This document shows positions 1 to 64,000 of a stretch of DNA of 64,000 nt, in pieces. The notes below the pieces were generated by a model, which saw only the letters and a program-made list of their open reading frames with translations, did no database searches and was not told the DNA's origin. Source of the stretch: an uncultured Pelagibacteraceae bacterium (GTDB taxonomy: Bacteria > Pseudomonadota > Alphaproteobacteria > Pelagibacterales > Pelagibacteraceae); assembly GCA_902623395.1 (NCBI GenBank), contig CACNTN010000002.1:1-64000 (forward strand), in the 5' to 3' direction. How positions within the stretch are numbered: position 1 is the first letter of the stretch; each line of letters starts with the position of its first letter. The position numbers were made by a program, and so were the translations under genes.

Positions 1-252
1 AATATACTTTTTTTTATTAAAAAAATATTTTATTCCTTTTACAATTGAAGCCTCGTAACCTAATCTTTTTAGATTACTTATGTGCTTGATATCATTTTTC
101 CTTAATATATTTTGAGTACCATCTTTTGAATAATCATTAACTACACATATATCCGCAATTAATGAAGTTTTTTTTGCCACAAGTTTAATAGTTTCAAATT
201 CATTATGAGCCGGTATAACAATTCCTAGATCCTTAATTTTTTTTATTTTCAT
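1..252 (-). CDS. Glycosyltransferase family 2, N-terminal part
   Basis: This is the first 84 codons of a gene that runs off the left edge. The start is ATG at 252-250. The protein shows the GT-A opening GIVIPAHNEFETIK (about residues 10-23) and VVNDYSKDGT (about 43-52), whose Asp-containing loop binds the nucleotide and metal in family 2 transferases. It follows the NeuB-like gene by 17 bases, so it is probably the last-transcribed part of the same minus-strand operon and may add the sugar made there. The acceptor and donor cannot be read from this fragment. Confidence 0.75.
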   Translation of the reverse strand, partial: MKIKKIKDLGIVIPAHNEFETIKLVAKKTSLIADICVVNDYSKDGTQNILRKNDIKHISNLKRLGYEASIVKGIKYFFNKKKYI

Positions 253-269
253 TTTTAAAAAGTCTTAAA

Positions 270-1334
270 TTAAGAAATTGTTTTAAGAGTAATTATATCA
301 CCTTTAAGAATATTTCTTTTTGCTTTTCTCTCAATCACAGCCTTTTTTTTAAATGGAGGTAGAGCATTTTTTGGGCAAGGCCTTAAACATATCAGATCTT
401 TTGCGCTGATAACCTCTCCTTTTTTTATAAATCTATTTGCTCTAATCGCTCTTCTCTGAACTAATACACTTTGTTTTTCGTTTGGCTCTATTCTTTTAAT
501 TCCATCACCTAAACTTTTTTCAAGATTTCTTGTTTCTAAAACCATATCTTTCCAGGTTTTGGGATTCATTGAAAAAGGGTGATCTGGACCAATTCTAGAG
601 TTATCATCGGTAAAATGTTTCTCAATCACTCTAGCTCCTAATGTAACAGCAGCCAAAACTGATGTATGGCCATTAGTATGATCGCTTAATCCCAGAATAA
701 CTTTATTTTTAAACATTTTTTTGTAAGTTTTAAGCACGTTTATATTTAAAAAATTAAAATTATTTTTTTCAGCTGTATAGTTAGTATTACATTGCATTAA
801 GCATATTTTTTTATTTTTCTTGTATAAAATATTGAAAGCTTTTTTAACTTCATTAATTTCACTAGCACCGGTAGCTAAAAAAACCGGCTTTTTCTTTTTT
901 GCAATTCTTTCAATAATTTCATGCCAACTTATATCACCTGAACCAATTTTATAAGCCTGCATATGTTTGTTAAGTTGATCGACATAATCTAAATCATAAG
1001 GTGCACTAAAAAAATCAATTTTATATTTCTTACACTCTTTTTTTAATTCGTTAGTCCAGGCAGGATTTAAACTTGCCTCCTTATAAACTTGAAAAACAGA
1101 TTTTTTCCATTTATTTTGATGTGTAAGTTTTCCTATTTTTTTGAACCCGAAATCGCTTACAATTGTTTCAGCTTTAAAATGTTGAAATTTTGCTGCATTT
1201 GCACCTGCTTTTGCACATAATCTAATTAATTTTTTTGCTCTAGACAACGATCCATCATGATTGGCGGATATATCTGCAATAAAATAAGTAGGATAATTTT
1301 CTCCGATAAAGCTATTATTAATTTTAAAGTTCAT
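270..1334 (-). CDS. NeuB/PseI-family nonulosonate synthase (copy 1)
   Basis: The enzyme is predicted to condense phosphoenolpyruvate with an N-acyl hexosamine to a nine-carbon keto acid. At 354 residues it has the normal two-part layout: a TIM barrel (about 1-280) with ANHDG (24-28), KFQ (49-51), SDHT (217-220), EKHFTDD (238-244) and GPDH (249-252), and a SAF/antifreeze-like lid (about 293-354). It abuts the aminotransferase gene upstream with no gap. The ANHDG form is closer to pseudaminate synthases than to the sialate type, but the substrate is inferred only. It is one of three NeuB-like proteins in this island. Confidence 0.85.
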   Translation of the reverse strand: MNFKINNSFIGENYPTYFIADISANHDGSLSRAKKLIRLCAKAGANAAKFQHFKAETIVSDFGFKKIGKLTHQNKWKKSVFQVYKEASLNPAWTNELKKECKKYKIDFFSAPYDLDYVDQLNKHMQAYKIGSGDISWHEIIERIAKKKKPVFLATGASEINEVKKAFNILYKKNKKICLMQCNTNYTAEKNNFNFLNINVLKTYKKMFKNKVILGLSDHTNGHTSVLAAVTLGARVIEKHFTDDNSRIGPDHPFSMNPKTWKDMVLETRNLEKSLGDGIKRIEPNEKQSVLVQRRAIRANRFIKKGEVISAKDLICLRPCPKNALPPFKKKAVIERKAKRNILKGDIITLKTIS

Positions 1335-2648
1335 TTAGTTAAGTCTATAAAATCCTTGAAAAGCTTCCTTCAAACTAATTTTCTTTCTTTTTGAATTATT
1401 GATCTCTGAAATCATCTTAAAAACTTTATCTAAAGCTCTTTCGTATTTTTTTAGAATAGTATTATTATGACATATAGAGATCATAACAGAATTACTGGCT
1501 AAAAATCCTAATTTAAGCATTTGATAAGTTAAAAAACTTTTAAAATAGTTATTTTGATTATTATCAAAATTAAAGCTACAAATTGAGTCAATGCCAAAAA
1601 TTTTTATTTTTATTCCATGTTTTTTTGCTATTCTATTCCAAATAAATTTAACTTTCTTCCCTTGATTTTTTACAGTTTCCCAGGTTTTATTTTTTTCCAT
1701 AAATCTTATAGTTTCTAAAGCAGCTGTTGGTCCAGACCTTTCAGACCAAAATGTACTTGAAATAAAAGATTGATCAGCCTTTTTCATAATTCTTTTTTTT
1801 CCAAGAACAGATGTAATCGCATAACCGTTTCCAATCGCTTTACCAAAAATCACCATATCAGGCACAACTTTGAAATGTTTGTGTATTCCACCAAAAGATT
1901 GACGAAAACCAGTAGTGCATTCATCAAAAATTAAAATAGCTTTGTATCTGTTAGCCAACTTCCTGACTTTTTGTAAAAAATTATTTTTAGGTTGGATATT
2001 TCTTATTACTTCCATTTTAATAATCCTAATTTTCTTTACTTTTAAAAGATATTCTAAACGATTAAAATCATTATACTCAAAAGTATATACTGTATTAGTT
2101 AACTCCTTAGGAACACCATCATTTTTCAATCCTTTTAAAAGAAATTTTTTCATTGAATTTTTTTTACTCAGATTTGCAGATAAGTACCAATCATGCCATC
2201 CATGATATCCACATATCGCTATTTTTGATTGTTTTGTGAATGCTCTAGCTATTCTTATAGCAATAGCATTCGCTTCTCCTCCTGACCTAGCAAATTTAAC
2301 TTTTGAAGCCCATGGATGAATAGTTTTTAACTTTCTTGCTAAATATACCTCTTCCGGACAATTTAGTGTTGTCATATTCCCTTTTTTTAAATTTTTAACA
2401 ACAGCATTGTCAATTTTTTTATTAGCGTATCCTAATACATTAGTACCAACGCCCATTAAAGACATATCTATATACTTCTTATTTGTAAGATCCCAAACAA
2501 AACAACCTTTAGCTTTAGAAAAATATGCTGGCCAAAAAATAGGAAGAAAATTCTCAGGTCTTTTTGAAAAAAGACTATTTCCTCCAAGTATTAGCTTTTT
2601 TGCCTCATTCCAAAGAATATTATTTTTATTTTTTTTTATCTTTTCCAT
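1335..2648 (-). CDS. Class III (GSA-like) PLP aminotransferase
   Basis: This 437-residue protein belongs to the glutamate-1-semialdehyde aminomutase/class III aminotransferase fold. Visible features are RSGGEANAIA (about 121-130), the PLP-ring Asp in FDE (241-243) and the Schiff-base lysine K270 in IFGKAIGNG. Lying between a cytidylyltransferase and a NeuB-like gene, it is more likely to aminate a keto-sugar or keto acid than to act in heme synthesis. Members of this family recur in nonulosonate-like clusters. The gene overlaps the upstream cytidylyltransferase gene by 13 bases and abuts the next gene, so it is translationally coupled. Confidence 0.8.
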   Translation of the reverse strand: MEKIKKNKNNILWNEAKKLILGGNSLFSKRPENFLPIFWPAYFSKAKGCFVWDLTNKKYIDMSLMGVGTNVLGYANKKIDNAVVKNLKKGNMTTLNCPEEVYLARKLKTIHPWASKVKFARSGGEANAIAIRIARAFTKQSKIAICGYHGWHDWYLSANLSKKNSMKKFLLKGLKNDGVPKELTNTVYTFEYNDFNRLEYLLKVKKIRIIKMEVIRNIQPKNNFLQKVRKLANRYKAILIFDECTTGFRQSFGGIHKHFKVVPDMVIFGKAIGNGYAITSVLGKKRIMKKADQSFISSTFWSERSGPTAALETIRFMEKNKTWETVKNQGKKVKFIWNRIAKKHGIKIKIFGIDSICSFNFDNNQNNYFKSFLTYQMLKLGFLASNSVMISICHNNTILKKYERALDKVFKMISEINNSKRKKISLKEAFQGFYRLN

Positions 2649-3391
2649 TTGTACATTGAGTTATAACCTTTTGCGCAAAAAGGTTTAATTAATTTTTTTA
2701 AGTGCGGTTTTGAGTTAATAAATTTGATAATATTAGGAAGATCGTAGTATTTATTTTTAAATTTTTTATAAACTTGTTTACACAAAATTAAATCTTCAGG
2801 ATTATCTACAGTTAATCTTATATCAATTCTAAATAATTTCTTTTGTGGAAATATTCTTTTAATTTTAAATTTTTTAATATTCTCTCTCATGAAAAGTGTA
2901 CATAATTCAGACCTATGCTTAGCTTTGCCTAGTACATAGGATTTCTGTAATGCCTTAATATTAATTATTTCATAGCCACAACCATCAATTATATTATCTA
3001 AAAATGTTCCATCAAAATTATTTTTCAAGTGAGTTTTCCAATTTTTATCTAAATCAACTAAATATGGAAAAGGAGATTCTGAAGTTATCCTAAGAATATC
3101 TGTAGCCTTAATTTTTTTAGCACATTTAATTAATCTTGAGAGAACATCTTTATCATTACCTAAAACATAATTAATACGATATTTTTTTGCTATATCAATA
3201 TAATCTTTATTTTCGGGTTTATCCGAGATTGCCAACGCTATCTCATTTACTTCTTTATGTCTTTTTAAGTTTTTAATTAAAAAATCAATGATTTTAACAC
3301 GGCCACGAAGATCTAAATTCTGCAGTGGTTTTGCGTAAAGTCTATTACTTTTGTTTCTACATGCAAGAATAGCTGCCAATTTTCTTTTCAT
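2636..3391 (-). CDS. SpsF/NeuA-like cytidylyltransferase
   Basis: A 251-residue GT-A nucleotidyltransferase of the CMP-sugar synthetase/SpsF group. The N-terminus AAILACRNKSNRLYAKPL keeps the Arg-x-x-Ser-x-Arg-Leu-x-x-Lys-Pro-Leu phosphate-binding signature, and RITSESPFP marks the sugar/metal region. It would activate the 3-deoxy acid made by the neighbouring NeuB-like enzyme as a CMP-sugar. It overlaps the upstream neuB-like gene by 4 bases. The specificity is inferred from neighbours only. Confidence 0.8.
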   Translation of the reverse strand: MKRKLAAILACRNKSNRLYAKPLQNLDLRGRVKIIDFLIKNLKRHKEVNEIALAISDKPENKDYIDIAKKYRINYVLGNDKDVLSRLIKCAKKIKATDILRITSESPFPYLVDLDKNWKTHLKNNFDGTFLDNIIDGCGYEIINIKALQKSYVLGKAKHRSELCTLFMRENIKKFKIKRIFPQKKLFRIDIRLTVDNPEDLILCKQVYKKFKNKYYDLPNIIKFINSKPHLKKLIKPFCAKGYNSMYKWKR

Positions 3392-4401
3392 TTAATGTGA
3401 TCTTTTGTTAAAACTGAATTATTGTGTAAGTCTTTTTTTAAAATTTTATTTTTAATTTCTGACAAGTTTTTAATAGCTTTTTTATTAGGAGATCTAATAA
3501 ATAAAAAATGGTTTTGGTTTAGCTTAGTACCTTTTTTAATAAATTTTTTTGAAATAAAGTTTCTTTCGACATTAAGTCTATATTTTTCTTCTTCTTTACT
3601 TAAATATATCTCTTTTGAATTAAGTTTATCAATATAACCGAACGATTCATCTGCAACTAATAAACTTAATTTGAGTTTTTTAAACTCACTTGGAAAATAA
3701 GCTGACTCATGATCTTCTAATTTTTTGTAGTAGGGAATAGTTAAATGTTTTTCAATATATTTTGCTCCAGCTCCAACTGATAAAACCATAGAAATATTAT
3801 TTTCAGGGGTTTTTGGAAGTGAATGATCTGCAAAACCATAATTTAAATTTTTTATTTTAAATTTATTTTTTAGAAACAAGATTCTAGAAATTTGGTTTGA
3901 GTATATAGGTGTTGGATAAACTTGAAAACCAGTAAGAAAAATTATTTCTTTTTGATTTTTTAAATATTTTACCACAGTTTCAATTTCTTTAAGCTTAGCT
4001 CCACCAATACCTATAAATATCTTTTTAAATTTAAATGAACTAATTGATTTAAATAATTCGTAGTTGTTGATATCTGTTGGATGAATTTTGATTCCATCTG
4101 CATTTATTTTTTTTGCAAATTTTAAACTCTTTTTACCAAACACATCCACATAAAATTTAAGTTTATATTTTTTAGAAAAGTCTCTTATTTCTTTCCATTG
4201 TTTAAAAGTTAATTCTAATTTTTTAAAAATTTTAAAATCTTTATAATCATTAGTACAAATTTCATCTGCAAATACTAATTGAAACTTAACGGCGTCAGCT
4301 TTTCCTTTATATGAACCGACTATTAGCTTTTTTGCTATTTTAACACTTCCCTCAAAGCCCTGTGCTAGCTCTGCTATTAATTCTGTTTTTTCCTTTTTCA
4401 T
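3388..4401 (-). CDS. Divergent NeuB-like synthase (copy 2)
   Basis: This 337-residue protein has the NeuB architecture: a barrel with KADAVKFQ, GFADHS and KYIEKHLT signatures, then a C-terminal SAF-like domain beginning around ERNFISKKFIKKG. The usual N-terminal Asn-His motif is replaced (ELAQGFEGS), so the active-site entrance differs from copies 1 and 3. It may use another acceptor sugar or have lost one activity. It overlaps the cytidylyltransferase gene by 4 bases and follows the aldo/keto reductase gene by 1 base. Confidence 0.75.
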   Translation of the reverse strand: MKKEKTELIAELAQGFEGSVKIAKKLIVGSYKGKADAVKFQLVFADEICTNDYKDFKIFKKLELTFKQWKEIRDFSKKYKLKFYVDVFGKKSLKFAKKINADGIKIHPTDINNYELFKSISSFKFKKIFIGIGGAKLKEIETVVKYLKNQKEIIFLTGFQVYPTPIYSNQISRILFLKNKFKIKNLNYGFADHSLPKTPENNISMVLSVGAGAKYIEKHLTIPYYKKLEDHESAYFPSEFKKLKLSLLVADESFGYIDKLNSKEIYLSKEEEKYRLNVERNFISKKFIKKGTKLNQNHFLFIRSPNKKAIKNLSEIKNKILKKDLHNNSVLTKDHIK

Positions 4402-4402
4402 A

Positions 4403-5272
4403 TTATTTTTTCCACAAACTTGGGTTTACTAATTTTACATCATTTATTGGTTTAATTTTATTTAAAATTTTAATCTTGGGTTTATTTATACTTTGGAAAA
4501 AACTTGAAATTTCTTTTTCAAATTTAAAACCTATAATTATTTTATCAATGAATTTATTCTTATTAACATAGTTAAAACAAATATTGTAAATTGTTTTTTG
4601 ATTTTTATCTTTTTTAAAATGATAAAGTTTTTTTTTCCATTTTTTAAAATAACTAGGTAAATTTTTTACATCTTTAAAAAATAGACCTTGTAAGAAAATT
4701 GATCTGGCATGAATTTCAATTTTTAATTGTTTTAACTTTTTAAGGCTTCCATTAATCTCAAATCTGTTATCAAAAATATTAAATGGGAGTTGGATGATAT
4801 CAGGTTTGTAAGGTCTAAAATTTTTTAAAATTAAATTTATTTCGTTAGGATTGTAAATAGAAACTCCAATTTTTTTTATAATTTTTTGCTTTTTATAATC
4901 AATCAAAATTTTGATAGCTTCTTTTATTTTTTTAAGATGAAAGTCCTTGCTATCATGAAATAATAAACAAAATATGTTATCTGATTTTAATAAAAATAGA
5001 TTTTTATAAATTTGTTTTTTTATAAATTTTTTTAAATTTTTGTTTGGAACTTTCTTAATTGATGGAAGTTTTGATATAACATCGAATCTTGCTTTAGAAA
5101 TTAAATTCAATGTTTTTTTGTTATTTATATATTTTGGGGCAAAGTCTATGGTTTTAATTTTTTTCTTCTTAGCAAAAGCTAAAACTTTTTTAGTGTCTTT
5201 TATTAAATTTTTATTTATTAAACCGTAATTTTTATTAAAGTTTGCAGTTCCTAAAATTATTTTGTTATACAT
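4403..5272 (-). CDS. Aldo/keto reductase-like protein
   Basis: A 289-residue TIM-barrel oxidoreductase. The tetrad typical of the superfamily can be traced as Asp and Tyr in IDFAPKY, Lys in ISKLP and His in LLFHDS. The C-terminal phosphate-binding part ends in IIIGFKFEKEI, where NADPH-binding residues are expected. AKR proteins of this kind occur in SpsE/SpsF-type sugar clusters, and a role in reducing a keto-sugar intermediate fits the place. The sequence is very lysine-rich and divergent, so the reaction is not predicted. Confidence 0.75.
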   Translation of the reverse strand: MYNKIILGTANFNKNYGLINKNLIKDTKKVLAFAKKKKIKTIDFAPKYINNKKTLNLISKARFDVISKLPSIKKVPNKNLKKFIKKQIYKNLFLLKSDNIFCLLFHDSKDFHLKKIKEAIKILIDYKKQKIIKKIGVSIYNPNEINLILKNFRPYKPDIIQLPFNIFDNRFEINGSLKKLKQLKIEIHARSIFLQGLFFKDVKNLPSYFKKWKKKLYHFKKDKNQKTIYNICFNYVNKNKFIDKIIIGFKFEKEISSFFQSINKPKIKILNKIKPINDVKLVNPSLWKK

Positions 5273-5273
5273 T

Positions 5274-5990
5274 TTAACCTAAATATTTTACGTATTTTAA
5301 ATCTTTTGATTTTTTTATTTCGAGAGCTTCTTTTTTGTTAATTTCGAAACCTATGCAAGAATTAGTATCAACAATAAATTTATTATAAACTTTTTTTTTC
5401 ATTAATTTATAAATGTATTTGTACTTTGAAACTCTAAGTGCGCAAGATGCATAACTTACTAAAGGTAAAGCTCTGGTTTTTTCAGTTTTTGTAAATATAG
5501 TATTTTTAAATTTAACAACATCGAACTTTATTAATTTGTTTGTTTCATCAATTATTTGGCATGGATGCTGATTGAAAGAAGAATAATAAGTATTTAGAGA
5601 ATTTACTTTATTTCTTAAAATAATTTTTTTACATGCTTTAATTATAGTATCTTTTCTTAGAAATAAATTTTGCATAGGAGATACGGCAATATAATTATTA
5701 ATTGAAATTTCGTTTTTAATTTTTTCCAAACCCTTACAGATAGAAAATAGCATTGTTTTTTTTTGACTCATAGTGTCATGGATAAATATACTTTTTGCTC
5801 TTGTAGAACTTGATATCTTAATTATATTTCTTGAATTAGATATTACATAAACTGGTCCTAAATTTGTGCTTAATAATGAATTAATTTTATGAACAAGCAA
5901 ATATTTTTTTTTATATTTAATAAAATTTTTCTTATCTTTTTTATCAGAAATACTCGCTGGAATAATGAAAACTATTTTTTTTTTTTTCAT
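5274..5990 (-). CDS. Divergent cytidylyltransferase-like protein
   Basis: A 238-residue protein whose overall pattern (VFIIPAS start, VYVISNSR strand, YIAVSPMQNLFLR) resembles CMP-nonulosonate synthetases. The Arg-x-Gly-Ser-Lys loop that binds CTP is not recognisable at the N-terminus, where PASISDKKDKKN stands instead. It may be an inactive or repurposed paralogue. A run of thirteen A residues (coding strand, 5987-5975) directly follows the ATG. It abuts the FAD oxidoreductase gene upstream and the aldo/keto reductase gene downstream. Confidence 0.6.
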   Translation of the reverse strand: MKKKKIVFIIPASISDKKDKKNFIKYKKKYLLVHKINSLLSTNLGPVYVISNSRNIIKISSSTRAKSIFIHDTMSQKKTMLFSICKGLEKIKNEISINNYIAVSPMQNLFLRKDTIIKACKKIILRNKVNSLNTYYSSFNQHPCQIIDETNKLIKFDVVKFKNTIFTKTEKTRALPLVSYASCALRVSKYKYIYKLMKKKVYNKFIVDTNSCIGFEINKKEALEIKKSKDLKYVKYLG

Positions 5991-5991
5991 T

Positions 5992-7242
5992 TCATTTAGC
6001 TAAATTCAAAAACTTCTCTGAAAATTTCCATTGTTTTGACATATTGATTGGTCCAAGGAAAAAGTTGTAAAATGTTTTATCTTTTATTTTTTTTAATTTT
6101 TTGATTACTTCGTTTCGAAATAAGTTAATAAATTTTATATCTGGGTAAAAAACTTTTCTGGTAATTTTTGAATCTAGTATTTTTATATCTCTTTTTTTTA
6201 TCAAAGGGTTTATTTTTTTTAATTCATTAAAAAAGTTATTTTTAAGATTTATATTTTTTAAATCATTTGGATTAGAGAGTATTAATTCTGCTTGTAACAA
6301 CTGATCTTTGCTTTTCACAAAATTATTTGTGTTTGTAATTCTTCCTAGAGCCGGAAATTTAGAGGAACAAAAAATAATTTCTGTAAATTCTTTAGTTTTG
6401 TATTTTTTTGGAAGTTTTATTAGCACGTTTGCAAGAAATTTGTAATTTTTAGTGATTTCTTTCTTAAGTTTGTTATTAGCTAAAAAAAAGGGCGGAAGAC
6501 AGATAAAGACTTGTCCGGCATTTAAGAAATTTTTATTTGTCGTTTTTAATTTTTTATTTTCTGAAAAAATTCCTGTATTTAAAGCTAATTTTATATTTTT
6601 TCTTTTTTTAAAAAAATTATTAAAATCTTTTCTTAAACTTTCAACTCTACCTGATGATGTAATGGCAAAAGAGGGTATTACTTTTCCTGATCTAACTTTA
6701 TTTCTAAAAATCTCACCTTCATCATTAGAATCAAATACATATTCTTTAGGAAAAAACCACGGTATGAAAAAATGTGCTACATTTTTAAATTCTGTATTAT
6801 ATCTTTTAGCTACTTTAAGAATAATCTTTTTAAAATTAGGTGAAACACTTTTAAAAAAGTGATCATAAAATTTAGTTTTTAATTTTTCTTTTTTATAAAA
6901 CTTTTTTAATTCTTGTGGGTAATTTTTTAAAGACTGATGTTCGGCTATATAATGTTTTTGAATAATCTGTTTTCTTATATTTGGAAAAAATTTAATCTTT
7001 ACTTTAATTTTATTTTTTAAAAAATTTACTAATTCTTTTGCACGAGGTAATTCAATAGAGTGAAATCCATTATTTAATTGATATTTTTGTAATTTAACAC
7101 TTTCAAAAGATTGCAATATTTTTGAACCAGCATCATATATCACTATTTTTTTTTCAGGAAATTTGATTGAGAGCTTTGCTGCGGTTAAGCATCCATATAA
7201 GTTTGCACCAATCACCGCTATTAAATTTTTATTTCCATTCAT
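5992..7242 (-). CDS. FAD/NAD-binding oxidoreductase
   Basis: This 416-residue protein begins with a Rossmann dinucleotide site, IAVIGANLYGCLTAAKL (about 8-24), followed by an acidic strand end (IVIYDAG) as in FAD-dependent amine oxidase-like enzymes. It overlaps the radical SAM gene by 14 bases, a coupling that suggests the two act in one step or on consecutive intermediates. No membrane segment or signal peptide is evident. The substrate is unknown. A related oxidoreductase might oxidise a sugar hydroxyl or amine before NeuB-type condensation. Confidence 0.65.
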   Translation of the reverse strand: MNGNKNLIAVIGANLYGCLTAAKLSIKFPEKKIVIYDAGSKILQSFESVKLQKYQLNNGFHSIELPRAKELVNFLKNKIKVKIKFFPNIRKQIIQKHYIAEHQSLKNYPQELKKFYKKEKLKTKFYDHFFKSVSPNFKKIILKVAKRYNTEFKNVAHFFIPWFFPKEYVFDSNDEGEIFRNKVRSGKVIPSFAITSSGRVESLRKDFNNFFKKRKNIKLALNTGIFSENKKLKTTNKNFLNAGQVFICLPPFFLANNKLKKEITKNYKFLANVLIKLPKKYKTKEFTEIIFCSSKFPALGRITNTNNFVKSKDQLLQAELILSNPNDLKNINLKNNFFNELKKINPLIKKRDIKILDSKITRKVFYPDIKFINLFRNEVIKKLKKIKDKTFYNFFLGPINMSKQWKFSEKFLNLAK

Positions 7243-8563
7243 AAATATTTTGATACGTACAATTTTTACAAATAGCTAATTTTTCAGCTTCATTAGAGAT
7301 TTGTTTTTTTCTTACTTCGTCTATTTCTTCGCCAAACCAAATTTGTTTTAGATCTTGAACATTTTTATCTAAATTAGGGTTAAAATTATCCGGCATCTTA
7401 GCTTGACTCATTAATTCAAAACCTTTTTTCTTATCCTTAATTCTGTCAAATACTTGCTTATAATCTTTAATATTTTTAAAACCTTTAGCATCCGCGTAAC
7501 CTACTGGATGTTTCGCGCCCCAATCCATACAACACATTGCAACTTTTCCCTCATATGTAACCATTAATCTTTGGTAAGGCTGTTCACAAGGTAGTCGTTT
7601 TTTTGAAACTTTAATTTCTCCATCGATACTTCTTGAGTAAGGAGTGTTAGAAGGTAAATTGAATTTTTTTAATTTTTCATTATAAATTTTTTTTTCTTTT
7701 TCAGTAAGTTTGTCAAAATCACCACCTCTTTCAGTATAAGAAATGACACTAACGTCATCAACGATAGGATTAAACATCTTAAAGAAACTATCTACTTCAT
7801 TTACAGTTTCATGAGTAATTATCATCTGAATTTTTGTATAAGGAAATTTTGAATTTAATTTTTGTTTAACTTCCTTAAATTTTTTTATGTTTGAATAAAC
7901 AGCTTCAAATTTATTCTTTTTAAATCTACCAGGTCTCATTTTTTCATAGGTTTTTTTCGTTCCACCATCGAAAGAGTAGATTATATAGTCGAGACCAGAA
8001 TTAATTAGTTCTTTCGATTTTTCCTCAGTAAGATGAGTGGCATTAGTATTTATTATAGTATCTATTATTCCCCTTTTTTTTGCATAATCTATGAATTTAG
8101 AAATTTTTGGGTGGAGTAAAGGCTCTCCTCTCCAATTAAATTTTATACTTGGTACTCCCATTTCAGATGCTTGATCAATTAGTTTAAAACAAAATTTTTC
8201 ATCTATTATTTTATCGGGTGTAACTATAGCTTCTCTAAAACAGAAAGGACAAGCAAGATCGCAAAAAGCAGAAACTTCAATATCAATAGACAAGGGAGTG
8301 ATATTTTTTTTTTTAAGATCGTTAGATAATAGTTTTTTTTCAACACATCCATTAGGCTGATCAATCCAATTATCTCTATAATCTTTAAATTTAGAGAGAA
8401 AATAATCTATTTTTTTTTGCTTATTATAATTATACGCTTTATTGTATTTCATATTATTTTTCATGTATGAAATTCTATCAATAAAGTTTTCATTTTTTCT
8501 TAAGATAGTTGAATTTTTTAGTGCTTGATTTACTTCTTTAATTAATTTTTTTTCTTTACTCAT
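7229..8563 (-). CDS. Radical SAM/SPASM enzyme (copy 1)
   Basis: A 444-residue protein with the [4Fe-4S]-SAM motif C101-x3-C105-x2-C108 (CDLACPFC) and a C-terminal SPASM region with CCMDWG and a closing CKNC pair, which would hold auxiliary clusters. Family members catalyse radical oxidations, epimerisations or eliminations on sugars, peptides and other substrates. Its place, overlapping pseB by one base and the FAD oxidoreductase by 14, argues for action on a UDP-GlcNAc-derived sugar. A run of eleven T (plus strand) lies at 8304-8314. The exact reaction is unknown. Confidence 0.8.
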   Translation of the reverse strand: MSKEKKLIKEVNQALKNSTILRKNENFIDRISYMKNNMKYNKAYNYNKQKKIDYFLSKFKDYRDNWIDQPNGCVEKKLLSNDLKKKNITPLSIDIEVSAFCDLACPFCFREAIVTPDKIIDEKFCFKLIDQASEMGVPSIKFNWRGEPLLHPKISKFIDYAKKRGIIDTIINTNATHLTEEKSKELINSGLDYIIYSFDGGTKKTYEKMRPGRFKKNKFEAVYSNIKKFKEVKQKLNSKFPYTKIQMIITHETVNEVDSFFKMFNPIVDDVSVISYTERGGDFDKLTEKEKKIYNEKLKKFNLPSNTPYSRSIDGEIKVSKKRLPCEQPYQRLMVTYEGKVAMCCMDWGAKHPVGYADAKGFKNIKDYKQVFDRIKDKKKGFELMSQAKMPDNFNPNLDKNVQDLKQIWFGEEIDEVRKKQISNEAEKLAICKNCTYQNIYEWK

Positions 8564-9570
8564 TAAATATTTCCAAGATTCTTAATTTGAGAAATGGTTA
8601 AAAAATCTTTATTATTTTCTGAAGAATACTCAAACCCTTCTTTAACTCTTGTACCTATTTCACCAGATTGATCTTTATATTTATAATTATTAGTTTTTGG
8701 ATTTTTATAAATAACGTAATGTTTTTTAAATTCAAAAGTTTGCAGACATGTTTCCTTAGGCGCCATAATTTCATGTATTTTTTCTCCTGGTCTAATTCCG
8801 ATTATTTTAAATGGTTTTTTAGAGTCCATTGCTTTCGCAAGGTCAACAATTCTAGTAGATGGTAACTTTGGTATGAAAATTTCGGATCCTTCCATGATCT
8901 TCATCATTCTTAAAACGAAATTTACACCTTGATCTAAGGTTATCCAAAATCTTGTCATATCCTTGTGAGTGATAGGAAAAAATTTTTTGTTATTCGATAC
9001 AATATCTCTAAAAAGAGGCACAACAGATCCTCTTGAACCAATTACATTGCCGTATCTCACAACTGAAAAAATAGTTTTTTTTCTATTACCTAAATTAAAA
9101 CCAGTTATATTATTTGCTGATGTAAAGATTTTATCTGACACTAGTTTTGTTGAGCCATATAAATTAATTGGATTTGCTGCTTTATCGGTTGAAAGTGCAA
9201 TAACTTTTTGAACCTTATTTTCAATTGCAGCTGCAACTACATTTTCAGCACCATGCACGTTTGTTTTGATAAATTCCATAGGATTATATTCTGCAGCTGG
9301 AACTTGTTTAAGAGCAGCGGCATGAATAACAAAATCTATGTCTCTTAATGCTTGATTTAACCTTGTTCCGTCTCTTACATCGCCTAAAATATATCTTAAG
9401 CAAGGGTATTTTTTTTCATCAAATTTTTCTTGCATTTGATATTGTTTAAATTCATCTCTAGAAAAAATTATAAGTTTACTTGGCTTAAATTTGTTTAGAA
9501 CTATTTCTACAAATTTTTTTCCAAAAGAACCTGTGCCACCAGTTATAAGTATATTTTTTTTATTAAACAT
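8563..9570 (-). CDS. pseB: UDP-GlcNAc 4,6-dehydratase, PseB type
   Basis: A short-chain dehydrogenase-type 4,6-dehydratase of 335 residues, the usual PseB length. Visible features are the NAD site TGGTGSFG (10-17), the Ser-Thr-Asp-Lys catalytic group (about 127-130) and Tyr138-x3-Lys142 in LYGSTK. It would convert UDP-GlcNAc to a 4-keto-6-deoxy (5-inverted) sugar, the first step to pseudaminic acid. It heads the minus-strand sugar operon. Its predicted promoter (9577-9605) holds the island palindrome, and the start ATG lies at or within one base of the predicted transcription start. Confidence 0.88.
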   Translation of the reverse strand: MFNKKNILITGGTGSFGKKFVEIVLNKFKPSKLIIFSRDEFKQYQMQEKFDEKKYPCLRYILGDVRDGTRLNQALRDIDFVIHAAALKQVPAAEYNPMEFIKTNVHGAENVVAAAIENKVQKVIALSTDKAANPINLYGSTKLVSDKIFTSANNITGFNLGNRKKTIFSVVRYGNVIGSRGSVVPLFRDIVSNNKKFFPITHKDMTRFWITLDQGVNFVLRMMKIMEGSEIFIPKLPSTRIVDLAKAMDSKKPFKIIGIRPGEKIHEIMAPKETCLQTFEFKKHYVIYKNPKTNNYKYKDQSGEIGTRVKEGFEYSSENNKDFLTISQIKNLGNI

Positions 9571-9576
9571 TTTTTG

Positions 9577-9605
9577 ATATTAGTTCAATTATTGAACACA
9601 TTCAA
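9577..9605 (-). promoter_or_regulatory. pseB promoter with embedded palindromic operator
   Basis: On the minus strand, TTGAAT (9605-9600), a 17-base spacer and TAATAT (9582-9577) form a plausible sigma70-type promoter. The spacer is almost filled by the perfect palindrome GTTCAATAATTGAAC (9597-9583). Initiation about 6-7 bases past the -10 box would give a leaderless or nearly leaderless pseB mRNA. The promoter is a prediction; the palindrome is seen directly. Confidence 0.75.
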
Positions 9606-9632
9606 ATAATTTATAAGAGAAAGAGAGAAAAA

Positions 9633-10622
9633 TTATTTCAATAAATCTAATATTTTACCTTTCGCCTTACTTTTTAAATGCAATTCTCCAAGATGACAGA
9701 CAACGCTCCCCTCTATATTTAACCTAGTTTTGTAAAGGATAACTTTTTTTTCTTTATTTTTGAATTTATACTTAGTGTGCGTACAAAGTAATGGTTCATT
9801 AGTTTTATCTTTTGTTAACCATAAATGCATTTTTTCCAAAAATTTAAGTTTGTTTATTTTAACTGAGACTTTTAACTCTTCATGCACTGGTAGCACTCCT
9901 GCTAATGACAAGATAGAATGATATGGCCCAGTCATTTTTTTATCTTCGTGGCTTTTTAAACTTAAATAAAAAGACTCCACTAAATTATTTGGTAAAATAT
10001 TGTAGGCTATAAAGCTAGCACCAGTAAGACCAAACAAACCTTTACAAGAGCTATAAGCAAGAACATCTGAATAGTGATGATCTTTTTCTAAGCCGATCGA
10101 AGCTGTAGCATCTAAAGCAAGTTTTGCTTTAGTTCTTTTCTTTAATTTATACAAATCTAAGATAGGAACTTTAAGCCCCATACTTGTTTCAGTCGGACAT
10201 CCAATTATCCAATCAAATTTTTCAGAAACTTCAGAAATATTTTCCCAAGAAATAGATTTAATATTTTTGATATTTTTAAAATTCTTTTTTGACTGACCAC
10301 AAAGTAATTTCAATCTATCTGAATAGTAGCCTGTTGAAATTACAAGAACTTTTCCGAATAAAAAATTGTTTATTAAAATTTCTAAAGCAAGACTAGCTGA
10401 GCCTTGTAATCGAATAATATTTTTATGACCGGACATAATTTTTAATCTTCTTAAAACTTGATTTTCTAATTTTTCATAACTTTGATCGTTCCTACCAAAG
10501 CAAGATTGTTGGTGAATTAAATTTTCAGCCGTTAAACTACCTGGTCCAGGAGTAAATAAATATTTTTCCCTATTTTTTTTGGTAATAAAATCTTTAAAAA
10601 TTTTTGTATTTTCTTTTTTCAT
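9633..10622 (-). CDS. AEP:pyruvate-type aminotransferase (PhnW-like)
   Basis: A class V PLP aminotransferase of 329 residues, somewhat shorter than typical PhnW. It shows the family opening FTPGPGSLT (about 23-31), QGSASLALE (about 73-81), the Asp-Ala pair in ALDATASIG and the Schiff-base lysine K194 in SSCKGLFG. Together with the phosphonopyruvate decarboxylase and PEP mutase upstream it completes the classic three-step route to 2-aminoethylphosphonate, here running in the biosynthetic direction. It starts 4 bases after the decarboxylase gene. Confidence 0.82.
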   Translation of the reverse strand: MKKENTKIFKDFITKKNREKYLFTPGPGSLTAENLIHQQSCFGRNDQSYEKLENQVLRRLKIMSGHKNIIRLQGSASLALEILINNFLFGKVLVISTGYYSDRLKLLCGQSKKNFKNIKNIKSISWENISEVSEKFDWIIGCPTETSMGLKVPILDLYKLKKRTKAKLALDATASIGLEKDHHYSDVLAYSSCKGLFGLTGASFIAYNILPNNLVESFYLSLKSHEDKKMTGPYHSILSLAGVLPVHEELKVSVKINKLKFLEKMHLWLTKDKTNEPLLCTHTKYKFKNKEKKVILYKTRLNIEGSVVCHLGELHLKSKAKGKILDLLK

Positions 10623-10626
10623 AAAT

Positions 10627-11736
10627 TTAAATAATTTTCATAAATTGATTTCTGTTGAATATAGGTTTTTCATTAGGTCTAACCAAATTATTTCTATGTC
10701 CGGCACCACAAATAATTTCAATAAAAGAGTTATTTCTTGACTTAAGTGACTTTTTGATAAAGTTTTTTAATTCTTTTAAGTTTCTCACCTTGTAAACATT
10801 TTGATAACCAATTGATCTGGCTATATTACAAAAATTCAAATTTTCTCCTGCTGTTAATTGTCCACCGACTGAATCATGTGAGTTATTGTTGAATATTATA
10901 TGAATAAGGTTCCTACATCTAGCGGCAGTAATTAAAGACCCCAAATGCATTATTGCAGATCCATCGCCATCCAGACACAAAACCTTTTTTTTTGACTTCT
11001 TAGCTAATCCAACTGCAATTGACGATGCGTGTCCCATTCCTCCAATGCACATAAATGTATTATTAGAGTTTTTATTTATTTTATCAAGTTCATAAAGTTC
11101 TCTTGATAACATGCCGGTAGTTGATATTTTCTGTAAATTTTTTGGTAAATATTTATATAATTCTTTTAAAAAAAACTCTCTGGTCTTTTTATTTGATTTA
11201 GTTTTTGAAGAATTTTCTGCGAATGTATTTTTGCGAATTAAAATTGCAACTGGTTGAGATTTTTTTAAAGCCAAGTTTTTTGCCCTTTTAATTGTCATGT
11301 TTATATTGGATGTATTATTAATTTTAATATGATCGATACCAAGAAGATTTAATTGATCAATTGTAATCTTTCCTTGATAAAAATGTTGTGGTTCATCTTT
11401 GATATGTTTATTCCCCTTCATCTCACCTCGCCAGCCTATAAAAAGCAACATTGGTATTTTGTAAACATTTTTGTTAACTAAGGAGACCAATGGATTTATA
11501 GCATTACCGATACCTGAATTTTGGAAATATACTAAAGGTATCTTTTTAGTAGCTAAATAATATCCAATTGCTAATCCTATCGCCGTACCCTCATTCGCGG
11601 CAGAGATATGTTCGTTTTTACTGATTTGTCTTTCAAAAGCAAAACATACACTTTTAAAAACAGAGTCAGGAACACCAGTGATAAAATTAATTTGATTTTT
11701 TTTCAGAACTTGAATTAGTTTTTTAGGAATTATCAT
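10627..11736 (-). CDS. Phosphonopyruvate decarboxylase
   Basis: A ThDP-dependent decarboxylase of 369 residues, the usual size for phosphonopyruvate decarboxylase. The catalytic-type Glu lies in AANEGTAIG (about 46-54). The ThDP/Mg motif is GDGS (257-260) followed by NNNSHDSVGG (283-292). GVPDS near residue 21 and GWRGE near 101 are also typical. It removes CO2 from phosphonopyruvate to give phosphonoacetaldehyde, which makes the unfavourable PEP mutase step go forward. It overlaps the mutase gene by one base. Confidence 0.9.
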   Translation of the reverse strand: MIIPKKLIQVLKKNQINFITGVPDSVFKSVCFAFERQISKNEHISAANEGTAIGLAIGYYLATKKIPLVYFQNSGIGNAINPLVSLVNKNVYKIPMLLFIGWRGEMKGNKHIKDEPQHFYQGKITIDQLNLLGIDHIKINNTSNINMTIKRAKNLALKKSQPVAILIRKNTFAENSSKTKSNKKTREFFLKELYKYLPKNLQKISTTGMLSRELYELDKINKNSNNTFMCIGGMGHASSIAVGLAKKSKKKVLCLDGDGSAIMHLGSLITAARCRNLIHIIFNNNSHDSVGGQLTAGENLNFCNIARSIGYQNVYKVRNLKELKNFIKKSLKSRNNSFIEIICGAGHRNNLVRPNEKPIFNRNQFMKII

Positions 11737-13043
11737 TAAATTGTACCAGGTATTAGTTTTAATATTTCTTTAATACTAATTATTTTTTTTTCTTGCTCAA
11801 AAGATCTTTGATGCCTCAATATCCCTTGAGCAACATCTAGCATCGATGGATAGCTAGCTCTTAAAAGTTGATTAGCGTATATTATAATATTGAAACCATT
11901 ATCAACAAATTGTGATTCTTTTACTTTATTAAAAGTTGAAGGAACCACAACTAATGGAACATTAATTTTAATTTTTTTCCTAAATTTTTTTGCAAAATCG
12001 AATATTTGCTTTGCATTATTTTCTTTACTATGAATCATGATACCACTAGCCCCAGCATCTAAATATGAGAAAGCTCTTTTTAAAGCATCTCCTACACCTT
12101 TATTTAAGACCAAACTCTCAACTCTTGCAAAAAGCATTACATCATTAGTTTTGCATGCTTTATTCCCTATCATTATTTTTCTACAGAAATTTTTAATACT
12201 GTCTTGTTCTTGTTTTACACTCGTTCCTAATAATGAATTTTTTTTGAGACCTTTTTTATCTTCAATAATAACAGCTGAAACACCAATACGTTCAACTGAT
12301 TTCATATTAATCTCAAAGTGTTCAATCTTACCGCCTGTATCTGCGTCCATAATTAAAGGTTTTGTAGTAACATCGAAAATATCATTTATGTTTTGTAGTC
12401 TTTGATTAATATCCAATACTTCAATATCAGGCTTACCTTTAAGGGTAGAATCAGTTAGTGAACTCGACCAAAAACCGTCAAATTCTCTAATTACACCATT
12501 TTTCTCATGTTTAGCATTTTCAGCTACTAGCGCAGATAGTGGGCTATGAGCCTCAATAAATCTACAAATTGGTTTTACAGTTAACAACCTTTTTAGCATG
12601 TTTCTTCGACTTAACGGTGTATTTGTTTTCTTTAAAATTTTATTTTTTATTTCAGAAATAGAAATATTTTTTGTGTATGGAGTTTCTATAAGTTTTCCAC
12701 CATATCTTTTTACTGCGTTAATGACACTTTTTCTAAGTTTTTTATCCGAAAATTTCCAATCGTCGCCATGTATCACATAATCTGGTTTAATTTTAATTAT
12801 ATTAACTGCATCATCCCATTCATTTTGAGGTATAACTTTTTTTACTCCATTAATATTTTGTAAGATTTTTTTCCTTTGCTCCCAGTTTAACAATGGTAAA
12901 CTTTTGTTTTCCATTATTGCCTGGTCTGTTAATAATCCAATAATTAAGTTTCCAAATTTTTGAGCTTTTTGAATTAAATTTATATGGCCGTGGTGAATCA
13001 TTTCACCTGATAAGGTAAGATAAACTGTTTTATTTTTTCTCAT
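11736..13043 (-). CDS. pepM: PEP mutase with N-terminal cytidylyltransferase-like domain
   Basis: A 435-residue fusion. Residues about 150-435 are phosphoenolpyruvate mutase: MDADTGG (232-238) supplies metal-binding Asp residues, and EDKKGLKKNS (261-270) matches the EDK-x5-NS signature that separates PepM from isocitrate-lyase relatives. It converts PEP to phosphonopyruvate, the entry to nearly all C-P bonds. Residues about 1-135 form a glycerol-3-phosphate-cytidylyltransferase-like domain with HHGH (17-20). Its later motif reads YTKNISISEIK rather than RTxGISS-x-IR, so that domain may be structural. It abuts the next small cytidylyltransferase gene. Confidence 0.92.
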   Translation of the reverse strand: MRKNKTVYLTLSGEMIHHGHINLIQKAQKFGNLIIGLLTDQAIMENKSLPLLNWEQRKKILQNINGVKKVIPQNEWDDAVNIIKIKPDYVIHGDDWKFSDKKLRKSVINAVKRYGGKLIETPYTKNISISEIKNKILKKTNTPLSRRNMLKRLLTVKPICRFIEAHSPLSALVAENAKHEKNGVIREFDGFWSSSLTDSTLKGKPDIEVLDINQRLQNINDIFDVTTKPLIMDADTGGKIEHFEINMKSVERIGVSAVIIEDKKGLKKNSLLGTSVKQEQDSIKNFCRKIMIGNKACKTNDVMLFARVESLVLNKGVGDALKRAFSYLDAGASGIMIHSKENNAKQIFDFAKKFRKKIKINVPLVVVPSTFNKVKESQFVDNGFNIIIYANQLLRASYPSMLDVAQGILRHQRSFEQEKKIISIKEILKLIPGTI

Positions 13044-13430
13044 TTAATATTCCCTATTCTTTATTAGTTTTCTTATTTTGCTGCTACTAATTCCTTTGGT
13101 TCTTGCAAAAATAATTGTTTTTATGGAAAATTTTTCTTTTTTATAATCACTTCCCCTAATAAAAATATCAAATTTATTCTTTTTGAGATAATCATTATCT
13201 ACCTTATAATTGCAAGGAATAACTTTCTTTACATATTTAATTGATTGAAGTATCTCTTTCCGAAATTTAAAATTTAATTCAGGTATATATCCTTTATGTT
13301 TTTTTATTTCTTTATCAGTAGTTAATCCAACAATTACTTTCCCAAATTTACTTGCCTTTTTTAATAGTCTAATATGACCATGGTGAATCAAGGTACATGA
13401 AAGATCTACAAATACTTTATTATTTTTCAT
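13044..13430 (-). CDS. Small GCT-type cytidylyltransferase
   Basis: A 128-residue stand-alone nucleotidyltransferase of the glycerol-3-phosphate/ethanolamine-phosphate cytidylyltransferase fold, full length for that family. Both signature motifs are present: HHGH (17-20) and RTKGISSSKIR near the C-terminus. It is clearly related to the N-terminal domain of the adjacent PEP mutase, indicating tandem duplication or a split. By context the likely substrate is 2-aminoethylphosphonate, giving CMP-AEP, but phosphoethanolamine or glycerol-3-phosphate cannot be excluded. It shares one base with the ABC transporter gene upstream. Confidence 0.8.
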   Translation of the reverse strand: MKNNKVFVDLSCTLIHHGHIRLLKKASKFGKVIVGLTTDKEIKKHKGYIPELNFKFRKEILQSIKYVKKVIPCNYKVDNDYLKKNKFDIFIRGSDYKKEKFSIKTIIFARTKGISSSKIRKLIKNREY

Positions 13431-15166
13431 TATACTTCTTTATCCAATTTTTTCTCTTTCAACGTTTTATTCTCTAAGCTGAAAATTTTATCAACGTATC
13501 TTAAAGTATTTTTGCTGTGAGTTATTACTATAATAGTTTTTTTTCCTTTAAATTTATTGATTCTTTCCACAATTGTATTTTCTGTATTTTCATCTAATGC
13601 ACTTGTTGCTTCATCTAAAATAATTATATCTTTAGAGTGATAAAAAGATCTAGCTAAGGCTAATCTCTGCTCCTGACCGCCTGATAATCTTATTCCATTT
13701 TCACCGATTAAAGTATCGTAACCTTCTTTAAGTGATTGCACGAAACCATTTAAATCAGCATTATTAATAGACTCATTTAATTTTTTATAATCGATTTTTG
13801 ACTTTTCATTTTCTAAACTAATATTTTCAACAATCGATCTCTCTAAAATAGAAGGATTTTGAGTTAAATAAGCTGTAAAATTATATTTTGATTTTATTAT
13901 CTCTTTACCATTAATCTTTACAGCTCCACCAGTAGGTTTTATTAGACCTAGCAAAATATCTATTAGTGTAGTTTTACCAGAACCTGACGGCCCAATGATA
14001 CCTATACAATCATTAGACTTAATTAATAAATTTAAATTTCTTAAAACAAACTTATCTGAGGCAGGATATTTAAAACTAATATCTTTAAGTTCTAAACTTT
14101 GAAAATTAGTTTGTTTTTGATCATTTAAATTTTTTTCTTGAAGTTGTTTTAAACTATGAATATCTGAAAAAATTATTTCAACAGAAGGTTTAAAAAATCC
14201 AAGATTTAGCATATTAGAAGCAATACTATTTGCTGTGGGCATTAGTCTTAATCCAGCAACAGCAAAAACACTTAAAGTAGCCAAGTATTTTTCTGTTTCC
14301 GTGTTTGAATATATATTTATTAATAAATAACTAACAATAAAAATTATAAGTCCTATTTCAAGAAGGTGTTTTGGCATCGATGAAAATAAAGTATTTTTAG
14401 TTTTATTTTTAAAAACTTCATGAGCAGATTTTCTTAAATTTTTTAAAAAGAAATCCTGTTTTTTAATTACTTTAATTTCTTTAAAACCATTAATAGTTTC
14501 AGAAATATTTTTATAAATATTTTTGACTGCTTGATTAGCATTTTGACCATACTTAATACTTAACGGTCGAAATAATAAAATCGATAAAGTATAAATAGAG
14601 AGTATAACAAGAAACAATATTATTAAACTTGAATAATCAACAGTAAATAAGTAAATTAATATAATTATTAGTACAATTAAATCAGAAATTGTTAGTAGAG
14701 TTTTTTCTAAAGCATCTATACATGCTTTGCAAAGTTCATTTATATTTCTGATGTAAACAGTTTTTTGCCTTTTAATGAACTCCAAATAATCCATGTTTTG
14801 ATAAAGCGATGTAATCTTTGTTTGTAATATTGCAAATTGCTTGTATGCAAATCTTGTAATTAACCATTTTGTAATAATTGATATAATATTTTTAATTATG
14901 AACATTGCTACTAAACCAAATGAAAGAAAATAAAGATATTTGTTGTAACTAAATTCTCCAATATATGGGTTTAAATAGGTTGTTAAACTTACTATTAATG
15001 GACTTTCAGGGTTAGTAATTATAACGATAATTGGAGCTACTAAACCTAAACTAACTATATCTATTACACCAGAAATCAAAAAAAGAATTATTAATGGGAG
15101 AGTATTAATAAATCTTTTATCTACTATTAATAATATCTTTTTGAATATATCTATAAAAAAAAACAT
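13430..15166 (-). CDS. ABC transporter, fused membrane and ATPase domains
   Basis: A half-transporter of about 578 residues like MsbA/PglK flippases. Six membrane segments occupy roughly the first 310 residues. The ATPase part carries Walker A (GPSGSGKTT), the signature IRLSGGQEQR and Walker B (IIILDEATSALDE). The ATG at 15166-15164 is preferred to an upstream TTG at 15193 because the TTG lies inside the palindrome and upstream of the TATAAT box at 15179-15174. Heading the phosphonate operon, it probably flips or exports the decorated lipid-linked product. Confidence 0.85.
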   Translation of the reverse strand: MFFFIDIFKKILLIVDKRFINTLPLIILFLISGVIDIVSLGLVAPIIVIITNPESPLIVSLTTYLNPYIGEFSYNKYLYFLSFGLVAMFIIKNIISIITKWLITRFAYKQFAILQTKITSLYQNMDYLEFIKRQKTVYIRNINELCKACIDALEKTLLTISDLIVLIIILIYLFTVDYSSLIILFLVILSIYTLSILLFRPLSIKYGQNANQAVKNIYKNISETINGFKEIKVIKKQDFFLKNLRKSAHEVFKNKTKNTLFSSMPKHLLEIGLIIFIVSYLLINIYSNTETEKYLATLSVFAVAGLRLMPTANSIASNMLNLGFFKPSVEIIFSDIHSLKQLQEKNLNDQKQTNFQSLELKDISFKYPASDKFVLRNLNLLIKSNDCIGIIGPSGSGKTTLIDILLGLIKPTGGAVKINGKEIIKSKYNFTAYLTQNPSILERSIVENISLENEKSKIDYKKLNESINNADLNGFVQSLKEGYDTLIGENGIRLSGGQEQRLALARSFYHSKDIIILDEATSALDENTENTIVERINKFKGKKTIIVITHSKNTLRYVDKIFSLENKTLKEKKLDKEV

Positions 15167-15173
15167 TGCATAT

Positions 15174-15204
15174 ATTATACTGAAAATGTTCAATTTTTGA
15201 ACAA
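15174..15204 (-). promoter_or_regulatory. Flippase/phosphonate operon promoter with operator
   Basis: On the minus strand TATAAT (15179-15174) lies 7 bases before the ATG. A weak -35 (TTGTTC, 15204-15199) is 19 bases upstream. The perfect palindrome TGTTCAATTTTTGAACA occupies 15187-15203 and covers the -35 area. The short distance to ATG implies leaderless translation. Confidence 0.65.
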
Positions 15205-15221
15205 TTTATTTAAAAATTTAG

Positions 15222-15250
15222 TTTACAGTTCAAAAAATGAACAATATAAT
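15222..15250 (+). promoter_or_regulatory. Regulator promoter with operator in the spacer
   Basis: TTTACA (15222-15227), exactly 17 bases, and TATAAT (15245-15250) make a near-consensus promoter 8 bases before the regulator ATG. The spacer carries GTTCAAAAAATGAAC (15228-15242), with five-base perfect arms. Its centre is 40 bases from the centre of the divergent site at 15187-15203, so two bound dimers would face about the same side of the helix. This fits autoregulation. Confidence 0.78.
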
Positions 15251-15258
15251 GGTTTTTT

Positions 15259-15555
15259 ATGAAAAATGAGCATTTTGAAATACTAAGAAAACTTAACAAA
15301 GACTCCTCATTATCGCAGCGGGAGCTAGCAAAAAAACTCGGTCTAAGTTTAGGAAAAGTGAACTATTGTTTAATAGCTTTAAAAGAGAAGGGTTTAATAA
15401 AAATTAACAATTTCAAAAATAAAAAAAACAAGTCAAGTTACCTTTACATACTTACTCCTAAAGGTATAGCTGAAAAAACCAAAATTACCTTAAGGTTCAT
15501 GAAACAAAAAATGCATGAATATGACGAACTTCAAAAAGAGCTTAAGAAAAAATAA
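15259..15555 (+). CDS. EPS-associated MarR-type winged-helix regulator
   Basis: A 98-residue protein with one winged-helix DNA-binding domain. Helix-turn-helix SQRELAKKLGLSLGKVNYCL lies at about 19-38, followed by a wing rich in Lys and Asn (about 52-60) and a C-terminal helix likely to dimerise. The length and layout match the EPS-associated MarR family (TIGR04176 in my memory), found in exopolysaccharide loci. It sits at the divergence point of the island and its own promoter holds the palindrome, so it is the best candidate for binding TGTTCAANNNTTGAACA sites. No ligand-binding domain is visible. Confidence 0.85.
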   Translation: MKNEHFEILRKLNKDSSLSQRELAKKLGLSLGKVNYCLIALKEKGLIKINNFKNKKNKSSYLYILTPKGIAEKTKITLRFMKQKMHEYDELQKELKKK

Positions 15556-15565
15556 TTTTCTTTAA

Positions 15566-16315
15566 ATGCAAAATAATTTTAATAGTTTATTTAAACAGGT
15601 AGTAAAAAGATCTTATGGTCTCTATCATTACAAACATGAAGCAATAACTATTTATTTAATGGCGGTTGTTTCATTTTTAGTCACACCTTTTTTTATTCTC
15701 TTAAAATTTTCTGCTAACTTAGTTACCGTTATTAATTTTTTCGTAGCGACCATATCTTTATTTTTAATATTTTCACTTAATTCAAATTTATATATCTTAG
15801 GAATACTTTTTTATTATATTAATAGAATTTTGGATTTCTGTGACGGAAACATCGCTAGGTTTAATAAGAAGTCAACTTTTTATGGAAGATTTTTAGATGC
15901 TATAGTTGATATTTTTTTTGAGTCTCTTTTACTATTTTCCATTCATTATTATTGTTATAAAATTTATTCTAATGAACTGTTATTTATTTTTGGATCAATA
16001 AGTTCCTTTTTTTGTGTTTATGGATCTTGTATAGCAGATAAATATTCTTCACTTGCTAGATGGAGCAATGATATCAATAAAAAAAAAATTAAGCCTTATT
16101 TAAGAAAAAGTATAAACCCAAGAATAAATTTTATTTTTTACGATTTTTATTATTTATGCTTAGTCTCAACACCTTTTTTTGTACATGATAAAAATAAATT
16201 TATGATAGCTGTTCTACTTCTTACAATTTCAACATTTATTTTTAATATTATAAATATCGCTATTCATATTATTTATGCAAAAAAAAACTTGAACAAATTT
16301 GCTGGAGATAAATAA
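15566..16315 (+). CDS. CDP-alcohol phosphotransferase family protein
   Basis: A 249-residue integral membrane enzyme with about six hydrophobic segments. The complete family signature D-x2-DG-x2-AR-x8-G-x3-D-x3-D is present at Asp90, Asp93-Gly94, Ala97-Arg98, Gly107, Asp111 and Asp115. These enzymes transfer a phospho-alcohol (or phosphonate) from a CDP/CMP carrier to a hydroxyl acceptor. Ten bases after the regulator gene and across the divergent promoter from the phosphonate operon, it is the obvious candidate to move CMP-activated aminoethylphosphonate to a lipid or glycan. An inositol- or glycerol-phosphate role remains possible. Confidence 0.85.
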   Translation: MQNNFNSLFKQVVKRSYGLYHYKHEAITIYLMAVVSFLVTPFFILLKFSANLVTVINFFVATISLFLIFSLNSNLYILGILFYYINRILDFCDGNIARFNKKSTFYGRFLDAIVDIFFESLLLFSIHYYCYKIYSNELLFIFGSISSFFCVYGSCIADKYSSLARWSNDINKKKIKPYLRKSINPRINFIFYDFYYLCLVSTPFFVHDKNKFMIAVLLLTISTFIFNIINIAIHIIYAKKNLNKFAGDK

Positions 16316-16957
16316 ATGCTAGTTGCAGTCGTATCTGATATTCATGGAAATTTACCTGCTTTAGAAAAAGCTATTTCGCTTTGCAAAAAAAAATTTAAAG
16401 TTGATAAATTTATTTGTTTAGGAGATGTTGTTGGATATGGTCCGTGGAGTAATGAATGTGTTGAAATAATAAAGGGCTTAAAGAATGCTACCAAGATTTT
16501 AGGTAACCATGAGGAATATTTCTTAAATAGAAGTTGTGCGAGTAAGAATCCATTAACAAAATTATTTTTTGATCATAGTATTTTAGATTTTAAAAATTTT
16601 GATGAAATTAAAACATACAAAAAACATTTTATTTTAGATGAAATTAAATTTACTCATACAATTGACAAAAAGTATATTTTTAGTGACACAGATTTTAAAT
16701 ATTCTCAAAATTTAGTTATAGGTCATTCTCACCAACAATTTAAAAATATAAATAAAAATTTTTGGGTTATAAATCCAGGTAGTTTAGGTCAGAACAGAAA
16801 AAATATAAATAAAATGGATTTTGCTATTTTAGATACAAAGACTTCTAATACTAAATTCGTATCTGAAATTTGCGACATTCAGAATCTCATTAGAGAGATG
16901 AAGTCAAGAAATTATCCTGAGCAGTGTATTAAATATTACGAGGGTAAAATTATATGA
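16316..16957 (+). CDS. Calcineurin-like metallophosphoesterase
   Basis: A 213-residue phosphoesterase of the YfcE/ApaH-like group. The metal motifs are all visible: SDIHGN (7-12), GDVVGYGP (about 37-44), GNHE, GHSHQ and a late NPGSLGQ loop. It starts directly after the CDP-alcohol phosphotransferase stop and overlaps the ATP-grasp gene by 4 bases, so it belongs to that operon. It may hydrolyse a phosphate intermediate or a nucleotide by-product. The substrate is unknown. Confidence 0.82.
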   Translation: MLVAVVSDIHGNLPALEKAISLCKKKFKVDKFICLGDVVGYGPWSNECVEIIKGLKNATKILGNHEEYFLNRSCASKNPLTKLFFDHSILDFKNFDEIKTYKKHFILDEIKFTHTIDKKYIFSDTDFKYSQNLVIGHSHQQFKNINKNFWVINPGSLGQNRKNINKMDFAILDTKTSNTKFVSEICDIQNLIREMKSRNYPEQCIKYYEGKII

Positions 16958-17943
16958 AAAAAATATTAGTAACCGGCTGCGGTTCATTGCTCGGTCAAGG
17001 TATTATAAAGACTATTTTATCAAGTAATCAAAGTTATGAAATTTTTGGCACAGAATATATTAAGGACTCTGTAGGACTTTATTGGGTTAAAAAAGCCTAC
17101 ATACTGCCAGATATTTTAAAGAAAAAAGTTAAATTAAATAATTGGTATTTAAAAATACTAAAAATTATTAAACGTCATAAAATTAATTATTTGATCCCAG
17201 GATTAGACTTTGAGTTACCTATTCTAAACAAGATAAAACTAAAGTTAGAAAAAAATACAAAATGCAAAATAATAATAAGTGAAAAAAAAATAATAGATAT
17301 ATGTAGTGATAAATGGAGCACCAGCGAGTTTTTAAGAAAAAATAATTTTGCATACCCAAATTCATGTCTGCCAAATAATTTAAAATATTTCCTTAGAAAT
17401 AATAAATTTCCTTTGATTGTAAAACCGAGAATGAGTTCTACTTCAAGAAATATTTTTTTAGTTAGGAATAAGAAAGAACTTAAGTTGGCTTTAGAAAAAT
17501 GCCCAAAACCAGTGATTCAAGAATATCTTTTTAAAAAAAATAACGAATATACTTGTGGCGTTATATTTAACCCAAAAAAGAATATTTGTTTAAGCTCGGT
17601 AGTACTTAATAGAAATCTAAAAAACGGAAATACTATAAAGGCTACTTTAGAAAAAAATAAAAATAATAAAATAATTTCAAATTTTATAGTTGAAGTTACA
17701 AAAAGATTAAAACCCTTTGGTCCATTAAACTTTCAATTATGTTTAACGAAAAAAGGACCAGTGATATTTGAGATTAATCCAAGATTCTCAGGCACGACGC
17801 CTCTGCGAAATATCTTCGGAATTAATGAGATACAAATTCTTCTAAACTCTTTAGAAAACAAAAAGTTAAAAAAATTACAATTAAAACAAGGTACAATTTA
17901 CCGCTACTTCTCTGATTATTTTATAAAAAAAGGATTTTATTGA
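16954..17943 (+). CDS. ATP-grasp enzyme
   Basis: A 329-residue protein with an N-terminal Rossmann-like pre-ATP-grasp part (ILVTGCGSLLGQGI) and an ATP-grasp core: lysine strand FPLIVKPRMSSTSR, EYLFKKNNEYTCGV and the Mg-binding end IFEINPRFSGTTP. These enzymes usually ligate a carboxylate to an amine through an acyl phosphate. In this operon it might acylate an amino group on a sugar or on aminoethylphosphonate, which is inference only. It overlaps the phosphoesterase gene by 4 bases and its TGA lies just before the next ATG. Confidence 0.75.
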   Translation: MKKILVTGCGSLLGQGIIKTILSSNQSYEIFGTEYIKDSVGLYWVKKAYILPDILKKKVKLNNWYLKILKIIKRHKINYLIPGLDFELPILNKIKLKLEKNTKCKIIISEKKIIDICSDKWSTSEFLRKNNFAYPNSCLPNNLKYFLRNNKFPLIVKPRMSSTSRNIFLVRNKKELKLALEKCPKPVIQEYLFKKNNEYTCGVIFNPKKNICLSSVVLNRNLKNGNTIKATLEKNKNNKIISNFIVEVTKRLKPFGPLNFQLCLTKKGPVIFEINPRFSGTTPLRNIFGINEIQILLNSLENKKLKKLQLKQGTIYRYFSDYFIKKGFY

Positions 17944-17945
17944 TA

Positions 17946-18803
17946 ATGAAAATACTACTATCAGGATCCTCTGGCTTTTTTTCTAGAGAGTTTATTAAAT
18001 ATATTTCAGGAAACAACAAAATAAATTTAATTTGTGTATCAAGAAAAAAAAGAAAAATAGATCATGTAAAATTGTGGAATTTAGACCTTTCGAAAAGTAA
18101 TTTAAAAAAAATACCTAAAAATAAACACTTTGACTTAGTAATTCACACCTCATTTATTAAAATGAACAACAACAAAAATAGTGAAATGCTTAAAAAAAAT
18201 ATAAATATTACAAAAAATTTGATTACACTCTTAAAAGCAAATAATTTTAAAAAAATAATTAATCTATCCTCAGCATCTCTATATCCAAATATAGACGGAA
18301 AATTTTCAGAAAAAAGTGAGATAAATTTTTTTCATAATAGTGACAGTATTTATGGTTATTCTAAATATTTGGCAGAAAATTTATTTGATACTTATATCGA
18401 TGATAAAAAAATTATACACTTAAGAGTTGGTAATATTATCGGTAATAATAATGATAGTTCGATAATATCTAAAATGAAAAAAAGTTTAAGACAAAAAAAT
18501 TTAATTGAGATATTCGGAGACGGTAAAAGAGTAATTAATTTAATACATATAAAAAGTTTAATAAAGTATACTCTTTTATTCTCAAAGAAAAAGTCGAGTG
18601 GGGTATTTAATGTAAGTGATTATTCCATTAATTTAAAACAAATTGCTAATTTGATAAAAATTAAATATGGAAAAAGTAATAGTAAAATAAAATTAAAAAG
18701 ATTACTCAGGAAGAATCCAAGGTTTTATCTAAAAACAAATAAATTTTTTAACTTTTTTAATATTCAGAAACCTAATAATAAGGAGCTTTTTAATGAAATT
18801 TAA
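17946..18803 (+). CDS. NAD-dependent sugar epimerase/dehydratase
   Basis: An extended SDR of about 285 residues. The NAD site is LLSGSSGFFSREF near the start, Ser-Ser-Ala in NLSSASLYP, and the catalytic Tyr-x3-Lys is YGYSK. ATG at 17946 is chosen over a TTG two codons earlier because the latter overlaps the preceding stop. The end overlaps the methyltransferase gene by 11 bases. It is shorter than GalE-type epimerases, and the substrate cannot be told. Confidence 0.78.
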   Translation: MKILLSGSSGFFSREFIKYISGNNKINLICVSRKKRKIDHVKLWNLDLSKSNLKKIPKNKHFDLVIHTSFIKMNNNKNSEMLKKNINITKNLITLLKANNFKKIINLSSASLYPNIDGKFSEKSEINFFHNSDSIYGYSKYLAENLFDTYIDDKKIIHLRVGNIIGNNNDSSIISKMKKSLRQKNLIEIFGDGKRVINLIHIKSLIKYTLLFSKKKSSGVFNVSDYSINLKQIANLIKIKYGKSNSKIKLKRLLRKNPRFYLKTNKFFNFFNIQKPNNKELFNEI

Positions 18804-19848
18804 CTTACCAGTCTGGAATGGTGTAAAATCTTTTTATTTCAAACAAAAAATTAAAAACATTGAAATTAAATCCTCTAAGATTTCAGGCATTTACATTAGA
18901 AAAGATGTAAATTTTGTTGATTATCAAAAAGATTATACTCACATGACTCCACTTAAATGGAAAGGATATATAAAAAAAATTAGAGATAATAAAACAAGCT
19001 TCATTAAGGAAAATATTAAGCATGCTGGTGAGTGTTTAGAAATAGGTGCTGGTGATGATTTTAACATTAAAACTTTAAAATGGAAAAGTTATACAATTTG
19101 TGATCCGTTTATTAAACCTTACAAAAATAAAAAGATAGAACTTATCAAAAATTTTTATGAAAAAATTAAATTTAAAAGAAAATTTGATACAATAATAATG
19201 TTTTCAGTACTAGAGCACACTAACAAATTTGAAGAATTTATAAAGATAACTAAAAAAATTCTCAAAACAAATGGAAGTTTCTTTCTTGAGATACCTATTA
19301 TTGATAATCAGTTTATTCATGGAGATTTAAACTGTCTTTTACATGAACATGTAAATTATTTTTCAAAAAAAGGAATTTTTAATTTATTAAAAAAATACGG
19401 ATTTTATATTGAAAATTTTTATTTCAAAAATGATACGGGTTTTTTTCAAATAAAACATTCAAAAAACAAAAAATATTTCTCTATTCAAAAAAGTTTGCCT
19501 AACTTAGATAAAAATGAAAAAACTTTTAAAACAAAAATTATAAATTTTAAAAATTTTTTAAAAAAATATAGTAATCGTAAGATAGTTTTTTATGGCGCAA
19601 ATAATGGATTAAATAGCCTACTATATACAGCCTCAAAAAGTATTAATATTAATAAACAGAAAATATTCATTGTAGACTCTGATAATAATAAATGGGGTAA
19701 ATTTATAGGTTCAATCAACAAACGAATTAATAAACCAAACATTATAAAGAATTCTGATTTAATTTGCGTATCTTCGTTAAGTTTTTATGATGAAATTATT
19801 TTAAACTTAAAGAAGAGCAATAAAATTATAAACCTTAACGATATTTAA
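18793..19848 (+). CDS. SAM-dependent methyltransferase, two-domain
   Basis: This 351-residue protein has a class I methyltransferase centre: the SAM loop CLEIGAGDDF (about 78-87), FSVLEH and a LEIPIIDN strand. A second Rossmann-like part follows from about residue 260 (IVFYGANNGLNSLLY). This layout resembles sugar C-methyltransferases with an added C-terminal domain. It follows the epimerase with overlap and precedes neuB by 5 bases, so a methylated sugar branch of the glycan is plausible. Confidence 0.72.
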   Translation: MKFNLPVWNGVKSFYFKQKIKNIEIKSSKISGIYIRKDVNFVDYQKDYTHMTPLKWKGYIKKIRDNKTSFIKENIKHAGECLEIGAGDDFNIKTLKWKSYTICDPFIKPYKNKKIELIKNFYEKIKFKRKFDTIIMFSVLEHTNKFEEFIKITKKILKTNGSFFLEIPIIDNQFIHGDLNCLLHEHVNYFSKKGIFNLLKKYGFYIENFYFKNDTGFFQIKHSKNKKYFSIQKSLPNLDKNEKTFKTKIINFKNFLKKYSNRKIVFYGANNGLNSLLYTASKSININKQKIFIVDSDNNKWGKFIGSINKRINKPNIIKNSDLICVSSLSFYDEIILNLKKSNKIINLNDI

Positions 19849-19853
19849 AATTT

Positions 19854-20852
19854 ATGAATAAAGTAAAAATTATTGCTGAAGCGGGTGTAAACCATAACGG
19901 CTCTTTAAGAACAGCATTAAGATTGGTCAAAGAAGCAAAAAAATCAAATGCTGATTATGTAAAATTTCAAATATTTAAAGCTGAAAATGTTGTTACTAAA
20001 AAAGCGAGTAAATCAAATTATCAAAAAAGACATCCCAAAGATAAAGAAACGCAATATCAGATGATAAAAAAATTTGAATTACCTTATGATAATTTTAGAA
20101 TAATAAAAAAAGAATGTTCAAAACATAAAATTAAATTTTTATGTTCACCATTTGATACAGATAGTCTGAAATATTTAAAAAAATTACGCGAAAAAATTGT
20201 AAAAATACCATCGGGTGAAATAACTAATTATCCGCTAATAAGAGATATTGGAAAGATGAATATTAAAGTAATAATGTCTACTGGAATGAGTAACTTTAAA
20301 GAAATAAAGGATTCAATAAAAATACTCACTAGAAACGGTACAAAGAAAAAAAATATAACTCTACTGCACTGTAATACAGCTTACCCAACTCCACCAGCAG
20401 ATGTAAATTTATCTGCATTACAGAAAATAAAAAATTTTTTTGGTGTTGAGGTAGGTTATTCCGATCACACACTAGGTGTAGAAATACCTGTAGCCGCTAT
20501 TTGTTTTGGGGCAAAGATTATAGAAAAGCACATTACCCTTAATAAAAACTTACCGGGACCAGATCACAAAAGTAGTCTCAACCCTGCAGAATTTGCAACA
20601 ATGGTAAACTCAATTAGAAATACTGAAAAAGCATTATCTATATTTAAAAAATCAATTAGACCAAGTGAAAAACCAAATCTTAAAGTAGTGAGAAAATCTA
20701 TTGTTGCAAAAAAAAAAATTTTAAAAGGTGAATTTTTAAATGAGTCAAATTTAACTACAAAAAGGCCTGGAATAGGAATAAATCCAATGATGTGGAAAAA
20801 AATAATTGGAAAAAAAGCAAAGAAAAATTATTTAAAAGATGAATTCATTTAA
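19854..20852 (+). CDS. neuB: N-acetylneuraminate/legionaminate synthase (NeuB, copy 3)
   Basis: A 332-residue canonical NeuB: GVNHNG (11-16), KFQIFKAE (37-44), CSPFD (97-101), LHCNTAYPTP (171-180), YSDHT (202-206), EKHITLN (224-230), GPDH (235-238) and a C-terminal SAF domain from about residue 275. It condenses PEP with ManNAc or a 2,4-diacetamido-hexose to sialic or legionaminic acid. The neighbouring neuC and legC/ptmE-like genes favour the legionaminic route. It overlaps neuC by 14 bases. Confidence 0.9.
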   Translation: MNKVKIIAEAGVNHNGSLRTALRLVKEAKKSNADYVKFQIFKAENVVTKKASKSNYQKRHPKDKETQYQMIKKFELPYDNFRIIKKECSKHKIKFLCSPFDTDSLKYLKKLREKIVKIPSGEITNYPLIRDIGKMNIKVIMSTGMSNFKEIKDSIKILTRNGTKKKNITLLHCNTAYPTPPADVNLSALQKIKNFFGVEVGYSDHTLGVEIPVAAICFGAKIIEKHITLNKNLPGPDHKSSLNPAEFATMVNSIRNTEKALSIFKKSIRPSEKPNLKVVRKSIVAKKKILKGEFLNESNLTTKRPGIGINPMMWKKIIGKKAKKNYLKDEFI

Positions 20853-22008
20853 ATTTTTAAAAAAAAAAAAGTTGTGCATTTTATCGAGTTCTAGAGCTGA
20901 TTTTGGAATTTTGAGAAAATTCATAAAAAAACTAGTCAAAAAAAAAAATGTAGAGTTAGACCTTATTTTAACAGGCTCTCATAATTCAAAAAAATTTGGA
21001 AAAACTTATAGTGAGGCTAAAGAGAATGGAATTAAAGATTTTAATATTTTAAACATCCCAAACAAAAACTTGAATGCATCGCATTTAGTAAAAAATTCAA
21101 GTGTATTATTAAACAAATTATCAAAAAAATTTAAGATTAAAAAATATAATTATTTGATAATTTTAGGGGATAGATACGAAATATTGATTGGTGCGTTTGC
21201 GGCTTCTCTTCATAAAATACCGATAGTGCATCTTTCTGGAGGTGATGAAACACAAGGGGCATATGATAATCAATTTAGGCACGGAATAACAAAACTTGCA
21301 CATTTACATTTTCCAACAAACGAAATTTCGAAAAAAAGAATTTTAAAAATGGGAGAAAATCCTAATCATGTTTACAATTATGGAAGTTTATCATTAGAAA
21401 ATATAAATAAGCTGAAGAAAATAGAATTAAAAAGCATAGAAAAAGAATATAAATTTAAATTTAAAAAAAAGTACTTGTTGGTTTGCTATCATCCTGAAAC
21501 ACTCGGTTCTAAAAATAAAAAGAATATTTTTTCATTAATGTCGGCAATTATAAAATTTAAAGATATTCAATTTATTTTCACATCTTCAAATAGCGATGAA
21601 GGAGGTGACAAAATAAATAAAATTATAAATAAATTCTCAAAAAAATATAAAAATATAGTTTTTGTTAAATCTTTTGGTCAAGAAAAATATTTAAACGTAT
21701 TAAAGTTATCTAATGGGATAATAGGAAATTCATCAAGCGGAGTACACGAGGCACCAAGTTTTAAAATAGGAAGTTTAAATTTAGGAAATAGACAAAAAGG
21801 AAGGTTAAAAATAAAGACTATTATAAATTCTAACTTTGAAATAAAAAATATTATCAAGGGCATTAATAAGATTTTATCAAAGAATTTTAAGAACAATATA
21901 AAATTATTTAAGAATCCATATTATAAAAAAAATACATCAGAAAATATTATTAGAAAAATTTTTTCATTTAAAGAGAAAGATTTACTTATCAAAAAATTTT
22001 ATGGCTAA
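20839..22008 (+). CDS. neuC: UDP-GlcNAc 2-epimerase, hydrolysing (NeuC/LegG)
   Basis: A 389-residue GT-B-fold hydrolysing epimerase. Typical marks are CILSSSRADFG near residue 20, ILGDRYE, HLSGGDETQGAYDNQFRHG and the UDP-binding end GNSSSGVHEAP. It releases UDP and inverts C2 to give a ManNAc-type sugar for NeuB. An eleven-A run at 20860-20870 sits within the first ten or so codons. It overlaps neuB by 14 bases and hisF2 by 8 bases. Confidence 0.88.
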   Translation: MNSFKFLKKKKLCILSSSRADFGILRKFIKKLVKKKNVELDLILTGSHNSKKFGKTYSEAKENGIKDFNILNIPNKNLNASHLVKNSSVLLNKLSKKFKIKKYNYLIILGDRYEILIGAFAASLHKIPIVHLSGGDETQGAYDNQFRHGITKLAHLHFPTNEISKKRILKMGENPNHVYNYGSLSLENINKLKKIELKSIEKEYKFKFKKKYLLVCYHPETLGSKNKKNIFSLMSAIIKFKDIQFIFTSSNSDEGGDKINKIINKFSKKYKNIVFVKSFGQEKYLNVLKLSNGIIGNSSSGVHEAPSFKIGSLNLGNRQKGRLKIKTIINSNFEIKNIIKGINKILSKNFKNNIKLFKNPYYKKNTSENIIRKIFSFKEKDLLIKKFYG

Positions 22009-22840
22009 AAAATTTATCAGAATAATTCCAAAATTAGATATTAAGAATGGTTTATTAATTAAAGGAATTAATTTAGAAGGTTTAAGGGTGTTAGGTGATC
22101 CTTATAAATTTGCCAATTATTATTACAAAAACGGTGCAGATGAAATTTACTATGTAGACAATGTTGCATCTTTGTATGGAACTAATAACTTAAGTAAATT
22201 TGTGTCAAAAACTGCAAAAAACCTATTTATACCCTTATCTGTCGGAGGAGGAATAAGATCAATTAAAGAAATTGAAAACTTCTTAAAGTCTGGTGCTGAC
22301 AAGGTATGTGTAAATTCTGCGGCTATTGAGAATATCAATTTTATTAAACAAGCCTCTAGAATATTTGGTTCATCAACAATCACATGTATAGTTGAAGCTT
22401 TGAATTATGATGGAAACTATTTTATTACTAAAGAAAATGGAAGGGACGTAATTAAAATCAACCCAATTGATTGGTCGAAAAGACTTGAAGATAATGGGGC
22501 AGGAGAAATATTTCTAACATCAGTAAATAAAGAGGGATTAAAAAAAGGTTTTGATATTTTTATTACTAAAAAAGTTTCTAAGAACGTTAGAATTCCTGTA
22601 ATAGCCCATGGTGGTGCAGGTTCTTACGAAGACATATATAATGTAATAAATAAAACTAATATTTCTGGGGTCTCCATTTCAGGATTAATTCATTACGATA
22701 TATGTTCTATTTTTTCATTTAAAAGTCCTAAAGTTGGAAATAATGATTTTTTAAAAAATCAAAAAAAAATAAAGCCATTAAACAGCTTAATAAAAATTAA
22801 AAAATATCTATCATCTAGAGGAATATTAGTAAGAACATGA
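22001..22840 (+). CDS. hisF: HisF-like cyclase subunit (amidotransferase partner)
   Basis: A 279-residue TIM barrel of the imidazole-glycerol-phosphate synthase cyclase type. IIPKLDIKNG keeps the first catalytic Asp, and the second phosphate-binding half (AHGGAGSYED) is present. Around the second catalytic Asp the sequence reads CIVEALN, apparently Glu instead of Asp. With HisH and a PP-loop amidotransferase following, it probably only channels ammonia to the sugar enzyme, as for the WbpG/HisH2/HisF2 sets of O-antigen loci. It overlaps neuC by 8 bases and hisH by 4. Confidence 0.85.
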   Translation: MAKKFIRIIPKLDIKNGLLIKGINLEGLRVLGDPYKFANYYYKNGADEIYYVDNVASLYGTNNLSKFVSKTAKNLFIPLSVGGGIRSIKEIENFLKSGADKVCVNSAAIENINFIKQASRIFGSSTITCIVEALNYDGNYFITKENGRDVIKINPIDWSKRLEDNGAGEIFLTSVNKEGLKKGFDIFITKKVSKNVRIPVIAHGGAGSYEDIYNVINKTNISGVSISGLIHYDICSIFSFKSPKVGNNDFLKNQKKIKPLNSLIKIKKYLSSRGILVRT

Positions 22841-23457
22841 AGAAACAAAAAGTCGGTATAATAAATTTAGGAATTAATAATTTACACAGCATTAAAGAGG
22901 CTTGTAACTCATTAGGATATAAAACAAGTTTAATAAATTTAAATCAAAAAAAATATAATTTTGATATCATAATTTTACCAGGAATTGGATCGTTCAAAAA
23001 AGCTATGCAGATAGTAAAAAAAAGCAACATTAAAAATGAGATACTTGATCATATTAATAAAAAAAACAAATTACTGATTGGAATTTGTCTAGGAATGCAA
23101 ATGTTCTTTTCAAATAGTGATGAATTTGGTTACACAAAGGGACTTAACTTAATAAAAGGGAGTGTTAAAAAATTTGATAAAGAAAAATTAATTACTCCTC
23201 ATACAGGTTGGAATTCAATTAAAATTTTAAAAAAGAATAATTTTATTAAAACTAAAGAACATAAAAACTCATTTTATTTCACCCACTCTTTTTATTGCAA
23301 GCCTGAAAGTAAAGAATTTATGATAGGAGAAACAAATTATTCAAATTTCAAATTTTGTTCAATTGTAAAAAAAGACAATATTATAGGTATGCAGTTTCAC
23401 CCTGAAAAAAGTGGAAGCAGAGGACTAGAAATTTTAGATAATTTAAGAAAAATTTGA
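22837..23457 (+). CDS. hisH: HisH-like glutamine amidotransferase
   Basis: A 206-residue class I glutaminase. The triad is intact: Cys in IGICLGMQ, and His and Glu in MQFHPEKS. The oxyanion region ILPGIGSFKKAM is as in HisH. It hydrolyses glutamine and feeds ammonia through the HisF-like barrel to the next gene product. It overlaps both neighbours by 4 bases. The sugar context, not histidine synthesis, sets its role. Confidence 0.87.
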   Translation: MKKQKVGIINLGINNLHSIKEACNSLGYKTSLINLNQKKYNFDIIILPGIGSFKKAMQIVKKSNIKNEILDHINKKNKLLIGICLGMQMFFSNSDEFGYTKGLNLIKGSVKKFDKEKLITPHTGWNSIKILKKNNFIKTKEHKNSFYFTHSFYCKPESKEFMIGETNYSNFKFCSIVKKDNIIGMQFHPEKSGSRGLEILDNLRKI

Positions 23458-24695
23458 AAATGAAATTAAATATTAATAACAAAGCATATTATGGATTACC
23501 GCAAAAGGTAATTTTTTGTAAAAAATCTTTAATTTCAAATCAGCGACCTAATTCATCTATTGAATTTCAACACTCAATAAATTCAAAAAAGAAAACTCTA
23601 AGAATTGACTCTAATGGGATCTCAGACTCTTGGAAGTACTCAAGAATAAAGAAGAAAATAAATTTTAAAGATAGAGAAAAAAAATTATTAAAACTTTTAG
23701 ACAGATTTAGAGGAAAGGGCGAGTTTGACTGTTTAGTACCTGGAAGCGGGGGCAAAGATAGCTGTTACGCTGCTCATATTCTTAAATATAAATATGGCAT
23801 GAATCCTTTGACTGTAACCTGGCCACCAATTCTTTACACATCGTATGGTCTAGAAAATTTTAAAAACTGGCTCAAAACTGGAAACTTTAAAAATATTTCA
23901 GCAAAAAGGAATGAAAAATTTTTTAAAATTTTGACTAAGGAGTCAATCATCAACTTGTTACATCCTTTTCAAACTTTTATTCTGGGTCAAAAAAATTTTG
24001 CCCCAAAAATTGCAAAAAAATTAAACATCCCATTAGTTTTTTATGGAGAAAACGAGGCAGAGCATGGTAACCCTATTTCGGATAATAATTCATCTTTAAG
24101 AGATAATTCATATTATGCTTATAAAAACCTCAAAGATTTGAGATTAGGCGGTTTAAAAATTAAAGAATTAATGAATATATATAATTTTAAATCTAAAGAT
24201 TTTGATGACATTCTTCCTTTAAAAGTAGATCAGTTAAAAAACTTTCCTTTGGAAGTTCATTACCTTGGATATTATTTGAAATGGATACCCCAAGAAGCTT
24301 TTTATTATTCGGTTGAAAATTGTGGATTTAAACCCAGTCCATTTAGAACCCAAGGAACGTATAGTAAATATAATAGTATAGACGATAAAATAGATGATTT
24401 ACATTATTACACGACTTTTATTAAGTTTGGTATAGGCAGAGCAACATATGATGTTTCCCAGGAAATAAGAAATGAACACCTTACAGTTGACGAGGGAAAA
24501 AAATTAATAAAAAAATATGATGGTGAGTTCCCTAATAGATACTTTTCGGAAGTGATGAGATACTTAAATATTAAGGAAAATTATTTTTTAAAATTATGTG
24601 ACAAGTTTAGGTCTCCTCACTTATGGAAAAAAGTTAAAAATAAGTGGTATTTGAGGCATACGGTTAATAAAGATGGTATTGATGACAGAAAATAA
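23454..24695 (+). CDS. N-acetyl sugar amidotransferase (WbpG/PseA-like)
   Basis: A 413-residue PP-loop ATP pyrophosphatase with SGGKDS at about 98-103. Relatives convert an acetamido group of a sugar or nonulosonate to acetamidino, using ammonia from HisH/HisF. The N-terminal cysteine pairs common in this family look degenerate: FCKKSLISNQRPN keeps one Cys, and the expected GVCSAC position reads GISDSW. It probably modifies the NeuB product or its precursor. It overlaps hisH by 4 bases. Confidence 0.83.
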   Translation: MKMKLNINNKAYYGLPQKVIFCKKSLISNQRPNSSIEFQHSINSKKKTLRIDSNGISDSWKYSRIKKKINFKDREKKLLKLLDRFRGKGEFDCLVPGSGGKDSCYAAHILKYKYGMNPLTVTWPPILYTSYGLENFKNWLKTGNFKNISAKRNEKFFKILTKESIINLLHPFQTFILGQKNFAPKIAKKLNIPLVFYGENEAEHGNPISDNNSSLRDNSYYAYKNLKDLRLGGLKIKELMNIYNFKSKDFDDILPLKVDQLKNFPLEVHYLGYYLKWIPQEAFYYSVENCGFKPSPFRTQGTYSKYNSIDDKIDDLHYYTTFIKFGIGRATYDVSQEIRNEHLTVDEGKKLIKKYDGEFPNRYFSEVMRYLNIKENYFLKLCDKFRSPHLWKKVKNKWYLRHTVNKDGIDDRK

Positions 24696-25695
24696 TAAAA
24701 AAAATATCATATTAGTTGGAGGAGCAGGTTATATAGGAACTGTTTTAATAGAATATTTTCTAGAAAAAAATCTTAGAGTGACTGTAATAGATAATTTATT
24801 ATATTCTAATAAGTTCGCGATTAAAAAATACATCAAAAATAAAAACTTTAAATTTTATAAAGCCGACATGCGAGATAAAAACTCTTATAAAAATATTCTT
24901 AAAAAAGGCTATGCTGTTGTATTATTAGCAGGATTAGTCGGTGACCCTATCACAAAGAAATACAAAACTCTTTCGAAGTCTATTAATTCTCTGGGTGTAA
25001 GAAGATTTATAGAAACATGCTACAAGTTAAAGAATATAAATAGACTTATTTTTGTATCTACCTGCTCAAATTATGGCTTAAGTAATAAAAAAAACATTTT
25101 ACTTAATGAAAACTCGAAGCTAAATCCGCTTTCTATTTATGCAAAACAGAAAGTTGAAATAGAAAAATTTTTAATAAATTTAAAGAAGAATAAATTTTTT
25201 AGTCCTTGTATTTTAAGATTTGCAACAGCGTTTGGCTTATCTCCAAGAATGCGTTTTGATTTGACAGTTAATCATTTTACAAAATCATTTATAGAAAAAG
25301 AGACTTTGGAGGTATATGATCCAAACACTTGGAGACCTTATTGTCACGTTAAAGATTTTGCTAGATTAATACACAAAGTAATAATATGTGAAAAAAAATT
25401 GATCAATTATCAAATTTTTAATGCAGGGAATAATAAAAATAATTTTACTAAAAAAGGTATTTTAAAAAAAGTACAAAAGATTTTACCAAGAAATAATGTG
25501 ATTTTTAAAAAAAAAGATGTTGATAGAAGAAACTATAGAGTTGATTTTGCGAAAGTAAAAAAATTATTAAAATTCACAACAAAATATTCTTTAGAGTATG
25601 GAATTAATGAAATTTTTAAATCGTATAAAAATAAAAATTTTAAAAGAATTAAATACCAACTAGGAAATTATACTGTTAAAAATGCAAGAAAATAA
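24673..25695 (+). CDS. NAD-dependent epimerase/dehydratase
   Basis: An extended SDR of 340 residues with NAD motif LVGGAGYIGTVLIE (about 14-27), STCSNYG and the catalytic Tyr-x3-Lys in YAKQK. WRPYCHVKDFARL is typical of nucleotide-sugar epimerases. Two starts are possible (ATG at 24673 or 24682), both overlapping the previous gene. It could supply the 4,6-dehydratase (LegB-like) step for the legionaminate-type set, but the sequence does not prove dehydratase over epimerase. Confidence 0.75.
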   Translation: MVLMTENNKKNIILVGGAGYIGTVLIEYFLEKNLRVTVIDNLLYSNKFAIKKYIKNKNFKFYKADMRDKNSYKNILKKGYAVVLLAGLVGDPITKKYKTLSKSINSLGVRRFIETCYKLKNINRLIFVSTCSNYGLSNKKNILLNENSKLNPLSIYAKQKVEIEKFLINLKKNKFFSPCILRFATAFGLSPRMRFDLTVNHFTKSFIEKETLEVYDPNTWRPYCHVKDFARLIHKVIICEKKLINYQIFNAGNNKNNFTKKGILKKVQKILPRNNVIFKKKDVDRRNYRVDFAKVKKLLKFTTKYSLEYGINEIFKSYKNKNFKRIKYQLGNYTVKNARK

Positions 25696-26863
25696 AAAAA
25701 TTCCTCTTTCAGAACCTTATTTTTTTGGTGAGGAGAAAAAAACTCTTACAGATTGTATAAACTCAGGTTGGGTAACAACTTCCGGAAAATATATTAACCT
25801 ATTGAAGAATAAGATTAGATTGCTAACTAAAACGAAATATGTCTCATTATTAGTAAATTGTACGTCTGCATTGCAGTTGGCAATTCGTTCTTTAAACCCT
25901 AATCAAGATGACGAAATTTTAGTGCCCTCAATGACATTTATTGCATCAGTAAATGCAATTTTCTATAACAATTGTAAACCAATTTTTCTTGATTGTGATG
26001 AAGATTATTTATTAGATTTTTCTAAGACAAGAGAATTCATCAGCAAAAATACTTTTAAAAAAAATGGTTATATTTTTAATAAAAAAACCAAAAAAAGAAT
26101 TATTGCATTAATAATAGTCCATGCATTTGGAAATTGTGTAAAAATGGATAATAAACTAATAAATTTTTTTAGAAAAAATAAAATAAAAATTATTGAAGAC
26201 GCAGCAGGAAGTTTAGGTTCCTACACTAAACTTCAAAATAAAATTAAACATGCTGGATCTGTTGGGGATATTGGATGTATTTCGTTCAATGGTAATAAAA
26301 TAATTACTTCAGGTGGAGGCGGAGCAGTAATTACTAACAATAAAGAGATTTATAATAAAATTAATTATCTTTCTAACCAAGCCAAAGATGACATATTAAA
26401 TTATAAACACGATGAAATTGGTTACAATATGAGAATGTCTAATTTAAATGCTGCAGTCGGATACTCTCAGTTAAATAAATTGAAATTAATTATAAAAAAA
26501 AAGAGAGAAATAAATTATAATTACTATAAAAACTTATCAAAAACTCCAGGATTAAAGATCTTAAGAGAAAATGAAAATTCATATTCAAATTACTGGATTA
26601 ATATTTTAAGAGTAAATTCAAAAGAATACGGTAGAACAAAGAATGATCTTATTAAATTTTTGTCATCGAAGGGAGTCGAAGTCAGGTCAATTTGGTATCC
26701 AAATCATTTACAAAAAGCATTTATTAATAATCAAAAAGATAAAACTGTAATATCTGAAGATTTATTTAAAAGTTCTATTTGCTTACCTAGCAGTTACTCA
26801 TTAACTAAAAAAGAAATTTTATATATAAGTAAATTAATAACTTCATATGCTAAAAAAAATTAA
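25682..26863 (+). CDS. DegT/DnrJ-type sugar aminotransferase (LegC-like)
   Basis: A 393-residue PLP aminotransferase of the DegT/EryC1 family. It shows SGWVTTSGKY near residue 28, the PLP Asp in IIEDAAGSLGS, the Schiff-base Lys in FNGNKIITSGGGG and the late RMSNLNAAVGYSQL segment. It would aminate a 4-keto sugar. The position between an epimerase and a PtmE-like gene matches LegC in legionaminic acid pathways. It overlaps both neighbours (14 and 17 bases). Confidence 0.84.
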   Translation: MQENKKIPLSEPYFFGEEKKTLTDCINSGWVTTSGKYINLLKNKIRLLTKTKYVSLLVNCTSALQLAIRSLNPNQDDEILVPSMTFIASVNAIFYNNCKPIFLDCDEDYLLDFSKTREFISKNTFKKNGYIFNKKTKKRIIALIIVHAFGNCVKMDNKLINFFRKNKIKIIEDAAGSLGSYTKLQNKIKHAGSVGDIGCISFNGNKIITSGGGGAVITNNKEIYNKINYLSNQAKDDILNYKHDEIGYNMRMSNLNAAVGYSQLNKLKLIIKKKREINYNYYKNLSKTPGLKILRENENSYSNYWINILRVNSKEYGRTKNDLIKFLSSKGVEVRSIWYPNHLQKAFINNQKDKTVISEDLFKSSICLPSSYSLTKKEILYISKLITSYAKKN

Positions 26864-27899
26864 AAAAAGTACTATTTATAACTCAAGCATAATTTCAAAA
26901 GCGCTTTTAAAAATGCAGAAATTTGGACTTAAAACTTTGATAGTAATCGATAAAGCAGACAAATATTTAGGAACTTTAAGCGATGGAGACGTAAGAAGAT
27001 CATTAATAAAAAAGAAAAAATTATCAGATAGAATTAATGGTATTTTTAAAAAGAAAACAATCTATCTGACTAAAAAAAAATACTCAATTTCAAAAGTAAG
27101 AAATTTATTTTTAAAAAAAAGAATAGACTTAATTCCTATAATTTCAAAAAATAAAAAAATTTTAGATGTTGTTAATTATTATGATGTAAATAAAAAAATC
27201 ACAAAAAAAAGATTTTCAAAAAGAATTCCAGGAACTGCCGTAGTGGTAGTTGCAGGTGGAAAAGGTACAAGACTTCTTCCTTATACTAAAATTTTACCAA
27301 AACCGTTAATACCTTATAAAGGAAAAACGCTCATTGAACATGTAATAAATCAATTTACAGCTTTTTCTTTAAAAAATTTTATTTTTACGATTAATTATAA
27401 GGCGTTAACCTTTAAAGCCTTTTTCCAAGAACTTAATCCGCCAATAAATTATAAATATATAGTAGAAAAAAAACCACTTGGTACAGCAGGATCTTTAAGA
27501 AAAATTATTTCAAAAAAATATAAAAATTATTTTGTTGTTACTTGCGATACTTTAATCCAAGCAGATTTTAATAAAATTTATAAATTTCATATGAAAAACA
27601 ATAACGATATAACAATAATATCGGCTAAAATAAGCAATAAACTTCCTTATGGTGTTTTAAAAGATAAGGCAAAAAATAAATTAGAATATTTTAATGAAAA
27701 ACCTTTGGTTAAATATACCGTAAATACAGGTATGTACTTAATAAAATCTGAAATTTTTAAATTAATACCTAATCATAAAGTTTACAATATGAATGAATTA
27801 ATTTTAAAAGCACAATCATTAGGCAAAAATATATCGTTGTATAAAATCAAAGAAAAATCATGGAGAGATCTTGGTAAAATTTCCACTTTTGAAAAATAA
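26847..27899 (+). CDS. CBS-domain sugar nucleotidyltransferase (PtmE-like)
   Basis: A 350-residue fusion. Residues about 1-115 form a CBS pair (YLGTLSDGDVRRSL and DLIPIISKN). Residues about 125-350 are a GT-A nucleotidyltransferase with VVVAGGKGTRLLPYT and LPKPLIPYKGK. The same order is known for PtmE, which activates a glucosamine phosphate with GTP in Campylobacter legionaminic acid synthesis. The CBS pair probably senses a nucleotide. It overlaps the upstream aminotransferase and the downstream oxidoreductase. Confidence 0.83.
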   Translation: MLKKIKKSTIYNSSIISKALLKMQKFGLKTLIVIDKADKYLGTLSDGDVRRSLIKKKKLSDRINGIFKKKTIYLTKKKYSISKVRNLFLKKRIDLIPIISKNKKILDVVNYYDVNKKITKKRFSKRIPGTAVVVVAGGKGTRLLPYTKILPKPLIPYKGKTLIEHVINQFTAFSLKNFIFTINYKALTFKAFFQELNPPINYKYIVEKKPLGTAGSLRKIISKKYKNYFVVTCDTLIQADFNKIYKFHMKNNNDITIISAKISNKLPYGVLKDKAKNKLEYFNEKPLVKYTVNTGMYLIKSEIFKLIPNHKVYNMNELILKAQSLGKNISLYKIKEKSWRDLGKISTFEK

Positions 27900-28800
27900 A
27901 AAAAAATTGAATGTTTTAGTTATAGGGTTTGGTTCAATTGGAAAAAAACATTGTAAAATATTAAAAAAATTAACTAATAATATTACTGTTTTTACTAGTC
28001 AAAATATCAAAAATTTTAACAAAATTTCTTCCTTAAAAAAAATAAAAGAGCTCGATCCTGATTATTTTATAATAGCTAGTAAAACAAATACTCACTTTTC
28101 GTTTATTAGATTTATAGAAAAAAATTTTAAAAATAAGAAAATATTAATCGAGAAACCTATTATGGAAAAATATAGAGCTCTAAAATTAAAAAAAAATAAA
28201 TTTTTTGTAGGTTATAATTTAAGATTTCATCCAGTAATAATTTTTTTAAAAAAATTTTCAAAAAATAAAAAAATTAATTTCATCAACATAAATAGTTCTA
28301 GTTTTTTACCAAAATGGCGGAGAGATATAGACTATAGAAAAAGTAACAGTGCATCGAAAACTTATGGCGGAGCACTTTTAGAACTTAGTCATGAGCTGGA
28401 TTATACATCGTGGATATTTGGAAAATTCCGTCACATTTATAGTTTTAATAAGAAAATTTCTAACCTTGAAATATTAGCAGATGATATTTTACTTTTTGTT
28501 GGAAAAAATTTAGAAAACAGTATTATCAATATTTCTATTAACTTTTTTTCAAGAATCAATAAAAGAGAAATAATTATTGAAGGTGATAATTTTACATGTA
28601 AAGGTGATATATTATTAAACGAAGTTTCAGTAATTTCTAATAATAAAAACAAAATTTATAAATTTTCAAAATTTAATATGAGAGAAACGTATTTAAAACA
28701 GCATTTGGCACTGCTTAAAAATGAAAATAATTTTTTGTGTAGTGTAAATGATGCCCTTGCTACAATGAAAACTATTAAAAAAATTAAATCTTTTAAATAG
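27871..28800 (+). CDS. Gfo/Idh/MocA-type oxidoreductase
   Basis: About 300 residues with the Rossmann start VLVIGFGSIGKKHCKIL and the family's EKP motif (ILIEKPI, about residue 92). The C-terminal sheet includes GGALLELSHELDY, where the catalytic His/Asp region is expected. No ATG is available before the Rossmann strand, so a TTG start (27871 or slightly later) overlapping ptmE is likely. Gfo/Idh proteins of this kind accompany legionaminate genes (PtmF-like); the substrate is unproven. Confidence 0.75.
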   Translation: MVKFPLLKNKKKLNVLVIGFGSIGKKHCKILKKLTNNITVFTSQNIKNFNKISSLKKIKELDPDYFIIASKTNTHFSFIRFIEKNFKNKKILIEKPIMEKYRALKLKKNKFFVGYNLRFHPVIIFLKKFSKNKKINFININSSSFLPKWRRDIDYRKSNSASKTYGGALLELSHELDYTSWIFGKFRHIYSFNKKISNLEILADDILLFVGKNLENSIINISINFFSRINKREIIIEGDNFTCKGDILLNEVSVISNNKNKIYKFSKFNMRETYLKQHLALLKNENNFLCSVNDALATMKTIKKIKSFK

Positions 28801-28804
28801 ACAA

Positions 28805-29515
28805 ATGAAAATTTTATGTACAATATGTGCCAGAAAAGGATCAAAAGAGATTAAGAATAAAAATATAATTAAGTTTAATGGTAAACCACTAATTTGTCAT
28901 ACGATTAATCAAGCAAAAAAAATTAAAATTTTTGACAAGATTGTCTGTTCATCTGACTCTTTAAAAATACTCCAGATAGCAAAAAAAAATAAAATAGATT
29001 TCTGTATTCACAGATCTAAAAAACTTTCCACTGATCAAATTCCTAAAATGGATGTAATTAAACAAGCTCATATTTTATCAGAAAAAAATTTTAATCAAAA
29101 ATTTGATTATATCGTTGATCTAGATGTTACCGCACCACTAAGGTCAATAATGGATATAAAAAAAGCTATAAATTTTATCAAAAAAATAAAGCATCACTGT
29201 AATTTAATTACAATATGTCCAGCAAGAAAAAATCCGTATTTTAATATGGTTGAGTTAAATAAATTAGGTAAGGTTAAATTAGTTAAAAATATAAATGATA
29301 ATAAACATTTTAATGCTAGACAGCTAGCACCTAAAGTTTTCGATGTAAACGCAGGAATTTATGTTTGGAAAAGGCTTTCACTTATAAATGAAAAAAACAT
29401 AATTAATAAAAGAACTCAATATTTAGTAACTCCATACGAAAGATCGATAGATATTGATAGTAAAACTGATTTAAAAATTGCAGAATTCCTTTTTAAAAAC
29501 AAAAAATACAATTAA
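28805..29515 (+). CDS. neuA: CMP-nonulosonate synthetase (NeuA/LegF)
   Basis: A 236-residue CMP-sugar synthetase with the intact CTP loop ICARKGSKEIKNKN (about 7-20), HRSKKLSTDQ and the Asp-bearing YIVDLDVTAPLR (about 98-109). It activates the nonulosonic acid from the neuB three genes earlier in pathway order. It ends this operon: the next promoter with palindrome starts 11 bases after its stop. Confidence 0.88.
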   Translation: MKILCTICARKGSKEIKNKNIIKFNGKPLICHTINQAKKIKIFDKIVCSSDSLKILQIAKKNKIDFCIHRSKKLSTDQIPKMDVIKQAHILSEKNFNQKFDYIVDLDVTAPLRSIMDIKKAINFIKKIKHHCNLITICPARKNPYFNMVELNKLGKVKLVKNINDNKHFNARQLAPKVFDVNAGIYVWKRLSLINEKNIINKRTQYLVTPYERSIDIDSKTDLKIAEFLFKNKKYN

Positions 29516-29525
29516 AATCTAATTA

Positions 29526-29554
29526 TGTTCAAGAATTGAACATATGATGATAAT
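29526..29554 (+). promoter_or_regulatory. Palindromic operator and promoter before SDR gene
   Basis: The perfect palindrome TGTTCAAGAATTGAACA lies at 29526-29542. A -10-like GATAAT (29549-29554) follows, 15 bases before ATG 29570. The -35 position (TGTTCA, 17 bases upstream) is inside the palindrome, so binding would block RNA polymerase. This is an internal promoter between neuA and the SDR gene. Confidence 0.7.
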
Positions 29555-29569
29555 GTGATATCTTTTCTT

Positions 29570-30355
29570 ATGGACATAAATATTTTTGGCTTAAAAAATA
29601 AAAAGATTTTAGTTGTAGGCGGTTCAGGACTTATCGGGCTTGAATTATCCAATTTCTTAAATAATCTTGGAGCAAAGGTATTTAACCTTGACATTAGAAA
29701 TAATAAAAAAATGAATAATAATGTTAAGTTTATAAAATTTGACGTAACAAAAAAAAATTTAATTAAAAATAAACTAGATAATTTTTTTAAAAAAAACGGT
29801 ATTCCTGATTGTTATGTAAACTGTTCATATCCAGTTGCTAAAGGTTTAAATAAATACAATTTTAAAGATATTAGCCTAAATACTATTCAGAGTAGTTTAG
29901 ATGTGCATCTTAAAACTTATATATGGTTAGCAAAAACTATCGCAGAAAAAATGGTGAAGAGTAAAATTAAAGGAAGCTTAGTTCAATTTGGATCTCACTA
30001 TGGTGTGATTGGACAAAATTCTGATATCTACTCAGGAACAAAAATGAGCGAAAACATGGTCTATTCTGCAATCAAAGGCGGCATAATAAGCAATACAAGA
30101 CAGATGGCAGCTCATTACGGCAAGCATGGTATTAGAGTAAATTGTATAAGTCCCGGTGGTATAGAAGGTCATGTGAAAGGAAAAAAATTTGCTCAACCAA
30201 AATCATTTTTAAAAAGATATTCTTTAAGAACACCTTTAAAAAGACTTGCGAAAAAACATGAGATAGCACCTTCAGTAGCTTTTTTGCTTTCAGATGCTTC
30301 AACTTACATTACAGGAATAAATTTAATAATTGATGGTGGTTGGACTTCTTCCTAA
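29570..30355 (+). CDS. Short-chain dehydrogenase (PtmA-like)
   Basis: A classical SDR of 261 residues from ATG 29570; a GTG five codons earlier overlaps the predicted transcription start. The NAD loop is VVGGSGLIGLE, Ser of the triad is in VQFGSHYGV, and YSGTKMSEN and later SAIKGG provide Tyr/Lys candidates. The C-terminus ITGINLIIDGGWTSS is standard. A similar SDR (PtmA) belongs to the Campylobacter legionaminic set, but the role here is inferred from position. It heads its own transcription unit under the palindrome. Confidence 0.78.
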   Translation: MDINIFGLKNKKILVVGGSGLIGLELSNFLNNLGAKVFNLDIRNNKKMNNNVKFIKFDVTKKNLIKNKLDNFFKKNGIPDCYVNCSYPVAKGLNKYNFKDISLNTIQSSLDVHLKTYIWLAKTIAEKMVKSKIKGSLVQFGSHYGVIGQNSDIYSGTKMSENMVYSAIKGGIISNTRQMAAHYGKHGIRVNCISPGGIEGHVKGKKFAQPKSFLKRYSLRTPLKRLAKKHEIAPSVAFLLSDASTYITGINLIIDGGWTSS

Positions 30356-30361
30356 TAATAA

Positions 30362-31561
30362 ATGAACAAAAAAATTATTATTATTTTAGCTCCTTTCAAG
30401 ATAAGAAAATATGATTTTGATAGATTTGATTTTGAGGAGCTCAAGAAACTTCATAATACTGAAGTAGTATTTCATGAAGTAATTGATTATATATACCCAA
30501 ATTTTTATAAGGTTTTCACAAATACTTATGAAAACGAAAATATAATAAAATTTTCTGATTTTGATAAATGGAAAAAAGAAATTATTTCATTAAAAAAAAA
30601 ATTTGGGAAAGATATTTTAATTTTAAATACTGTTAATAACGTTGATTTTAAAAGTATTAGGATAAATTTTTTTTTAAAAAAAAATAAAATAAAGTACCTA
30701 AGTTACTCTGTTGTAAGACACGCGATGGATGAGAAAGGAACAGTTTTATATAACTTGAAATGGTTGTTTGAAAATTTAATATTCAATCAAAAAAAAATTA
30801 TTATTTATATTGAAAATTTATTAACATTTCTTACTCAAAAGCTGTTTAACATATATCCAGATTTTTTCTTAAGATGTGGTGATAAAAGTGAGTTAGATAA
30901 TTTTGATAAAAAAACAAAATTTATTAATGGGAACAGTTTTGACTATAACATGTCTTTAAAACATAGAAATATAAATTTCAGCCGTAAAGAAAAATACGGA
31001 TTATTTTTAGAAGCTCCCTGGCCAGTACACAATGACGGCGATTTTGTCCTAGTTGGCAATAAAACTAATACTAAAGAACTAGCTAAAAGCTGGTTAAATT
31101 CTCTAAATAAATTTTTTGATTTAGTCGAAAAAAAATTTAATATTAAAATTTTAATCGCACCTCACCCTAAAATTAAACATCATGAAAAATACTCAAAGCT
31201 TTATAACGGTAGAGAAATTGTCGATAAAGGCTTACATCTTTCTGCAAAAAATGCTGAATTAATAATTTCAAGAAATAGTGGCGGTGGTTCCTACGCAGCT
31301 ATTTATAAAAAACCTAAAATTTTTATTTACAATAATGACTTAAAAAAAAGAGAGAACTATGTAAAAAATCAGTTAAAATTTGCTGAAGAATTTGGTTTAA
31401 ATCTTATTAATATAGATAACGATTTTACAAGTGAAAATTTAAACGATCTGATTAAATTCGATAATAAGAAATATCAAAGTTATATATCAAGATTTCTTAC
31501 ATCAAGAAAAGATGAGAAGCCAAATCATACGATTATTTCCGAAATATTAGGAAATTTATAG
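30362..31561 (+). CDS. Unrecognised protein, possible GT-B transferase
   Basis: A 399-residue protein I cannot assign to a family with certainty. The C-terminal half reads like a GT-B donor domain: ILIAPHPKIKHHEKY (about 260-274), then NAELIISRNSGGGSYAAIYKKP, which resembles the His-Pro and Gly-rich segments of capsule and sialyl/glycerophosphate transferases. The N-terminal half has two hydrophobic stretches near 150-170 but no signal peptide. Placed after the neuA operon, a nonulosonate transferase is an attractive but unproven role. Confidence 0.5.
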   Translation: MNKKIIIILAPFKIRKYDFDRFDFEELKKLHNTEVVFHEVIDYIYPNFYKVFTNTYENENIIKFSDFDKWKKEIISLKKKFGKDILILNTVNNVDFKSIRINFFLKKNKIKYLSYSVVRHAMDEKGTVLYNLKWLFENLIFNQKKIIIYIENLLTFLTQKLFNIYPDFFLRCGDKSELDNFDKKTKFINGNSFDYNMSLKHRNINFSRKEKYGLFLEAPWPVHNDGDFVLVGNKTNTKELAKSWLNSLNKFFDLVEKKFNIKILIAPHPKIKHHEKYSKLYNGREIVDKGLHLSAKNAELIISRNSGGGSYAAIYKKPKIFIYNNDLKKRENYVKNQLKFAEEFGLNLINIDNDFTSENLNDLIKFDNKKYQSYISRFLTSRKDEKPNHTIISEILGNL

Positions 31562-31597
31562 GTTAAAAATTAATTTCTTGTAACAATAGTATTTTTT

Positions 31598-31627
31598 TTG
31601 TAAAATGTTCAAATATTGAACGATAAT
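31598..31627 (+). promoter_or_regulatory. Palindromic operator and promoter before second SDR operon
   Basis: TTGTAA (31598-31603), an 18-base spacer and GATAAT (31622-31627) enclose the palindrome TGTTCAAATATTGAACG (31606-31622, perfect over GTTCAA...TTGAAC). The gap 31562-31645 is otherwise featureless, and no terminator hairpin was seen for the preceding gene. Confidence 0.68.
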
Positions 31628-31645
31628 ATAAAAATAATATAAATT

Positions 31646-32389
31646 TTGAACCTGAATAATAAAATAATTTTTCTCACTGGAGCCGGCAAAGGTATCGGTA
31701 GAAATTTGTATGAAAGCTTTTTAAAAAGTGGTTCATACGTTTACGCTTTAACTAGATCAAAATCTGATTTAAAAAAAATATCTAGTTTTGAAAAAAAAAA
31801 TTCATCAATATTTTACGGGGATGTCAGAAATTTTGATTTAATTAAAAAAATTTTTGATCTTTCAATAAAAAAGAAAAAATTGATAAACGGTGTAATCAAC
31901 AATGCAGGAATAAGACAGAGAAGAAGGTTTGAAGAAATTACTAAAAAAGAAGTGAGCGATGTTTTTAACATAAACTTTTTCTCAATTTTTAAAATAATGC
32001 AATTATACGTTAAATATTGTAAAAAATTAAAAATTAAATCTTCCATAGTAAATATTGGTTCAATTGTTGGAGAAACTGGATTTAAAGAATTAAGCGGTTA
32101 TGGAGCTACTAAAGGAGCTTTAAAAAGTATGACGCAGTGCTTTTCAGAAGAATTTGCAGAACAAGGAATTAGAGCTAACATTGTAAATCCAGGTTTTACA
32201 AAGACTTCATATTTCAAAAAATTTAAGAAAAAAAAAAAATTATATAATTGGACTATCACTAAAATTCCTGCGGGACGATGGGGCGACACCAAAGAAATAT
32301 CAGAATTAGTAAAATTTTTAATCTCAGATGACTCTAATTATATAACTGGTGAAAATATAAACATAGATGGAGGATGGATAAAAAAATGA
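31646..32389 (+). CDS. Short-chain dehydrogenase
   Basis: A classical SDR of 247 residues: LTGAGKGIGRN (10-20), NNAGIRQR, NIGSIVGE for Ser, and Tyr-x3-Lys in YGATKG. The C-terminus ITGENINIDGGW is intact. No ATG is in frame near the start. TTG at 31646 gives the expected 8-9 residues before the NAD strand. It heads a unit continuing with kdsB, whose ATG overlaps its TGA. The substrate is unknown. Confidence 0.78.
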   Translation: MNLNNKIIFLTGAGKGIGRNLYESFLKSGSYVYALTRSKSDLKKISSFEKKNSSIFYGDVRNFDLIKKIFDLSIKKKKLINGVINNAGIRQRRRFEEITKKEVSDVFNINFFSIFKIMQLYVKYCKKLKIKSSIVNIGSIVGETGFKELSGYGATKGALKSMTQCFSEEFAEQGIRANIVNPGFTKTSYFKKFKKKKKLYNWTITKIPAGRWGDTKEISELVKFLISDDSNYITGENINIDGGWIKK

Positions 32390-33141
32390 AAAAAAATAAT
32401 GGTGTTATAGTGTTAATCCCTACAAGATTAAATTCAAGAAGATTACCAGCAAAGGCCTTGCTTCCAATAAATAAAATGCCATTGGTTATACACGTTTATA
32501 AAAGGGCAAAACTTTCAAAAAAAGTAGATGATGTAATCATTTGTTGCGACGATAACAAAATTTTAAAAGTAGCTAAAAGTTTTGGAGCTAAAGCAATGTT
32601 AACTTCTAAACACCACAAAAATGGCACAGATAGGATATGTGAGGCCTATAAAAAAATAGGAAAAAAATATGAAATTGTTTTAGACGTTCAAGGCGATGAA
32701 CCTTTAATCAGCCCTATACACATCGATAAGGTAATAGATTATCATCGAAAAAATTTTAACGCAGACATCATTCTTCCAAATTTACAAATAGATGCTGTAA
32801 ACAATACTAACATTGTGAAGCTTGTTACCAATAAATTAAATGAGGTATTGTATATTTCAAGAGCAAATATTCCTTACGAATTTAGAAATAAGATAAAGAA
32901 AATCAAAAAACATTTATCAATAGTATCTTTTAAACCTGAGTCATTATTTAAATTTGGAAAAGCAAAAAGATCTGACGCAGAAAAAGTAGAAGATATTGAA
33001 TTACTAAGAGCTTTAGATATTGGCTTAAAAATAAAAACAATAAACTTAAAAGGGGACAGTTTTTCGGTTGATGTATTTGAAGACTATAACAAAGCGCAAG
33101 TTCAAATTTCAAAAGATAGATACTTTAAATTTTATAAGTAA
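32386..33141 (+). CDS. kdsB: CMP-KDO synthetase family (KdsB)
   Basis: About 251 residues, the usual KdsB size. The CTP loop IPTRLNSRRLPAKAL and the metal/sugar motif LDVQGDEPLI are intact, and NGTDRICEAY is characteristic. The ATG at 32386 overlaps the previous stop as ATGA; another in-frame ATG is 12 bases upstream. It activates KDO or a related 3-deoxy-octulosonate. Here it sits in an accessory module with a DHQ-synthase-like enzyme and a radical SAM enzyme, so a modified KDO is possible. Confidence 0.85.
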   Translation: MKKNNGVIVLIPTRLNSRRLPAKALLPINKMPLVIHVYKRAKLSKKVDDVIICCDDNKILKVAKSFGAKAMLTSKHHKNGTDRICEAYKKIGKKYEIVLDVQGDEPLISPIHIDKVIDYHRKNFNADIILPNLQIDAVNNTNIVKLVTNKLNEVLYISRANIPYEFRNKIKKIKKHLSIVSFKPESLFKFGKAKRSDAEKVEDIELLRALDIGLKIKTINLKGDSFSVDVFEDYNKAQVQISKDRYFKFYK

Positions 33142-34254
33142 ATGAACATTAAGTATAAATTAGGAAATACATTACACCAAATCTCATTTTGCAGAAAAAG
33201 AGAAAAAAATAATATTTCAAAAGAAATTGAAAAATTAAGATCAGATAGAAATATTCTACTAATCTATGATGATAAGATTAATCAGAATATCACCAAACAA
33301 GTTTTTGAGGACCTTAAGCTGTCTGGTTGTAAAATTTTTACTTTGAAATCAGAAGGAGACAAAAAAAATAAAAATGAAAAATTTTTATTTAAAATAATTG
33401 ATTTACTCATAAGAAGAAAATTTACGAAAAAATCTATTATAATCTCTTTAGGAGGTGGCGTGGTTGGTGATGTATCTGCTTTAGCAAGCAGTTTGTACTT
33501 GAGGGGATTAATATATTTTAATATTCCTAGTACCATGACCTCAATAGTTGATAGTTGTATAGGGGGTAAAACTGCGATTAATTATAAAGGTATTACTAAT
33601 TCTGTTGGGACTTATTATCATCCAAAAAATGTATTTATTCTTGAGGATATTTTCCAGAATATTCCTAATCGAGAATTTGATGCTGGTATTGCAGAGATAA
33701 TAAAGTGTGGAGTAATAGATAACGAAAAAATTCTAAATTTTTTAAAAATGAATAAAGAAAAAATCTATAAAAGAGATTATAAAACTGTAGCAAATCTTTG
33801 CAAACAAACGCTCCAGTCTAAAATAAAATTTTTCAAAACAGATGTGTATGAAAATGATAAAAGACTATTTTTAAATTTTGGACATACATTTGCTCATGCT
33901 ATAGAAATGGCAACTGAAGTAAATTTGAAGAAAGATTTCATAAGACATGGAGAAGCTGTTGGATTAGGCATGTTGGCCGAAATATACTATGAAAATAGAT
34001 CGAAAGGAAAAATATTCAATTTAGTGAAAGATCTTTTAAAAACTTATAACCTACCTATAAAACTTGATTTTACAAAAATAAAGATTAACAAAATTAAACT
34101 TTTGAATGATATTTACAAGAACTTATTTTTAGATAAAAAAAAAATAGATAAATATCCTAGATATATCTCAATTAAAAAAATCGGATCACCTAAAGTAAAA
34201 GAAATTAAAGATTTTGACTTTATAAATGATACAATTTTAAAAGTTTTATTTTAA
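33142..34254 (+). CDS. 3-dehydroquinate synthase-like cyclase
   Basis: A 370-residue sugar-phosphate cyclase of the AroB fold: NAD loop SLGGGVVGDVSALAS (about 97-111), IPSTMTSIVDSCIGGKTAINYKG, EIIKCGVI, and metal-site NFGHTFAHAIE and RHGEAVGLGM. All these are near-perfect AroB motifs, so it is catalytically plausible. Its location between kdsB and a radical SAM gene, away from other aro genes, suggests a dedicated copy, possibly a heptulose-phosphate or octulosonate cyclase. Housekeeping aroB cannot be excluded. Confidence 0.8.
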   Translation: MNIKYKLGNTLHQISFCRKREKNNISKEIEKLRSDRNILLIYDDKINQNITKQVFEDLKLSGCKIFTLKSEGDKKNKNEKFLFKIIDLLIRRKFTKKSIIISLGGGVVGDVSALASSLYLRGLIYFNIPSTMTSIVDSCIGGKTAINYKGITNSVGTYYHPKNVFILEDIFQNIPNREFDAGIAEIIKCGVIDNEKILNFLKMNKEKIYKRDYKTVANLCKQTLQSKIKFFKTDVYENDKRLFLNFGHTFAHAIEMATEVNLKKDFIRHGEAVGLGMLAEIYYENRSKGKIFNLVKDLLKTYNLPIKLDFTKIKINKIKLLNDIYKNLFLDKKKIDKYPRYISIKKIGSPKVKEIKDFDFINDTILKVLF

Positions 34255-35148
34255 ATGACAAAAAAAGAAGACATTAAATATTTTGATCCACAAATTTCAG
34301 TTAAAGAACAGGCTGTAGCAGAGAGACTACAATTTGTTCCCGGCACAAAAACACCATTGCCTTCAGAAATTGAAATAAGTGAGTCTGGTATGTGTAACAG
34401 GAAATGTTCGTTTTGCCCACGAAGCGCCCCTGATTACGAACATAAAAATGAATTTATTAATTTTGATTTACACAAAAAATTATGTGATCAACTAAAAGAT
34501 TTAAATTATTCAGGCCTAATAATCTATTCCGGATTTGTTGAACCAATGTTAGATAAAAATATTTACAAACTCGTGAATTACGCAAAAACTACTTTAAGTA
34601 ATGCTAGGATTGATATGATTTCTAATGGAGACGTTTTAAATGAAAAAAGACTAAAAAAACTTTATGACTCAGGCTTAGATAGACTACAAATAAGTTTATA
34701 TGATGGCGAGGAACAACACTCAAAATTTATTGACTTAGGTAAAAAGTTAAAACTTACAAATAAGAAATATGTTCTTAGACCAAGATATCTTCCTGAGAAA
34801 CAAGATTTCGGAATTACATTGAGTAATAGAGGAGGAATGTTAGAAAATGCAGAATATGTAATAGCTCCCAGAAAAGAAAAATTACAAAAAAAATGTTTTT
34901 ATCCAAGTTATAAGTTTTTTCTAGATTACAACGGAGATGTTTTAATGTGTTCTCATGATTGGGGTAAAAAAAATATCTTGGGTAATTTGAAAAATGAAAA
35001 TTTTTTAGATATCTGGTTATCAGAAAAATTTAATTTAGCTCGAAAAAAACTTAATAATGCAGATCGATCTCTAAGCCCTTGTAACGTTTGTGATGTAAAA
35101 GGTGACCTAATAGGAAAAAAGCATCATGAGGCCTGGAAAAATATCTAA
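34255..35148 (+). CDS. Radical SAM/SPASM enzyme (copy 2)
   Basis: A 297-residue radical SAM protein with C47-x3-C51-x2-C54 (CNRKCSFC) and a SPASM-type C-terminus: CFYPSYK, VLMCSHDWG and CNVCD. It is shorter than copy 1 at 7229-8563, with which it shares the DWG turn in the SPASM part. It abuts the cyclase gene and precedes an SDR gene by 10 bases. It probably acts on a sugar or cyclitol made in this module; the reaction is unknown. Confidence 0.78.
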   Translation: MTKKEDIKYFDPQISVKEQAVAERLQFVPGTKTPLPSEIEISESGMCNRKCSFCPRSAPDYEHKNEFINFDLHKKLCDQLKDLNYSGLIIYSGFVEPMLDKNIYKLVNYAKTTLSNARIDMISNGDVLNEKRLKKLYDSGLDRLQISLYDGEEQHSKFIDLGKKLKLTNKKYVLRPRYLPEKQDFGITLSNRGGMLENAEYVIAPRKEKLQKKCFYPSYKFFLDYNGDVLMCSHDWGKKNILGNLKNENFLDIWLSEKFNLARKKLNNADRSLSPCNVCDVKGDLIGKKHHEAWKNI

Positions 35149-35158
35149 TCATTAACTA

Positions 35159-35884
35159 ATGAATAATAAAAAAAAAAGAAAAGTTTTAATTCTTGGTGCT
35201 AGTTCTGACATTGGTATCGAAATTATAAAGAAATATCTTAATGAGAAATATAAAATCCTGGCTCATTATAACAAAGGAAATAAATATTTTTTTAACTTTA
35301 TAAAAAAAAATAAAGATATTGATTTAATTAAATTTGATTTTTTAAAATCTTTTTCTAAATTAGAAAGATTAGTTAAAAATAAAGAGTTTAAAAATTGTGA
35401 TGTTTTGATAAATGCACTTGGATATCTAAAAGAAATAGATTACGCAAAAGTAAAAATTCATGAAATAGATAAAGCTTTAAAAGTCAACTTTTATCCATCT
35501 TTTGTATTTACTCAATCTTTAGGCCCAAAGATGGTTAAAAGAAAATGGGGTAGAATAGTAAATCTTGGTTCAATTGGAGTAAAATACGGTGGTGGTGAGA
35601 AAAATTCACCTTATGCAATTTCAAAACATAGCTTAGAATTTTTTCCAAGCCATATACAAAAATGGGCTAGAAAAAATGTTTTAGTTAATACGATTAGAGT
35701 AGGTCTTACAGATACAAAAATACACCTAAAATTAAAATCAAAAAACATGAAAAAAAGAATTAATTTAGTCCCATTAAAAAGAATGGCCGATAAACATGAA
35801 ATAGCGAACTTTGTTTATTTTCTGGGTTCCGATCGAAATTCATATATTTCAAATCAAGTTATAAGAATTTCTGGGGGAGAATAA
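35159..35884 (+). CDS. Short-chain dehydrogenase
   Basis: A 241-residue SDR with NAD loop ILGASSDIGIE, NALGY, Ser in NLGSIGVKYG and Tyr-x3-Lys in YAISKHSLE. It ends with NQVIRISGGE, a shortened form of the usual C-terminal turn. It overlaps the next gene by one base. It likely reduces or oxidises the product of the neighbouring radical SAM or cyclase enzyme. Confidence 0.76.
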   Translation: MNNKKKRKVLILGASSDIGIEIIKKYLNEKYKILAHYNKGNKYFFNFIKKNKDIDLIKFDFLKSFSKLERLVKNKEFKNCDVLINALGYLKEIDYAKVKIHEIDKALKVNFYPSFVFTQSLGPKMVKRKWGRIVNLGSIGVKYGGGEKNSPYAISKHSLEFFPSHIQKWARKNVLVNTIRVGLTDTKIHLKLKSKNMKKRINLVPLKRMADKHEIANFVYFLGSDRNSYISNQVIRISGGE

Positions 35885-37209
35885 TGCAAAACATTAAAGA
35901 TGCACAAGTTGAATTAATTAATAAATTTAAAAATTATTTGGTAAAATTTGATAGAAATTTTTTTAAGCCTGAAAAAAATTCACTATTTTACCCAGCAACT
36001 TATAGTGAGTGTATTGGGTCTTATATTTTACGAAAAAAATATCATGAGAAAAAAAGTTTTATTAAAAATTTGAAAATCGTATTAAGTGATATTCTTTATA
36101 GCTTAAGATATTGTAAAATAGAGGAGGTAGAAAAAAAAAGTGACATATTTTACGATAGAATAATTGTTACTTGGGCCTTTGACAAGAATTTCAAAAAGGA
36201 TGGGTCCATTGATGATAGGTACTTCAACATAAATTCAAAGCGCATAAAAAATACCCTTTGGTTTGTTATCTACCAAAGTGAAAAAATTCCAACTAAAATT
36301 GATAAAAACATAATTCTTTTTAACCCTAAAAGTAAAAGGATAAATATTATAAATCTAATATCTTTAATTTTAGAAAATCTAAAGTTTCTTATTTCTGCTA
36401 ATTATTTTTTATCATCAATTTCTAACTATAATCATTTCTCAAAAATATTTATCAAAAATATAAGTCCATATATTAATGAAGATGTAAAAAGCTTATTAAT
36501 TCCTTATGAGGGCCAACCATTTCAAAATAAGCTAATTCAATATATTGAAGACAATTATTCAAATATAAAAACCATAGGTTATATTCATTCACCGCCATTA
36601 GCATTACCTAGTAATTTCATTTATAAAAATTATTGTCCAAAAAAAATTATTGTAAACGGAAATGATCAATTTAGATGTTTTTCAAAGATATTAGGTTGGA
36701 AAAAATCTGATATTATTTTAGCACCCTCTTTTAGATTTTTTAAACAAAAAATTTCTACAGACAAAATAATTTTTTTACCTCTAAATATTAAGAATATTGA
36801 AAAAGTTATTAATTCTTTGCTGTATCTAGAAGAAAAAAAAATTATTAATCTAAAGGGCTATACTGTTAGAAATCACCCAGCCTCTAAAAATTCAAAAAAA
36901 AACTTGGAGGCAGAAAAAAGAATAAATGAAATTATTAAAAAATTGAAATTAAAAAAGGTAAATAAAAAATTAAATTATTCCATTTTTATCGGAACATCAG
37001 GAAGTATAATTGAAGCATTAGAAAATGGAAAAAAAGTAATACAAATTACAGAGGAAAACATTTTTGATTTTTATAGTCAGAAAATATGGAAAAATATATT
37101 GTCTAAAAAAATATCTGAAAATATTTTTATTTATAAATTAAGAAAAAAAAACCAATTAATAAAAATGGGGAAAAAACAAAATAATTTAAAAAGAATATTA
37201 AGTCTTTAA
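35884..37209 (+). CDS. Unrecognised protein, possible glycosyltransferase
   Basis: A 441-residue protein without a family I can name. The middle and C-terminal half have GT-B-like features: LLIPYEGQPFQNKLIQYI, TIGYIHSPPLALPS, KKIIVNGNDQF, RNHPASKNSKKN and FIGTSGSIIEALENGKKVI. The last element is where UDP/CMP-sugar enzymes bind the donor phosphate. There is no signal peptide. Proteins of this pattern are common in surface-polysaccharide loci. It starts on the last base of the SDR gene. Confidence 0.5.
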   Translation: MQNIKDAQVELINKFKNYLVKFDRNFFKPEKNSLFYPATYSECIGSYILRKKYHEKKSFIKNLKIVLSDILYSLRYCKIEEVEKKSDIFYDRIIVTWAFDKNFKKDGSIDDRYFNINSKRIKNTLWFVIYQSEKIPTKIDKNIILFNPKSKRINIINLISLILENLKFLISANYFLSSISNYNHFSKIFIKNISPYINEDVKSLLIPYEGQPFQNKLIQYIEDNYSNIKTIGYIHSPPLALPSNFIYKNYCPKKIIVNGNDQFRCFSKILGWKKSDIILAPSFRFFKQKISTDKIIFLPLNIKNIEKVINSLLYLEEKKIINLKGYTVRNHPASKNSKKNLEAEKRINEIIKKLKLKKVNKKLNYSIFIGTSGSIIEALENGKKVIQITEENIFDFYSQKIWKNILSKKISENIFIYKLRKKNQLIKMGKKQNNLKRILSL

Positions 37210-37214
37210 AATTT

Positions 37215-38117
37215 ATGAAAAAAAAAATTTTAATAATAGGTGGTTCTGGTTTTTTAGGTTTCCATTTGTGTAAATTGTGCGTAAACAAGGGTTTACAAAC
37301 ATTTAGTGTTTCTACAAAAAAACCAAGAAAAGATAGGAAAATAAAAAAAGTTAAATATATTCTATGTGATATTAGTAAAAAAGATAATGTAGAAAAAAAA
37401 CTTAATTATAATTTTAATTATGTAGTTAATTTAGGAGGCGAGGTCGATCATACAAATAAGACAAAAACTTATAAAAGTCATTTTTTAGGTTGTAAAAATT
37501 TAGCAGAATTTTTTTCTGGAAAAAATTTAAAACTGTTTATTCAGGTAGGAAGTGCAGCAGAAAATGCATCTATTAAATCACCGCAATCGGAAACATTAAA
37601 TGGAAAACCAAAAACACCTTACGGAAGAGCAAAGTTGGCTGCATCAAAATTTTTATTTAAAAAAAAAATAAAAGATAATTTAAATTTTGTTATATTTAGG
37701 CTGTATCAAATTTATGGACCTCACCAAGACATTAATAGATTCATTCCAATTTTAATCGACTCATGTTTAAAAAAACAAATTTTTAAATGTTCCAACGGAA
37801 ATCAATTAAGAGATTTTTTATATATTGATGATTTAACGTCTGTTTTTTTTAAAGCATTAAATAATAGAGATATAATTCATAAAATAATTAATGTTGGAAC
37901 TGCTAAACCAAAAAAATTAAAAGACATAATTGCAAGTGTGATTAAAATTTTTAACAGCGTAGAACCGAAATATGGAGTCGTAAAATTAAGAAAGGATGAA
38001 GCAAAAGTAATTTACCCTAAGACTAATAGTATTAAGAGATTACTGAAGTGGGAACCAAAAACTTCGTTTGATGTAGGATTAACAAAAACAATTAATTATT
38101 ATAAATCAATTAAATAA
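37215..38117 (+). CDS. NAD-dependent sugar epimerase/dehydratase
   Basis: A 300-residue extended SDR: IIGGSGFLGFHLC near residue 7, QVGSAAENAS for the Ser, and Tyr-x3-Lys in YGRAK. RLYQIYGPHQDINRFIPILI and RDFLYIDDL are typical of nucleotide-sugar enzymes. It shares one base with the FkbM gene. The tract ATGAAAAAAAAAA begins the gene (ten A). Confidence 0.78.
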   Translation: MKKKILIIGGSGFLGFHLCKLCVNKGLQTFSVSTKKPRKDRKIKKVKYILCDISKKDNVEKKLNYNFNYVVNLGGEVDHTNKTKTYKSHFLGCKNLAEFFSGKNLKLFIQVGSAAENASIKSPQSETLNGKPKTPYGRAKLAASKFLFKKKIKDNLNFVIFRLYQIYGPHQDINRFIPILIDSCLKKQIFKCSNGNQLRDFLYIDDLTSVFFKALNNRDIIHKIINVGTAKPKKLKDIIASVIKIFNSVEPKYGVVKLRKDEAKVIYPKTNSIKRLLKWEPKTSFDVGLTKTINYYKSIK

Positions 38118-38971
38118 TGAAAATTTTAGCTTTAATAATATTTAAAATTTTATTTTATCTGGATAAAATATTTGGGTTTATATTAAGAAAAAATTTTATT
38201 TATTTTTTTTCAGATTTAATAAACCTAAATTTAAATATTAAAAAAAAATTACTTGATAAGGAAATAATTTTTTTCGCACCTAATTTAATAATTAAATGGA
38301 GAGTAGATACTTTGTTAAGCAAAGAACCAAACACTCTTTCATGGATAGATAATTTTCAAAATAATAAAAAAATCTTTTGGGACATTGGTGCTAATATAGG
38401 TCTTTATTCAATTTATGCTGCGTTAAAACATTCAAATATTAAAGTAATAAGCTTCGAGCCATCTACAAGTAATTTAAGAGTTTTAAGCAGGAATATAGCA
38501 TTAAATAAATTAAGTGATAAAATAAGCATTTACCAACCCGCGCTTAGCAAAGAAGAAAACTCTTTTATGATGTTTCAAGAAAGTCAATTTATTGAAGGTT
38601 GGTCTATGAATCAATTTAGTAATGATATTAAATTAAATGAATCAACTAATAAACAACAGAACTATAAGATTTATGGGACAAATATTGACAGTTTAATAAG
38701 AAATAATATTCTTAAAGTTCCAAATTATATAAAAATAGATGTTGATGGGATAGAACATTTAATATTACAAGGAAGCGTGAACACTCTGACAAATAAAAAT
38801 ATAAAAAGCATTTTAGTTGAAATTGACGAAAGCCACAATGATCAGTTACAATCAATTTTGAATCTAATGCAAAAAAATAATTTTATTATTAAAGAAAAAG
38901 ATAACGTTTTAATTAATCAGAAAAGTAAAAAATTTAAACACCAATTTAATTATATTTTTGAAAGAAACTAA
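38117..38971 (+). CDS. FkbM-family methyltransferase
   Basis: A 284-residue SAM-dependent methyltransferase of the FkbM type: WDIGANIGLYSIYA (about 89-102), SFEPSTSNLRVL, KIDVDGIEHLILQG and VEIDE. FkbM enzymes O-methylate sugars, and the set is frequent in marine surface-glycan islands. A hydrophobic stretch near the N-terminus (about 3-35) may peripherally bind the membrane. It overlaps the oxygenase gene by 14 bases. Confidence 0.84.
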   Translation: MKILALIIFKILFYLDKIFGFILRKNFIYFFSDLINLNLNIKKKLLDKEIIFFAPNLIIKWRVDTLLSKEPNTLSWIDNFQNNKKIFWDIGANIGLYSIYAALKHSNIKVISFEPSTSNLRVLSRNIALNKLSDKISIYQPALSKEENSFMMFQESQFIEGWSMNQFSNDIKLNESTNKQQNYKIYGTNIDSLIRNNILKVPNYIKIDVDGIEHLILQGSVNTLTNKNIKSILVEIDESHNDQLQSILNLMQKNNFIIKEKDNVLINQKSKKFKHQFNYIFERN

Positions 38972-39593
38972 TATTAAAATAATTGATAATTTTTTAAAAA
39001 AAGAAGATTTAGAAAAACTAAATTCTTTAGCCTTATCTTCAATTAAAGATAATGAAATTAAGGTATTTCATAATAGTATTGATCAAAATAAAAATATTAA
39101 AAATTCTTGTATTTCAGTTGAAGCCTTAGAACAGTTGCAAAAAAATTATCACGATCAAGCAATAGATATTTTAAAGGAACTGAATCCAAAAAAACTTGAT
39201 CTTTATGATTATTCTGAATTTCACATAATTGTTACAGGAAAAAATTATAAATTTCCAATTCATGACGATACACCCAACAAATTACTTAGTGGAGTAATAT
39301 ATTTAAAACCAAATAAAAATACTGGTACAATTTTTTACTCAAATAAAAAGGGAGACGATAAACAAGAAATAGAGTGGAAAATAAATAGAGCTGTTTTTTT
39401 TTCTAGATCAGAGAAAAATACTTGGCATTCTTATGAAGGCGATGGTGTTTCTGATAGAATAGCATTAGTTTACAATTTAATGACTAATAAGATTAAAGAT
39501 GTATATAAAATTGAGAAAAAAAGTTTTTTATTTGGTCAATTACGTTACAAATTAAATCCTGTTTTATACAAATATTTCAAATTTACTATATGA
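38958..39593 (+). CDS. 2-oxoglutarate/Fe(II) dioxygenase-like protein
   Basis: A 211-residue cupin-like protein of the prolyl-hydroxylase superfamily. The iron ligands can be placed as His and Asp in PIHDDT (about 101-106) and His in TWHSYEG. Arg in VSDRIALVYN would bind 2-oxoglutarate. The only good start is TTG at 38958, inside the FkbM gene. Coupled to FkbM and followed by rfbG with a 4-base overlap, it probably hydroxylates or demethylates a glycan precursor. Confidence 0.68.
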   Translation: MKETNIKIIDNFLKKEDLEKLNSLALSSIKDNEIKVFHNSIDQNKNIKNSCISVEALEQLQKNYHDQAIDILKELNPKKLDLYDYSEFHIIVTGKNYKFPIHDDTPNKLLSGVIYLKPNKNTGTIFYSNKKGDDKQEIEWKINRAVFFSRSEKNTWHSYEGDGVSDRIALVYNLMTNKIKDVYKIEKKSFLFGQLRYKLNPVLYKYFKFTI

Positions 39594-40684
39594 AAAGAAA
39601 TCATACTAAAATTTTAAAAAAAATATTTAAAAGCAAAAAAGTTTTAATAACTGGTCACACTGGGTTCAAAGGTTCTTGGTTATCTTTATGCCTAAGATAT
39701 CTAGGCGCTAATATTTTAGGTATTTCTAAGAATATTCCTTCATCTCCCTCAAATTTTCTAACTAGCAATATAGACAAAATTGTAAAATCAAAAACTTTAG
39801 ATATTAAAAAAATCGATAAAATAAAAGTTGAGATCAATAAATTTCAACCTGATTTTATTTTTCATTTAGCTGCTCAGTCACTCGTAGGAGTATCTTATGA
39901 AAAACCTTTAATTACTTGGAATAGTAATTTAATGGGCACTGTTAATATTTTAGAAACATTAAAAGAATTTAAAAAACGAGTTACTGTTGTAATAATAACG
40001 AGTGATAAATCCTATAAAAATGTAGAAAAAAAAAGTGGATATAAAGAAACAGATTTATTGGGCGGTGAAGACCCCTACAGTGCTTCTAAGTCTGCAGCAG
40101 AAATTGCAATAAATTCTTATTTTAACTCATTTTTAAAAAAAAAAAAAAATATTACTATAGGAATAGCTAGAGCCGGAAACGTAATAGGCGGAGGAGACTG
40201 GTCTAGAGATAGACTAATTCCGGATTGTATACGATCATGGTCAAAAAAGAGAAAGGTAGAAATTAGAAATCCGAATTCAACTAGGCCGTGGCAGCATGTT
40301 CTAGAAGCAGTTTGGGGTTATGTTTTTTTTGCTCACAAACTTAAATTAAGTAATAAACTAAATGGTCAAGCATTTAATTTTGGCCCCAAATCAAAAAAAA
40401 ATTATAAGGTTTCTGAGTTATTAAATGTGATACAAAGTTATTGGCCAGATGTTAGATATCATTATCCAAAAAATAGAAAAAAGTTTAACGAGTCAAAACT
40501 TCTTAAGTTAAATTGTTCTAAAGCAAAAAAGTTGCTAAAATGGGAGTCCGTACTTAATTTCAATGAAACAGCAAAATTGACTGCTGACTGGTATTATAGC
40601 TATTACTTTAAAAATAAGAGAACCCAAGCTATCTCGTTAGACCAAATTAAAAATTTTGAAAAAATTTTTAATCAGAGAAATTAA
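39590..40684 (+). CDS. rfbG: CDP-glucose 4,6-dehydratase
   Basis: A 364-residue extended SDR matching RfbG in length. It has GHTGFKGSWLSL (about 22-33), LAAQSLVGVSYE, Thr/Ser-Asp-Lys in ITSDKSYKN, Tyr-x3-Lys in YSASKSAAE and the diagnostic STRPWQHVLE. It makes CDP-4-keto-6-deoxyglucose from the product of the next gene. A run of fifteen A lies at 40135-40149 inside the coding region. The usual order rfbF-rfbG is reversed, and no rfbH follows. Confidence 0.9.
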   Translation: MKRNHTKILKKIFKSKKVLITGHTGFKGSWLSLCLRYLGANILGISKNIPSSPSNFLTSNIDKIVKSKTLDIKKIDKIKVEINKFQPDFIFHLAAQSLVGVSYEKPLITWNSNLMGTVNILETLKEFKKRVTVVIITSDKSYKNVEKKSGYKETDLLGGEDPYSASKSAAEIAINSYFNSFLKKKKNITIGIARAGNVIGGGDWSRDRLIPDCIRSWSKKRKVEIRNPNSTRPWQHVLEAVWGYVFFAHKLKLSNKLNGQAFNFGPKSKKNYKVSELLNVIQSYWPDVRYHYPKNRKKFNESKLLKLNCSKAKKLLKWESVLNFNETAKLTADWYYSYYFKNKRTQAISLDQIKNFEKIFNQRN

Positions 40685-40687
40685 TTT

Positions 40688-41371
40688 ATGAAAGTTGTTA
40701 TTTTAGCAGGAGGTAAAGGTTCTAGATTGTCTGAGTATACTAAAAAAATTCCAAAACCAATGGTAACAATCAAAGATATTCCTATCATAGTTCATATAAT
40801 GAGAATTTATGCTAAGTTCGGGTATAAAGATTTTATTATCGCCGCGGGGTTTAAATCAAAAATAATTAAAAGTTTTTTTAAAAAAAAAATATCAGATTGG
40901 AAAATAGATGTAGTTGACACAGGATTGAATTCAATGACAGGAGGAAGAGTAAAACGATTAAAGAATTTATTAAAAGATGAAAGATTTTTTTTAACTTATG
41001 GTGATGGAGTAGCAAATATAAATATAAAAAGACTCTTAAAATTTCACATTAAAAATAAAGCGACAGCAACTTTAACAGCTGTAAGGCCGCCTGCGCGATT
41101 TGGTGCAATAATAATAAAAGGAAAAAAAGTCAAAATGTTTCGTGAAAAATCTATTTTAGATCAAGGTTGGATTAATGGAGGTTTCTTTGTAATCGAACCA
41201 AAGATTTTTAAATATTTAAAAAATGATCAAACTGTTTTTGAAAATTATCCATTAACAAAGTTAGGAAAAGAAAAAAAACTTTATGCGTATAAACATAAAA
41301 GTTTTTGGTATTGTATGGATACAATAAGAGACAAAGAAATTTTAGAGAAAAAATTGACATCAATTTTTTAG
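40688..41371 (+). CDS. rfbF: Glucose-1-phosphate cytidylyltransferase
   Basis: A 227-residue GT-A nucleotidyltransferase, about 30 residues shorter than typical RfbF. It shows ILAGGKGSRLSEYT (4-17), IPKPMVTI, TYGDGVANINI and NGGFFVIEP. It forms CDP-glucose from CTP and glucose-1-phosphate for rfbG. With no 3-dehydrase gene nearby, the end product is probably a CDP-6-deoxyhexose or a branch finished by the SDR enzymes upstream. Confidence 0.86.
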   Translation: MKVVILAGGKGSRLSEYTKKIPKPMVTIKDIPIIVHIMRIYAKFGYKDFIIAAGFKSKIIKSFFKKKISDWKIDVVDTGLNSMTGGRVKRLKNLLKDERFFLTYGDGVANINIKRLLKFHIKNKATATLTAVRPPARFGAIIIKGKKVKMFREKSILDQGWINGGFFVIEPKIFKYLKNDQTVFENYPLTKLGKEKKLYAYKHKSFWYCMDTIRDKEILEKKLTSIF

Positions 41372-41380
41372 ACATATTAA

Positions 41381-42166
41381 ATGAAAAAAATTAATCCATT
41401 GGTAAGTATTATCATGAATTGTCATAATGGTGAAAAATATTTATCAAAAAGCATTAGCAGTATTTTTTCTCAAAGTTACAAAAATTGGGAATTAATATTT
41501 TTTGACAATAATTCAAATGATAATAGCAAAAAAATAATAAAAAGTTATAAAGATAAAAGAATTAAGTATTTTTTTAGTAAGAAAAAAATAAATCTATATC
41601 ATGCAAGAAATTTGGCACTAAAAAAGACTAAGGGTAAATATGTATCCTTCTTAGATGTTGATGATTTATGGGACAAAAAAAAACTAAAATTACAGATTGA
41701 TTACTTGAAAAAAAATAAAGAGTATAAAATTATCTATTCAAATTATATGGTATTAGATGAAACAACAAATAAAAAATATAATAAATTTTTTAAAAATCTC
41801 GATTCAGGCTATGTCACACAATCTCTTTTAAATAATTACACATTGGGAATTTTAACAGTCCTTTTTGAAAAAAAAATCATTCAATCCGATTGTTTTAATA
41901 AATCTTATAATGTTATCGGAGATTTTGATTGCTTTTTAAAATTAAGTCTAAAAAATAAAATTGCTTATATTTCTAGGCCTTTAGCAGTCTACAGAATTCA
42001 TGGAGATAATTATTCAATTAAATATTTAAATCAATACATTGAAGAGCTGAAAAATTGGATAAAAAAAAATAGCAATATTTATAAAAAATTTACCTTTTTT
42101 TATCTAAATTATTATTTAAATAAATTAAGAATAAAGTTATTTTTAAAATCTATTTTGGGCGTGTAG
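41381..42166 (+). CDS. Glycosyltransferase family 2
   Basis: A 261-residue GT-A transferase: VSIIMNCHNGEKYLSKSI (about 8-25), FFDNNSNDNSKKI, the metal Asp pair in FLDVDDLWDKKKL and RIHGDNYS near the end. The last ten bases of the gene, including its TAG, are the first ten bases of tRNA-Val. The protein therefore ends with a Gly-Val encoded by the acceptor stem. It is the last gene of the island and likely adds a glycan residue at the inner membrane. Confidence 0.86.
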   Translation: MKKINPLVSIIMNCHNGEKYLSKSISSIFSQSYKNWELIFFDNNSNDNSKKIIKSYKDKRIKYFFSKKKINLYHARNLALKKTKGKYVSFLDVDDLWDKKKLKLQIDYLKKNKEYKIIYSNYMVLDETTNKKYNKFFKNLDSGYVTQSLLNNYTLGILTVLFEKKIIQSDCFNKSYNVIGDFDCFLKLSLKNKIAYISRPLAVYRIHGDNYSIKYLNQYIEELKNWIKKNSNIYKKFTFFYLNYYLNKLRIKLFLKSILGV

Positions 42167-42231
42167 TTCAGTGGTAGAACGCTTCGTTGACATCGAAGAG
42201 GCCATAAGTTCAATTCTTATCACGCCCACCA
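42157..42231 (+). tRNA. tRNA-Val (GAC)
   Basis: A 75-base cloverleaf: acceptor GGGCGTG/CACGCCC, D arm GTTC/GAAC, anticodon stem CTTCG/CGAAG with loop TTGACAT (anticodon GAC at 42189-42191), T arm ATAAG/CTTAT with TTCAATT, and an encoded 3' ACCA. Its 5' end overlaps the stop of the glycosyltransferase gene. It marks the island boundary. Confidence 0.95.
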
Positions 42232-42261
42232 ATCACCTTTAAAAAAGCTAATTTTCAGCTA

Positions 42262-42290
42262 TTTACATCTTATTTTAAAAATAATATAAA
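42262..42290 (+). promoter_or_regulatory. Promoter of the isolated 5S rRNA gene
   Basis: TTTACA (42262-42267), exactly 17 bases, and TATAAA (42285-42290) stand 5 bases before the predicted 5S start. This gives initiation at about 42296-42297. The 5S gene is not preceded by 23S, so its own promoter is expected. Confidence 0.75.
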
Positions 42291-42294
42291 GTTT

Positions 42295-42412
42295 TGCCTG
42301 GTAATTATTGCGAAGGGGCCACACCCGATCCCATTCCGAACTCGGAAGTTAAGTCCTTCAGCGCCGATGGTACTTTGTCTTAAGATATGGAAGAGTAGGA
42401 CGTTGCCAGGCT
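42295..42412 (+). rRNA. rrf: 5S ribosomal RNA
   Basis: About 118 bases. Terminal helix GCCTGG (42296-42301) pairs with CCAGGC (42406-42411). The conserved core CCCGATCCCATTCCGAACTC and AAGTTAAG is present, as is the GCGCCGATGGTA segment. It stands alone: the preceding 42 kb is an accessory island, not 23S. It is followed 8 bases later by rpmJ, so both may share a transcript. Confidence 0.93.
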
Positions 42413-42420
42413 TAAAAATT

Positions 42421-42546
42421 ATGAAAATAGCAAGTTCACTTAAATCCCTAAAAAAAAGAGACCTTAACTCTAAGCTAGTTAAGCGTAGAGGAAAATTATA
42501 CGTAATCAATAAAAAAAATCCTAAGTTTAAAGCTCGTCAAGGATAG
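42421..42546 (+). CDS. rpmJ: Ribosomal protein L36
   Basis: A 41-residue basic protein, [20 protein letters not shown] at the start and [11 protein letters not shown] at the end. This is the alphaproteobacterial L36 form without the zinc cysteines. It begins just after the 5S gene and ends 2 bases before the next small gene. Confidence 0.9.
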
Positions 42547-42548
42547 AG

Positions 42549-42659
42549 ATGAGTGATAACGATTTCAAAAAAACTTATGATGGTTTCACTAAATTTGTGC
42601 TATGGGGAACAATTGCAGTTATTGCAATATTAGTGATATTAGCAATTACGTTACTATAA
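42549..42659 (+). CDS. Small membrane protein, aa3 oxidase subunit IV-like
   Basis: A 36-residue peptide. A polar head (about 1-14, with FKKTYDGFTKF) is followed by one membrane helix (about 17-36). The pattern and size match the alphaproteobacterial aa3-type cytochrome oxidase subunit IV family. Such genes often lie next to pntA in this class. The assignment relies on a short sequence and on context. Confidence 0.65.
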   Translation: MSDNDFKKTYDGFTKFVLWGTIAVIAILVILAITLL

Positions 42660-42677
42660 AATCAAAAATAAATAATA

Positions 42678-43772
42678 ATGATAGTCGGCTCAATTAAAGA
42701 AAACATTACACTAGAAAAAAGAGTTTCTTTAACTCCTGAGTCAGCAAAAAATATAATTGGACTTGGATTAAAAGTGTGCGTTGAAAAGGGATACGCAATT
42801 CACCTTGGAATTAATGACAATAAATATAAAGATGTTGGAGTTGAAATAAAAGAGTCATCAAAAGAGGTATTACACTTAAGTGATCTGATTACAAAAGTTA
42901 ATTGCCCTTCGGAAGAAGAAATCGAAACTTTAAAAAACGATTCAATTTTAATTGGAATGCTTAATCCATCAAAAAATAAAAATCAAATTGATAAAATTAT
43001 TAATAAAAAGATTAAACTTTTTTCTCTAGAATTTTTACCTAGAATTACAAGAGCTCAATCAATGGATGTTTTATCCTCTCAGTCTAATTTGGCTGGATAC
43101 AGGGCTGTAGTAGACTGTGTTGCAGAATTTGAAAAAGCTGTGCCTATGATGATGACAGCAGCAGGTACAGTACCTGCGGCTAAAGTTTTAGTTATTGGAG
43201 CAGGTGTAGCGGGTTTACAAGCTATCGCCACTGCTAAAAGGTTAGGCGCAATCGTTTCAGCTACAGACGTAAGAGCTGCATCAAAAGAGCAAGTAGAAAG
43301 CTTAGGCGGAAAATTTTTATCAGTTGAACAAAAAGAAGATATGGAAACTGCTGGGGGATATGCAAAAGAAGCTTCAGATGAATATAAAAAAAAACAAGCT
43401 GAATTGATGAAAGAGGCACTTAAAAAAAATGATATAGTAATATGTACGGCATTAATTCCTGGAAAACCTGCTCCAAGAATATTAACAGAGGATTTAGTTA
43501 AACTAATGAAACCTGGATCTATTGTTTATGATTTAGCAGCAGAACAAGGGGGAAACTCTGCTTTTTCAGAAGCAGGAAAGATTAATTTGGTAGACGGGAT
43601 TAAAATAATCGGTGTTAAAAATTTGATGAACAGTCTGCCACTCACAGCTTCAAGCTTATATGCTAAAAACTTATTTAGTTTCATACGTAATTTATATAGT
43701 AAAGAAAAGAAAGATTTTAATGTTAATTTAGAGGACGAAATAATTGAAAAATCATTAATAAATAAAGTTTAA
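42678..43772 (+). CDS. pntA: NAD(P) transhydrogenase alpha subunit, part 1
   Basis: A 364-residue soluble domain I (NAD-binding), related to alanine dehydrogenase. It has RVSLTPESAKNI near residue 15, RAQSMDVLSSQ, the Rossmann loop VLVIGAGVAGLQAIATAKRLGA and KPAPRILTEDLV. In alphaproteobacteria the alpha subunit is split, and this is the first piece. Proton-driven transhydrogenation supplies NADPH. Operon with the next two genes (2-base gap, then 4-base overlap). Confidence 0.95.
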   Translation: MIVGSIKENITLEKRVSLTPESAKNIIGLGLKVCVEKGYAIHLGINDNKYKDVGVEIKESSKEVLHLSDLITKVNCPSEEEIETLKNDSILIGMLNPSKNKNQIDKIINKKIKLFSLEFLPRITRAQSMDVLSSQSNLAGYRAVVDCVAEFEKAVPMMMTAAGTVPAAKVLVIGAGVAGLQAIATAKRLGAIVSATDVRAASKEQVESLGGKFLSVEQKEDMETAGGYAKEASDEYKKKQAELMKEALKKNDIVICTALIPGKPAPRILTEDLVKLMKPGSIVYDLAAEQGGNSAFSEAGKINLVDGIKIIGVKNLMNSLPLTASSLYAKNLFSFIRNLYSKEKKDFNVNLEDEIIEKSLINKV

Positions 43773-43774
43773 TT

Positions 43775-44086
43775 ATGGAAATAGATCCGTTTATATTTAG
43801 ATTAAGTATTTTTATTTTATCAATTTTTATTGGTTATTATGTGGTATGGAGCGTCACTCCATCTCTTCATACTCCGCTCATGTCAGTTACTAATGCTATT
43901 TCATCAGTTATAATTGTAGGCGCTATCATTGCAGCTTTAGCAGGGACTTCTGAAAGTATTTTTAATACGTCGAGTATTTTTGGATTTGTAGCTATCATTT
44001 TAGCAGCAATTAATATTTTTGGAGGATTTTTAGTAACCCAAAGAATGCTTCAAATGTATAAAAAAAAGAAAGATAAGAAAAAATGA
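43775..44086 (+). CDS. pntAB: NAD(P) transhydrogenase alpha subunit, part 2
   Basis: A 103-residue membrane piece (domain IIa) with about four hydrophobic helices, including YYVVWSVTPSLHTPLMSVTN, the conserved loop and helix of the proton channel. The C-terminus is Lys-rich (cytoplasmic). It overlaps pntB by 4 bases. Confidence 0.92.
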   Translation: MEIDPFIFRLSIFILSIFIGYYVVWSVTPSLHTPLMSVTNAISSVIIVGAIIAALAGTSESIFNTSSIFGFVAIILAAINIFGGFLVTQRMLQMYKKKKDKKK

Positions 44087-45486
44087 TAAGCGCAAATCTA
44101 GCCGCAGTTTTTTATTTAGTATCTGGAATATTATTCATTCTTGCGCTGAGGGGATTATCATCACCTGATACATCTAGACAAGGAAATTACTTTGGAATCG
44201 CTGGAATGATAATTGCAATTGTTGTAACGTTTCTATCAATAGGTAATTTTTCCACATCGTTAGTTTATGTTATAGTATTTTTAGTTATTGGTGGAGCAAT
44301 TGGTGCTTTTATAGCTTTTAAAATTCCAATGACTGCAATGCCGGAATTAGTTGCAGGTTTTCATAGTTTAGTAGGTTTAGCGGCCGTATTTGTTGCAATA
44401 GCAGCTTTTTTAAACCCTTATGCTTTTAATTTAGGAAATGTTGGCGATATTAAATTGGCTAGTCTAATTGAAATGTCCATTGGCGCAGCAGTGGGAGCGA
44501 TAACTTTTTCAGGTTCCATAATAGCTTTTTTAAAGTTGAGAGGAATAATGTCTGGTGCTCCTATTACATTTAGCGGCCAGCATATTTTAAATCTAATACT
44601 TGGAATAGGTATTTTTGTATTAATTTTTTATTTATGCAAAATTCAGTCCGCAAATATTTTTTGGACTGTAATTGCAATATCATTTCTTGTGGGTGTTTTA
44701 TTGATCATACCTATTGGTGGAGCAGACATGCCAGTAGTAATTTCAATGCTTAATTCTTATTCGGGGTGGGCTGCAGCTGGAATAGGTTTTACATTAGAAA
44801 ATACCGCTTTAATAATAACAGGTGCACTAGTCGGATCATCTGGAGCAATACTTTCATATATAATGTGTAAAGCCATGAACAGATCATTTGTAAGCGTAAT
44901 ACTTGGTGGTTTTGGTGCGGACAATTCTGCCGATGAAAAAAAACAAAAGAGTGATCAAAAACCAGTTAAAAGTGGTAATGCAGAGGATGCAGCATTTTTA
45001 ATGAAAAATGCTTCATCGGTTATCATAGTTCCAGGATACGGTATGGCCGTTGCCCAAGCTCAACATGCTCTTCGAGAGATGGTGGATAAATTAAAAAAAA
45101 ATGATATTAAAGTCACATATGCCATACACCCAGTCGCAGGAAGAATGCCTGGTCATATGAACGTTTTACTAGCAGAAGCAAATGTTCCTTATGATGAAGT
45201 ATTTGAATTAGAGGATATAAATAATGATTTTGCTAATTCAGATGTTGCTTTTGTAATTGGAGCAAATGACGTAACAAATCCTGTAGCAAAAACAGATCCA
45301 AAAAGTCCGATATTTGGAATGCCAGTTTTAGATGTTGAAAAATGTAAGTCTGTTCTATTTGTTAAAAGAAGTTTATCACCTGGGTATGCTGGGATAGATA
45401 ACGAACTTTTTTATAAAGATAATACTTTAATGTTATTTGCTGATGCAAAAAAAATGACTGAGGATATTGTAAAAAATTTAGATTAA
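44083..45486 (+). CDS. pntB: NAD(P) transhydrogenase beta subunit
   Basis: A 467-residue protein with about nine membrane helices (1-270, including MTAMPELVAGFHSLVGLAA and the proton-channel region) and a soluble NADP-binding domain III (about 295-467: IVPGYGMAVAQAQHAL, HPVAGRMPGHMNVLLAEA and GANDVTNPVA). All family motifs are intact. It shares one base with the transaldolase gene. Confidence 0.95.
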   Translation: MISANLAAVFYLVSGILFILALRGLSSPDTSRQGNYFGIAGMIIAIVVTFLSIGNFSTSLVYVIVFLVIGGAIGAFIAFKIPMTAMPELVAGFHSLVGLAAVFVAIAAFLNPYAFNLGNVGDIKLASLIEMSIGAAVGAITFSGSIIAFLKLRGIMSGAPITFSGQHILNLILGIGIFVLIFYLCKIQSANIFWTVIAISFLVGVLLIIPIGGADMPVVISMLNSYSGWAAAGIGFTLENTALIITGALVGSSGAILSYIMCKAMNRSFVSVILGGFGADNSADEKKQKSDQKPVKSGNAEDAAFLMKNASSVIIVPGYGMAVAQAQHALREMVDKLKKNDIKVTYAIHPVAGRMPGHMNVLLAEANVPYDEVFELEDINNDFANSDVAFVIGANDVTNPVAKTDPKSPIFGMPVLDVEKCKSVLFVKRSLSPGYAGIDNELFYKDNTLMLFADAKKMTEDIVKNLD

Positions 45487-46184
45487 TGAAAACAAAAATA
45501 TTTTGTGATATAGCAGATTATAAGATAATTAAATATTTTAATAATAAATCTTATGTTGATGGCTTTACTACCAATCCAAGTTTAATGAGATTGGCCGGAG
45601 CTAAAAATTACAAAAAATATTCATTAAAAATTTTAAAAATTTGTAAAAAAAAACCAATCTCATTCGAGGTATTTGCAGATAATACCCATGACATGCTTAA
45701 ACAAGCTTATGAAATTAATTCTTGGGGTAAAAATGTCTACGTAAAAATACCAGTTGTTAATTCTAGAGGAATATTTACTGGATCAGTTATAAAGGAACTT
45801 AGTGATAATGGGATTAAACTAAATATTACTGCTGTTTATACTTTTGAACAAACTAAAAAAATTTACAAACAATTAAATAAAAAAACAAAATCAATTATTT
45901 CAATATTCGCAGGTAGAATGGCAGATAAAGGAAAAGATCCGCTTCCAATATTTAAAAAAAGCTTATCGTTAACAAAAAAAAATAAAAACATTGAAATTCT
46001 TTGGGCCAGTACCAGAGAAGCATATAATTTTACTCAAGCGAGACAATTAAATTGCAATATAATTACAATGCCGCCAAAAGTAATAAGTCAAATCGAAGGA
46101 TTCGGTAAAAGTTTTAAATCCATGACACTTGATACTGTTAAAGGTTTTCTAACTGATAGTAAAAAATCAAGATTTAGCCTCTAA
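45486..46184 (+). CDS. Transaldolase family protein
   Basis: A 232-residue small transaldolase/fructose-6-phosphate aldolase-like barrel. The Schiff-base Lys is in NVYVKIPVVNS. TTNPSLMRLAG and NITAVYTFEQT are typical. It may serve the non-oxidative pentose phosphate route or sugar-phosphate exchange for the island. Its stop codon overlaps, on the opposite strand, the stop codon of typA. Confidence 0.82.
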   Translation: MKTKIFCDIADYKIIKYFNNKSYVDGFTTNPSLMRLAGAKNYKKYSLKILKICKKKPISFEVFADNTHDMLKQAYEINSWGKNVYVKIPVVNSRGIFTGSVIKELSDNGIKLNITAVYTFEQTKKIYKQLNKKTKSIISIFAGRMADKGKDPLPIFKKSLSLTKKNKNIEILWASTREAYNFTQARQLNCNIITMPPKVISQIEGFGKSFKSMTLDTVKGFLTDSKKSRFSL

Positions 46185-48004
46185 GAAGCTTTAGCTCTAG
46201 ACTGTCTTTTTCTTTCATGTGGATCCAATATAAGCTTTCTAAGCCTGCAAGACTTTGGAGTAATTTCTAACGCTTCATCAGTATTAAGAATACTTAATTG
46301 TTCGGCTATAGCCATTTTCCTTATAGGAGTTAAAACAACATTCTCATCAGTGCCCTGAGTTCTCATGTTTGTTAATTTTTTTCCCTTTAAAACATTAATT
46401 TCAAGGTCACCACTTTTTGAGGAAAGACCAACTATCATTCCTTCGTATACTGGATCATTATGAGTGACAAACATTTCACCTCGAGCTTGCAAATTAAAAA
46501 TTGCAAAAGCTACAGCTTTGCCATTTTCCATAGAAATAAGAGCTCCGTTTCTTCTTCCTTCCATGTCACCTGTATAATCTCCGTAAGAATGAAAAATTCT
46601 GTTAATGACACCAGTTCCTTTTGTTAAAGTTAAAAATCTACTTGTGTAACCCATCAACCCTCTTGTCGGGGCATGAAAAATTAATCTTTTCTTGCCCTTC
46701 CCAGTATCTTTAAGATCAATAAGTTTGCCTTTTCTTCGATTCATCGAATCTATAATTTTGGATGAAAATTCTTCCTCTAAATCCATTGTTATTTCCTCTA
46801 TAGGCTCAAGTTTATTACCTTTATCATCTTTTTTGACTAAAACTTTTGGAGGGCTCACAGTCATTTCAAAACCCTCTCTTCTCATCTGAGTAAGTAAAAT
46901 TTCTAACATTAATTCTCCTCTACCGCTTATAACAAAAGCATCTTTATTCTCATTTTCTTCAAAATTAATACCTACATTGTTTTCTGCCTCTAGTATTAAG
47001 CGATTTCTAATTTGTGTGCTTGTCAATTTTTTTCCTTCTGTTCCTGCCAATGGAGAACTATTAACAGTAATTGTTATTGACATAGTGGGAGGATCAATAG
47101 GAGTAGCGTCAATAGGATCGTTTATCTCTAAATCACAAATTGTATCGGCAACATTTGCTTTTTCTAATCCAGCAATAATGACAATATCACCAGCCTCTCC
47201 CTCATCAATTGGGACCTTTTTAGTGCCCTCGTATCTAAAAATTTTTGTGAGTCTTCCTTCATCAATTTTTTCACCATTTAGATTAATTGCTTTAATTTGC
47301 TGATTTGCTTTTGCAGTTCCTTGTGCAATTCTACCTACCAAACTTCTTCCAAGAAAACTATCAGCATAAAGAAGAGTAGAGAGCATTGCAAAAGGTTTTG
47401 TTTTATCAAATGTAGAAGGTTTTACATGTTCAATAATCAAGTTTAATAAAGGTTGTAAATTTTCTCTTGGACCATTTATATCTTTAGATGCCCAACCAGA
47501 TCTGCCGCTGGCATATAAAACTGGAAAATCTAATTGTTCCTCGTTAGCGTCTAAACTTACGAATAAATCAAAAGTCTCATCTAGTACTTCATTGGCACGT
47601 TGATCAGGCTTATCTAATTTATTAATTACTACAATTGGCTTAAGGCCTTGTTTTAAAGCTTTAGAAAGAACAAATTTAGTTTGCGGCATTACACCTTCAG
47701 CTGAGTCTATTAAAAGCAAAGCTCCATCAGCCATATGTAAAACTCTTTCAACTTCTGCAGCAAAATCTCTGTGGCCAGGGGTATCGATAATATTTATCCT
47801 TGAATTTTTCCAATTAATAGACGTAGGTTTTGCAAGTATTGTAATACCTCTCTCTTTTTCCAATTCACCAGAGTCCATTACTCTCTCTTCAACATTCTCA
47901 TTATCTCTGAATGTTCCACTTTGCTTCATTAAATTATCAATCAAGGTTGTTTTTCCATGATCCACGTGTGCAATGATAGTGATATTTCTGATTATATTAT
48001 TCAT
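46181..48004 (-). CDS. typA: Translational GTPase BipA/TypA
   Basis: A 607-residue ribosome-binding GTPase. G1 AHVDHGKTTL (13-22), G3 DTPGHRDF and G4 NKLDKPDQ are intact. EF-G-like domains II, III and V and the BipA-specific C-terminus (TPIRKMAIAEQLSILNTDE) are complete. It is transcribed away from, and starts 2 bases from, tRNA-fMet. Confidence 0.95.
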   Translation of the reverse strand: MNNIIRNITIIAHVDHGKTTLIDNLMKQSGTFRDNENVEERVMDSGELEKERGITILAKPTSINWKNSRINIIDTPGHRDFAAEVERVLHMADGALLLIDSAEGVMPQTKFVLSKALKQGLKPIVVINKLDKPDQRANEVLDETFDLFVSLDANEEQLDFPVLYASGRSGWASKDINGPRENLQPLLNLIIEHVKPSTFDKTKPFAMLSTLLYADSFLGRSLVGRIAQGTAKANQQIKAINLNGEKIDEGRLTKIFRYEGTKKVPIDEGEAGDIVIIAGLEKANVADTICDLEINDPIDATPIDPPTMSITITVNSSPLAGTEGKKLTSTQIRNRLILEAENNVGINFEENENKDAFVISGRGELMLEILLTQMRREGFEMTVSPPKVLVKKDDKGNKLEPIEEITMDLEEEFSSKIIDSMNRRKGKLIDLKDTGKGKKRLIFHAPTRGLMGYTSRFLTLTKGTGVINRIFHSYGDYTGDMEGRRNGALISMENGKAVAFAIFNLQARGEMFVTHNDPVYEGMIVGLSSKSGDLEINVLKGKKLTNMRTQGTDENVVLTPIRKMAIAEQLSILNTDEALEITPKSCRLRKLILDPHERKRQSRAKAS

Positions 48005-48006
48005 TT

Positions 48007-48083
<77 letters not shown>

Positions 48084-48088
48084 ATAAA

Positions 48089-48292
48089 TTATTTTTTTTT
48101 TATATTAATAGCTTGAAGTTTATCCTTATCTTCTTTTATATCGTAAGCTATCGTTTGTTCTTCTTTTAAAACTCTAAGCTTTGATTGTTCTAACGCGGAA
48201 ACATGTAGAAAAATATCTTTTTTTGTTTCATCATCAGTAATAAAACCATAGCCTTTTTTGGCGTTAAACCATTTCACTTTACCAGATGGCAT
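48089..48292 (-). CDS. Cold-shock protein, CspA family
   Basis: A 67-residue OB-fold protein. GKVKWFNAKKGYGFIT and DIFLHVSAL hold the RNP1 and RNP2 nucleic-acid motifs. ATG at 48292 (MPSGKVKWF) is preferred over one five codons upstream by comparison with the family. It probably acts as an RNA chaperone. Confidence 0.9.
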   Translation of the reverse strand: MPSGKVKWFNAKKGYGFITDDETKKDIFLHVSALEQSKLRVLKEEQTIAYDIKEDKDKLQAINIKKK

Positions 48293-48317
48293 TGTTAATC
48301 CTCTCATTTTAATAAAT

Positions 48318-48512
48318 TTAGTACCTGTTTTTTAATTTTTGGAGTTTTTTTATTCGTTTAATATTTTCTGTTTGAACTCTCTTTTTTTTTTCAGATGGTT
48401 TTTCGTAAGTACTTTTCATTTTCATCACCTTGAAAAACCCCTCTTTTTGAAGCTTTCTTTTAAGAACCCTAATCGCTTGCTCAACATTATTATCTTTTAC
48501 GTCTATTTTAAT
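48318..48512 (-). CDS. rpsU: Ribosomal protein S21, apparent ATT start
   Basis: A 64-residue basic protein. After the start it reads KIDVKDNNVEQAIRVLKRKL, then KMKSTYEKPSEKKKR, the S21 fold seen in alphaproteobacteria. No ATG, GTG or TTG is available at the expected place. An ATT codon (48512-48510) sits 5 bases after a perfect GGAGG (48522-48518), exactly where family members have their initiator Met. The frame crosses a run of ten A (plus strand T 48382-48391) without a break. A sequencing change at the first base is the alternative. Confidence 0.82.
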   Translation of the reverse strand: MKIDVKDNNVEQAIRVLKRKLQKEGFFKVMKMKSTYEKPSEKKKRVQTENIKRIKKLQKLKNRY

Positions 48513-48517
48513 AAAAA

Positions 48518-48522
48518 CCTCC
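48518..48522 (-). promoter_or_regulatory. Strong ribosome binding site of rpsU
   Basis: GGAGG on the minus strand stands 5 bases before the proposed ATT start. Good Shine-Dalgarno boxes are rare in this window, so it supports initiation here. Confidence 0.7.
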
Positions 48523-48563
48523 AGTTAATTTTCATGGTAGTTAACATTAGAAAATCTATTTGT

Positions 48564-49148
48564 CTATAGAGAAGCTGCTTGTGCTTTTTTTTCCTCTCTA
48601 ATTTTAGCCTTTTTTTCTCTTTCAACTCTCCTTTTAGCTTTATCTAAGCTTTTTTGAAAAGCTTCCTGTGTACATAAAGCTAAAATTACTGGGTCTCTTG
48701 GCTTTAAGTTAGAAAAGTTCCAATAGCTCCTTTTTCTAATTAAGGAAACAGTACCTTTAGTGCTACCAACAAGTTTAGAAATTTGGCCATCAGTTAATTC
48801 AGAAGCATTTTTACATAACCACAAAATAGCATCTGGTCTATCTTGTCTTTTTGATAATGGAGTATATTTTGGTCTCTTTCTTTCTTTAATTTCTACTTCC
48901 TCAATTTTTTTTAATAATTTTAATTTTCTTTGTGAATCTTTAGAGCAATCTTCTATTTCTTCTCTCGAAAGCTGTCCTGCTAAAATTGGATTATACGCTT
49001 TTATACCTTTTGCCACATCCCCATCAGCTATACCTTTAACTTCTAATTCATGAAGATTACAAAACTCAGCAATTTGCTTAAAAGTTAGCGTTGTATTTTC
49101 AACTAACCAAACAGCTGTTGCTTTTGGCATGAATGGAGTTTCAGACAT
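48564..49148 (-). CDS. trcR: Cell-cycle transcriptional regulator TrcR (DUF1013)
   Basis: A 194-residue cytoplasmic protein of the DUF1013/TrcR family, conserved in alphaproteobacteria. Start MSETPFMPKATAVWLVENT, the central DRPDAILWLCKNASELTDGQ and the helix-turn-helix-like ISKLVGSTKGTVSLIR (about 123-138) are characteristic. It probably tunes transcription at core promoters. It starts 2 bases after the rpmE stop. Confidence 0.85.
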   Translation of the reverse strand: MSETPFMPKATAVWLVENTTLTFKQIAEFCNLHELEVKGIADGDVAKGIKAYNPILAGQLSREEIEDCSKDSQRKLKLLKKIEEVEIKERKRPKYTPLSKRQDRPDAILWLCKNASELTDGQISKLVGSTKGTVSLIRKRSYWNFSNLKPRDPVILALCTQEAFQKSLDKAKRRVEREKKAKIREEKKAQAASL

Positions 49149-49150
49149 AA

Positions 49151-49375
49151 TTATTTTTTAGATCTAAGGTTACTGAATTTTTTGTTATATTTACTTACTC
49201 TTCCTTTATCCAGGATTTTTTGAGTTCCGCCAGTCCAAGCAAAGTGAGATTTTGGATCTATATCCAGTTTGAGCACATCATTTTCTTTACCCCAAGTCGA
49301 CCGAGTTTCAAACTCAGTTCCATCTGTCATAACGACTTTAATTTTATGGTAATTGGGGTGTATATTTTTTTTCAT
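49151..49375 (-). CDS. rpmE: Ribosomal protein L31
   Basis: A 74-residue L31 of the non-zinc type: [20 protein letters not shown] at the start, and no Cxx[15 protein letters not shown] is conserved. It lies upstream of trcR in one unit. The 28 bases separating it from suhB show nothing definite. Confidence 0.92.
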
Positions 49376-49403
49376 GAACGGAGTTTTATATTAATAATTA
49401 TGC

Positions 49404-50204
49404 TTACTCAATATCTTTTTTGTTTAGAAGTTCACTTAATTTTTCATGTATATTGGAGTTCGAGCCTATTATATTCTTTTTTAAAGGGAAGTTTATGTCC
49501 TCCTCAAAAAAATTTACGAAACCACCTGCCTCTTTCAAGATTATTATACCTGCAGCTATATCCCAATAATTTATCTCTCTTTGCCAATAAGCATCAAATC
49601 TTCCACAAGCTACATAGGCCATATCTAACGCTGCACTTCCAAATTTCCTTACATTTGAAACATTATTAGAAATATTAACATACTCTGAAAAAATTTTTTC
49701 TCTGATTTTACTTGCTCCTTTAGGCCCACCTGTAACTACTATTGCATCTTTTAGATTTTTTTTATTAGACACTCTAATTCTTTTATTATTTAGAAAAGCA
49801 CCATTACCTTTTTCAGCACAAAACATCTCGTTCATTATAGGATTAAAAATTACTCCACATTTTATTTCACCTTCTTCCTCATATCCAACTGAAATCGCAA
49901 ATTGAGGTATACCATTTAAAAAATTCATCGTTCCGTCAATTGGATCTATAATCCACCTATTTTTTAAATTTGATTTATTAATTATACCTGTCTCTTCAGT
50001 AATAATTCCATACTCAGGATGTGCTTTTTGCAATTCATCGATTAATATTTTTTCAGTTCTTTTGTCAGCCGATGTAACAAAATCGCCAGGACCTTTTTTA
50101 GACACTTGAAGATTTTCTATTTCTCCGAAATCTCTTATTAAAGATCTCGATGCTTTAGCACATGCTTTTGTAATTAAATTAATTTGAGGAGAATTTAGTC
50201 TCAT
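49404..50204 (-). CDS. suhB: Inositol monophosphatase family protein (SuhB)
   Basis: A 266-residue Mg-dependent phosphatase. Metal ligands lie in EETG (about 70-73), DPIDGTMNF (about 87-95) and WDIAAG (about 215-220). The length and order match SuhB/CysQ-type enzymes. It shares one base with efp upstream. It could process inositol phosphates or act on rRNA maturation like SuhB. Confidence 0.9.
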   Translation of the reverse strand: MRLNSPQINLITKACAKASRSLIRDFGEIENLQVSKKGPGDFVTSADKRTEKILIDELQKAHPEYGIITEETGIINKSNLKNRWIIDPIDGTMNFLNGIPQFAISVGYEEEGEIKCGVIFNPIMNEMFCAEKGNGAFLNNKRIRVSNKKNLKDAIVVTGGPKGASKIREKIFSEYVNISNNVSNVRKFGSAALDMAYVACGRFDAYWQREINYWDIAAGIIILKEAGGFVNFFEEDINFPLKKNIIGSNSNIHEKLSELLNKKDIE

Positions 50205-50767
50205 TAATTTGCTCTTTTTACGTATTCGAGTGTTCGAGTATCAATAATAATTTTTTCCCCACTTTCTATGAATGGTGGAACATTAATCTTGACTCCACAA
50301 TCGAGCACTGCAGGTTTATATGAGGAAGAAGCAGTTTGATTTTTAATTGCAGCATCAGTTGTTTCTACTACACATTCTATATTATTTGGTAAATCTATAG
50401 ATATTGGTTTTTCTTCCATAAATGAAATTGTAACTTCTAAATTTTCTTTTAAAAGTTTGTGTTTTTCACCTGTTGTTGATTTGGGGATCTCAATTTGTTC
50501 AAAAGTTGTATTGTCCATGAAATGACAATTTTCACCGTCTATATATAAAAAATTAAATTTTTTTTCATCAACTTCTGCTTTCTCAACAGTTTCACTCGAT
50601 CTAAATCTTTCGTTTAATTTTGTTCCTTTTAAAACACTTTTTAATTCAACCTGATTAAATGCCCCTCCTTTTCCTGGTTTTACATGTTGTGTTTTAAGAA
50701 CATTCCAATAATCATTTTTGTGCTCGATTATCATTCCAGGTTTTATTTCATTTGCAGTAATTTTCAT
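50204..50767 (-). CDS. efp: Elongation factor P
   Basis: A 187-residue, three-domain translation factor. The tip loop is HVKPGKGGAFNQ, whose Lys is the usual modification site. The C-terminal GEKIIIDTRTLEYVKRA is standard. It rescues ribosomes stalled at polyproline. It overlaps thiE by 4 bases. Confidence 0.95.
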   Translation of the reverse strand: MKITANEIKPGMIIEHKNDYWNVLKTQHVKPGKGGAFNQVELKSVLKGTKLNERFRSSETVEKAEVDEKKFNFLYIDGENCHFMDNTTFEQIEIPKSTTGEKHKLLKENLEVTISFMEEKPISIDLPNNIECVVETTDAAIKNQTASSSYKPAVLDCGVKINVPPFIESGEKIIIDTRTLEYVKRAN

Positions 50768-51366
50768 TTGAACTTTCTAATTGCTAATTCTGGTTTTAAA
50801 ATTGGGTTATCCCAAATAAAACTTGATAATGCAATATAATTAGCTCCAGCATTTACCAATCTTTTATAGTTTAAATTATTAATTCCACCTATTACAACAA
50901 TTGGTTTTCTAAACTCTCTTTTTACACTTCTTAAAGTACTTATATTTGCTTTTTTAGCATTAGGTTTAAGTTTAGATTTAAAAAAAGATCCTAAAGCAAT
51001 ATAATCAGCTTTATTTTTAATAGCATGCTTAACAAGAGACTTAGAATTATGACATGTGATACCTAAAATTTTTTTTTTAAGTTTTTTTCTAGCAATAATA
51101 ACTGATTTATCTTTTTGACCTAAATGACAACCGTCAGCTTTTATTTTACAAGCTAAATTTAAATAATCGTTAACGATAAATTTTACTTTATGTTTATTAG
51201 TTATTTTTATTATCTTATTTGCTATTCTTATATATTCTTTGGATTTAATTTTTTTCAATCTTAATTGAAAAAATTTTACATTTTTGAACGATAAAGTTCT
51301 TTCTAAATTATAATAAAAATTGTTATCTATTTTATTTGGTGAAATTAAATATACTAGTCTTTTCAA
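50764..51366 (-). CDS. thiE: Thiamine-phosphate synthase-like protein
   Basis: About 200 residues, a ThiE/TenI-type barrel: FFQLRLKK, FIVNDYLNLACKIKADGCHLGQ and VVIGGINNLNYK. TTG at 51366 (LKRLVYLIS) is preferred. A farther ATG at 51429 would add 21 residues with no family resemblance, overlapping fba by 59 bases. Some pyrophosphate-binding residues look altered, so TenI-like function is possible. Confidence 0.78.
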   Translation of the reverse strand: MKRLVYLISPNKIDNNFYYNLERTLSFKNVKFFQLRLKKIKSKEYIRIANKIIKITNKHKVKFIVNDYLNLACKIKADGCHLGQKDKSVIIARKKLKKKILGITCHNSKSLVKHAIKNKADYIALGSFFKSKLKPNAKKANISTLRSVKREFRKPIVVIGGINNLNYKRLVNAGANYIALSSFIWDNPILKPELAIRKFK

Positions 51367-51370
51367 AGGC

Positions 51371-52387
51371 TTATGCTGCTGTCTCTTTCTCCAAATCCTC
51401 AGACCATTCTCCCTTTGAGGATAGACCATTCATTTTGGCCCTATGATTAAAAGCTTTTTGAATATCTGATATATTATCTTGATTTTTTCCAAACTCTTTT
51501 AGCGCACTAGCTTGTAACCCTCTTCCATAAGAGAAAGTAATCAAAAAATTGCTATTATTAATTTTGTTAATTTCATTTAGATTTTTGCTTGACTCAATTT
51601 CAGATTGTCCACCGGACAAAAAAGCAATACCAGGAACTTCACTAGGAACATTTTTTTTTAAACAGTCCAAAGTTTTTTTTGCAATTTCTTCAGAACTAGA
51701 TTTTTCTTTACACTCAGAACCAGGTATAACCATATTTGGTTTTAAAACAGTTCCTTTCAAATCAACTTTATGAATTTCGAGTTCGTTATAACATTCATTG
51801 AGAACATCGGTCGTTACTTGATAACACTTATCAATATTATGAGCTCCATCCATAAGCACCTCTGGCTCAACAATTGGAACCATCTTAGCCTCTTGAACTA
51901 AGGCTGCATATCTTGCAAGCGCATGAGCGTTTGATCTAATTGATTGAGAAGAAGGAAATTTGTCTGAAATTTTGTAAACTGCCCTCCACTTAGTAAATCT
52001 TGCACCTAGGTCATAATATTCTTTTAATCTTTCACGCAATCCATCCAAACCCTCTGTAACTGTTTCATCACTGGATCCTGCTAACGGTTTAGCACCTTTA
52101 TCAACTTTTATCCCAGGTATTGCTCCATTTTTAGAAATTAACTCTGGAACAGAAGAGCCGAAAGAAGTTTTTTGTCTTATAGTTTCATCAAAAAGAATTA
52201 CACCTCCAATGTAATCTTTCATTGCGCTCGAGCTAAAAAGAGTTTGCCTGAAATTTAGTCTATTCTTTTCTAAATTTTCTACATTTATACTTTTAAACCT
52301 TTTTGCAATAGTGCCAGTGCTCTCATCTGCGGCTAGAATACCTTTTCCTTTAGCACACATTTTTTTAGCTATATCATTTAATGTCAT
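51371..52387 (-). CDS. fba: Fructose-bisphosphate aldolase, class I
   Basis: A 338-residue class I aldolase: GILAADESTGTIAKRF (about 15-30), TKWRAVYKI (Lys), VEPEVLMDG and the Schiff-base Lys in GTVLKPNMVIPG, then FLSGGQSE. It is complete. It ends a tkt-pgk-fba operon (9-base gap after pgk). There is no gap (GAPDH) gene in this operon. Confidence 0.93.
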   Translation of the reverse strand: MTLNDIAKKMCAKGKGILAADESTGTIAKRFKSINVENLEKNRLNFRQTLFSSSAMKDYIGGVILFDETIRQKTSFGSSVPELISKNGAIPGIKVDKGAKPLAGSSDETVTEGLDGLRERLKEYYDLGARFTKWRAVYKISDKFPSSQSIRSNAHALARYAALVQEAKMVPIVEPEVLMDGAHNIDKCYQVTTDVLNECYNELEIHKVDLKGTVLKPNMVIPGSECKEKSSSEEIAKKTLDCLKKNVPSEVPGIAFLSGGQSEIESSKNLNEINKINNSNFLITFSYGRGLQASALKEFGKNQDNISDIQKAFNHRAKMNGLSSKGEWSEDLEKETAA

Positions 52388-52396
52388 ACCGATTAT

Positions 52397-53587
52397 TTAT
52401 TTTAAAACACTTATACCAGGCAAGTCTTTTCCTTCTAAGTATTCTAAAAATGCTCCCCCTGCTGTTGATAAGTGTGAGAAAAAAAATTTACTCTTACTTT
52501 TCTTAATTGCTGCAATAGTATCACCTCCTCCAATTACAGAAACCATAGATTTCTCGTTAGTATTTTTAGAAATAATTTCCGCAATGGATAAAGTTCCTTT
52601 TGAAAAACTGTCATTTTCAAAATATCCAGCTGGTCCATTCCACAAAATAGTATTAGATAGATCAATTTTTTTTTTTATACTTTTAATTGTATTAGAACCA
52701 ATATCTAAAATGATTTCATCATCTTTTATCTCATTAAGATTTTTATTTTTACCTTCTCCCTTAAGATTAGTTCCAACCACGCAATCTTCAGGTATTAATA
52801 TTTCGCAATCATTTTCTTCAGCTACTCTATAAATATTTTTGATTATCTCTTTTGTATTTTTTTCAATCAAAGATTTCCCGATCTTAACATTCTTATAAAT
52901 CAAAAAATTATTTGCCATTGCTCCCACAATAATAAGATTATTAACTTTCCTTACAAGACTAGTAATAACATTTATTTTTGTTGAAATTTTAGATCCACCT
53001 ATTATGCAAGTAACTGGTTCTTTTTTATTTTTAATTACAGAGTTTATTGCTGTTATTTCTTTCTTTAACAATGGTCCAGCATAACTTTTATTAATGAATT
53101 TTGTTATGCTGTGAACAGAAGCTTGTTTTCTATGCGAGCATGAAAATGCATTATTTATGTAAATATCGCCAAGTGCACCTAATTTTTTTGAAAAATTTTC
53201 ATCATCTTCTGCTTCTTCTTTAAAAAATCTAATATTTTCAATTAGTATTACGTCTCCTCCTTTTAAGTGGGAAAATTTCTCTTTTGTCTCATTGTCGAAC
53301 ACTCCTCTAAAAAAATATACATTAGTTTTAAGTTTATCTTTAAGATATCTATAAATTGGTATTAAAGATAATTCTGGAACATTTACTCCTTTTGGTCGGC
53401 CAAGATGACTTATAATTATAATTTTTGCTTTTTTTTCAATTAATTTATTAATAAAGGGTAAACACAAAGTTATTCTAGTGTCATCTTTAATTATTTTATC
53501 CTGTATGGGAACATTTAAATCTAGTCTTAAAATTATTTTCTGATCTTTTATATTTAAATTTTCTGGAAAAAAATTTATTTCGTCCAT
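52397..53587 (-). CDS. pgk: Phosphoglycerate kinase
   Basis: A 396-residue two-domain kinase. RLDLNVPIQ (about 21-29), SHLGRPKG, ENIRFF, GGSKISTK and the ATP-site GGGDT (VIGGGDTIAA) are all present. The length is normal. It lies 9 bases after tkt. Confidence 0.95.
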   Translation of the reverse strand: MDEINFFPENLNIKDQKIILRLDLNVPIQDKIIKDDTRITLCLPFINKLIEKKAKIIIISHLGRPKGVNVPELSLIPIYRYLKDKLKTNVYFFRGVFDNETKEKFSHLKGGDVILIENIRFFKEEAEDDENFSKKLGALGDIYINNAFSCSHRKQASVHSITKFINKSYAGPLLKKEITAINSVIKNKKEPVTCIIGGSKISTKINVITSLVRKVNNLIIVGAMANNFLIYKNVKIGKSLIEKNTKEIIKNIYRVAEENDCEILIPEDCVVGTNLKGEGKNKNLNEIKDDEIILDIGSNTIKSIKKKIDLSNTILWNGPAGYFENDSFSKGTLSIAEIISKNTNEKSMVSVIGGGDTIAAIKKSKSKFFFSHLSTAGGAFLEYLEGKDLPGISVLK

Positions 53588-53596
53588 TAATTATTT

Positions 53597-55579
53597 TTAC
53601 TCTCTTATCTTCTTTTGGATGAAATTTGTAATATCTTCCTCTGATAATTTGAAATGTTTGTAAACATCTTTGTAAGGAGCGCTTTCACCAAATTTATCTA
53701 TCCCTAAATTAAGTCCTTTATTTTTTATATATTTTTCCCAAGAAATTATACTGCCAGCTTCTATTGTAACAATTAAAGAATTTTCTTCTAAAATATCTTT
53801 GCGATAATCTTCAGGCTGTTTATCAAAAAGCTCCATACAAGGCATTGAGACCACTTTTGAATGTATATTATTTTCCTTTAGTCTTTCTTGAACCTTTAAA
53901 GCAAGCTCAACCTCTGTACCGGAAGCGATTAGTGTAACATTGCTTTCATGAGAGGTTAAATTTACAGTATAAGCTCCTTTTTCACTTTTATTTTCTCTAG
54001 AATTTACTGGATTGATATAAGGAACTTTTTGTCTTGATAGGGCAATTACACTCGGAGTATTTTCACTTTTTAAAGCAATTTCCCAACATTCTAATGTTTC
54101 ATTAATATCTGCTGGTCTAAAAACATTTAAATTTGGAATAGCTCTTAATCCTGCCAGCTGCTCAACAGGTTGGTGGGTAGGACCATCTTCACCAAGACCA
54201 ATTGAGTCATGTGAAAAAATGTAAATTACTTTAAGCCCCATTAAAGCAGAAAGTCTTATGGAAGGTTTACAATAATCTGAAAATATTAAAAATGTTCCTC
54301 CATAAGGTATAATATTATCATAAAGCGCAAGACCATTCATTACTGCAGCCATGCCATGTTCTCTGACACCATAATGAATATAATTCCCGTCAAAATTTTT
54401 AGAATTAATGATTTTAGAATTGTTTGTTTTTGTATTATTAGAACCACTTAAATCTGCGGATCCACCTACTAATTGAGGAAGAAAAGCAGAAATTTTTTCT
54501 ATTGTCGCCATAGAGCATTGTCGTGTTGCTAAACTTGGTTTTGATTCAAAATATCTCTCCTTTTCTTCGCAGATTAAATTTTCTAAACCCTTAATGTCTA
54601 TTTTTACATTTTTTTTAAAAAGCTCACTTTTAATTTTTGAATTTTTTTTATTAATTGTTTCAAGCCATTTATTTTCTAATTGTTCACCTTTTTCTCCTAT
54701 TTTTCTCCATTCTTGTAAGACTTCCTGGGGAACATCAAATGGTTGATTGCTCCATTTTAATTTTTTTCTAACTAAAGATATTTCATCATCTCCTAATGGA
54801 GACCCATGAGAAGAAGCTTTACCAGATTTGTTAGGTGAACCAAATCCTATTATAGTTTTACATGATATGAGTGTAGGTTTTTTTGATTTCGATGCCTTTG
54901 TGATTGCTCTCGAAATTTGTTTTTCGTTATGACCATTAACTTCAAAAAAGTTCCAACCGTAGGATTCAAATCTTTTTTTATAATTATCGGAAACACTTAA
55001 TGAAGTAGAACCATCTATTGAAATTTTATTATTATCGAAAAATACTATTAAATTTTTTAATTTAAGATGACCAGCTAAACTCATTGCTTCATGACTAATT
55101 CCCTCCATTAAATCTCCGTCACTAGCAAATATGAATGTTCTGTTGTTTATTACTGCTGAGCCAAATTTTTTTCTATAGATTTCTTCAGCTATAGCCATTC
55201 CAACTCCGTTGGCTAATCCTTGACCCAAAGGTCCTGTGGTTGTCTCAATTCCACTACCTTTTTTATATTCGGGATGTCCAGCGCAAATAGAATTTAATTG
55301 TCTAAAATTTTTAATATTTTCTAAGGAAATACTTTTATAACCGCAAAGATAAAGTAAGGAGTAAAGTAACATCGAACCATGACCTGCGGATAAAATAAAT
55401 CTATCTCTATTAATCCACTCAGGATTTTTTGGATTAAACCTCAGGTGGTATTTGAATAGCACGGTTGCTACATCGGACATACCCATTGGCATTCCTGGGT
55501 GACCCGAGTTAGCTTTTTGCACAGCGTCAATTGATAAAAATCTAATTGCGTTGGATAATTGATTAAAATTTACAGTCAC
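53597..55579 (-). CDS. tkt: Transketolase
   Basis: A 660-residue ThDP enzyme with all three domains. His and Gly motifs are NSGHPGMPMG and AGHGSML, the ThDP/Mg motif is SDGDLMEGISHEA, and the second-domain motif is DSIGLGEDGPTHQP. It links pentose and triose phosphates. Its promoter region (55580-55642) is shared with the divergent coiled-coil gene. Confidence 0.95.
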   Translation of the reverse strand: MTVNFNQLSNAIRFLSIDAVQKANSGHPGMPMGMSDVATVLFKYHLRFNPKNPEWINRDRFILSAGHGSMLLYSLLYLCGYKSISLENIKNFRQLNSICAGHPEYKKGSGIETTTGPLGQGLANGVGMAIAEEIYRKKFGSAVINNRTFIFASDGDLMEGISHEAMSLAGHLKLKNLIVFFDNNKISIDGSTSLSVSDNYKKRFESYGWNFFEVNGHNEKQISRAITKASKSKKPTLISCKTIIGFGSPNKSGKASSHGSPLGDDEISLVRKKLKWSNQPFDVPQEVLQEWRKIGEKGEQLENKWLETINKKNSKIKSELFKKNVKIDIKGLENLICEEKERYFESKPSLATRQCSMATIEKISAFLPQLVGGSADLSGSNNTKTNNSKIINSKNFDGNYIHYGVREHGMAAVMNGLALYDNIIPYGGTFLIFSDYCKPSIRLSALMGLKVIYIFSHDSIGLGEDGPTHQPVEQLAGLRAIPNLNVFRPADINETLECWEIALKSENTPSVIALSRQKVPYINPVNSRENKSEKGAYTVNLTSHESNVTLIASGTEVELALKVQERLKENNIHSKVVSMPCMELFDKQPEDYRKDILEENSLIVTIEAGSIISWEKYIKNKGLNLGIDKFGESAPYKDVYKHFKLSEEDITNFIQKKIRE

Positions 55580-55642
55580 TTTTAATTACCTATATAGACT
55601 TAAACTAACTATATCAATATTATGATTATGGTATAAATCTTT

Positions 55643-55966
55643 ATGAGCAGTTTTGAAAAGAAAGAACAAAATTTAAACCAACTTATTGATAAATTAAATT
55701 CACTATCTTTAAGTTATACACAGCCAAATTACGAGTTAGAAAAAATTAAAACCGAAAAAAAAGAACTATTCAATCAAAAAAAAGAAATTGAAAAAAAAAA
55801 TGAAGAACTAATGAGAGAGCATAAATATTTGAAAGAAAAAATAAAAAAACTCCAATTAGAGGCAAACAAAAGATCTGAGCTGGAAGATAAATTTAATCAA
55901 GATATTGAAGAATTAAGTCAAGAGACAGAAAATTTAGTTAACGAGATAGACAAATGGCAAATGTAA
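55643..55966 (+). CDS. Small coiled-coil protein upstream of zapA
   Basis: A 107-residue protein, almost wholly predicted coiled coil (about 35-105, rich in Glu and Lys). It resembles the DUF4164-like proteins found before zapA in alphaproteobacteria, but low complexity weakens the match. TATAAA at 55632-55637 could be its -10 box. It overlaps zapA by 13 bases, suggesting a shared role in the division ring. Confidence 0.65.
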   Translation: MSSFEKKEQNLNQLIDKLNSLSLSYTQPNYELEKIKTEKKELFNQKKEIEKKNEELMREHKYLKEKIKKLQLEANKRSELEDKFNQDIEELSQETENLVNEIDKWQM

Positions 55967-56400
55967 ACATAAAATTTAATAACAAAGATTATTTACTTTC
56001 ATGCGATGATGGACAAGAAGAGTCGCTGAAAAAATTAACAAAGTTTTTAGATAAAAAGTATTCAGAATTAAAAAATAAATTAGGTAATATTGGAGAAAAT
56101 AAGCTTTTACTAATTACCACGATTAAATTAATCGATGAATATTTTAATTTAAAACAAAAAGTAGCTGATCAAAAAAAAAAATTAGATGAGATTTCTAATA
56201 AATTTAAAGAAATTAGGTCTTTAGCAATTAAGTATAAAGATGGAAAAGATATTGAAATTAGTAATCTAAATAAAGAACTGGATAATTTCAAAAAAACAAT
56301 TGAAAAAAATAACTCTTTATATGAGTCAATGCTTGATAAAACTACTCAATCACTGGAAAAAATAATCTCAAATACAGAGTCGCTGTCTAAAATACAGTAG
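55954..56400 (+). CDS. zapA: Cell division protein ZapA
   Basis: A 148-residue ZapA: N-terminal FtsZ-binding domain (NVNIKFNNKDYLLSCDDGQE, about 3-22, and ENKLLLITTIKLIDEY) and a long C-terminal coiled coil. It is longer than the about 110-residue E. coli protein. Its stop directly precedes the next start, so no 6S RNA lies between as in some relatives. Confidence 0.85.
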   Translation: MANVNIKFNNKDYLLSCDDGQEESLKKLTKFLDKKYSELKNKLGNIGENKLLLITTIKLIDEYFNLKQKVADQKKKLDEISNKFKEIRSLAIKYKDGKDIEISNLNKELDNFKKTIEKNNSLYESMLDKTTQSLEKIISNTESLSKIQ

Positions 56401-56952
56401 ATGCAGCAAAAAATATTATTAAGAAAAAAGTATTTAAACTTAAGAAAAAAAAAATACTATGATGTAAGTAAGAGTTTTTTCTTACCTTTCTTGAAATTAA
56501 TTCAATCGAATTTTAAAAAACAATTATTTAAGATAGCCTTGTATTACCCTTCTAATTATGAGCTAAATGTTTTAAAACTTTTTGAATTTAATAAAATTTT
56601 AATACAGGATACTTTACTTCCTGTTATTGATAAAAATAATATTATGACTTTCTTCCCGTGGAAAAAGAACGATATATTATTTGTTAATAAATTTGGAATA
56701 TTGGAGCCAGCAAAAACTCAAGCCAAAGTGCCTGATGTCATTTTAGTGCCTATATTAGCTTTTGACGAAAATAAATATAGGTTGGGGTACGGTAAAGGGT
56801 TTTATGATCGTTATCTTAATAAATATTTAAAACAATTTAATAATATTTTAACGGTTGGTGTTGCTTTTTCATTTCAAAAATATAATAAACTTCCGATAAA
56901 TCAAAATGATGTGAAACTAGATTTTATAATCACAGAAAAAGGAATTTATTAA
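56401..56952 (+). CDS. 5-formyltetrahydrofolate cyclo-ligase
   Basis: A 183-residue protein of the YgfA/MTHFS family. Motifs are LRKKYLNLRKK near the start, LVPILAFDENKYRLGYGKGF and YDRYL. It recycles 5-formyl-THF. It shares one base with the downstream phosphoesterase gene. Confidence 0.9.
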   Translation: MQQKILLRKKYLNLRKKKYYDVSKSFFLPFLKLIQSNFKKQLFKIALYYPSNYELNVLKLFEFNKILIQDTLLPVIDKNNIMTFFPWKKNDILFVNKFGILEPAKTQAKVPDVILVPILAFDENKYRLGYGKGFYDRYLNKYLKQFNNILTVGVAFSFQKYNKLPINQNDVKLDFIITEKGIY

Positions 56953-57758
56953 TGAATTTTTTAATCTTGGGAGATATCATGGGGGCCTCAGGTAGAAAAG
57001 TTTTAACTCATAAGCTACCAAATTTAATTAGAACCAATAAAATTGACTTTGTAATTGTTAATGGTGAAAATGCTTCAGATGATGGTCGAGGAATTACTAA
57101 AGAAATAACAGAAGAGTTTTTTAAAATTGGTGTTGATGTAATCACGTCTGGAAATCATATTTGGGATAAAAAAGAAACAATCGATTTTATTGAAAAAGAA
57201 AATAGACTTTTGAGACCAGCAAATCTTGCAAATGGTTCCCCGGGTAGAGGATATAAAATATACTTTTCAAAAGATAAAAAATTCAAAATTGGTGTCGTAA
57301 ATCTTATGGGAAATATTTTCATGCGAAAAACAGAAGATGTTTTTAAAACGGCTAATGAAATTTGCAAAAAAATGAAATTGAAAAGAGATGTAGATTTTTT
57401 ATTTGTAGATTTTCATGGTGAAATCACAAGTGAAAAAATGGCAGCGGGTCATTTTTTTGACGGCCAAGCAACTTGTGTTGTTGGTACACATACACATGTC
57501 CCTACTGCTGATACTCGTATTTTAGAGGGCGGAACAGCTTATCAAACAGATATAGGCATGTGTGGAGATTATAATTCTGTTATTGGAATGAACAAAGAAA
57601 ATTCAATTAAAAGATTCTTAAAAGAAAAAGATGCAATAGTTCATTTTCCAGCTGAAGGGGAAGGAACTTTATCTGGAGTTATCGTTGAAACAAATAATGA
57701 AACCGGCTTAGCAATTAAAATTACCAGATTAATAGACGGTGGAAGTTTAGTTAATTAG
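56952..57758 (+). CDS. YmdB-type metallophosphoesterase
   Basis: A 268-residue protein of the TIGR00282/YmdB group. Metal residues lie in LGDIMGASGR (about 6-15), NGENASDDGRG, SGNHIWDKKE, FHGE and GTHTHVPTADTRIL. The YmdB relative hydrolyses 2',3'-cyclic nucleotides; here this is inferred. Two bases separate it from yebC. Confidence 0.87.
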   Translation: MNFLILGDIMGASGRKVLTHKLPNLIRTNKIDFVIVNGENASDDGRGITKEITEEFFKIGVDVITSGNHIWDKKETIDFIEKENRLLRPANLANGSPGRGYKIYFSKDKKFKIGVVNLMGNIFMRKTEDVFKTANEICKKMKLKRDVDFLFVDFHGEITSEKMAAGHFFDGQATCVVGTHTHVPTADTRILEGGTAYQTDIGMCGDYNSVIGMNKENSIKRFLKEKDAIVHFPAEGEGTLSGVIVETNNETGLAIKITRLIDGGSLVN

Positions 57759-57760
57759 TT

Positions 57761-58489
57761 ATGGCAGGGCACTCACATTGGGCAGGTATCAAACATAAAA
57801 AAGGCAGAGCCGATAAAGAGAGATCTAAAATCTTTTCTAAATTATCAAGAGAGATAACTGTTGCAGCAAAGTTAGGAGATAAAGATCCTGACATGAATCC
57901 GAGATTGAGAACAGCAATACAGGCAGCAAAACAAGCCAACATGCCTAAAGATAATATCTCAAGAGCTATCAGCAAATCACAAATCAGTGGAGACAAAAAT
58001 TATGAGAGTTTAAGATATGAGGGATTTGGACCATCTAATATTGCTTTAATAATTGAGACACTCACCGACAATAAAAATAGATCCGCCTCAAGCATAAGAA
58101 GTGTGTTGCAAAAAAATGGGGGGAGATTAGGAGAAACAGGGTCAACTACTCATATGTTTACTAATTGTGGAATCATTCACGTTGAAAAAAATAAAATTAA
58201 AGAAGATGAAATATTTGAAATTGCAATAAATTCTGGAGCAAAAGATTGCTTAAATTTAGATAAAATTTTTGAAGTAATAACTAATAAAGAAGATTTCTAT
58301 AAAATTAAAACTGAGCTTGAAAAAAAGATTAAATCATTCAATTATTCCTCAATTGAATGGAGACCTCTTAATTATATAGACTTGTCAAAAGATAAGTGTG
58401 AAGAATTATTAGAAGTTCTATCTGCTTTAGAGGAACTAGATGATGTTCAGAACATTTTTACTAACGCTAACCTCAAAAATTTACAATAA
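57761..58489 (+). CDS. yebC: YebC/PmpR-family regulator or TACO1-like factor
   Basis: A 242-residue three-domain protein. Start MAGHSHWAGIKHKKGRADKE is diagnostic, followed by NMPKDNISRAI and EGFGPSNIALIIETLTDN. Members regulate transcription or aid translation of proline-rich stretches. It overlaps the RuvC-like gene by one base. Confidence 0.93.
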   Translation: MAGHSHWAGIKHKKGRADKERSKIFSKLSREITVAAKLGDKDPDMNPRLRTAIQAAKQANMPKDNISRAISKSQISGDKNYESLRYEGFGPSNIALIIETLTDNKNRSASSIRSVLQKNGGRLGETGSTTHMFTNCGIIHVEKNKIKEDEIFEIAINSGAKDCLNLDKIFEVITNKEDFYKIKTELEKKIKSFNYSSIEWRPLNYIDLSKDKCEELLEVLSALEELDDVQNIFTNANLKNLQ

Positions 58490-58986
58490 TGAAGATAATT
58501 GGAATAGACCCTGGTTTGAGTGGAGCAATAGCTATTCTAGAAAACAATAAAGTATTAAATCTGTTTGATATACCTGTGATGTCGGAGGGAAAAAAAAACA
58601 AGAGGCAATTAAACAGCGCATTGCTTGTTAGTCTATTAAAAGAAAATATTAAAAATGATGAAGAGGTGGCAGTTGTCGTCGAACAAGTAAATGCTATGCC
58701 AGGTCAAGGAGTCACAAGTATGTTTAATTTTGGCCAAACTTTCGGTGCGATTAAAGGTATATGTGCTGCTCTTGATTTACCAATTTTTTTTGTGCGACCC
58801 TCTAAATGGAAAAAACATTTTGAATTAATTAATTCCTCTAAAGACTCAAGCCGAACGAAAGCTATTGAAATGTATCCAAAATTGTCAAACCAATTATCAA
58901 AAAAAAAAGATGTTAATAAATCTGACGCTATATTGATTGCAAGATTTTTCAGTGAAACAAGATTATCTGAAGAAAATTTAACATAA
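58489..58986 (+). CDS. RuvC-like Holliday junction resolvase, divergent
   Basis: A 165-residue RNase H-fold nuclease. Acidic residues are at Asp7 (GIDPGLSG), Glu in VVEQVNAMPGQG and late Asp in NKSDAILIA. The GQGVTSMFNFGQTFGAIKG segment resembles phage and plastid-like resolvases more than E. coli RuvC. It sits where ruvC is expected (after yebC), but ruvA and ruvB are missing before tolQ. Confidence 0.78.
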   Translation: MKIIGIDPGLSGAIAILENNKVLNLFDIPVMSEGKKNKRQLNSALLVSLLKENIKNDEEVAVVVEQVNAMPGQGVTSMFNFGQTFGAIKGICAALDLPIFFVRPSKWKKHFELINSSKDSSRTKAIEMYPKLSNQLSKKKDVNKSDAILIARFFSETRLSEENLT

Positions 58987-59037
58987 ATTAACTAATGGCG
59001 CCAAATTCATGACACAATCTAAAAGTAATCAACCAAT

Positions 59038-59718
59038 ATGGAACAAGATATAGCAGCTCAAGTTGTAGGATTAGGTGGAGCTACAGACTTCACCTTGTGG
59101 AAGCTATTTTTACGAGCTGATTTTGTTGTGAAATTCGTAATCATATTATTAATTGCTTGCTCAATTTTTTCATGGGCATTAATTTTTGATAAATTTAAAT
59201 TATTTAAAAAAATAAATGTATCTATTATAGATTTTGAAAAGAAATTTTGGAAAGCGAAATCTGCAGAAAGTTTTAATAATAGCTTACCATCAAATTCTAA
59301 CGACCCCGCAATACTGATTTTTAAGACAGCAATGGCTGAACTAATAAAAACAAAGAGACAATCTTCTGCAGTTCAAGCTGCTAGAGTTGGTAGAGTTTTA
59401 GAAATTGCTACAGATAACGAAATGAAAAAGGTAGAAAAAAATTTTACATTTCTTGCAACTGTTGGTTCTACAGCACCTTTCATTGGTTTATTCGGCACAG
59501 TTTGGGGAATAATGAATTCTTTCCAATCTATAGCAATATCTCGAAATACAAGCTTAGCCATCGTAGCACCAGGAATAGCCGAAGCTTTATTTGCAACAGC
59601 ATTAGGCTTACTCGCCGCTATACCTGCAGTTGTAGCTTATAACAAATTTAATAGTGACACCCAAAAATATTTCTCAAAAATTGAAAATTTTTCTAAGAGA
59701 TTCTTATCAATAATTTAG
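59038..59718 (+). CDS. tolQ: Tol-Pal system motor protein TolQ
   Basis: A 226-residue inner-membrane protein with three helices (about 30-52, 133-155 and 168-190). FLATVGSTAPFIGLFGTVWGIMNSF includes the conserved proton-channel region, and IAEALFATALGLLAAIPAVV forms the third helix. It works with TolR to energise TolA. The 51 bases before it hold no clear promoter. Confidence 0.94.
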   Translation: MEQDIAAQVVGLGGATDFTLWKLFLRADFVVKFVIILLIACSIFSWALIFDKFKLFKKINVSIIDFEKKFWKAKSAESFNNSLPSNSNDPAILIFKTAMAELIKTKRQSSAVQAARVGRVLEIATDNEMKKVEKNFTFLATVGSTAPFIGLFGTVWGIMNSFQSIAISRNTSLAIVAPGIAEALFATALGLLAAIPAVVAYNKFNSDTQKYFSKIENFSKRFLSII

Positions 59719-59720
59719 TA

Positions 59721-60134
59721 ATGGCATTTAAATTTAACCGCTCAAAAAAAGAACCAATGAGTGAGATAAATGTTACACCATTTGTTGATGTAATGTTGGT
59801 TCTTTTAATAATTTTTATGGTTACTGCTCCTTTGTTAACTGTTGGTGTACAAGTTGATTTACCAGAGTCAGCGGCAGACTCTTTACCAGATGATCAAGAA
59901 CCCTTAACATTAAGTATTAATTCAAAAGGAGAAATTTATATTCAAGAGCATCAAGTTACTTATCAAAAAATGATACCAAAGCTGTTAGCAATTGCAAAAA
60001 ATAGAACCGATACAAGAATTTATGTAAGGGGAGATAAAAATATAAATTATGGACGAGTCTTAGAAGTTATGGGAACTTTGTCTGGAGCTGGTTTTTCTAA
60101 GGTAGCATTAATTTCTGAACCTTATAAGAATTGA
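59721..60134 (+). CDS. tolR: Tol-Pal system protein TolR
   Basis: A 137-residue ExbD-type protein: one N-terminal helix (about 22-42) preceded by INVTPFVDVMLVLLIIFMVT, whose Asp carries protons, then a periplasmic domain. It starts 2 bases after tolQ. Confidence 0.94.
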   Translation: MAFKFNRSKKEPMSEINVTPFVDVMLVLLIIFMVTAPLLTVGVQVDLPESAADSLPDDQEPLTLSINSKGEIYIQEHQVTYQKMIPKLLAIAKNRTDTRIYVRGDKNINYGRVLEVMGTLSGAGFSKVALISEPYKN

Positions 60135-60142
60135 GATGATTT

Positions 60143-60952
60143 ATGCTAAGAAGTTTAATTTACTCAATAACTTTTCATTCTTTATTAGTTTTTTTAACTA
60201 TTTTAAGCTTACCTTTTATGCTTAGAGAGCCAATTGATTTACCTCCAATAGTTTCAGTGGAGCTTATTCAGATTTCAGATAAAACAAGTATCCCATATGC
60301 CCCAAAAGCTAGAAAAATTATCGAAGAAACTAAGAAAAAAGAGGAGAAGAGGTTAGTGTCAGAACAAGCACCACCTGCTGCAAAAGCAAAAGAAAAACCA
60401 GACAGAATTCCACTCCCAAATGAAAACAAGGAAGAAAAAGAATTGATTAAAAAAAAGCAAAATCCAGAGGAAATAAAGCCACAAATTAGACAAGCATCGG
60501 AATTTGAGAAAAAAGAGTTAATAGATACTAATCAAATAGCTGCATTGATCGATAAAGCAAAAGAAGAAGAGGCAATAAAACAAAAAAAAGCTGATAAAGT
60601 AACACAAAGTAGTAAAAAAAATTCTTTTGCTACTGGTCTTACTCTTTCCCAAGAGGACGCTTTAAGAGCGCAAATTTTTGGTTGTTGGAGTGTACCTCTT
60701 GGATTACCATACGACGAAGATTTACTTGTTAGAATTAAACTACAATTAAAAAAAGACGGCACTATAATGAAATCAGAAATTTTAGATCATCAAAGAATGA
60801 ATAAACCTGGACAAAAATTTTACAAAGTTTTAGCTGAAAGTGCCTTAAGGGCAGTTAGATTGTGCCAACCACTAAAAGTTCCACCAACTGGGTATGATAA
60901 ATGGAAAAATTTACAATTAAACTTCAATCCAACAGAAATGTTAAAAGGCTAA
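60143..60952 (+). CDS. tolA: Tol-Pal system protein TolA
   Basis: A 269-residue protein: an N-terminal membrane helix (about 5-25), a long Lys/Glu/Ala-rich periplasmic segment (about 45-165) and a C-terminal TonB-like domain (about 180-265, [17 protein letters not shown]). It links the inner membrane to Pal. The poor conservation of the middle is normal for TolA. Confidence 0.88.
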
Positions 60953-60953
60953 A

Positions 60954-62291
60954 ATGAGAAGACTTTTAATTATATTATTTATTAATTATTTATTCATAAC
61001 TAAATCTTTTGCTTTGATAGAAATCGATATTACAAGAGGAAATCTAGATCCTTTGCCAATAGCAATTTCACCTTTACATGTTGATACAAAATCTCAAAGC
61101 TTTGAGGGTTTAAAAGTTAAAACGTTGGGAGATAACATTTCAAAAATTATTGAGGATAATTTTAGATCCACAGGATTATTTAATCCCTTAAAAAAAGATG
61201 CATTTGTTCAAAAGCCTGATATTGCACATTTGAAACCAAGGTTTGAGGATTGGAGATTAATAAAAGCTCAAGCACTTGTAACTGGCAAACTTTTAGTAAA
61301 AGATGGAAAATTAAAAGTTGAATTTAGACTTTGGGATTTAGCAGCAGCAAAAGAAATGACTGCCCTAGCTTTTACTACTACTCCATCTAACTGGAGAAGG
61401 GTCGCTCATATCATTTCAGATAAAATTTACGAGAGACTTACAGGGGAGGAGGGTTATTTTGATACGAGAATAATTTATGTATCGGAGAGCGGTCCAAAAA
61501 ACCAAAGAGTAAAAAAGCTAGCTATAATGGATCAAGATGGAGCTAATACAAAGTATTTGACTTTAGGAAACGAATTAGTTTTAACACCGAGATTTAATCC
61601 AACAAATCAGATGGTCACTTATATGTCATATTTTAGAAATATGCCTAGAGTATATTTGCTAGATATAGAAACTGGTACTCAAGAGGTGGTTGGTAATTTT
61701 CCTGGAATGACTTTTGCACCAAGATTTTCTCCTGATGGGAAAAAAATAGTCATGAGTTTTGCAAAAAATGGCAATTCAGATATTTATACTATGGATTTAG
61801 GTACACGTTTAGTTGAGAGAATTACTGATCACTCTTCAATTGATACTTCACCATCATTTTCACCGGATGGAAAATTTATTGCTTTCAACTCTGATAGAAG
61901 CGGTCTTCAACAAATTTATGTAATGCGAAGTGATGGATCAGGAGTTAAGCGGGTAACTTTTGGAAATGGTATTTATGGGACACCAGTGTGGTCTCCTAGG
62001 GGAGATTTGATTGCATTTACAAAAATGCGAAAAGGAAAATTCTATATTGGAGTGATGAGGACTGATGGAACCGGTGAAAGATTGCTTACTGAAAATTACT
62101 ACCAGGAGGCACCTTCATGGTCGCCAAATGGAAGAGTATTGGTTTTTTATAGAGAGACAAAAGCTGGATCAAAGGGTGAAGGTTTTACTGCTAAATTATG
62201 GTCGATTGATATAACTGGATATAACGAAAGAAGGCTTAAAACTGAAACAGATGCCTCAGACCCATCTTGGTCCTCTCTTTTATCAAAATAA
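60954..62291 (+). CDS. tolB: Periplasmic protein TolB
   Basis: A 445-residue protein with a signal peptide (about 1-20, cut after FA), an N-terminal domain (about 22-160) and a six-bladed propeller built of repeated SPDGK / SPRGD / SPNGR turns (about 170-445). It binds Pal and aids envelope constriction at division. It lies one base after tolA. Confidence 0.94.
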
Positions 62292-62295
62292 GGGA

Positions 62296-62330
62296 GTATT
62301 TTATGTAAAATACACTTGAATAACATTCAA
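62296..62330 (+). repeat. Two adjacent inverted repeats between tolB and pal
   Basis: GTATTTTATGTAAAATAC (62296-62313) and TTGAATAACATTCAA (62316-62330) are both perfect inverted repeats with a 2- and 3-base centre. They lie in the 79-base tolB-pal gap. No T tract follows, so a classical terminator is unlikely; attenuation, mRNA processing or a protein site are options. Confidence 0.5.
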
Positions 62331-62370
62331 TAATTTGAAATAAACCACAATAACAAACCCAGGGGAAAAA

Positions 62371-62847
62371 ATGATATTTAATAAGAGTTTAAAAAATATA
62401 TTACTAGTAATCTTTGCCACTTTAATTTTAAGTGCATGTTCTACTGCTAAAAAATCAGGAAATATAGATGGTGATGTATATACTGGAAAAGAAACAGTCG
62501 AATACTTAGCATCAGGTGTTCCTGACAGAATATTTTTTGCAACAAATAAGTCATCTTTAACAACAGCTTCTAGAGCGACGCTAAGAAAGCAAGCAACATA
62601 TTTAAGAAAAAATAAAAACCTTAATGTAACAATTGAAGGTCATGCTGACGAAAGAGGAACTCGAGAATATAACTTAGCTTTAGGTGAAAGACGAGCTAAT
62701 GCTGCAAGAGACTATTTAATGACTTATGGAATTTCTGGTAAAAGACTTTCTGTAATTAGTTACGGTAAGGAGAAACCTGTTAATCCAGCTTCAACACCAT
62801 TAGCGTGGTCACAAAACAGAAGATCAGTAACAGTTAAAGTAAACTAA
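62371..62847 (+). CDS. pal: Peptidoglycan-associated lipoprotein Pal
   Basis: A 158-residue outer-membrane lipoprotein. The lipobox LSAC ends a 22-residue leader (Cys at about 23), and the OmpA-like domain includes TIEGHADERGTREYNLALGE and RRSVTVKVN. AGGGGA upstream (62360-62365) is a good ribosome site. It binds peptidoglycan and TolB. A strong terminator follows. Confidence 0.95.
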   Translation: MIFNKSLKNILLVIFATLILSACSTAKKSGNIDGDVYTGKETVEYLASGVPDRIFFATNKSSLTTASRATLRKQATYLRKNKNLNVTIEGHADERGTREYNLALGERRANAARDYLMTYGISGKRLSVISYGKEKPVNPASTPLAWSQNRRSVTVKVN

Positions 62848-62864
62848 TTAATCTTTACAATATC

Positions 62865-62903
62865 AAGACCCCTTAATACTAAATATTGAGGGGTCTTTTT
62901 TTT
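62865..62903 (+). terminator. Rho-independent terminator after pal
   Basis: A 14-base-pair stem, AAGACCCCTTAATA (62865-62878) with TATTGAGGGGTCTT (62884-62897, one G:T pair), loop CTAAA, and then a T run to 62903. It is the clearest terminator in the window and ends the tol-pal transcript before cpoB. Confidence 0.92.
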
Positions 62904-62930
62904 GCCATTATATAAAATTAATAATTAAGA

Positions 62931-63893
62931 ATGTTTAAACGACTCAAAATAAATATATTTTTTTTGGTAATAGCATTTAGCTTTTCTATAAACAATGTTT
63001 TTGCTGAAGAAGAGGAAATATATTTAAAATCAATTTCTGATCAGATACAAGTAATTACAAAAGATCTTAAAACTTTAGAAAAAGCTGTTTATGAGAAGTC
63101 AGACATAGTTTCTTTAAAACCCACTAACTCAATCAAGTCAGATGGACTAAATGAGGATATCATGACTAAACATCTTTTAAAATTAAATGAGATAGAAAAC
63201 CAATTTAGAGAATTAACTAATAAATTTGAAGAAGTTAATTTTAAATTAGATAAGTTATCTACTCGCGTTACAAAAATTCAATCAGACACTCAATTAAGAT
63301 TTTCAGACATTGAAAGCGGTTCTAATAACTTAGCAAAAAAAAATCAAGCAGCTCTTCCTGGTTCAAGTAAACCCCAAGATTTTGGAGCAGCACCAGGATA
63401 TCAAACTAACAACTTACCTAAAGAACAATCAATCAATTCAGTTGAAAGCGCCCAAACAGTAATTTCAGAAGAACCAGAAAAAAGGGATTCTTTATTGCCT
63501 GATAAATCTGCTGAAGAACAATATGACTTTGCGGTGAGTTTTATGAAAATCGGAGATTATGAAACCGCAGAATTTGCCTTAAGAGAATTTATAGATAAAA
63601 ATAAAGACCATGATTTAGCGGGAAGTGCGCAATACTGGTATGGAGAAACTTTTAGAATAAGACAATTATATTCTGATGCTGCAACGGCTTATCTCGATGG
63701 TTATCAGAATTATCCTAAAAGTAAAAAGGCTCCAGATAATCTTTTAAAGTTAGGAATTACTATGGTTCAATTAGGTGAAAAAGATCAAGGTTGTAAAATG
63801 ATTTCAGGATTAAAAAAAGAATACCCAAAAGCTAGTAAGTCTGTGTTACAAAAAGCTCTATATGAGCAAAAAAAATTCAAGTGTAAATCTTAA
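62931..63893 (+). CDS. cpoB: Cell division coordinator CpoB (YbgF)
   Basis: A 320-residue periplasmic protein: signal peptide (about 1-25, NNVFAEEE), a coiled coil (about 30-125), a low-complexity linker and TPR repeats (about 195-318: QYDFAVSFMKIGDYETAE, GSAQYWYGETF and PKSKKAPDNLLKLG). It coordinates Tol-Pal with cell wall synthesis. TATAAA at 62911 is a possible -10 box after the pal terminator. Confidence 0.9.
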   Translation: MFKRLKINIFFLVIAFSFSINNVFAEEEEIYLKSISDQIQVITKDLKTLEKAVYEKSDIVSLKPTNSIKSDGLNEDIMTKHLLKLNEIENQFRELTNKFEEVNFKLDKLSTRVTKIQSDTQLRFSDIESGSNNLAKKNQAALPGSSKPQDFGAAPGYQTNNLPKEQSINSVESAQTVISEEPEKRDSLLPDKSAEEQYDFAVSFMKIGDYETAEFALREFIDKNKDHDLAGSAQYWYGETFRIRQLYSDAATAYLDGYQNYPKSKKAPDNLLKLGITMVQLGEKDQGCKMISGLKKEYPKASKSVLQKALYEQKKFKCKS

Positions 63894-64000
63894 AAACGGG
63901 TTTAAAAATTTTAAAGATTTATCAATTATTTTTAATAAGTTTAGAGAAAAACTAGATTCATTAAATAAAAAGAGGTATTTAGTTGCCGTATCAGGTGGTC
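63862..64000 (+). CDS. tilS: tRNA(Ile)-lysidine synthetase, N-terminal part
   Basis: The first 46 codons of a gene cut by the right edge. It starts with ATG at 63862 inside cpoB, in another frame, with a 32-base overlap. The sequence ends in KKRYLVAVSGG, the start of the PP-loop motif. TilS modifies the CAU anticodon of tRNA-Ile2. The order cpoB-tilS is common after tol-pal. Confidence 0.8.
   Translation, partial: MSKKNSSVNLKNGFKNFKDLSIIFNKFREKLDSLNKKRYLVAVSGG

Follow-up and report, generated by a model that had tools for sequence, protein, structure and literature searches.

The window analysed here is a 64,000-nucleotide stretch of a genome from an uncultured Pelagibacteraceae bacterium (contig CACNTN010000002.1), and the contig begins at window base 1. 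Four open reading frames, encoding the proteins AT, Ppd, PepM and CyT2, occupy positions 9633-13430, all on the minus strand and with spacings of 4, -1 and 0 nt, in keeping with an earlier note on this DNA that had described contiguous, co-directional genes. PepM (11736..13043, minus strand, 435 aa) is a bifunctional cytidylyltransferase-PEP mutase. It scored 378.2 bits against TIGR02320 (cut-off 319.55), and its PEP mutase domain (residues 151-408, 11820..12593, minus strand) carries the motif EDKxxxxxNS as EDKKGLKKNS (residues 261-270, 12234..12263, minus strand). The adjoining Ppd (10627..11736, minus strand, 369 aa) is a phosphonopyruvate decarboxylase, with 409.4 bits against TIGR03297 (cut-off 312.5) compared to 100 and 94.4 bits against the sulfopyruvate decarboxylase models. 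Both the PEP mutase with this signature and the decarboxylase, as claimed in the earlier note, were therefore confirmed. The remaining two products are a divergent class V PLP aminotransferase, AT (9633..10622, minus strand, 329 aa), a candidate transaminase for converting phosphonoacetaldehyde to 2-aminoethylphosphonate (AEP), and CyT2 (13044..13430, minus strand, 128 aa), a stand-alone PF01467 cytidylyltransferase that may act as a CTP:AEP cytidylyltransferase.

The cassette lies among genes of surface character. Adjoining it on one side is pseB, encoding a UDP-GlcNAc 4,6-dehydratase (8563..9570, minus strand; TIGR03589 485.3 bits, cut-off 407.75), which provides a surface sugar context. On the other side, overlapping CyT2 by 1 nt, is a PglK/MsbA-like ABC exporter (13430..15193, minus strand) that scored under the equivalog cut-offs and is a possible flippase of a decorated carrier. 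This is followed on the plus strand by an EPS-associated MarR-family regulator (15259..15555; TIGR04176 132.8 bits, cut-off 88) and a CDP-alcohol phosphotransferase (15566..16315; PF01066 41.4 bits, cut-off 22) with the motif DGNIAR-x8-G-x3-D-x3-D, a candidate CMP-AEP transferase. No LicD-like or TagF-like transferase was found in the window by home-made profiles, and the region at 5992-7242, considered as a further transferase, gave no useful match. Taken together, the EPS-type MarR regulator, CDP-alcohol transferase, ABC exporter and sugar genes suggest that a phosphonate may be displayed on the cell surface.

The hypervariable region HVR2 of SAR11 lies between the 23S and 5S rRNA genes. In the window a 5S rRNA gene (42297..42411, plus strand) and a tRNA-Val gene at 42157 form the right edge of a hypervariable island, with glycan and nonulosonic-acid genes to their left, so the surface-island setting proposed earlier was upheld. 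The same 5S edge was seen at five other pepM loci, these loci having been chosen for their flank genes. Genes beside the 5S rRNA were 87-96% identical to those of a genome of the same genus (G058), as would be expected from the SAR11-like origin that had been suggested.

The aminotransferase and the two cytidylyltransferases

The earlier note had called AT an AEP-type transaminase. By profile and predicted fold it is indeed a class V PLP aminotransferase, but it reaches no curated cut-off, with 68.1 bits against the AEP transaminase (AEPT) model TIGR03301 (cut-off 360.8; best E-value 9e-19 among seven members) and 14.3 bits against Pfam Aminotran_5 (cut-off 21.5). It was nevertheless the only protein of its genome to match TIGR03301 at E 1e-10. 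Within a sample of 297 genomes of the family, the TIGR03301 cut-off was exceeded in only one, and the AT proteins scored about 57-72 bits. The predicted structure of AT was of high confidence (pLDDT 95.7, pTM 0.92). Foldseek ranked AEP transaminases best (7e7g, E 8.8e-19; the PntC-AEPT fusion 6pd2, E 3.8e-18), whereas VIA-align placed aspartate aminotransferase first (Z 32.5), with AEPTs close behind (Z 31.5, 31.3 and 30.8) amid other class V enzymes. With several class V enzymes reaching similar scores, the fold cannot tell which substrate is used, and fold comparison was dropped as its arbiter. The catalytic Lys194 (10041-10043, minus strand) and Asp171 align with those of canonical AEPTs and are invariant across 53 sequences. 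AT thus shares with PhnW/AepZ the class V PLP fold, the catalytic Lys and Asp and its best family-model match. It differs from them in having 329 residues against a 355-position model, and in its C-terminal third, which the profile leaves unaligned (the alignment to solved AEPTs spans only positions 17-247, approximately). We propose on these sequence features that AT acts as an AEP transaminase, although it falls outside TIGR03301 membership. A phage origin or spread of AT was also considered and dropped, as there was no phage match and none was confirmed in viral contigs.

The cassette encodes two PF01467 cytidylyltransferase domains. An earlier description of "a cytidylyltransferase" holds for the stand-alone CyT2 but had overlooked the second domain, an N-terminal fusion to PepM (residues 15-134, 12642..13001, minus strand). 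Under the usual names of cytidylyltransferase motifs, both have HHGH; the third nucleotide-binding motif reads RTKGISSS in CyT2 and YTKNISIS in the fused domain, compared to mostly TK(N/G)[IV]SS in the other 35 aligned rows. The fused domain scored 49 bits against PF01467 (cut-off 21), and its closest solved match was 5x3d (E 5e-34), a domain structure of Fom1 of Streptomyces wedmorensis, a bifunctional enzyme with the domain order of the window's PepM. Degeneration of the fused domain as the reason for a second enzyme was not supported: when eight AT-type or CyT2-bearing fused domains were aligned at the third motif, the [IV]SS triplet was missing only in the window and in one other locus (L041). 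CyT2 itself matched only PF01467 in Pfam at E 0.001 and has no MobA-like PF12804 domain. Its top whole-sequence PDB match was an ethanolamine-phosphate cytidylyltransferase (3elb), but this rank sums two repeats, and per domain glycerol-phosphate cytidylyltransferases score higher.

Distribution of the aminotransferase and its exchange with a dehydrogenase

A contig scan placed the AT family in 70 loci from seven phyla, as labelled in the records. Methylophilus methylotrophus (L089) is among the carriers of this cassette. Locus counts were made on 67 of these, leaving out three (L080, L090 and L121) whose AT reading frame was lost in overlap pruning. CyT2 was present in 58, PepM in 55, Ppd in 52 (often directly adjoining AT) and Fe-ADH in four; in the sequence available, no CyT2 was found in nine, no PepM in 12 and no Ppd in 15. 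Of the 12 genomes whose AT locus showed no PepM, six gave neither an over-cut-off PepM nor a divergent one beside AT. CyT2 and AT were fused in five loci (L116, L128, L129, L130 and L135), and a triple Ppd-CyT2-AT fusion occurred in one (L131). CDP-donor transferases lay within six genes of AT in 28/67 loci, CDP-alcohol phosphotransferases related to that of the window being found near other AT loci; TagF-like neighbors were seen in 21/67 and LicD in 3/67.

We also assessed which gene occupies the branch point after Ppd. The family of the window was sampled for clusters with a cytidylyltransferase-fused PepM, and in each of 36 the closest branch gene was sought up to six genes away: it was Fe-ADH in 24, AT in seven and neither in five. 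Three further loci were left out of these and the tree counts because their PepM has gaps where the motifs of the fused domain lie; L067 and L068 exceed the cut-off and L069 does not reach it. A quick tree of PepM requires at least three changes between the AT and ADH states, which are clustered compared with shuffles. One genome (G057, locus L085) has AT and an ADH-type pepM cluster on a single contig, about 36 kb apart. The Fe-ADH of three representative ADH-type loci scored about 121-125 bits against TIGR03405, below its cut-off of 423.7. HEP (2-hydroxyethylphosphonate) dioxygenase-type proteins were encoded in four ADH-type loci (L051, L056, L059 and L060), and an MpnS-type protein in a fifth (L052), with a relative in L051; these five were the fetched ADH-type loci carrying such proteins, and none was found in the AT loci searched.

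The window has no Fe-ADH of the pepM kind and no MpnS or HEPD homolog among its open reading frames, and the only PF00465 match in its genome was sub-threshold and not of that kind. The combination of Fe-ADH with an MpnS- or HEPD-type oxygenase, which marks the methylphosphonate pathway, is thus absent from the window, and the earlier statement that no methylphosphonate synthase is present locally was correct. That note had also claimed a complete AEP pathway. AT stands in the place that Fe-ADH holds in 24 of the 36 sampled clusters and is fused to CyT2, or to Ppd and CyT2, at other loci, and the pathway therefore gains comparative support, tempered by the score of AT below the AEPT cut-off.

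A proposed route to activated AEP

We consider it likely, from sequence comparison, that the product of the cassette is AEP, activated to CMP-AEP and destined for a glycan or lipid of the cell surface, rather than HEP or methylphosphonate. PepM would convert PEP to phosphonopyruvate, Ppd would decarboxylate this to phosphonoacetaldehyde, and AT would aminate the aldehyde to AEP, where the Fe-ADH of the 24 ADH-type clusters is expected to reduce it to HEP. One of the PF01467 enzymes, most likely CyT2, would then form CMP-AEP, and a CDP-donor transferase would move AEP onto a surface glycan or lipid. Counted against this reading were the distance of AT from the AEPT cut-off (68 vs 360.8 bits), the presence of two cytidylyltransferases per cassette and the unusual third motif of the window's fused domain. 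So were the fold comparison and the partial profile alignment of AT, the sub-cut-off scores of Fe-ADH, the AT loci showing no Ppd, PepM or CyT2, and the genome in which AT lies apart from an ADH-type cluster.

If AT instead aminated phosphonopyruvate before decarboxylation, phosphonoalanine or a derivative would be the product. A catabolic precedent is reported in PalB, a transaminase interconverting phosphonoalanine and phosphonopyruvate (PMC10574752), and the failure of AT to reach the AEPT cut-off would agree with it. We think this improbable, given the frequency of Ppd at AT loci and its fusion to CyT2-AT, the replacement by AT of an enzyme whose expected substrate is an aldehyde, and AEP transaminases as the nearest solved relatives of AT. 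A catabolic or relic cassette making no phosphonate appears very improbable indeed: AEP transaminases are described in catabolism too (PMC10574752) and the window's genome is a draft, 90% complete, but the PepM signature is intact, PepM and Ppd exceed their thresholds, no PhnJ was found in the window's genome and the cassette recurs across phyla. Nearly all producer genomes reported in PMC8931226 were without consumption genes.

A further alternative concerns the acceptor only and is compatible with the making of AEP. Here AEP would enter a phosphonolipid through the CDP-alcohol phosphotransferase, in a Kennedy-pathway-like manner, rather than a glycan. The full-motif transferase beside the operon, its relatives at other AT loci and the 3elb match of CyT2 point this way; the TagF-like and LicD neighbors elsewhere suggest glycans, the rank of 3elb reflects its summed repeats, and the MarR regulator belongs to an EPS family. 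On balance we hold the lipid route to be the less likely one, though a good deal less remote than the two alternatives above.

The proposed order of PepM, AEP and CMP-AEP resembles the Pnt pathway of Treponema denticola, reported to serve surface tailoring and to include the cytidylyltransferase-AEPT fusion Tde1415 (Rice et al., 2019; PMC6697681). CyT2 belongs to PF01467 and PntC to PF12804, and the T. denticola AEPT lies near the classical AEPTs, whereas AT belongs to a distant family. Fom1 is described as acting on HEP in fosfomycin synthesis (PMC6697681); unlike Fom1, the window's PepM is followed by a second cytidylyltransferase.

That pepM of SAR11 belongs to the flexible genome and has genes for glycan assembly as neighbors, as in the window, is already published, with surface display proposed (Acker et al., 2022; PMC8931226), and AT is the less ordinary part. 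In that study pepM was the gene scored, with ppd, pdh and mpnS also noted; the words 'transaminase' and 'cytidyl' are absent from its main text, we found no description of the AT/ADH split there, and the window's cassette is of the aminotransferase type. No title or abstract describing an AT/CyT2 module was found among open-licence PMC papers. We lean, less firmly than for the cassette itself, towards AT and CyT2 forming a second AEP-making and -activating module, present in seven phyla and separate from PntC-AEPT, with a one-enzyme exchange in SAR11 switching between HEP/methylphosphonate and AEP, and with such producers missed by surveys for canonical phnW/AEPT. The curated model TIGR03301 does not pick up this proposed AEP branch. 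Marine phosphonates are reported to feed the phosphorus and methane cycles, and SAR11 to be among the most abundant ocean cells (PMC8931226). What becomes of that phosphorus depends on whether a cell makes AEP or HEP/methylphosphonate, which is a source of methane, and if the proposal is true, the AT/ADH exchange would let a single gene mark in the sequence which of the two is made.

The window cassette and a proposed route to AEP

The earlier note described four genes at 9633-13430; their ORFs are present and co-directional on the minus strand, with spacings of 4, -1 and 0 nt. They encode a divergent class V PLP aminotransferase (AT), a phosphonopyruvate decarboxylase (Ppd), a PEP mutase (PepM) and a cytidylyltransferase (CyT2). 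Its PEP mutase with an EDK-x5-NS signature was confirmed (TIGR02320, 378.2 bits against a cut-off of 319.55; motif EDKKGLKKNS), as was its decarboxylase (TIGR03297, 409.4 bits against 312.5). The mutase domain of PepM can be aligned with solved PEP mutases, and residues 15-134 form a PF01467 cytidylyltransferase domain, so PepM is a fusion protein. The single cytidylyltransferase claimed is present as CyT2, a second, stand-alone PF01467 protein after PepM, but the fused one had been overlooked. The closest solved relative of the PepM N-terminal domain is 5x3d, deposited as a phosphoenolpyruvate phosphomutase; it is the cytidylyltransferase domain of Fom1. The Fom1 fusion is described in PMC6697681.

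On the strength of the above-threshold matches, PepM would convert PEP to phosphonopyruvate, and Ppd would convert this to phosphonoacetaldehyde. AT would then probably form 2-aminoethylphosphonate (AEP), as suggested by its fold, its catalytic residues, its exchange with an iron alcohol dehydrogenase (ADH) and its fusions, and AEP would be activated to CMP-AEP, as fusion and motif suggest. CyT2 is fused to AT in L116, L128, L129, L130 and L135, and in a spirochaete locus (L131) the fusion takes in Ppd as well, in the order Ppd-CyT2-AT; CyT2 domains carry HxGH in 61/61 cases and RTxx[IV]SS in 59/61.

Transfer from CMP-AEP to a surface acceptor would complete the route. Because the window's candidate transferase (15566-16315) is a CDP-alcohol transferase, a phosphonolipid is a live alternative as the end product of AEP. 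A TagF-like, LicD or CDP-OH transferase is encoded no more than six genes from AT in 28 of 67 loci, and the two genes that follow in Methylophilus (L089) encode a methyltransferase and a PF04464 transferase of TagF-like type. A PhyH oxygenase was seen near AT in SAR11 loci (L032, L033, L036, L039, L041) and in 13/67 AT loci, the best NCBIfam match of one representative being methylphosphonate hydroxylase, below its cut-off. A B12 radical SAM protein related to P-methyltransferases was found in 9/67. These proteins may tailor AEP further.

Identity of the aminotransferase

The proposed AEP-type transaminase was upheld in its class V fold and AEP transaminase (AEPT) catalytic residues, but the protein falls far below every curated cut-off (TIGR03301, 68.1 bits against 360.8; Aminotran_5, 14.3 against 21.5). 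For a model built from a 53-sequence alignment (pLDDT 95.7, pTM 0.92), the top Foldseek ranks were AEPTs, 7e7g followed by 6pd2, a PntC-AEPT fusion. By VIA-align the best score went to an aspartate aminotransferase (Z 32.5), and AEPTs came shortly after at 31.5, 31.3 and 30.8 among other class V enzymes, so the substrate cannot be read from the predicted fold alone. Both Lys194 and Asp171 line up with the AEPT lysine and aspartate and are invariant in 53/53 sequences. The canonical AEPT cut-off was exceeded in only one genome of a 297-genome family sample.

Branch genes in the family and spread of the AT

That sample, drawn from the taxonomic family of the window (297 genomes), was searched for PepM. 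Matches at E 0.001 occurred in 255 genomes, of which 36 held PepM above cut-off (38 matches in total) and the remainder lay below it. DNA was fetched around the 37 non-window matches and one sub-threshold match; L067, L068 and the sub-threshold L069, whose PepM showed no fused domain, were left out, and 36 clusters were kept, window included. Within a reach of six genes, the closest branch gene was ADH in 24 clusters, AT in seven and neither in five, three of which (L034, L044, L050) run off contig ends. One genome (L041) carries two pepM genes and both branch genes. In the common type, Pfam assigns the third gene to the iron alcohol dehydrogenases, and it scores below the phosphonate-specific TIGR03405 cut-off (three representatives of the 24 tested).

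Homologues of 2-hydroxyethylphosphonate (HEP) dioxygenase were found in L051, L056, L059 and L060 (the last against PhpD, E 8.1e-76), and of methylphosphonate synthase (MpnS) in L052 (E 1.5e-108), with a relative in L051. All five carrier loci are ADH-type, and neither homologue was found in the AT loci searched. A quick tree built from 81 PepM rows (49 AT, 24 ADH, 8 neither; 29/78 inner branches weakly supported) needed at least three changes of AT/ADH state, and the clustering of these labels was matched in 0/500 shuffles, with "neither" as a third state and near-copies contributing. From the cluster counts, the dioxygenase and MpnS distribution and the tree changes, it appears that either AT or ADH can occupy the phosphonoacetaldehyde step, one replacing the other, among cassettes that are related in other respects. 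The third cytidylyltransferase motif of the PepM N-terminal domain is lost in L051, L056 and L059, three loci with HEP dioxygenase homologues, and kept in L060 (HEP dioxygenase) and L052 (MpnS).

The AT alignment was then used to scan one genome per species across 84,980 species; the scan patterns covered only AT, although seed members were pepM-linked. This gave 70 loci. By record label, 33 of them belong to Pelagibacteraceae and 13 to Methylophilaceae; the others come from further Pseudomonadota and, mostly as metagenome bins, one each from Cyanobacteriota, Balneolota, Omnitrophota, Kiritimatiellota, Chloroflexota and Spirochaetota. Among the 67 loci with the AT ORF in the ORF set, PepM was present in 55 (counting the divergent PepM of L128 and L130), Ppd in 52, CyT2 in 58 and ADH in 4. 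Of the 12 without a counted PepM, five have above-cut-off PepM elsewhere in the genome, and in L135 a divergent PepM adjoins AT; in L085 (genome G057) the PepM elsewhere is an ADH-type cluster ~36 kb from AT. PepM, above cut-off or divergent beside AT, was not found in the genomes of L087, L110, L113, L127, L136 and L139; three of these six are 0.6-0.7 Mb, and AT lies at the contig start in L113, L136 and L139. The PepM-like proteins adjoining CyT2-AT fusions (L128:8387-9613, L130:8392-9624, L135:8335-9621) have ESKRFPKVNS in place of EDKxxxxxNS, no N-terminal cytidylyltransferase and an extra C-terminal region; that of L128 scored 86.3 bits against 319.55.

Island setting and relation to earlier work

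Positions 1-64000 of contig C2 make up the window; its genome spans 1.03 Mb in 24 contigs and is ~90% complete. The cassette is surrounded by three NeuB genes, two CMP-sugar synthetases, PseB, an EPS-type MarR regulator and a CDP-alcohol phosphotransferase, and a 5S rRNA (42297) and tRNA-Val (42157) follow on the right-hand side of the sugar genes. The same 5S and tRNA stand beside pepM in L033 and L036 (AT-type) and L037, L040 and L051 (ADH-type), loci selected because the window's right-hand flank genes are present there; neither was found within the ~20 kb searched around pepM in L035 and L041. Because this edge is common to the window and five other pepM loci, the window cassette probably sits in HVR2, the site between 23S and 5S rRNA.

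The NeuB-type synthases, three in number, and the pair of CMP-sugar synthetases (270-5272 and 19854-29515) suggest that two or three distinct nonulosonic acids are specified by the island. His_biosynth and GATase homologues lie among its sugar genes (22001-23457), as they do in amidinated nonulosonic acid clusters, and a 3-dehydroquinate synthase-like protein is encoded at 33142-34254 amid surface-sugar genes.

According to Acker et al. (PMC8931226), 18% of SAR11 single cells have pepM, which is exchanged horizontally and has glycan genes nearby; they propose phosphonylated glycoproteins. Rice et al. (PMC6697681) found nucleotidyltransferase fusions in ~60% of PepM enzymes and showed that PntC, a PF12804 protein, makes CMP-AEP, whereas the window candidate CyT2 belongs to PF01467. 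As far as the open-licence PMC literature searched shows, the AT family and the way it pairs and fuses with a PF01467 cytidylyltransferase are new, as is the AT/ADH exchange, by which SAR11 cassettes would fall into an AEP and a HEP type.
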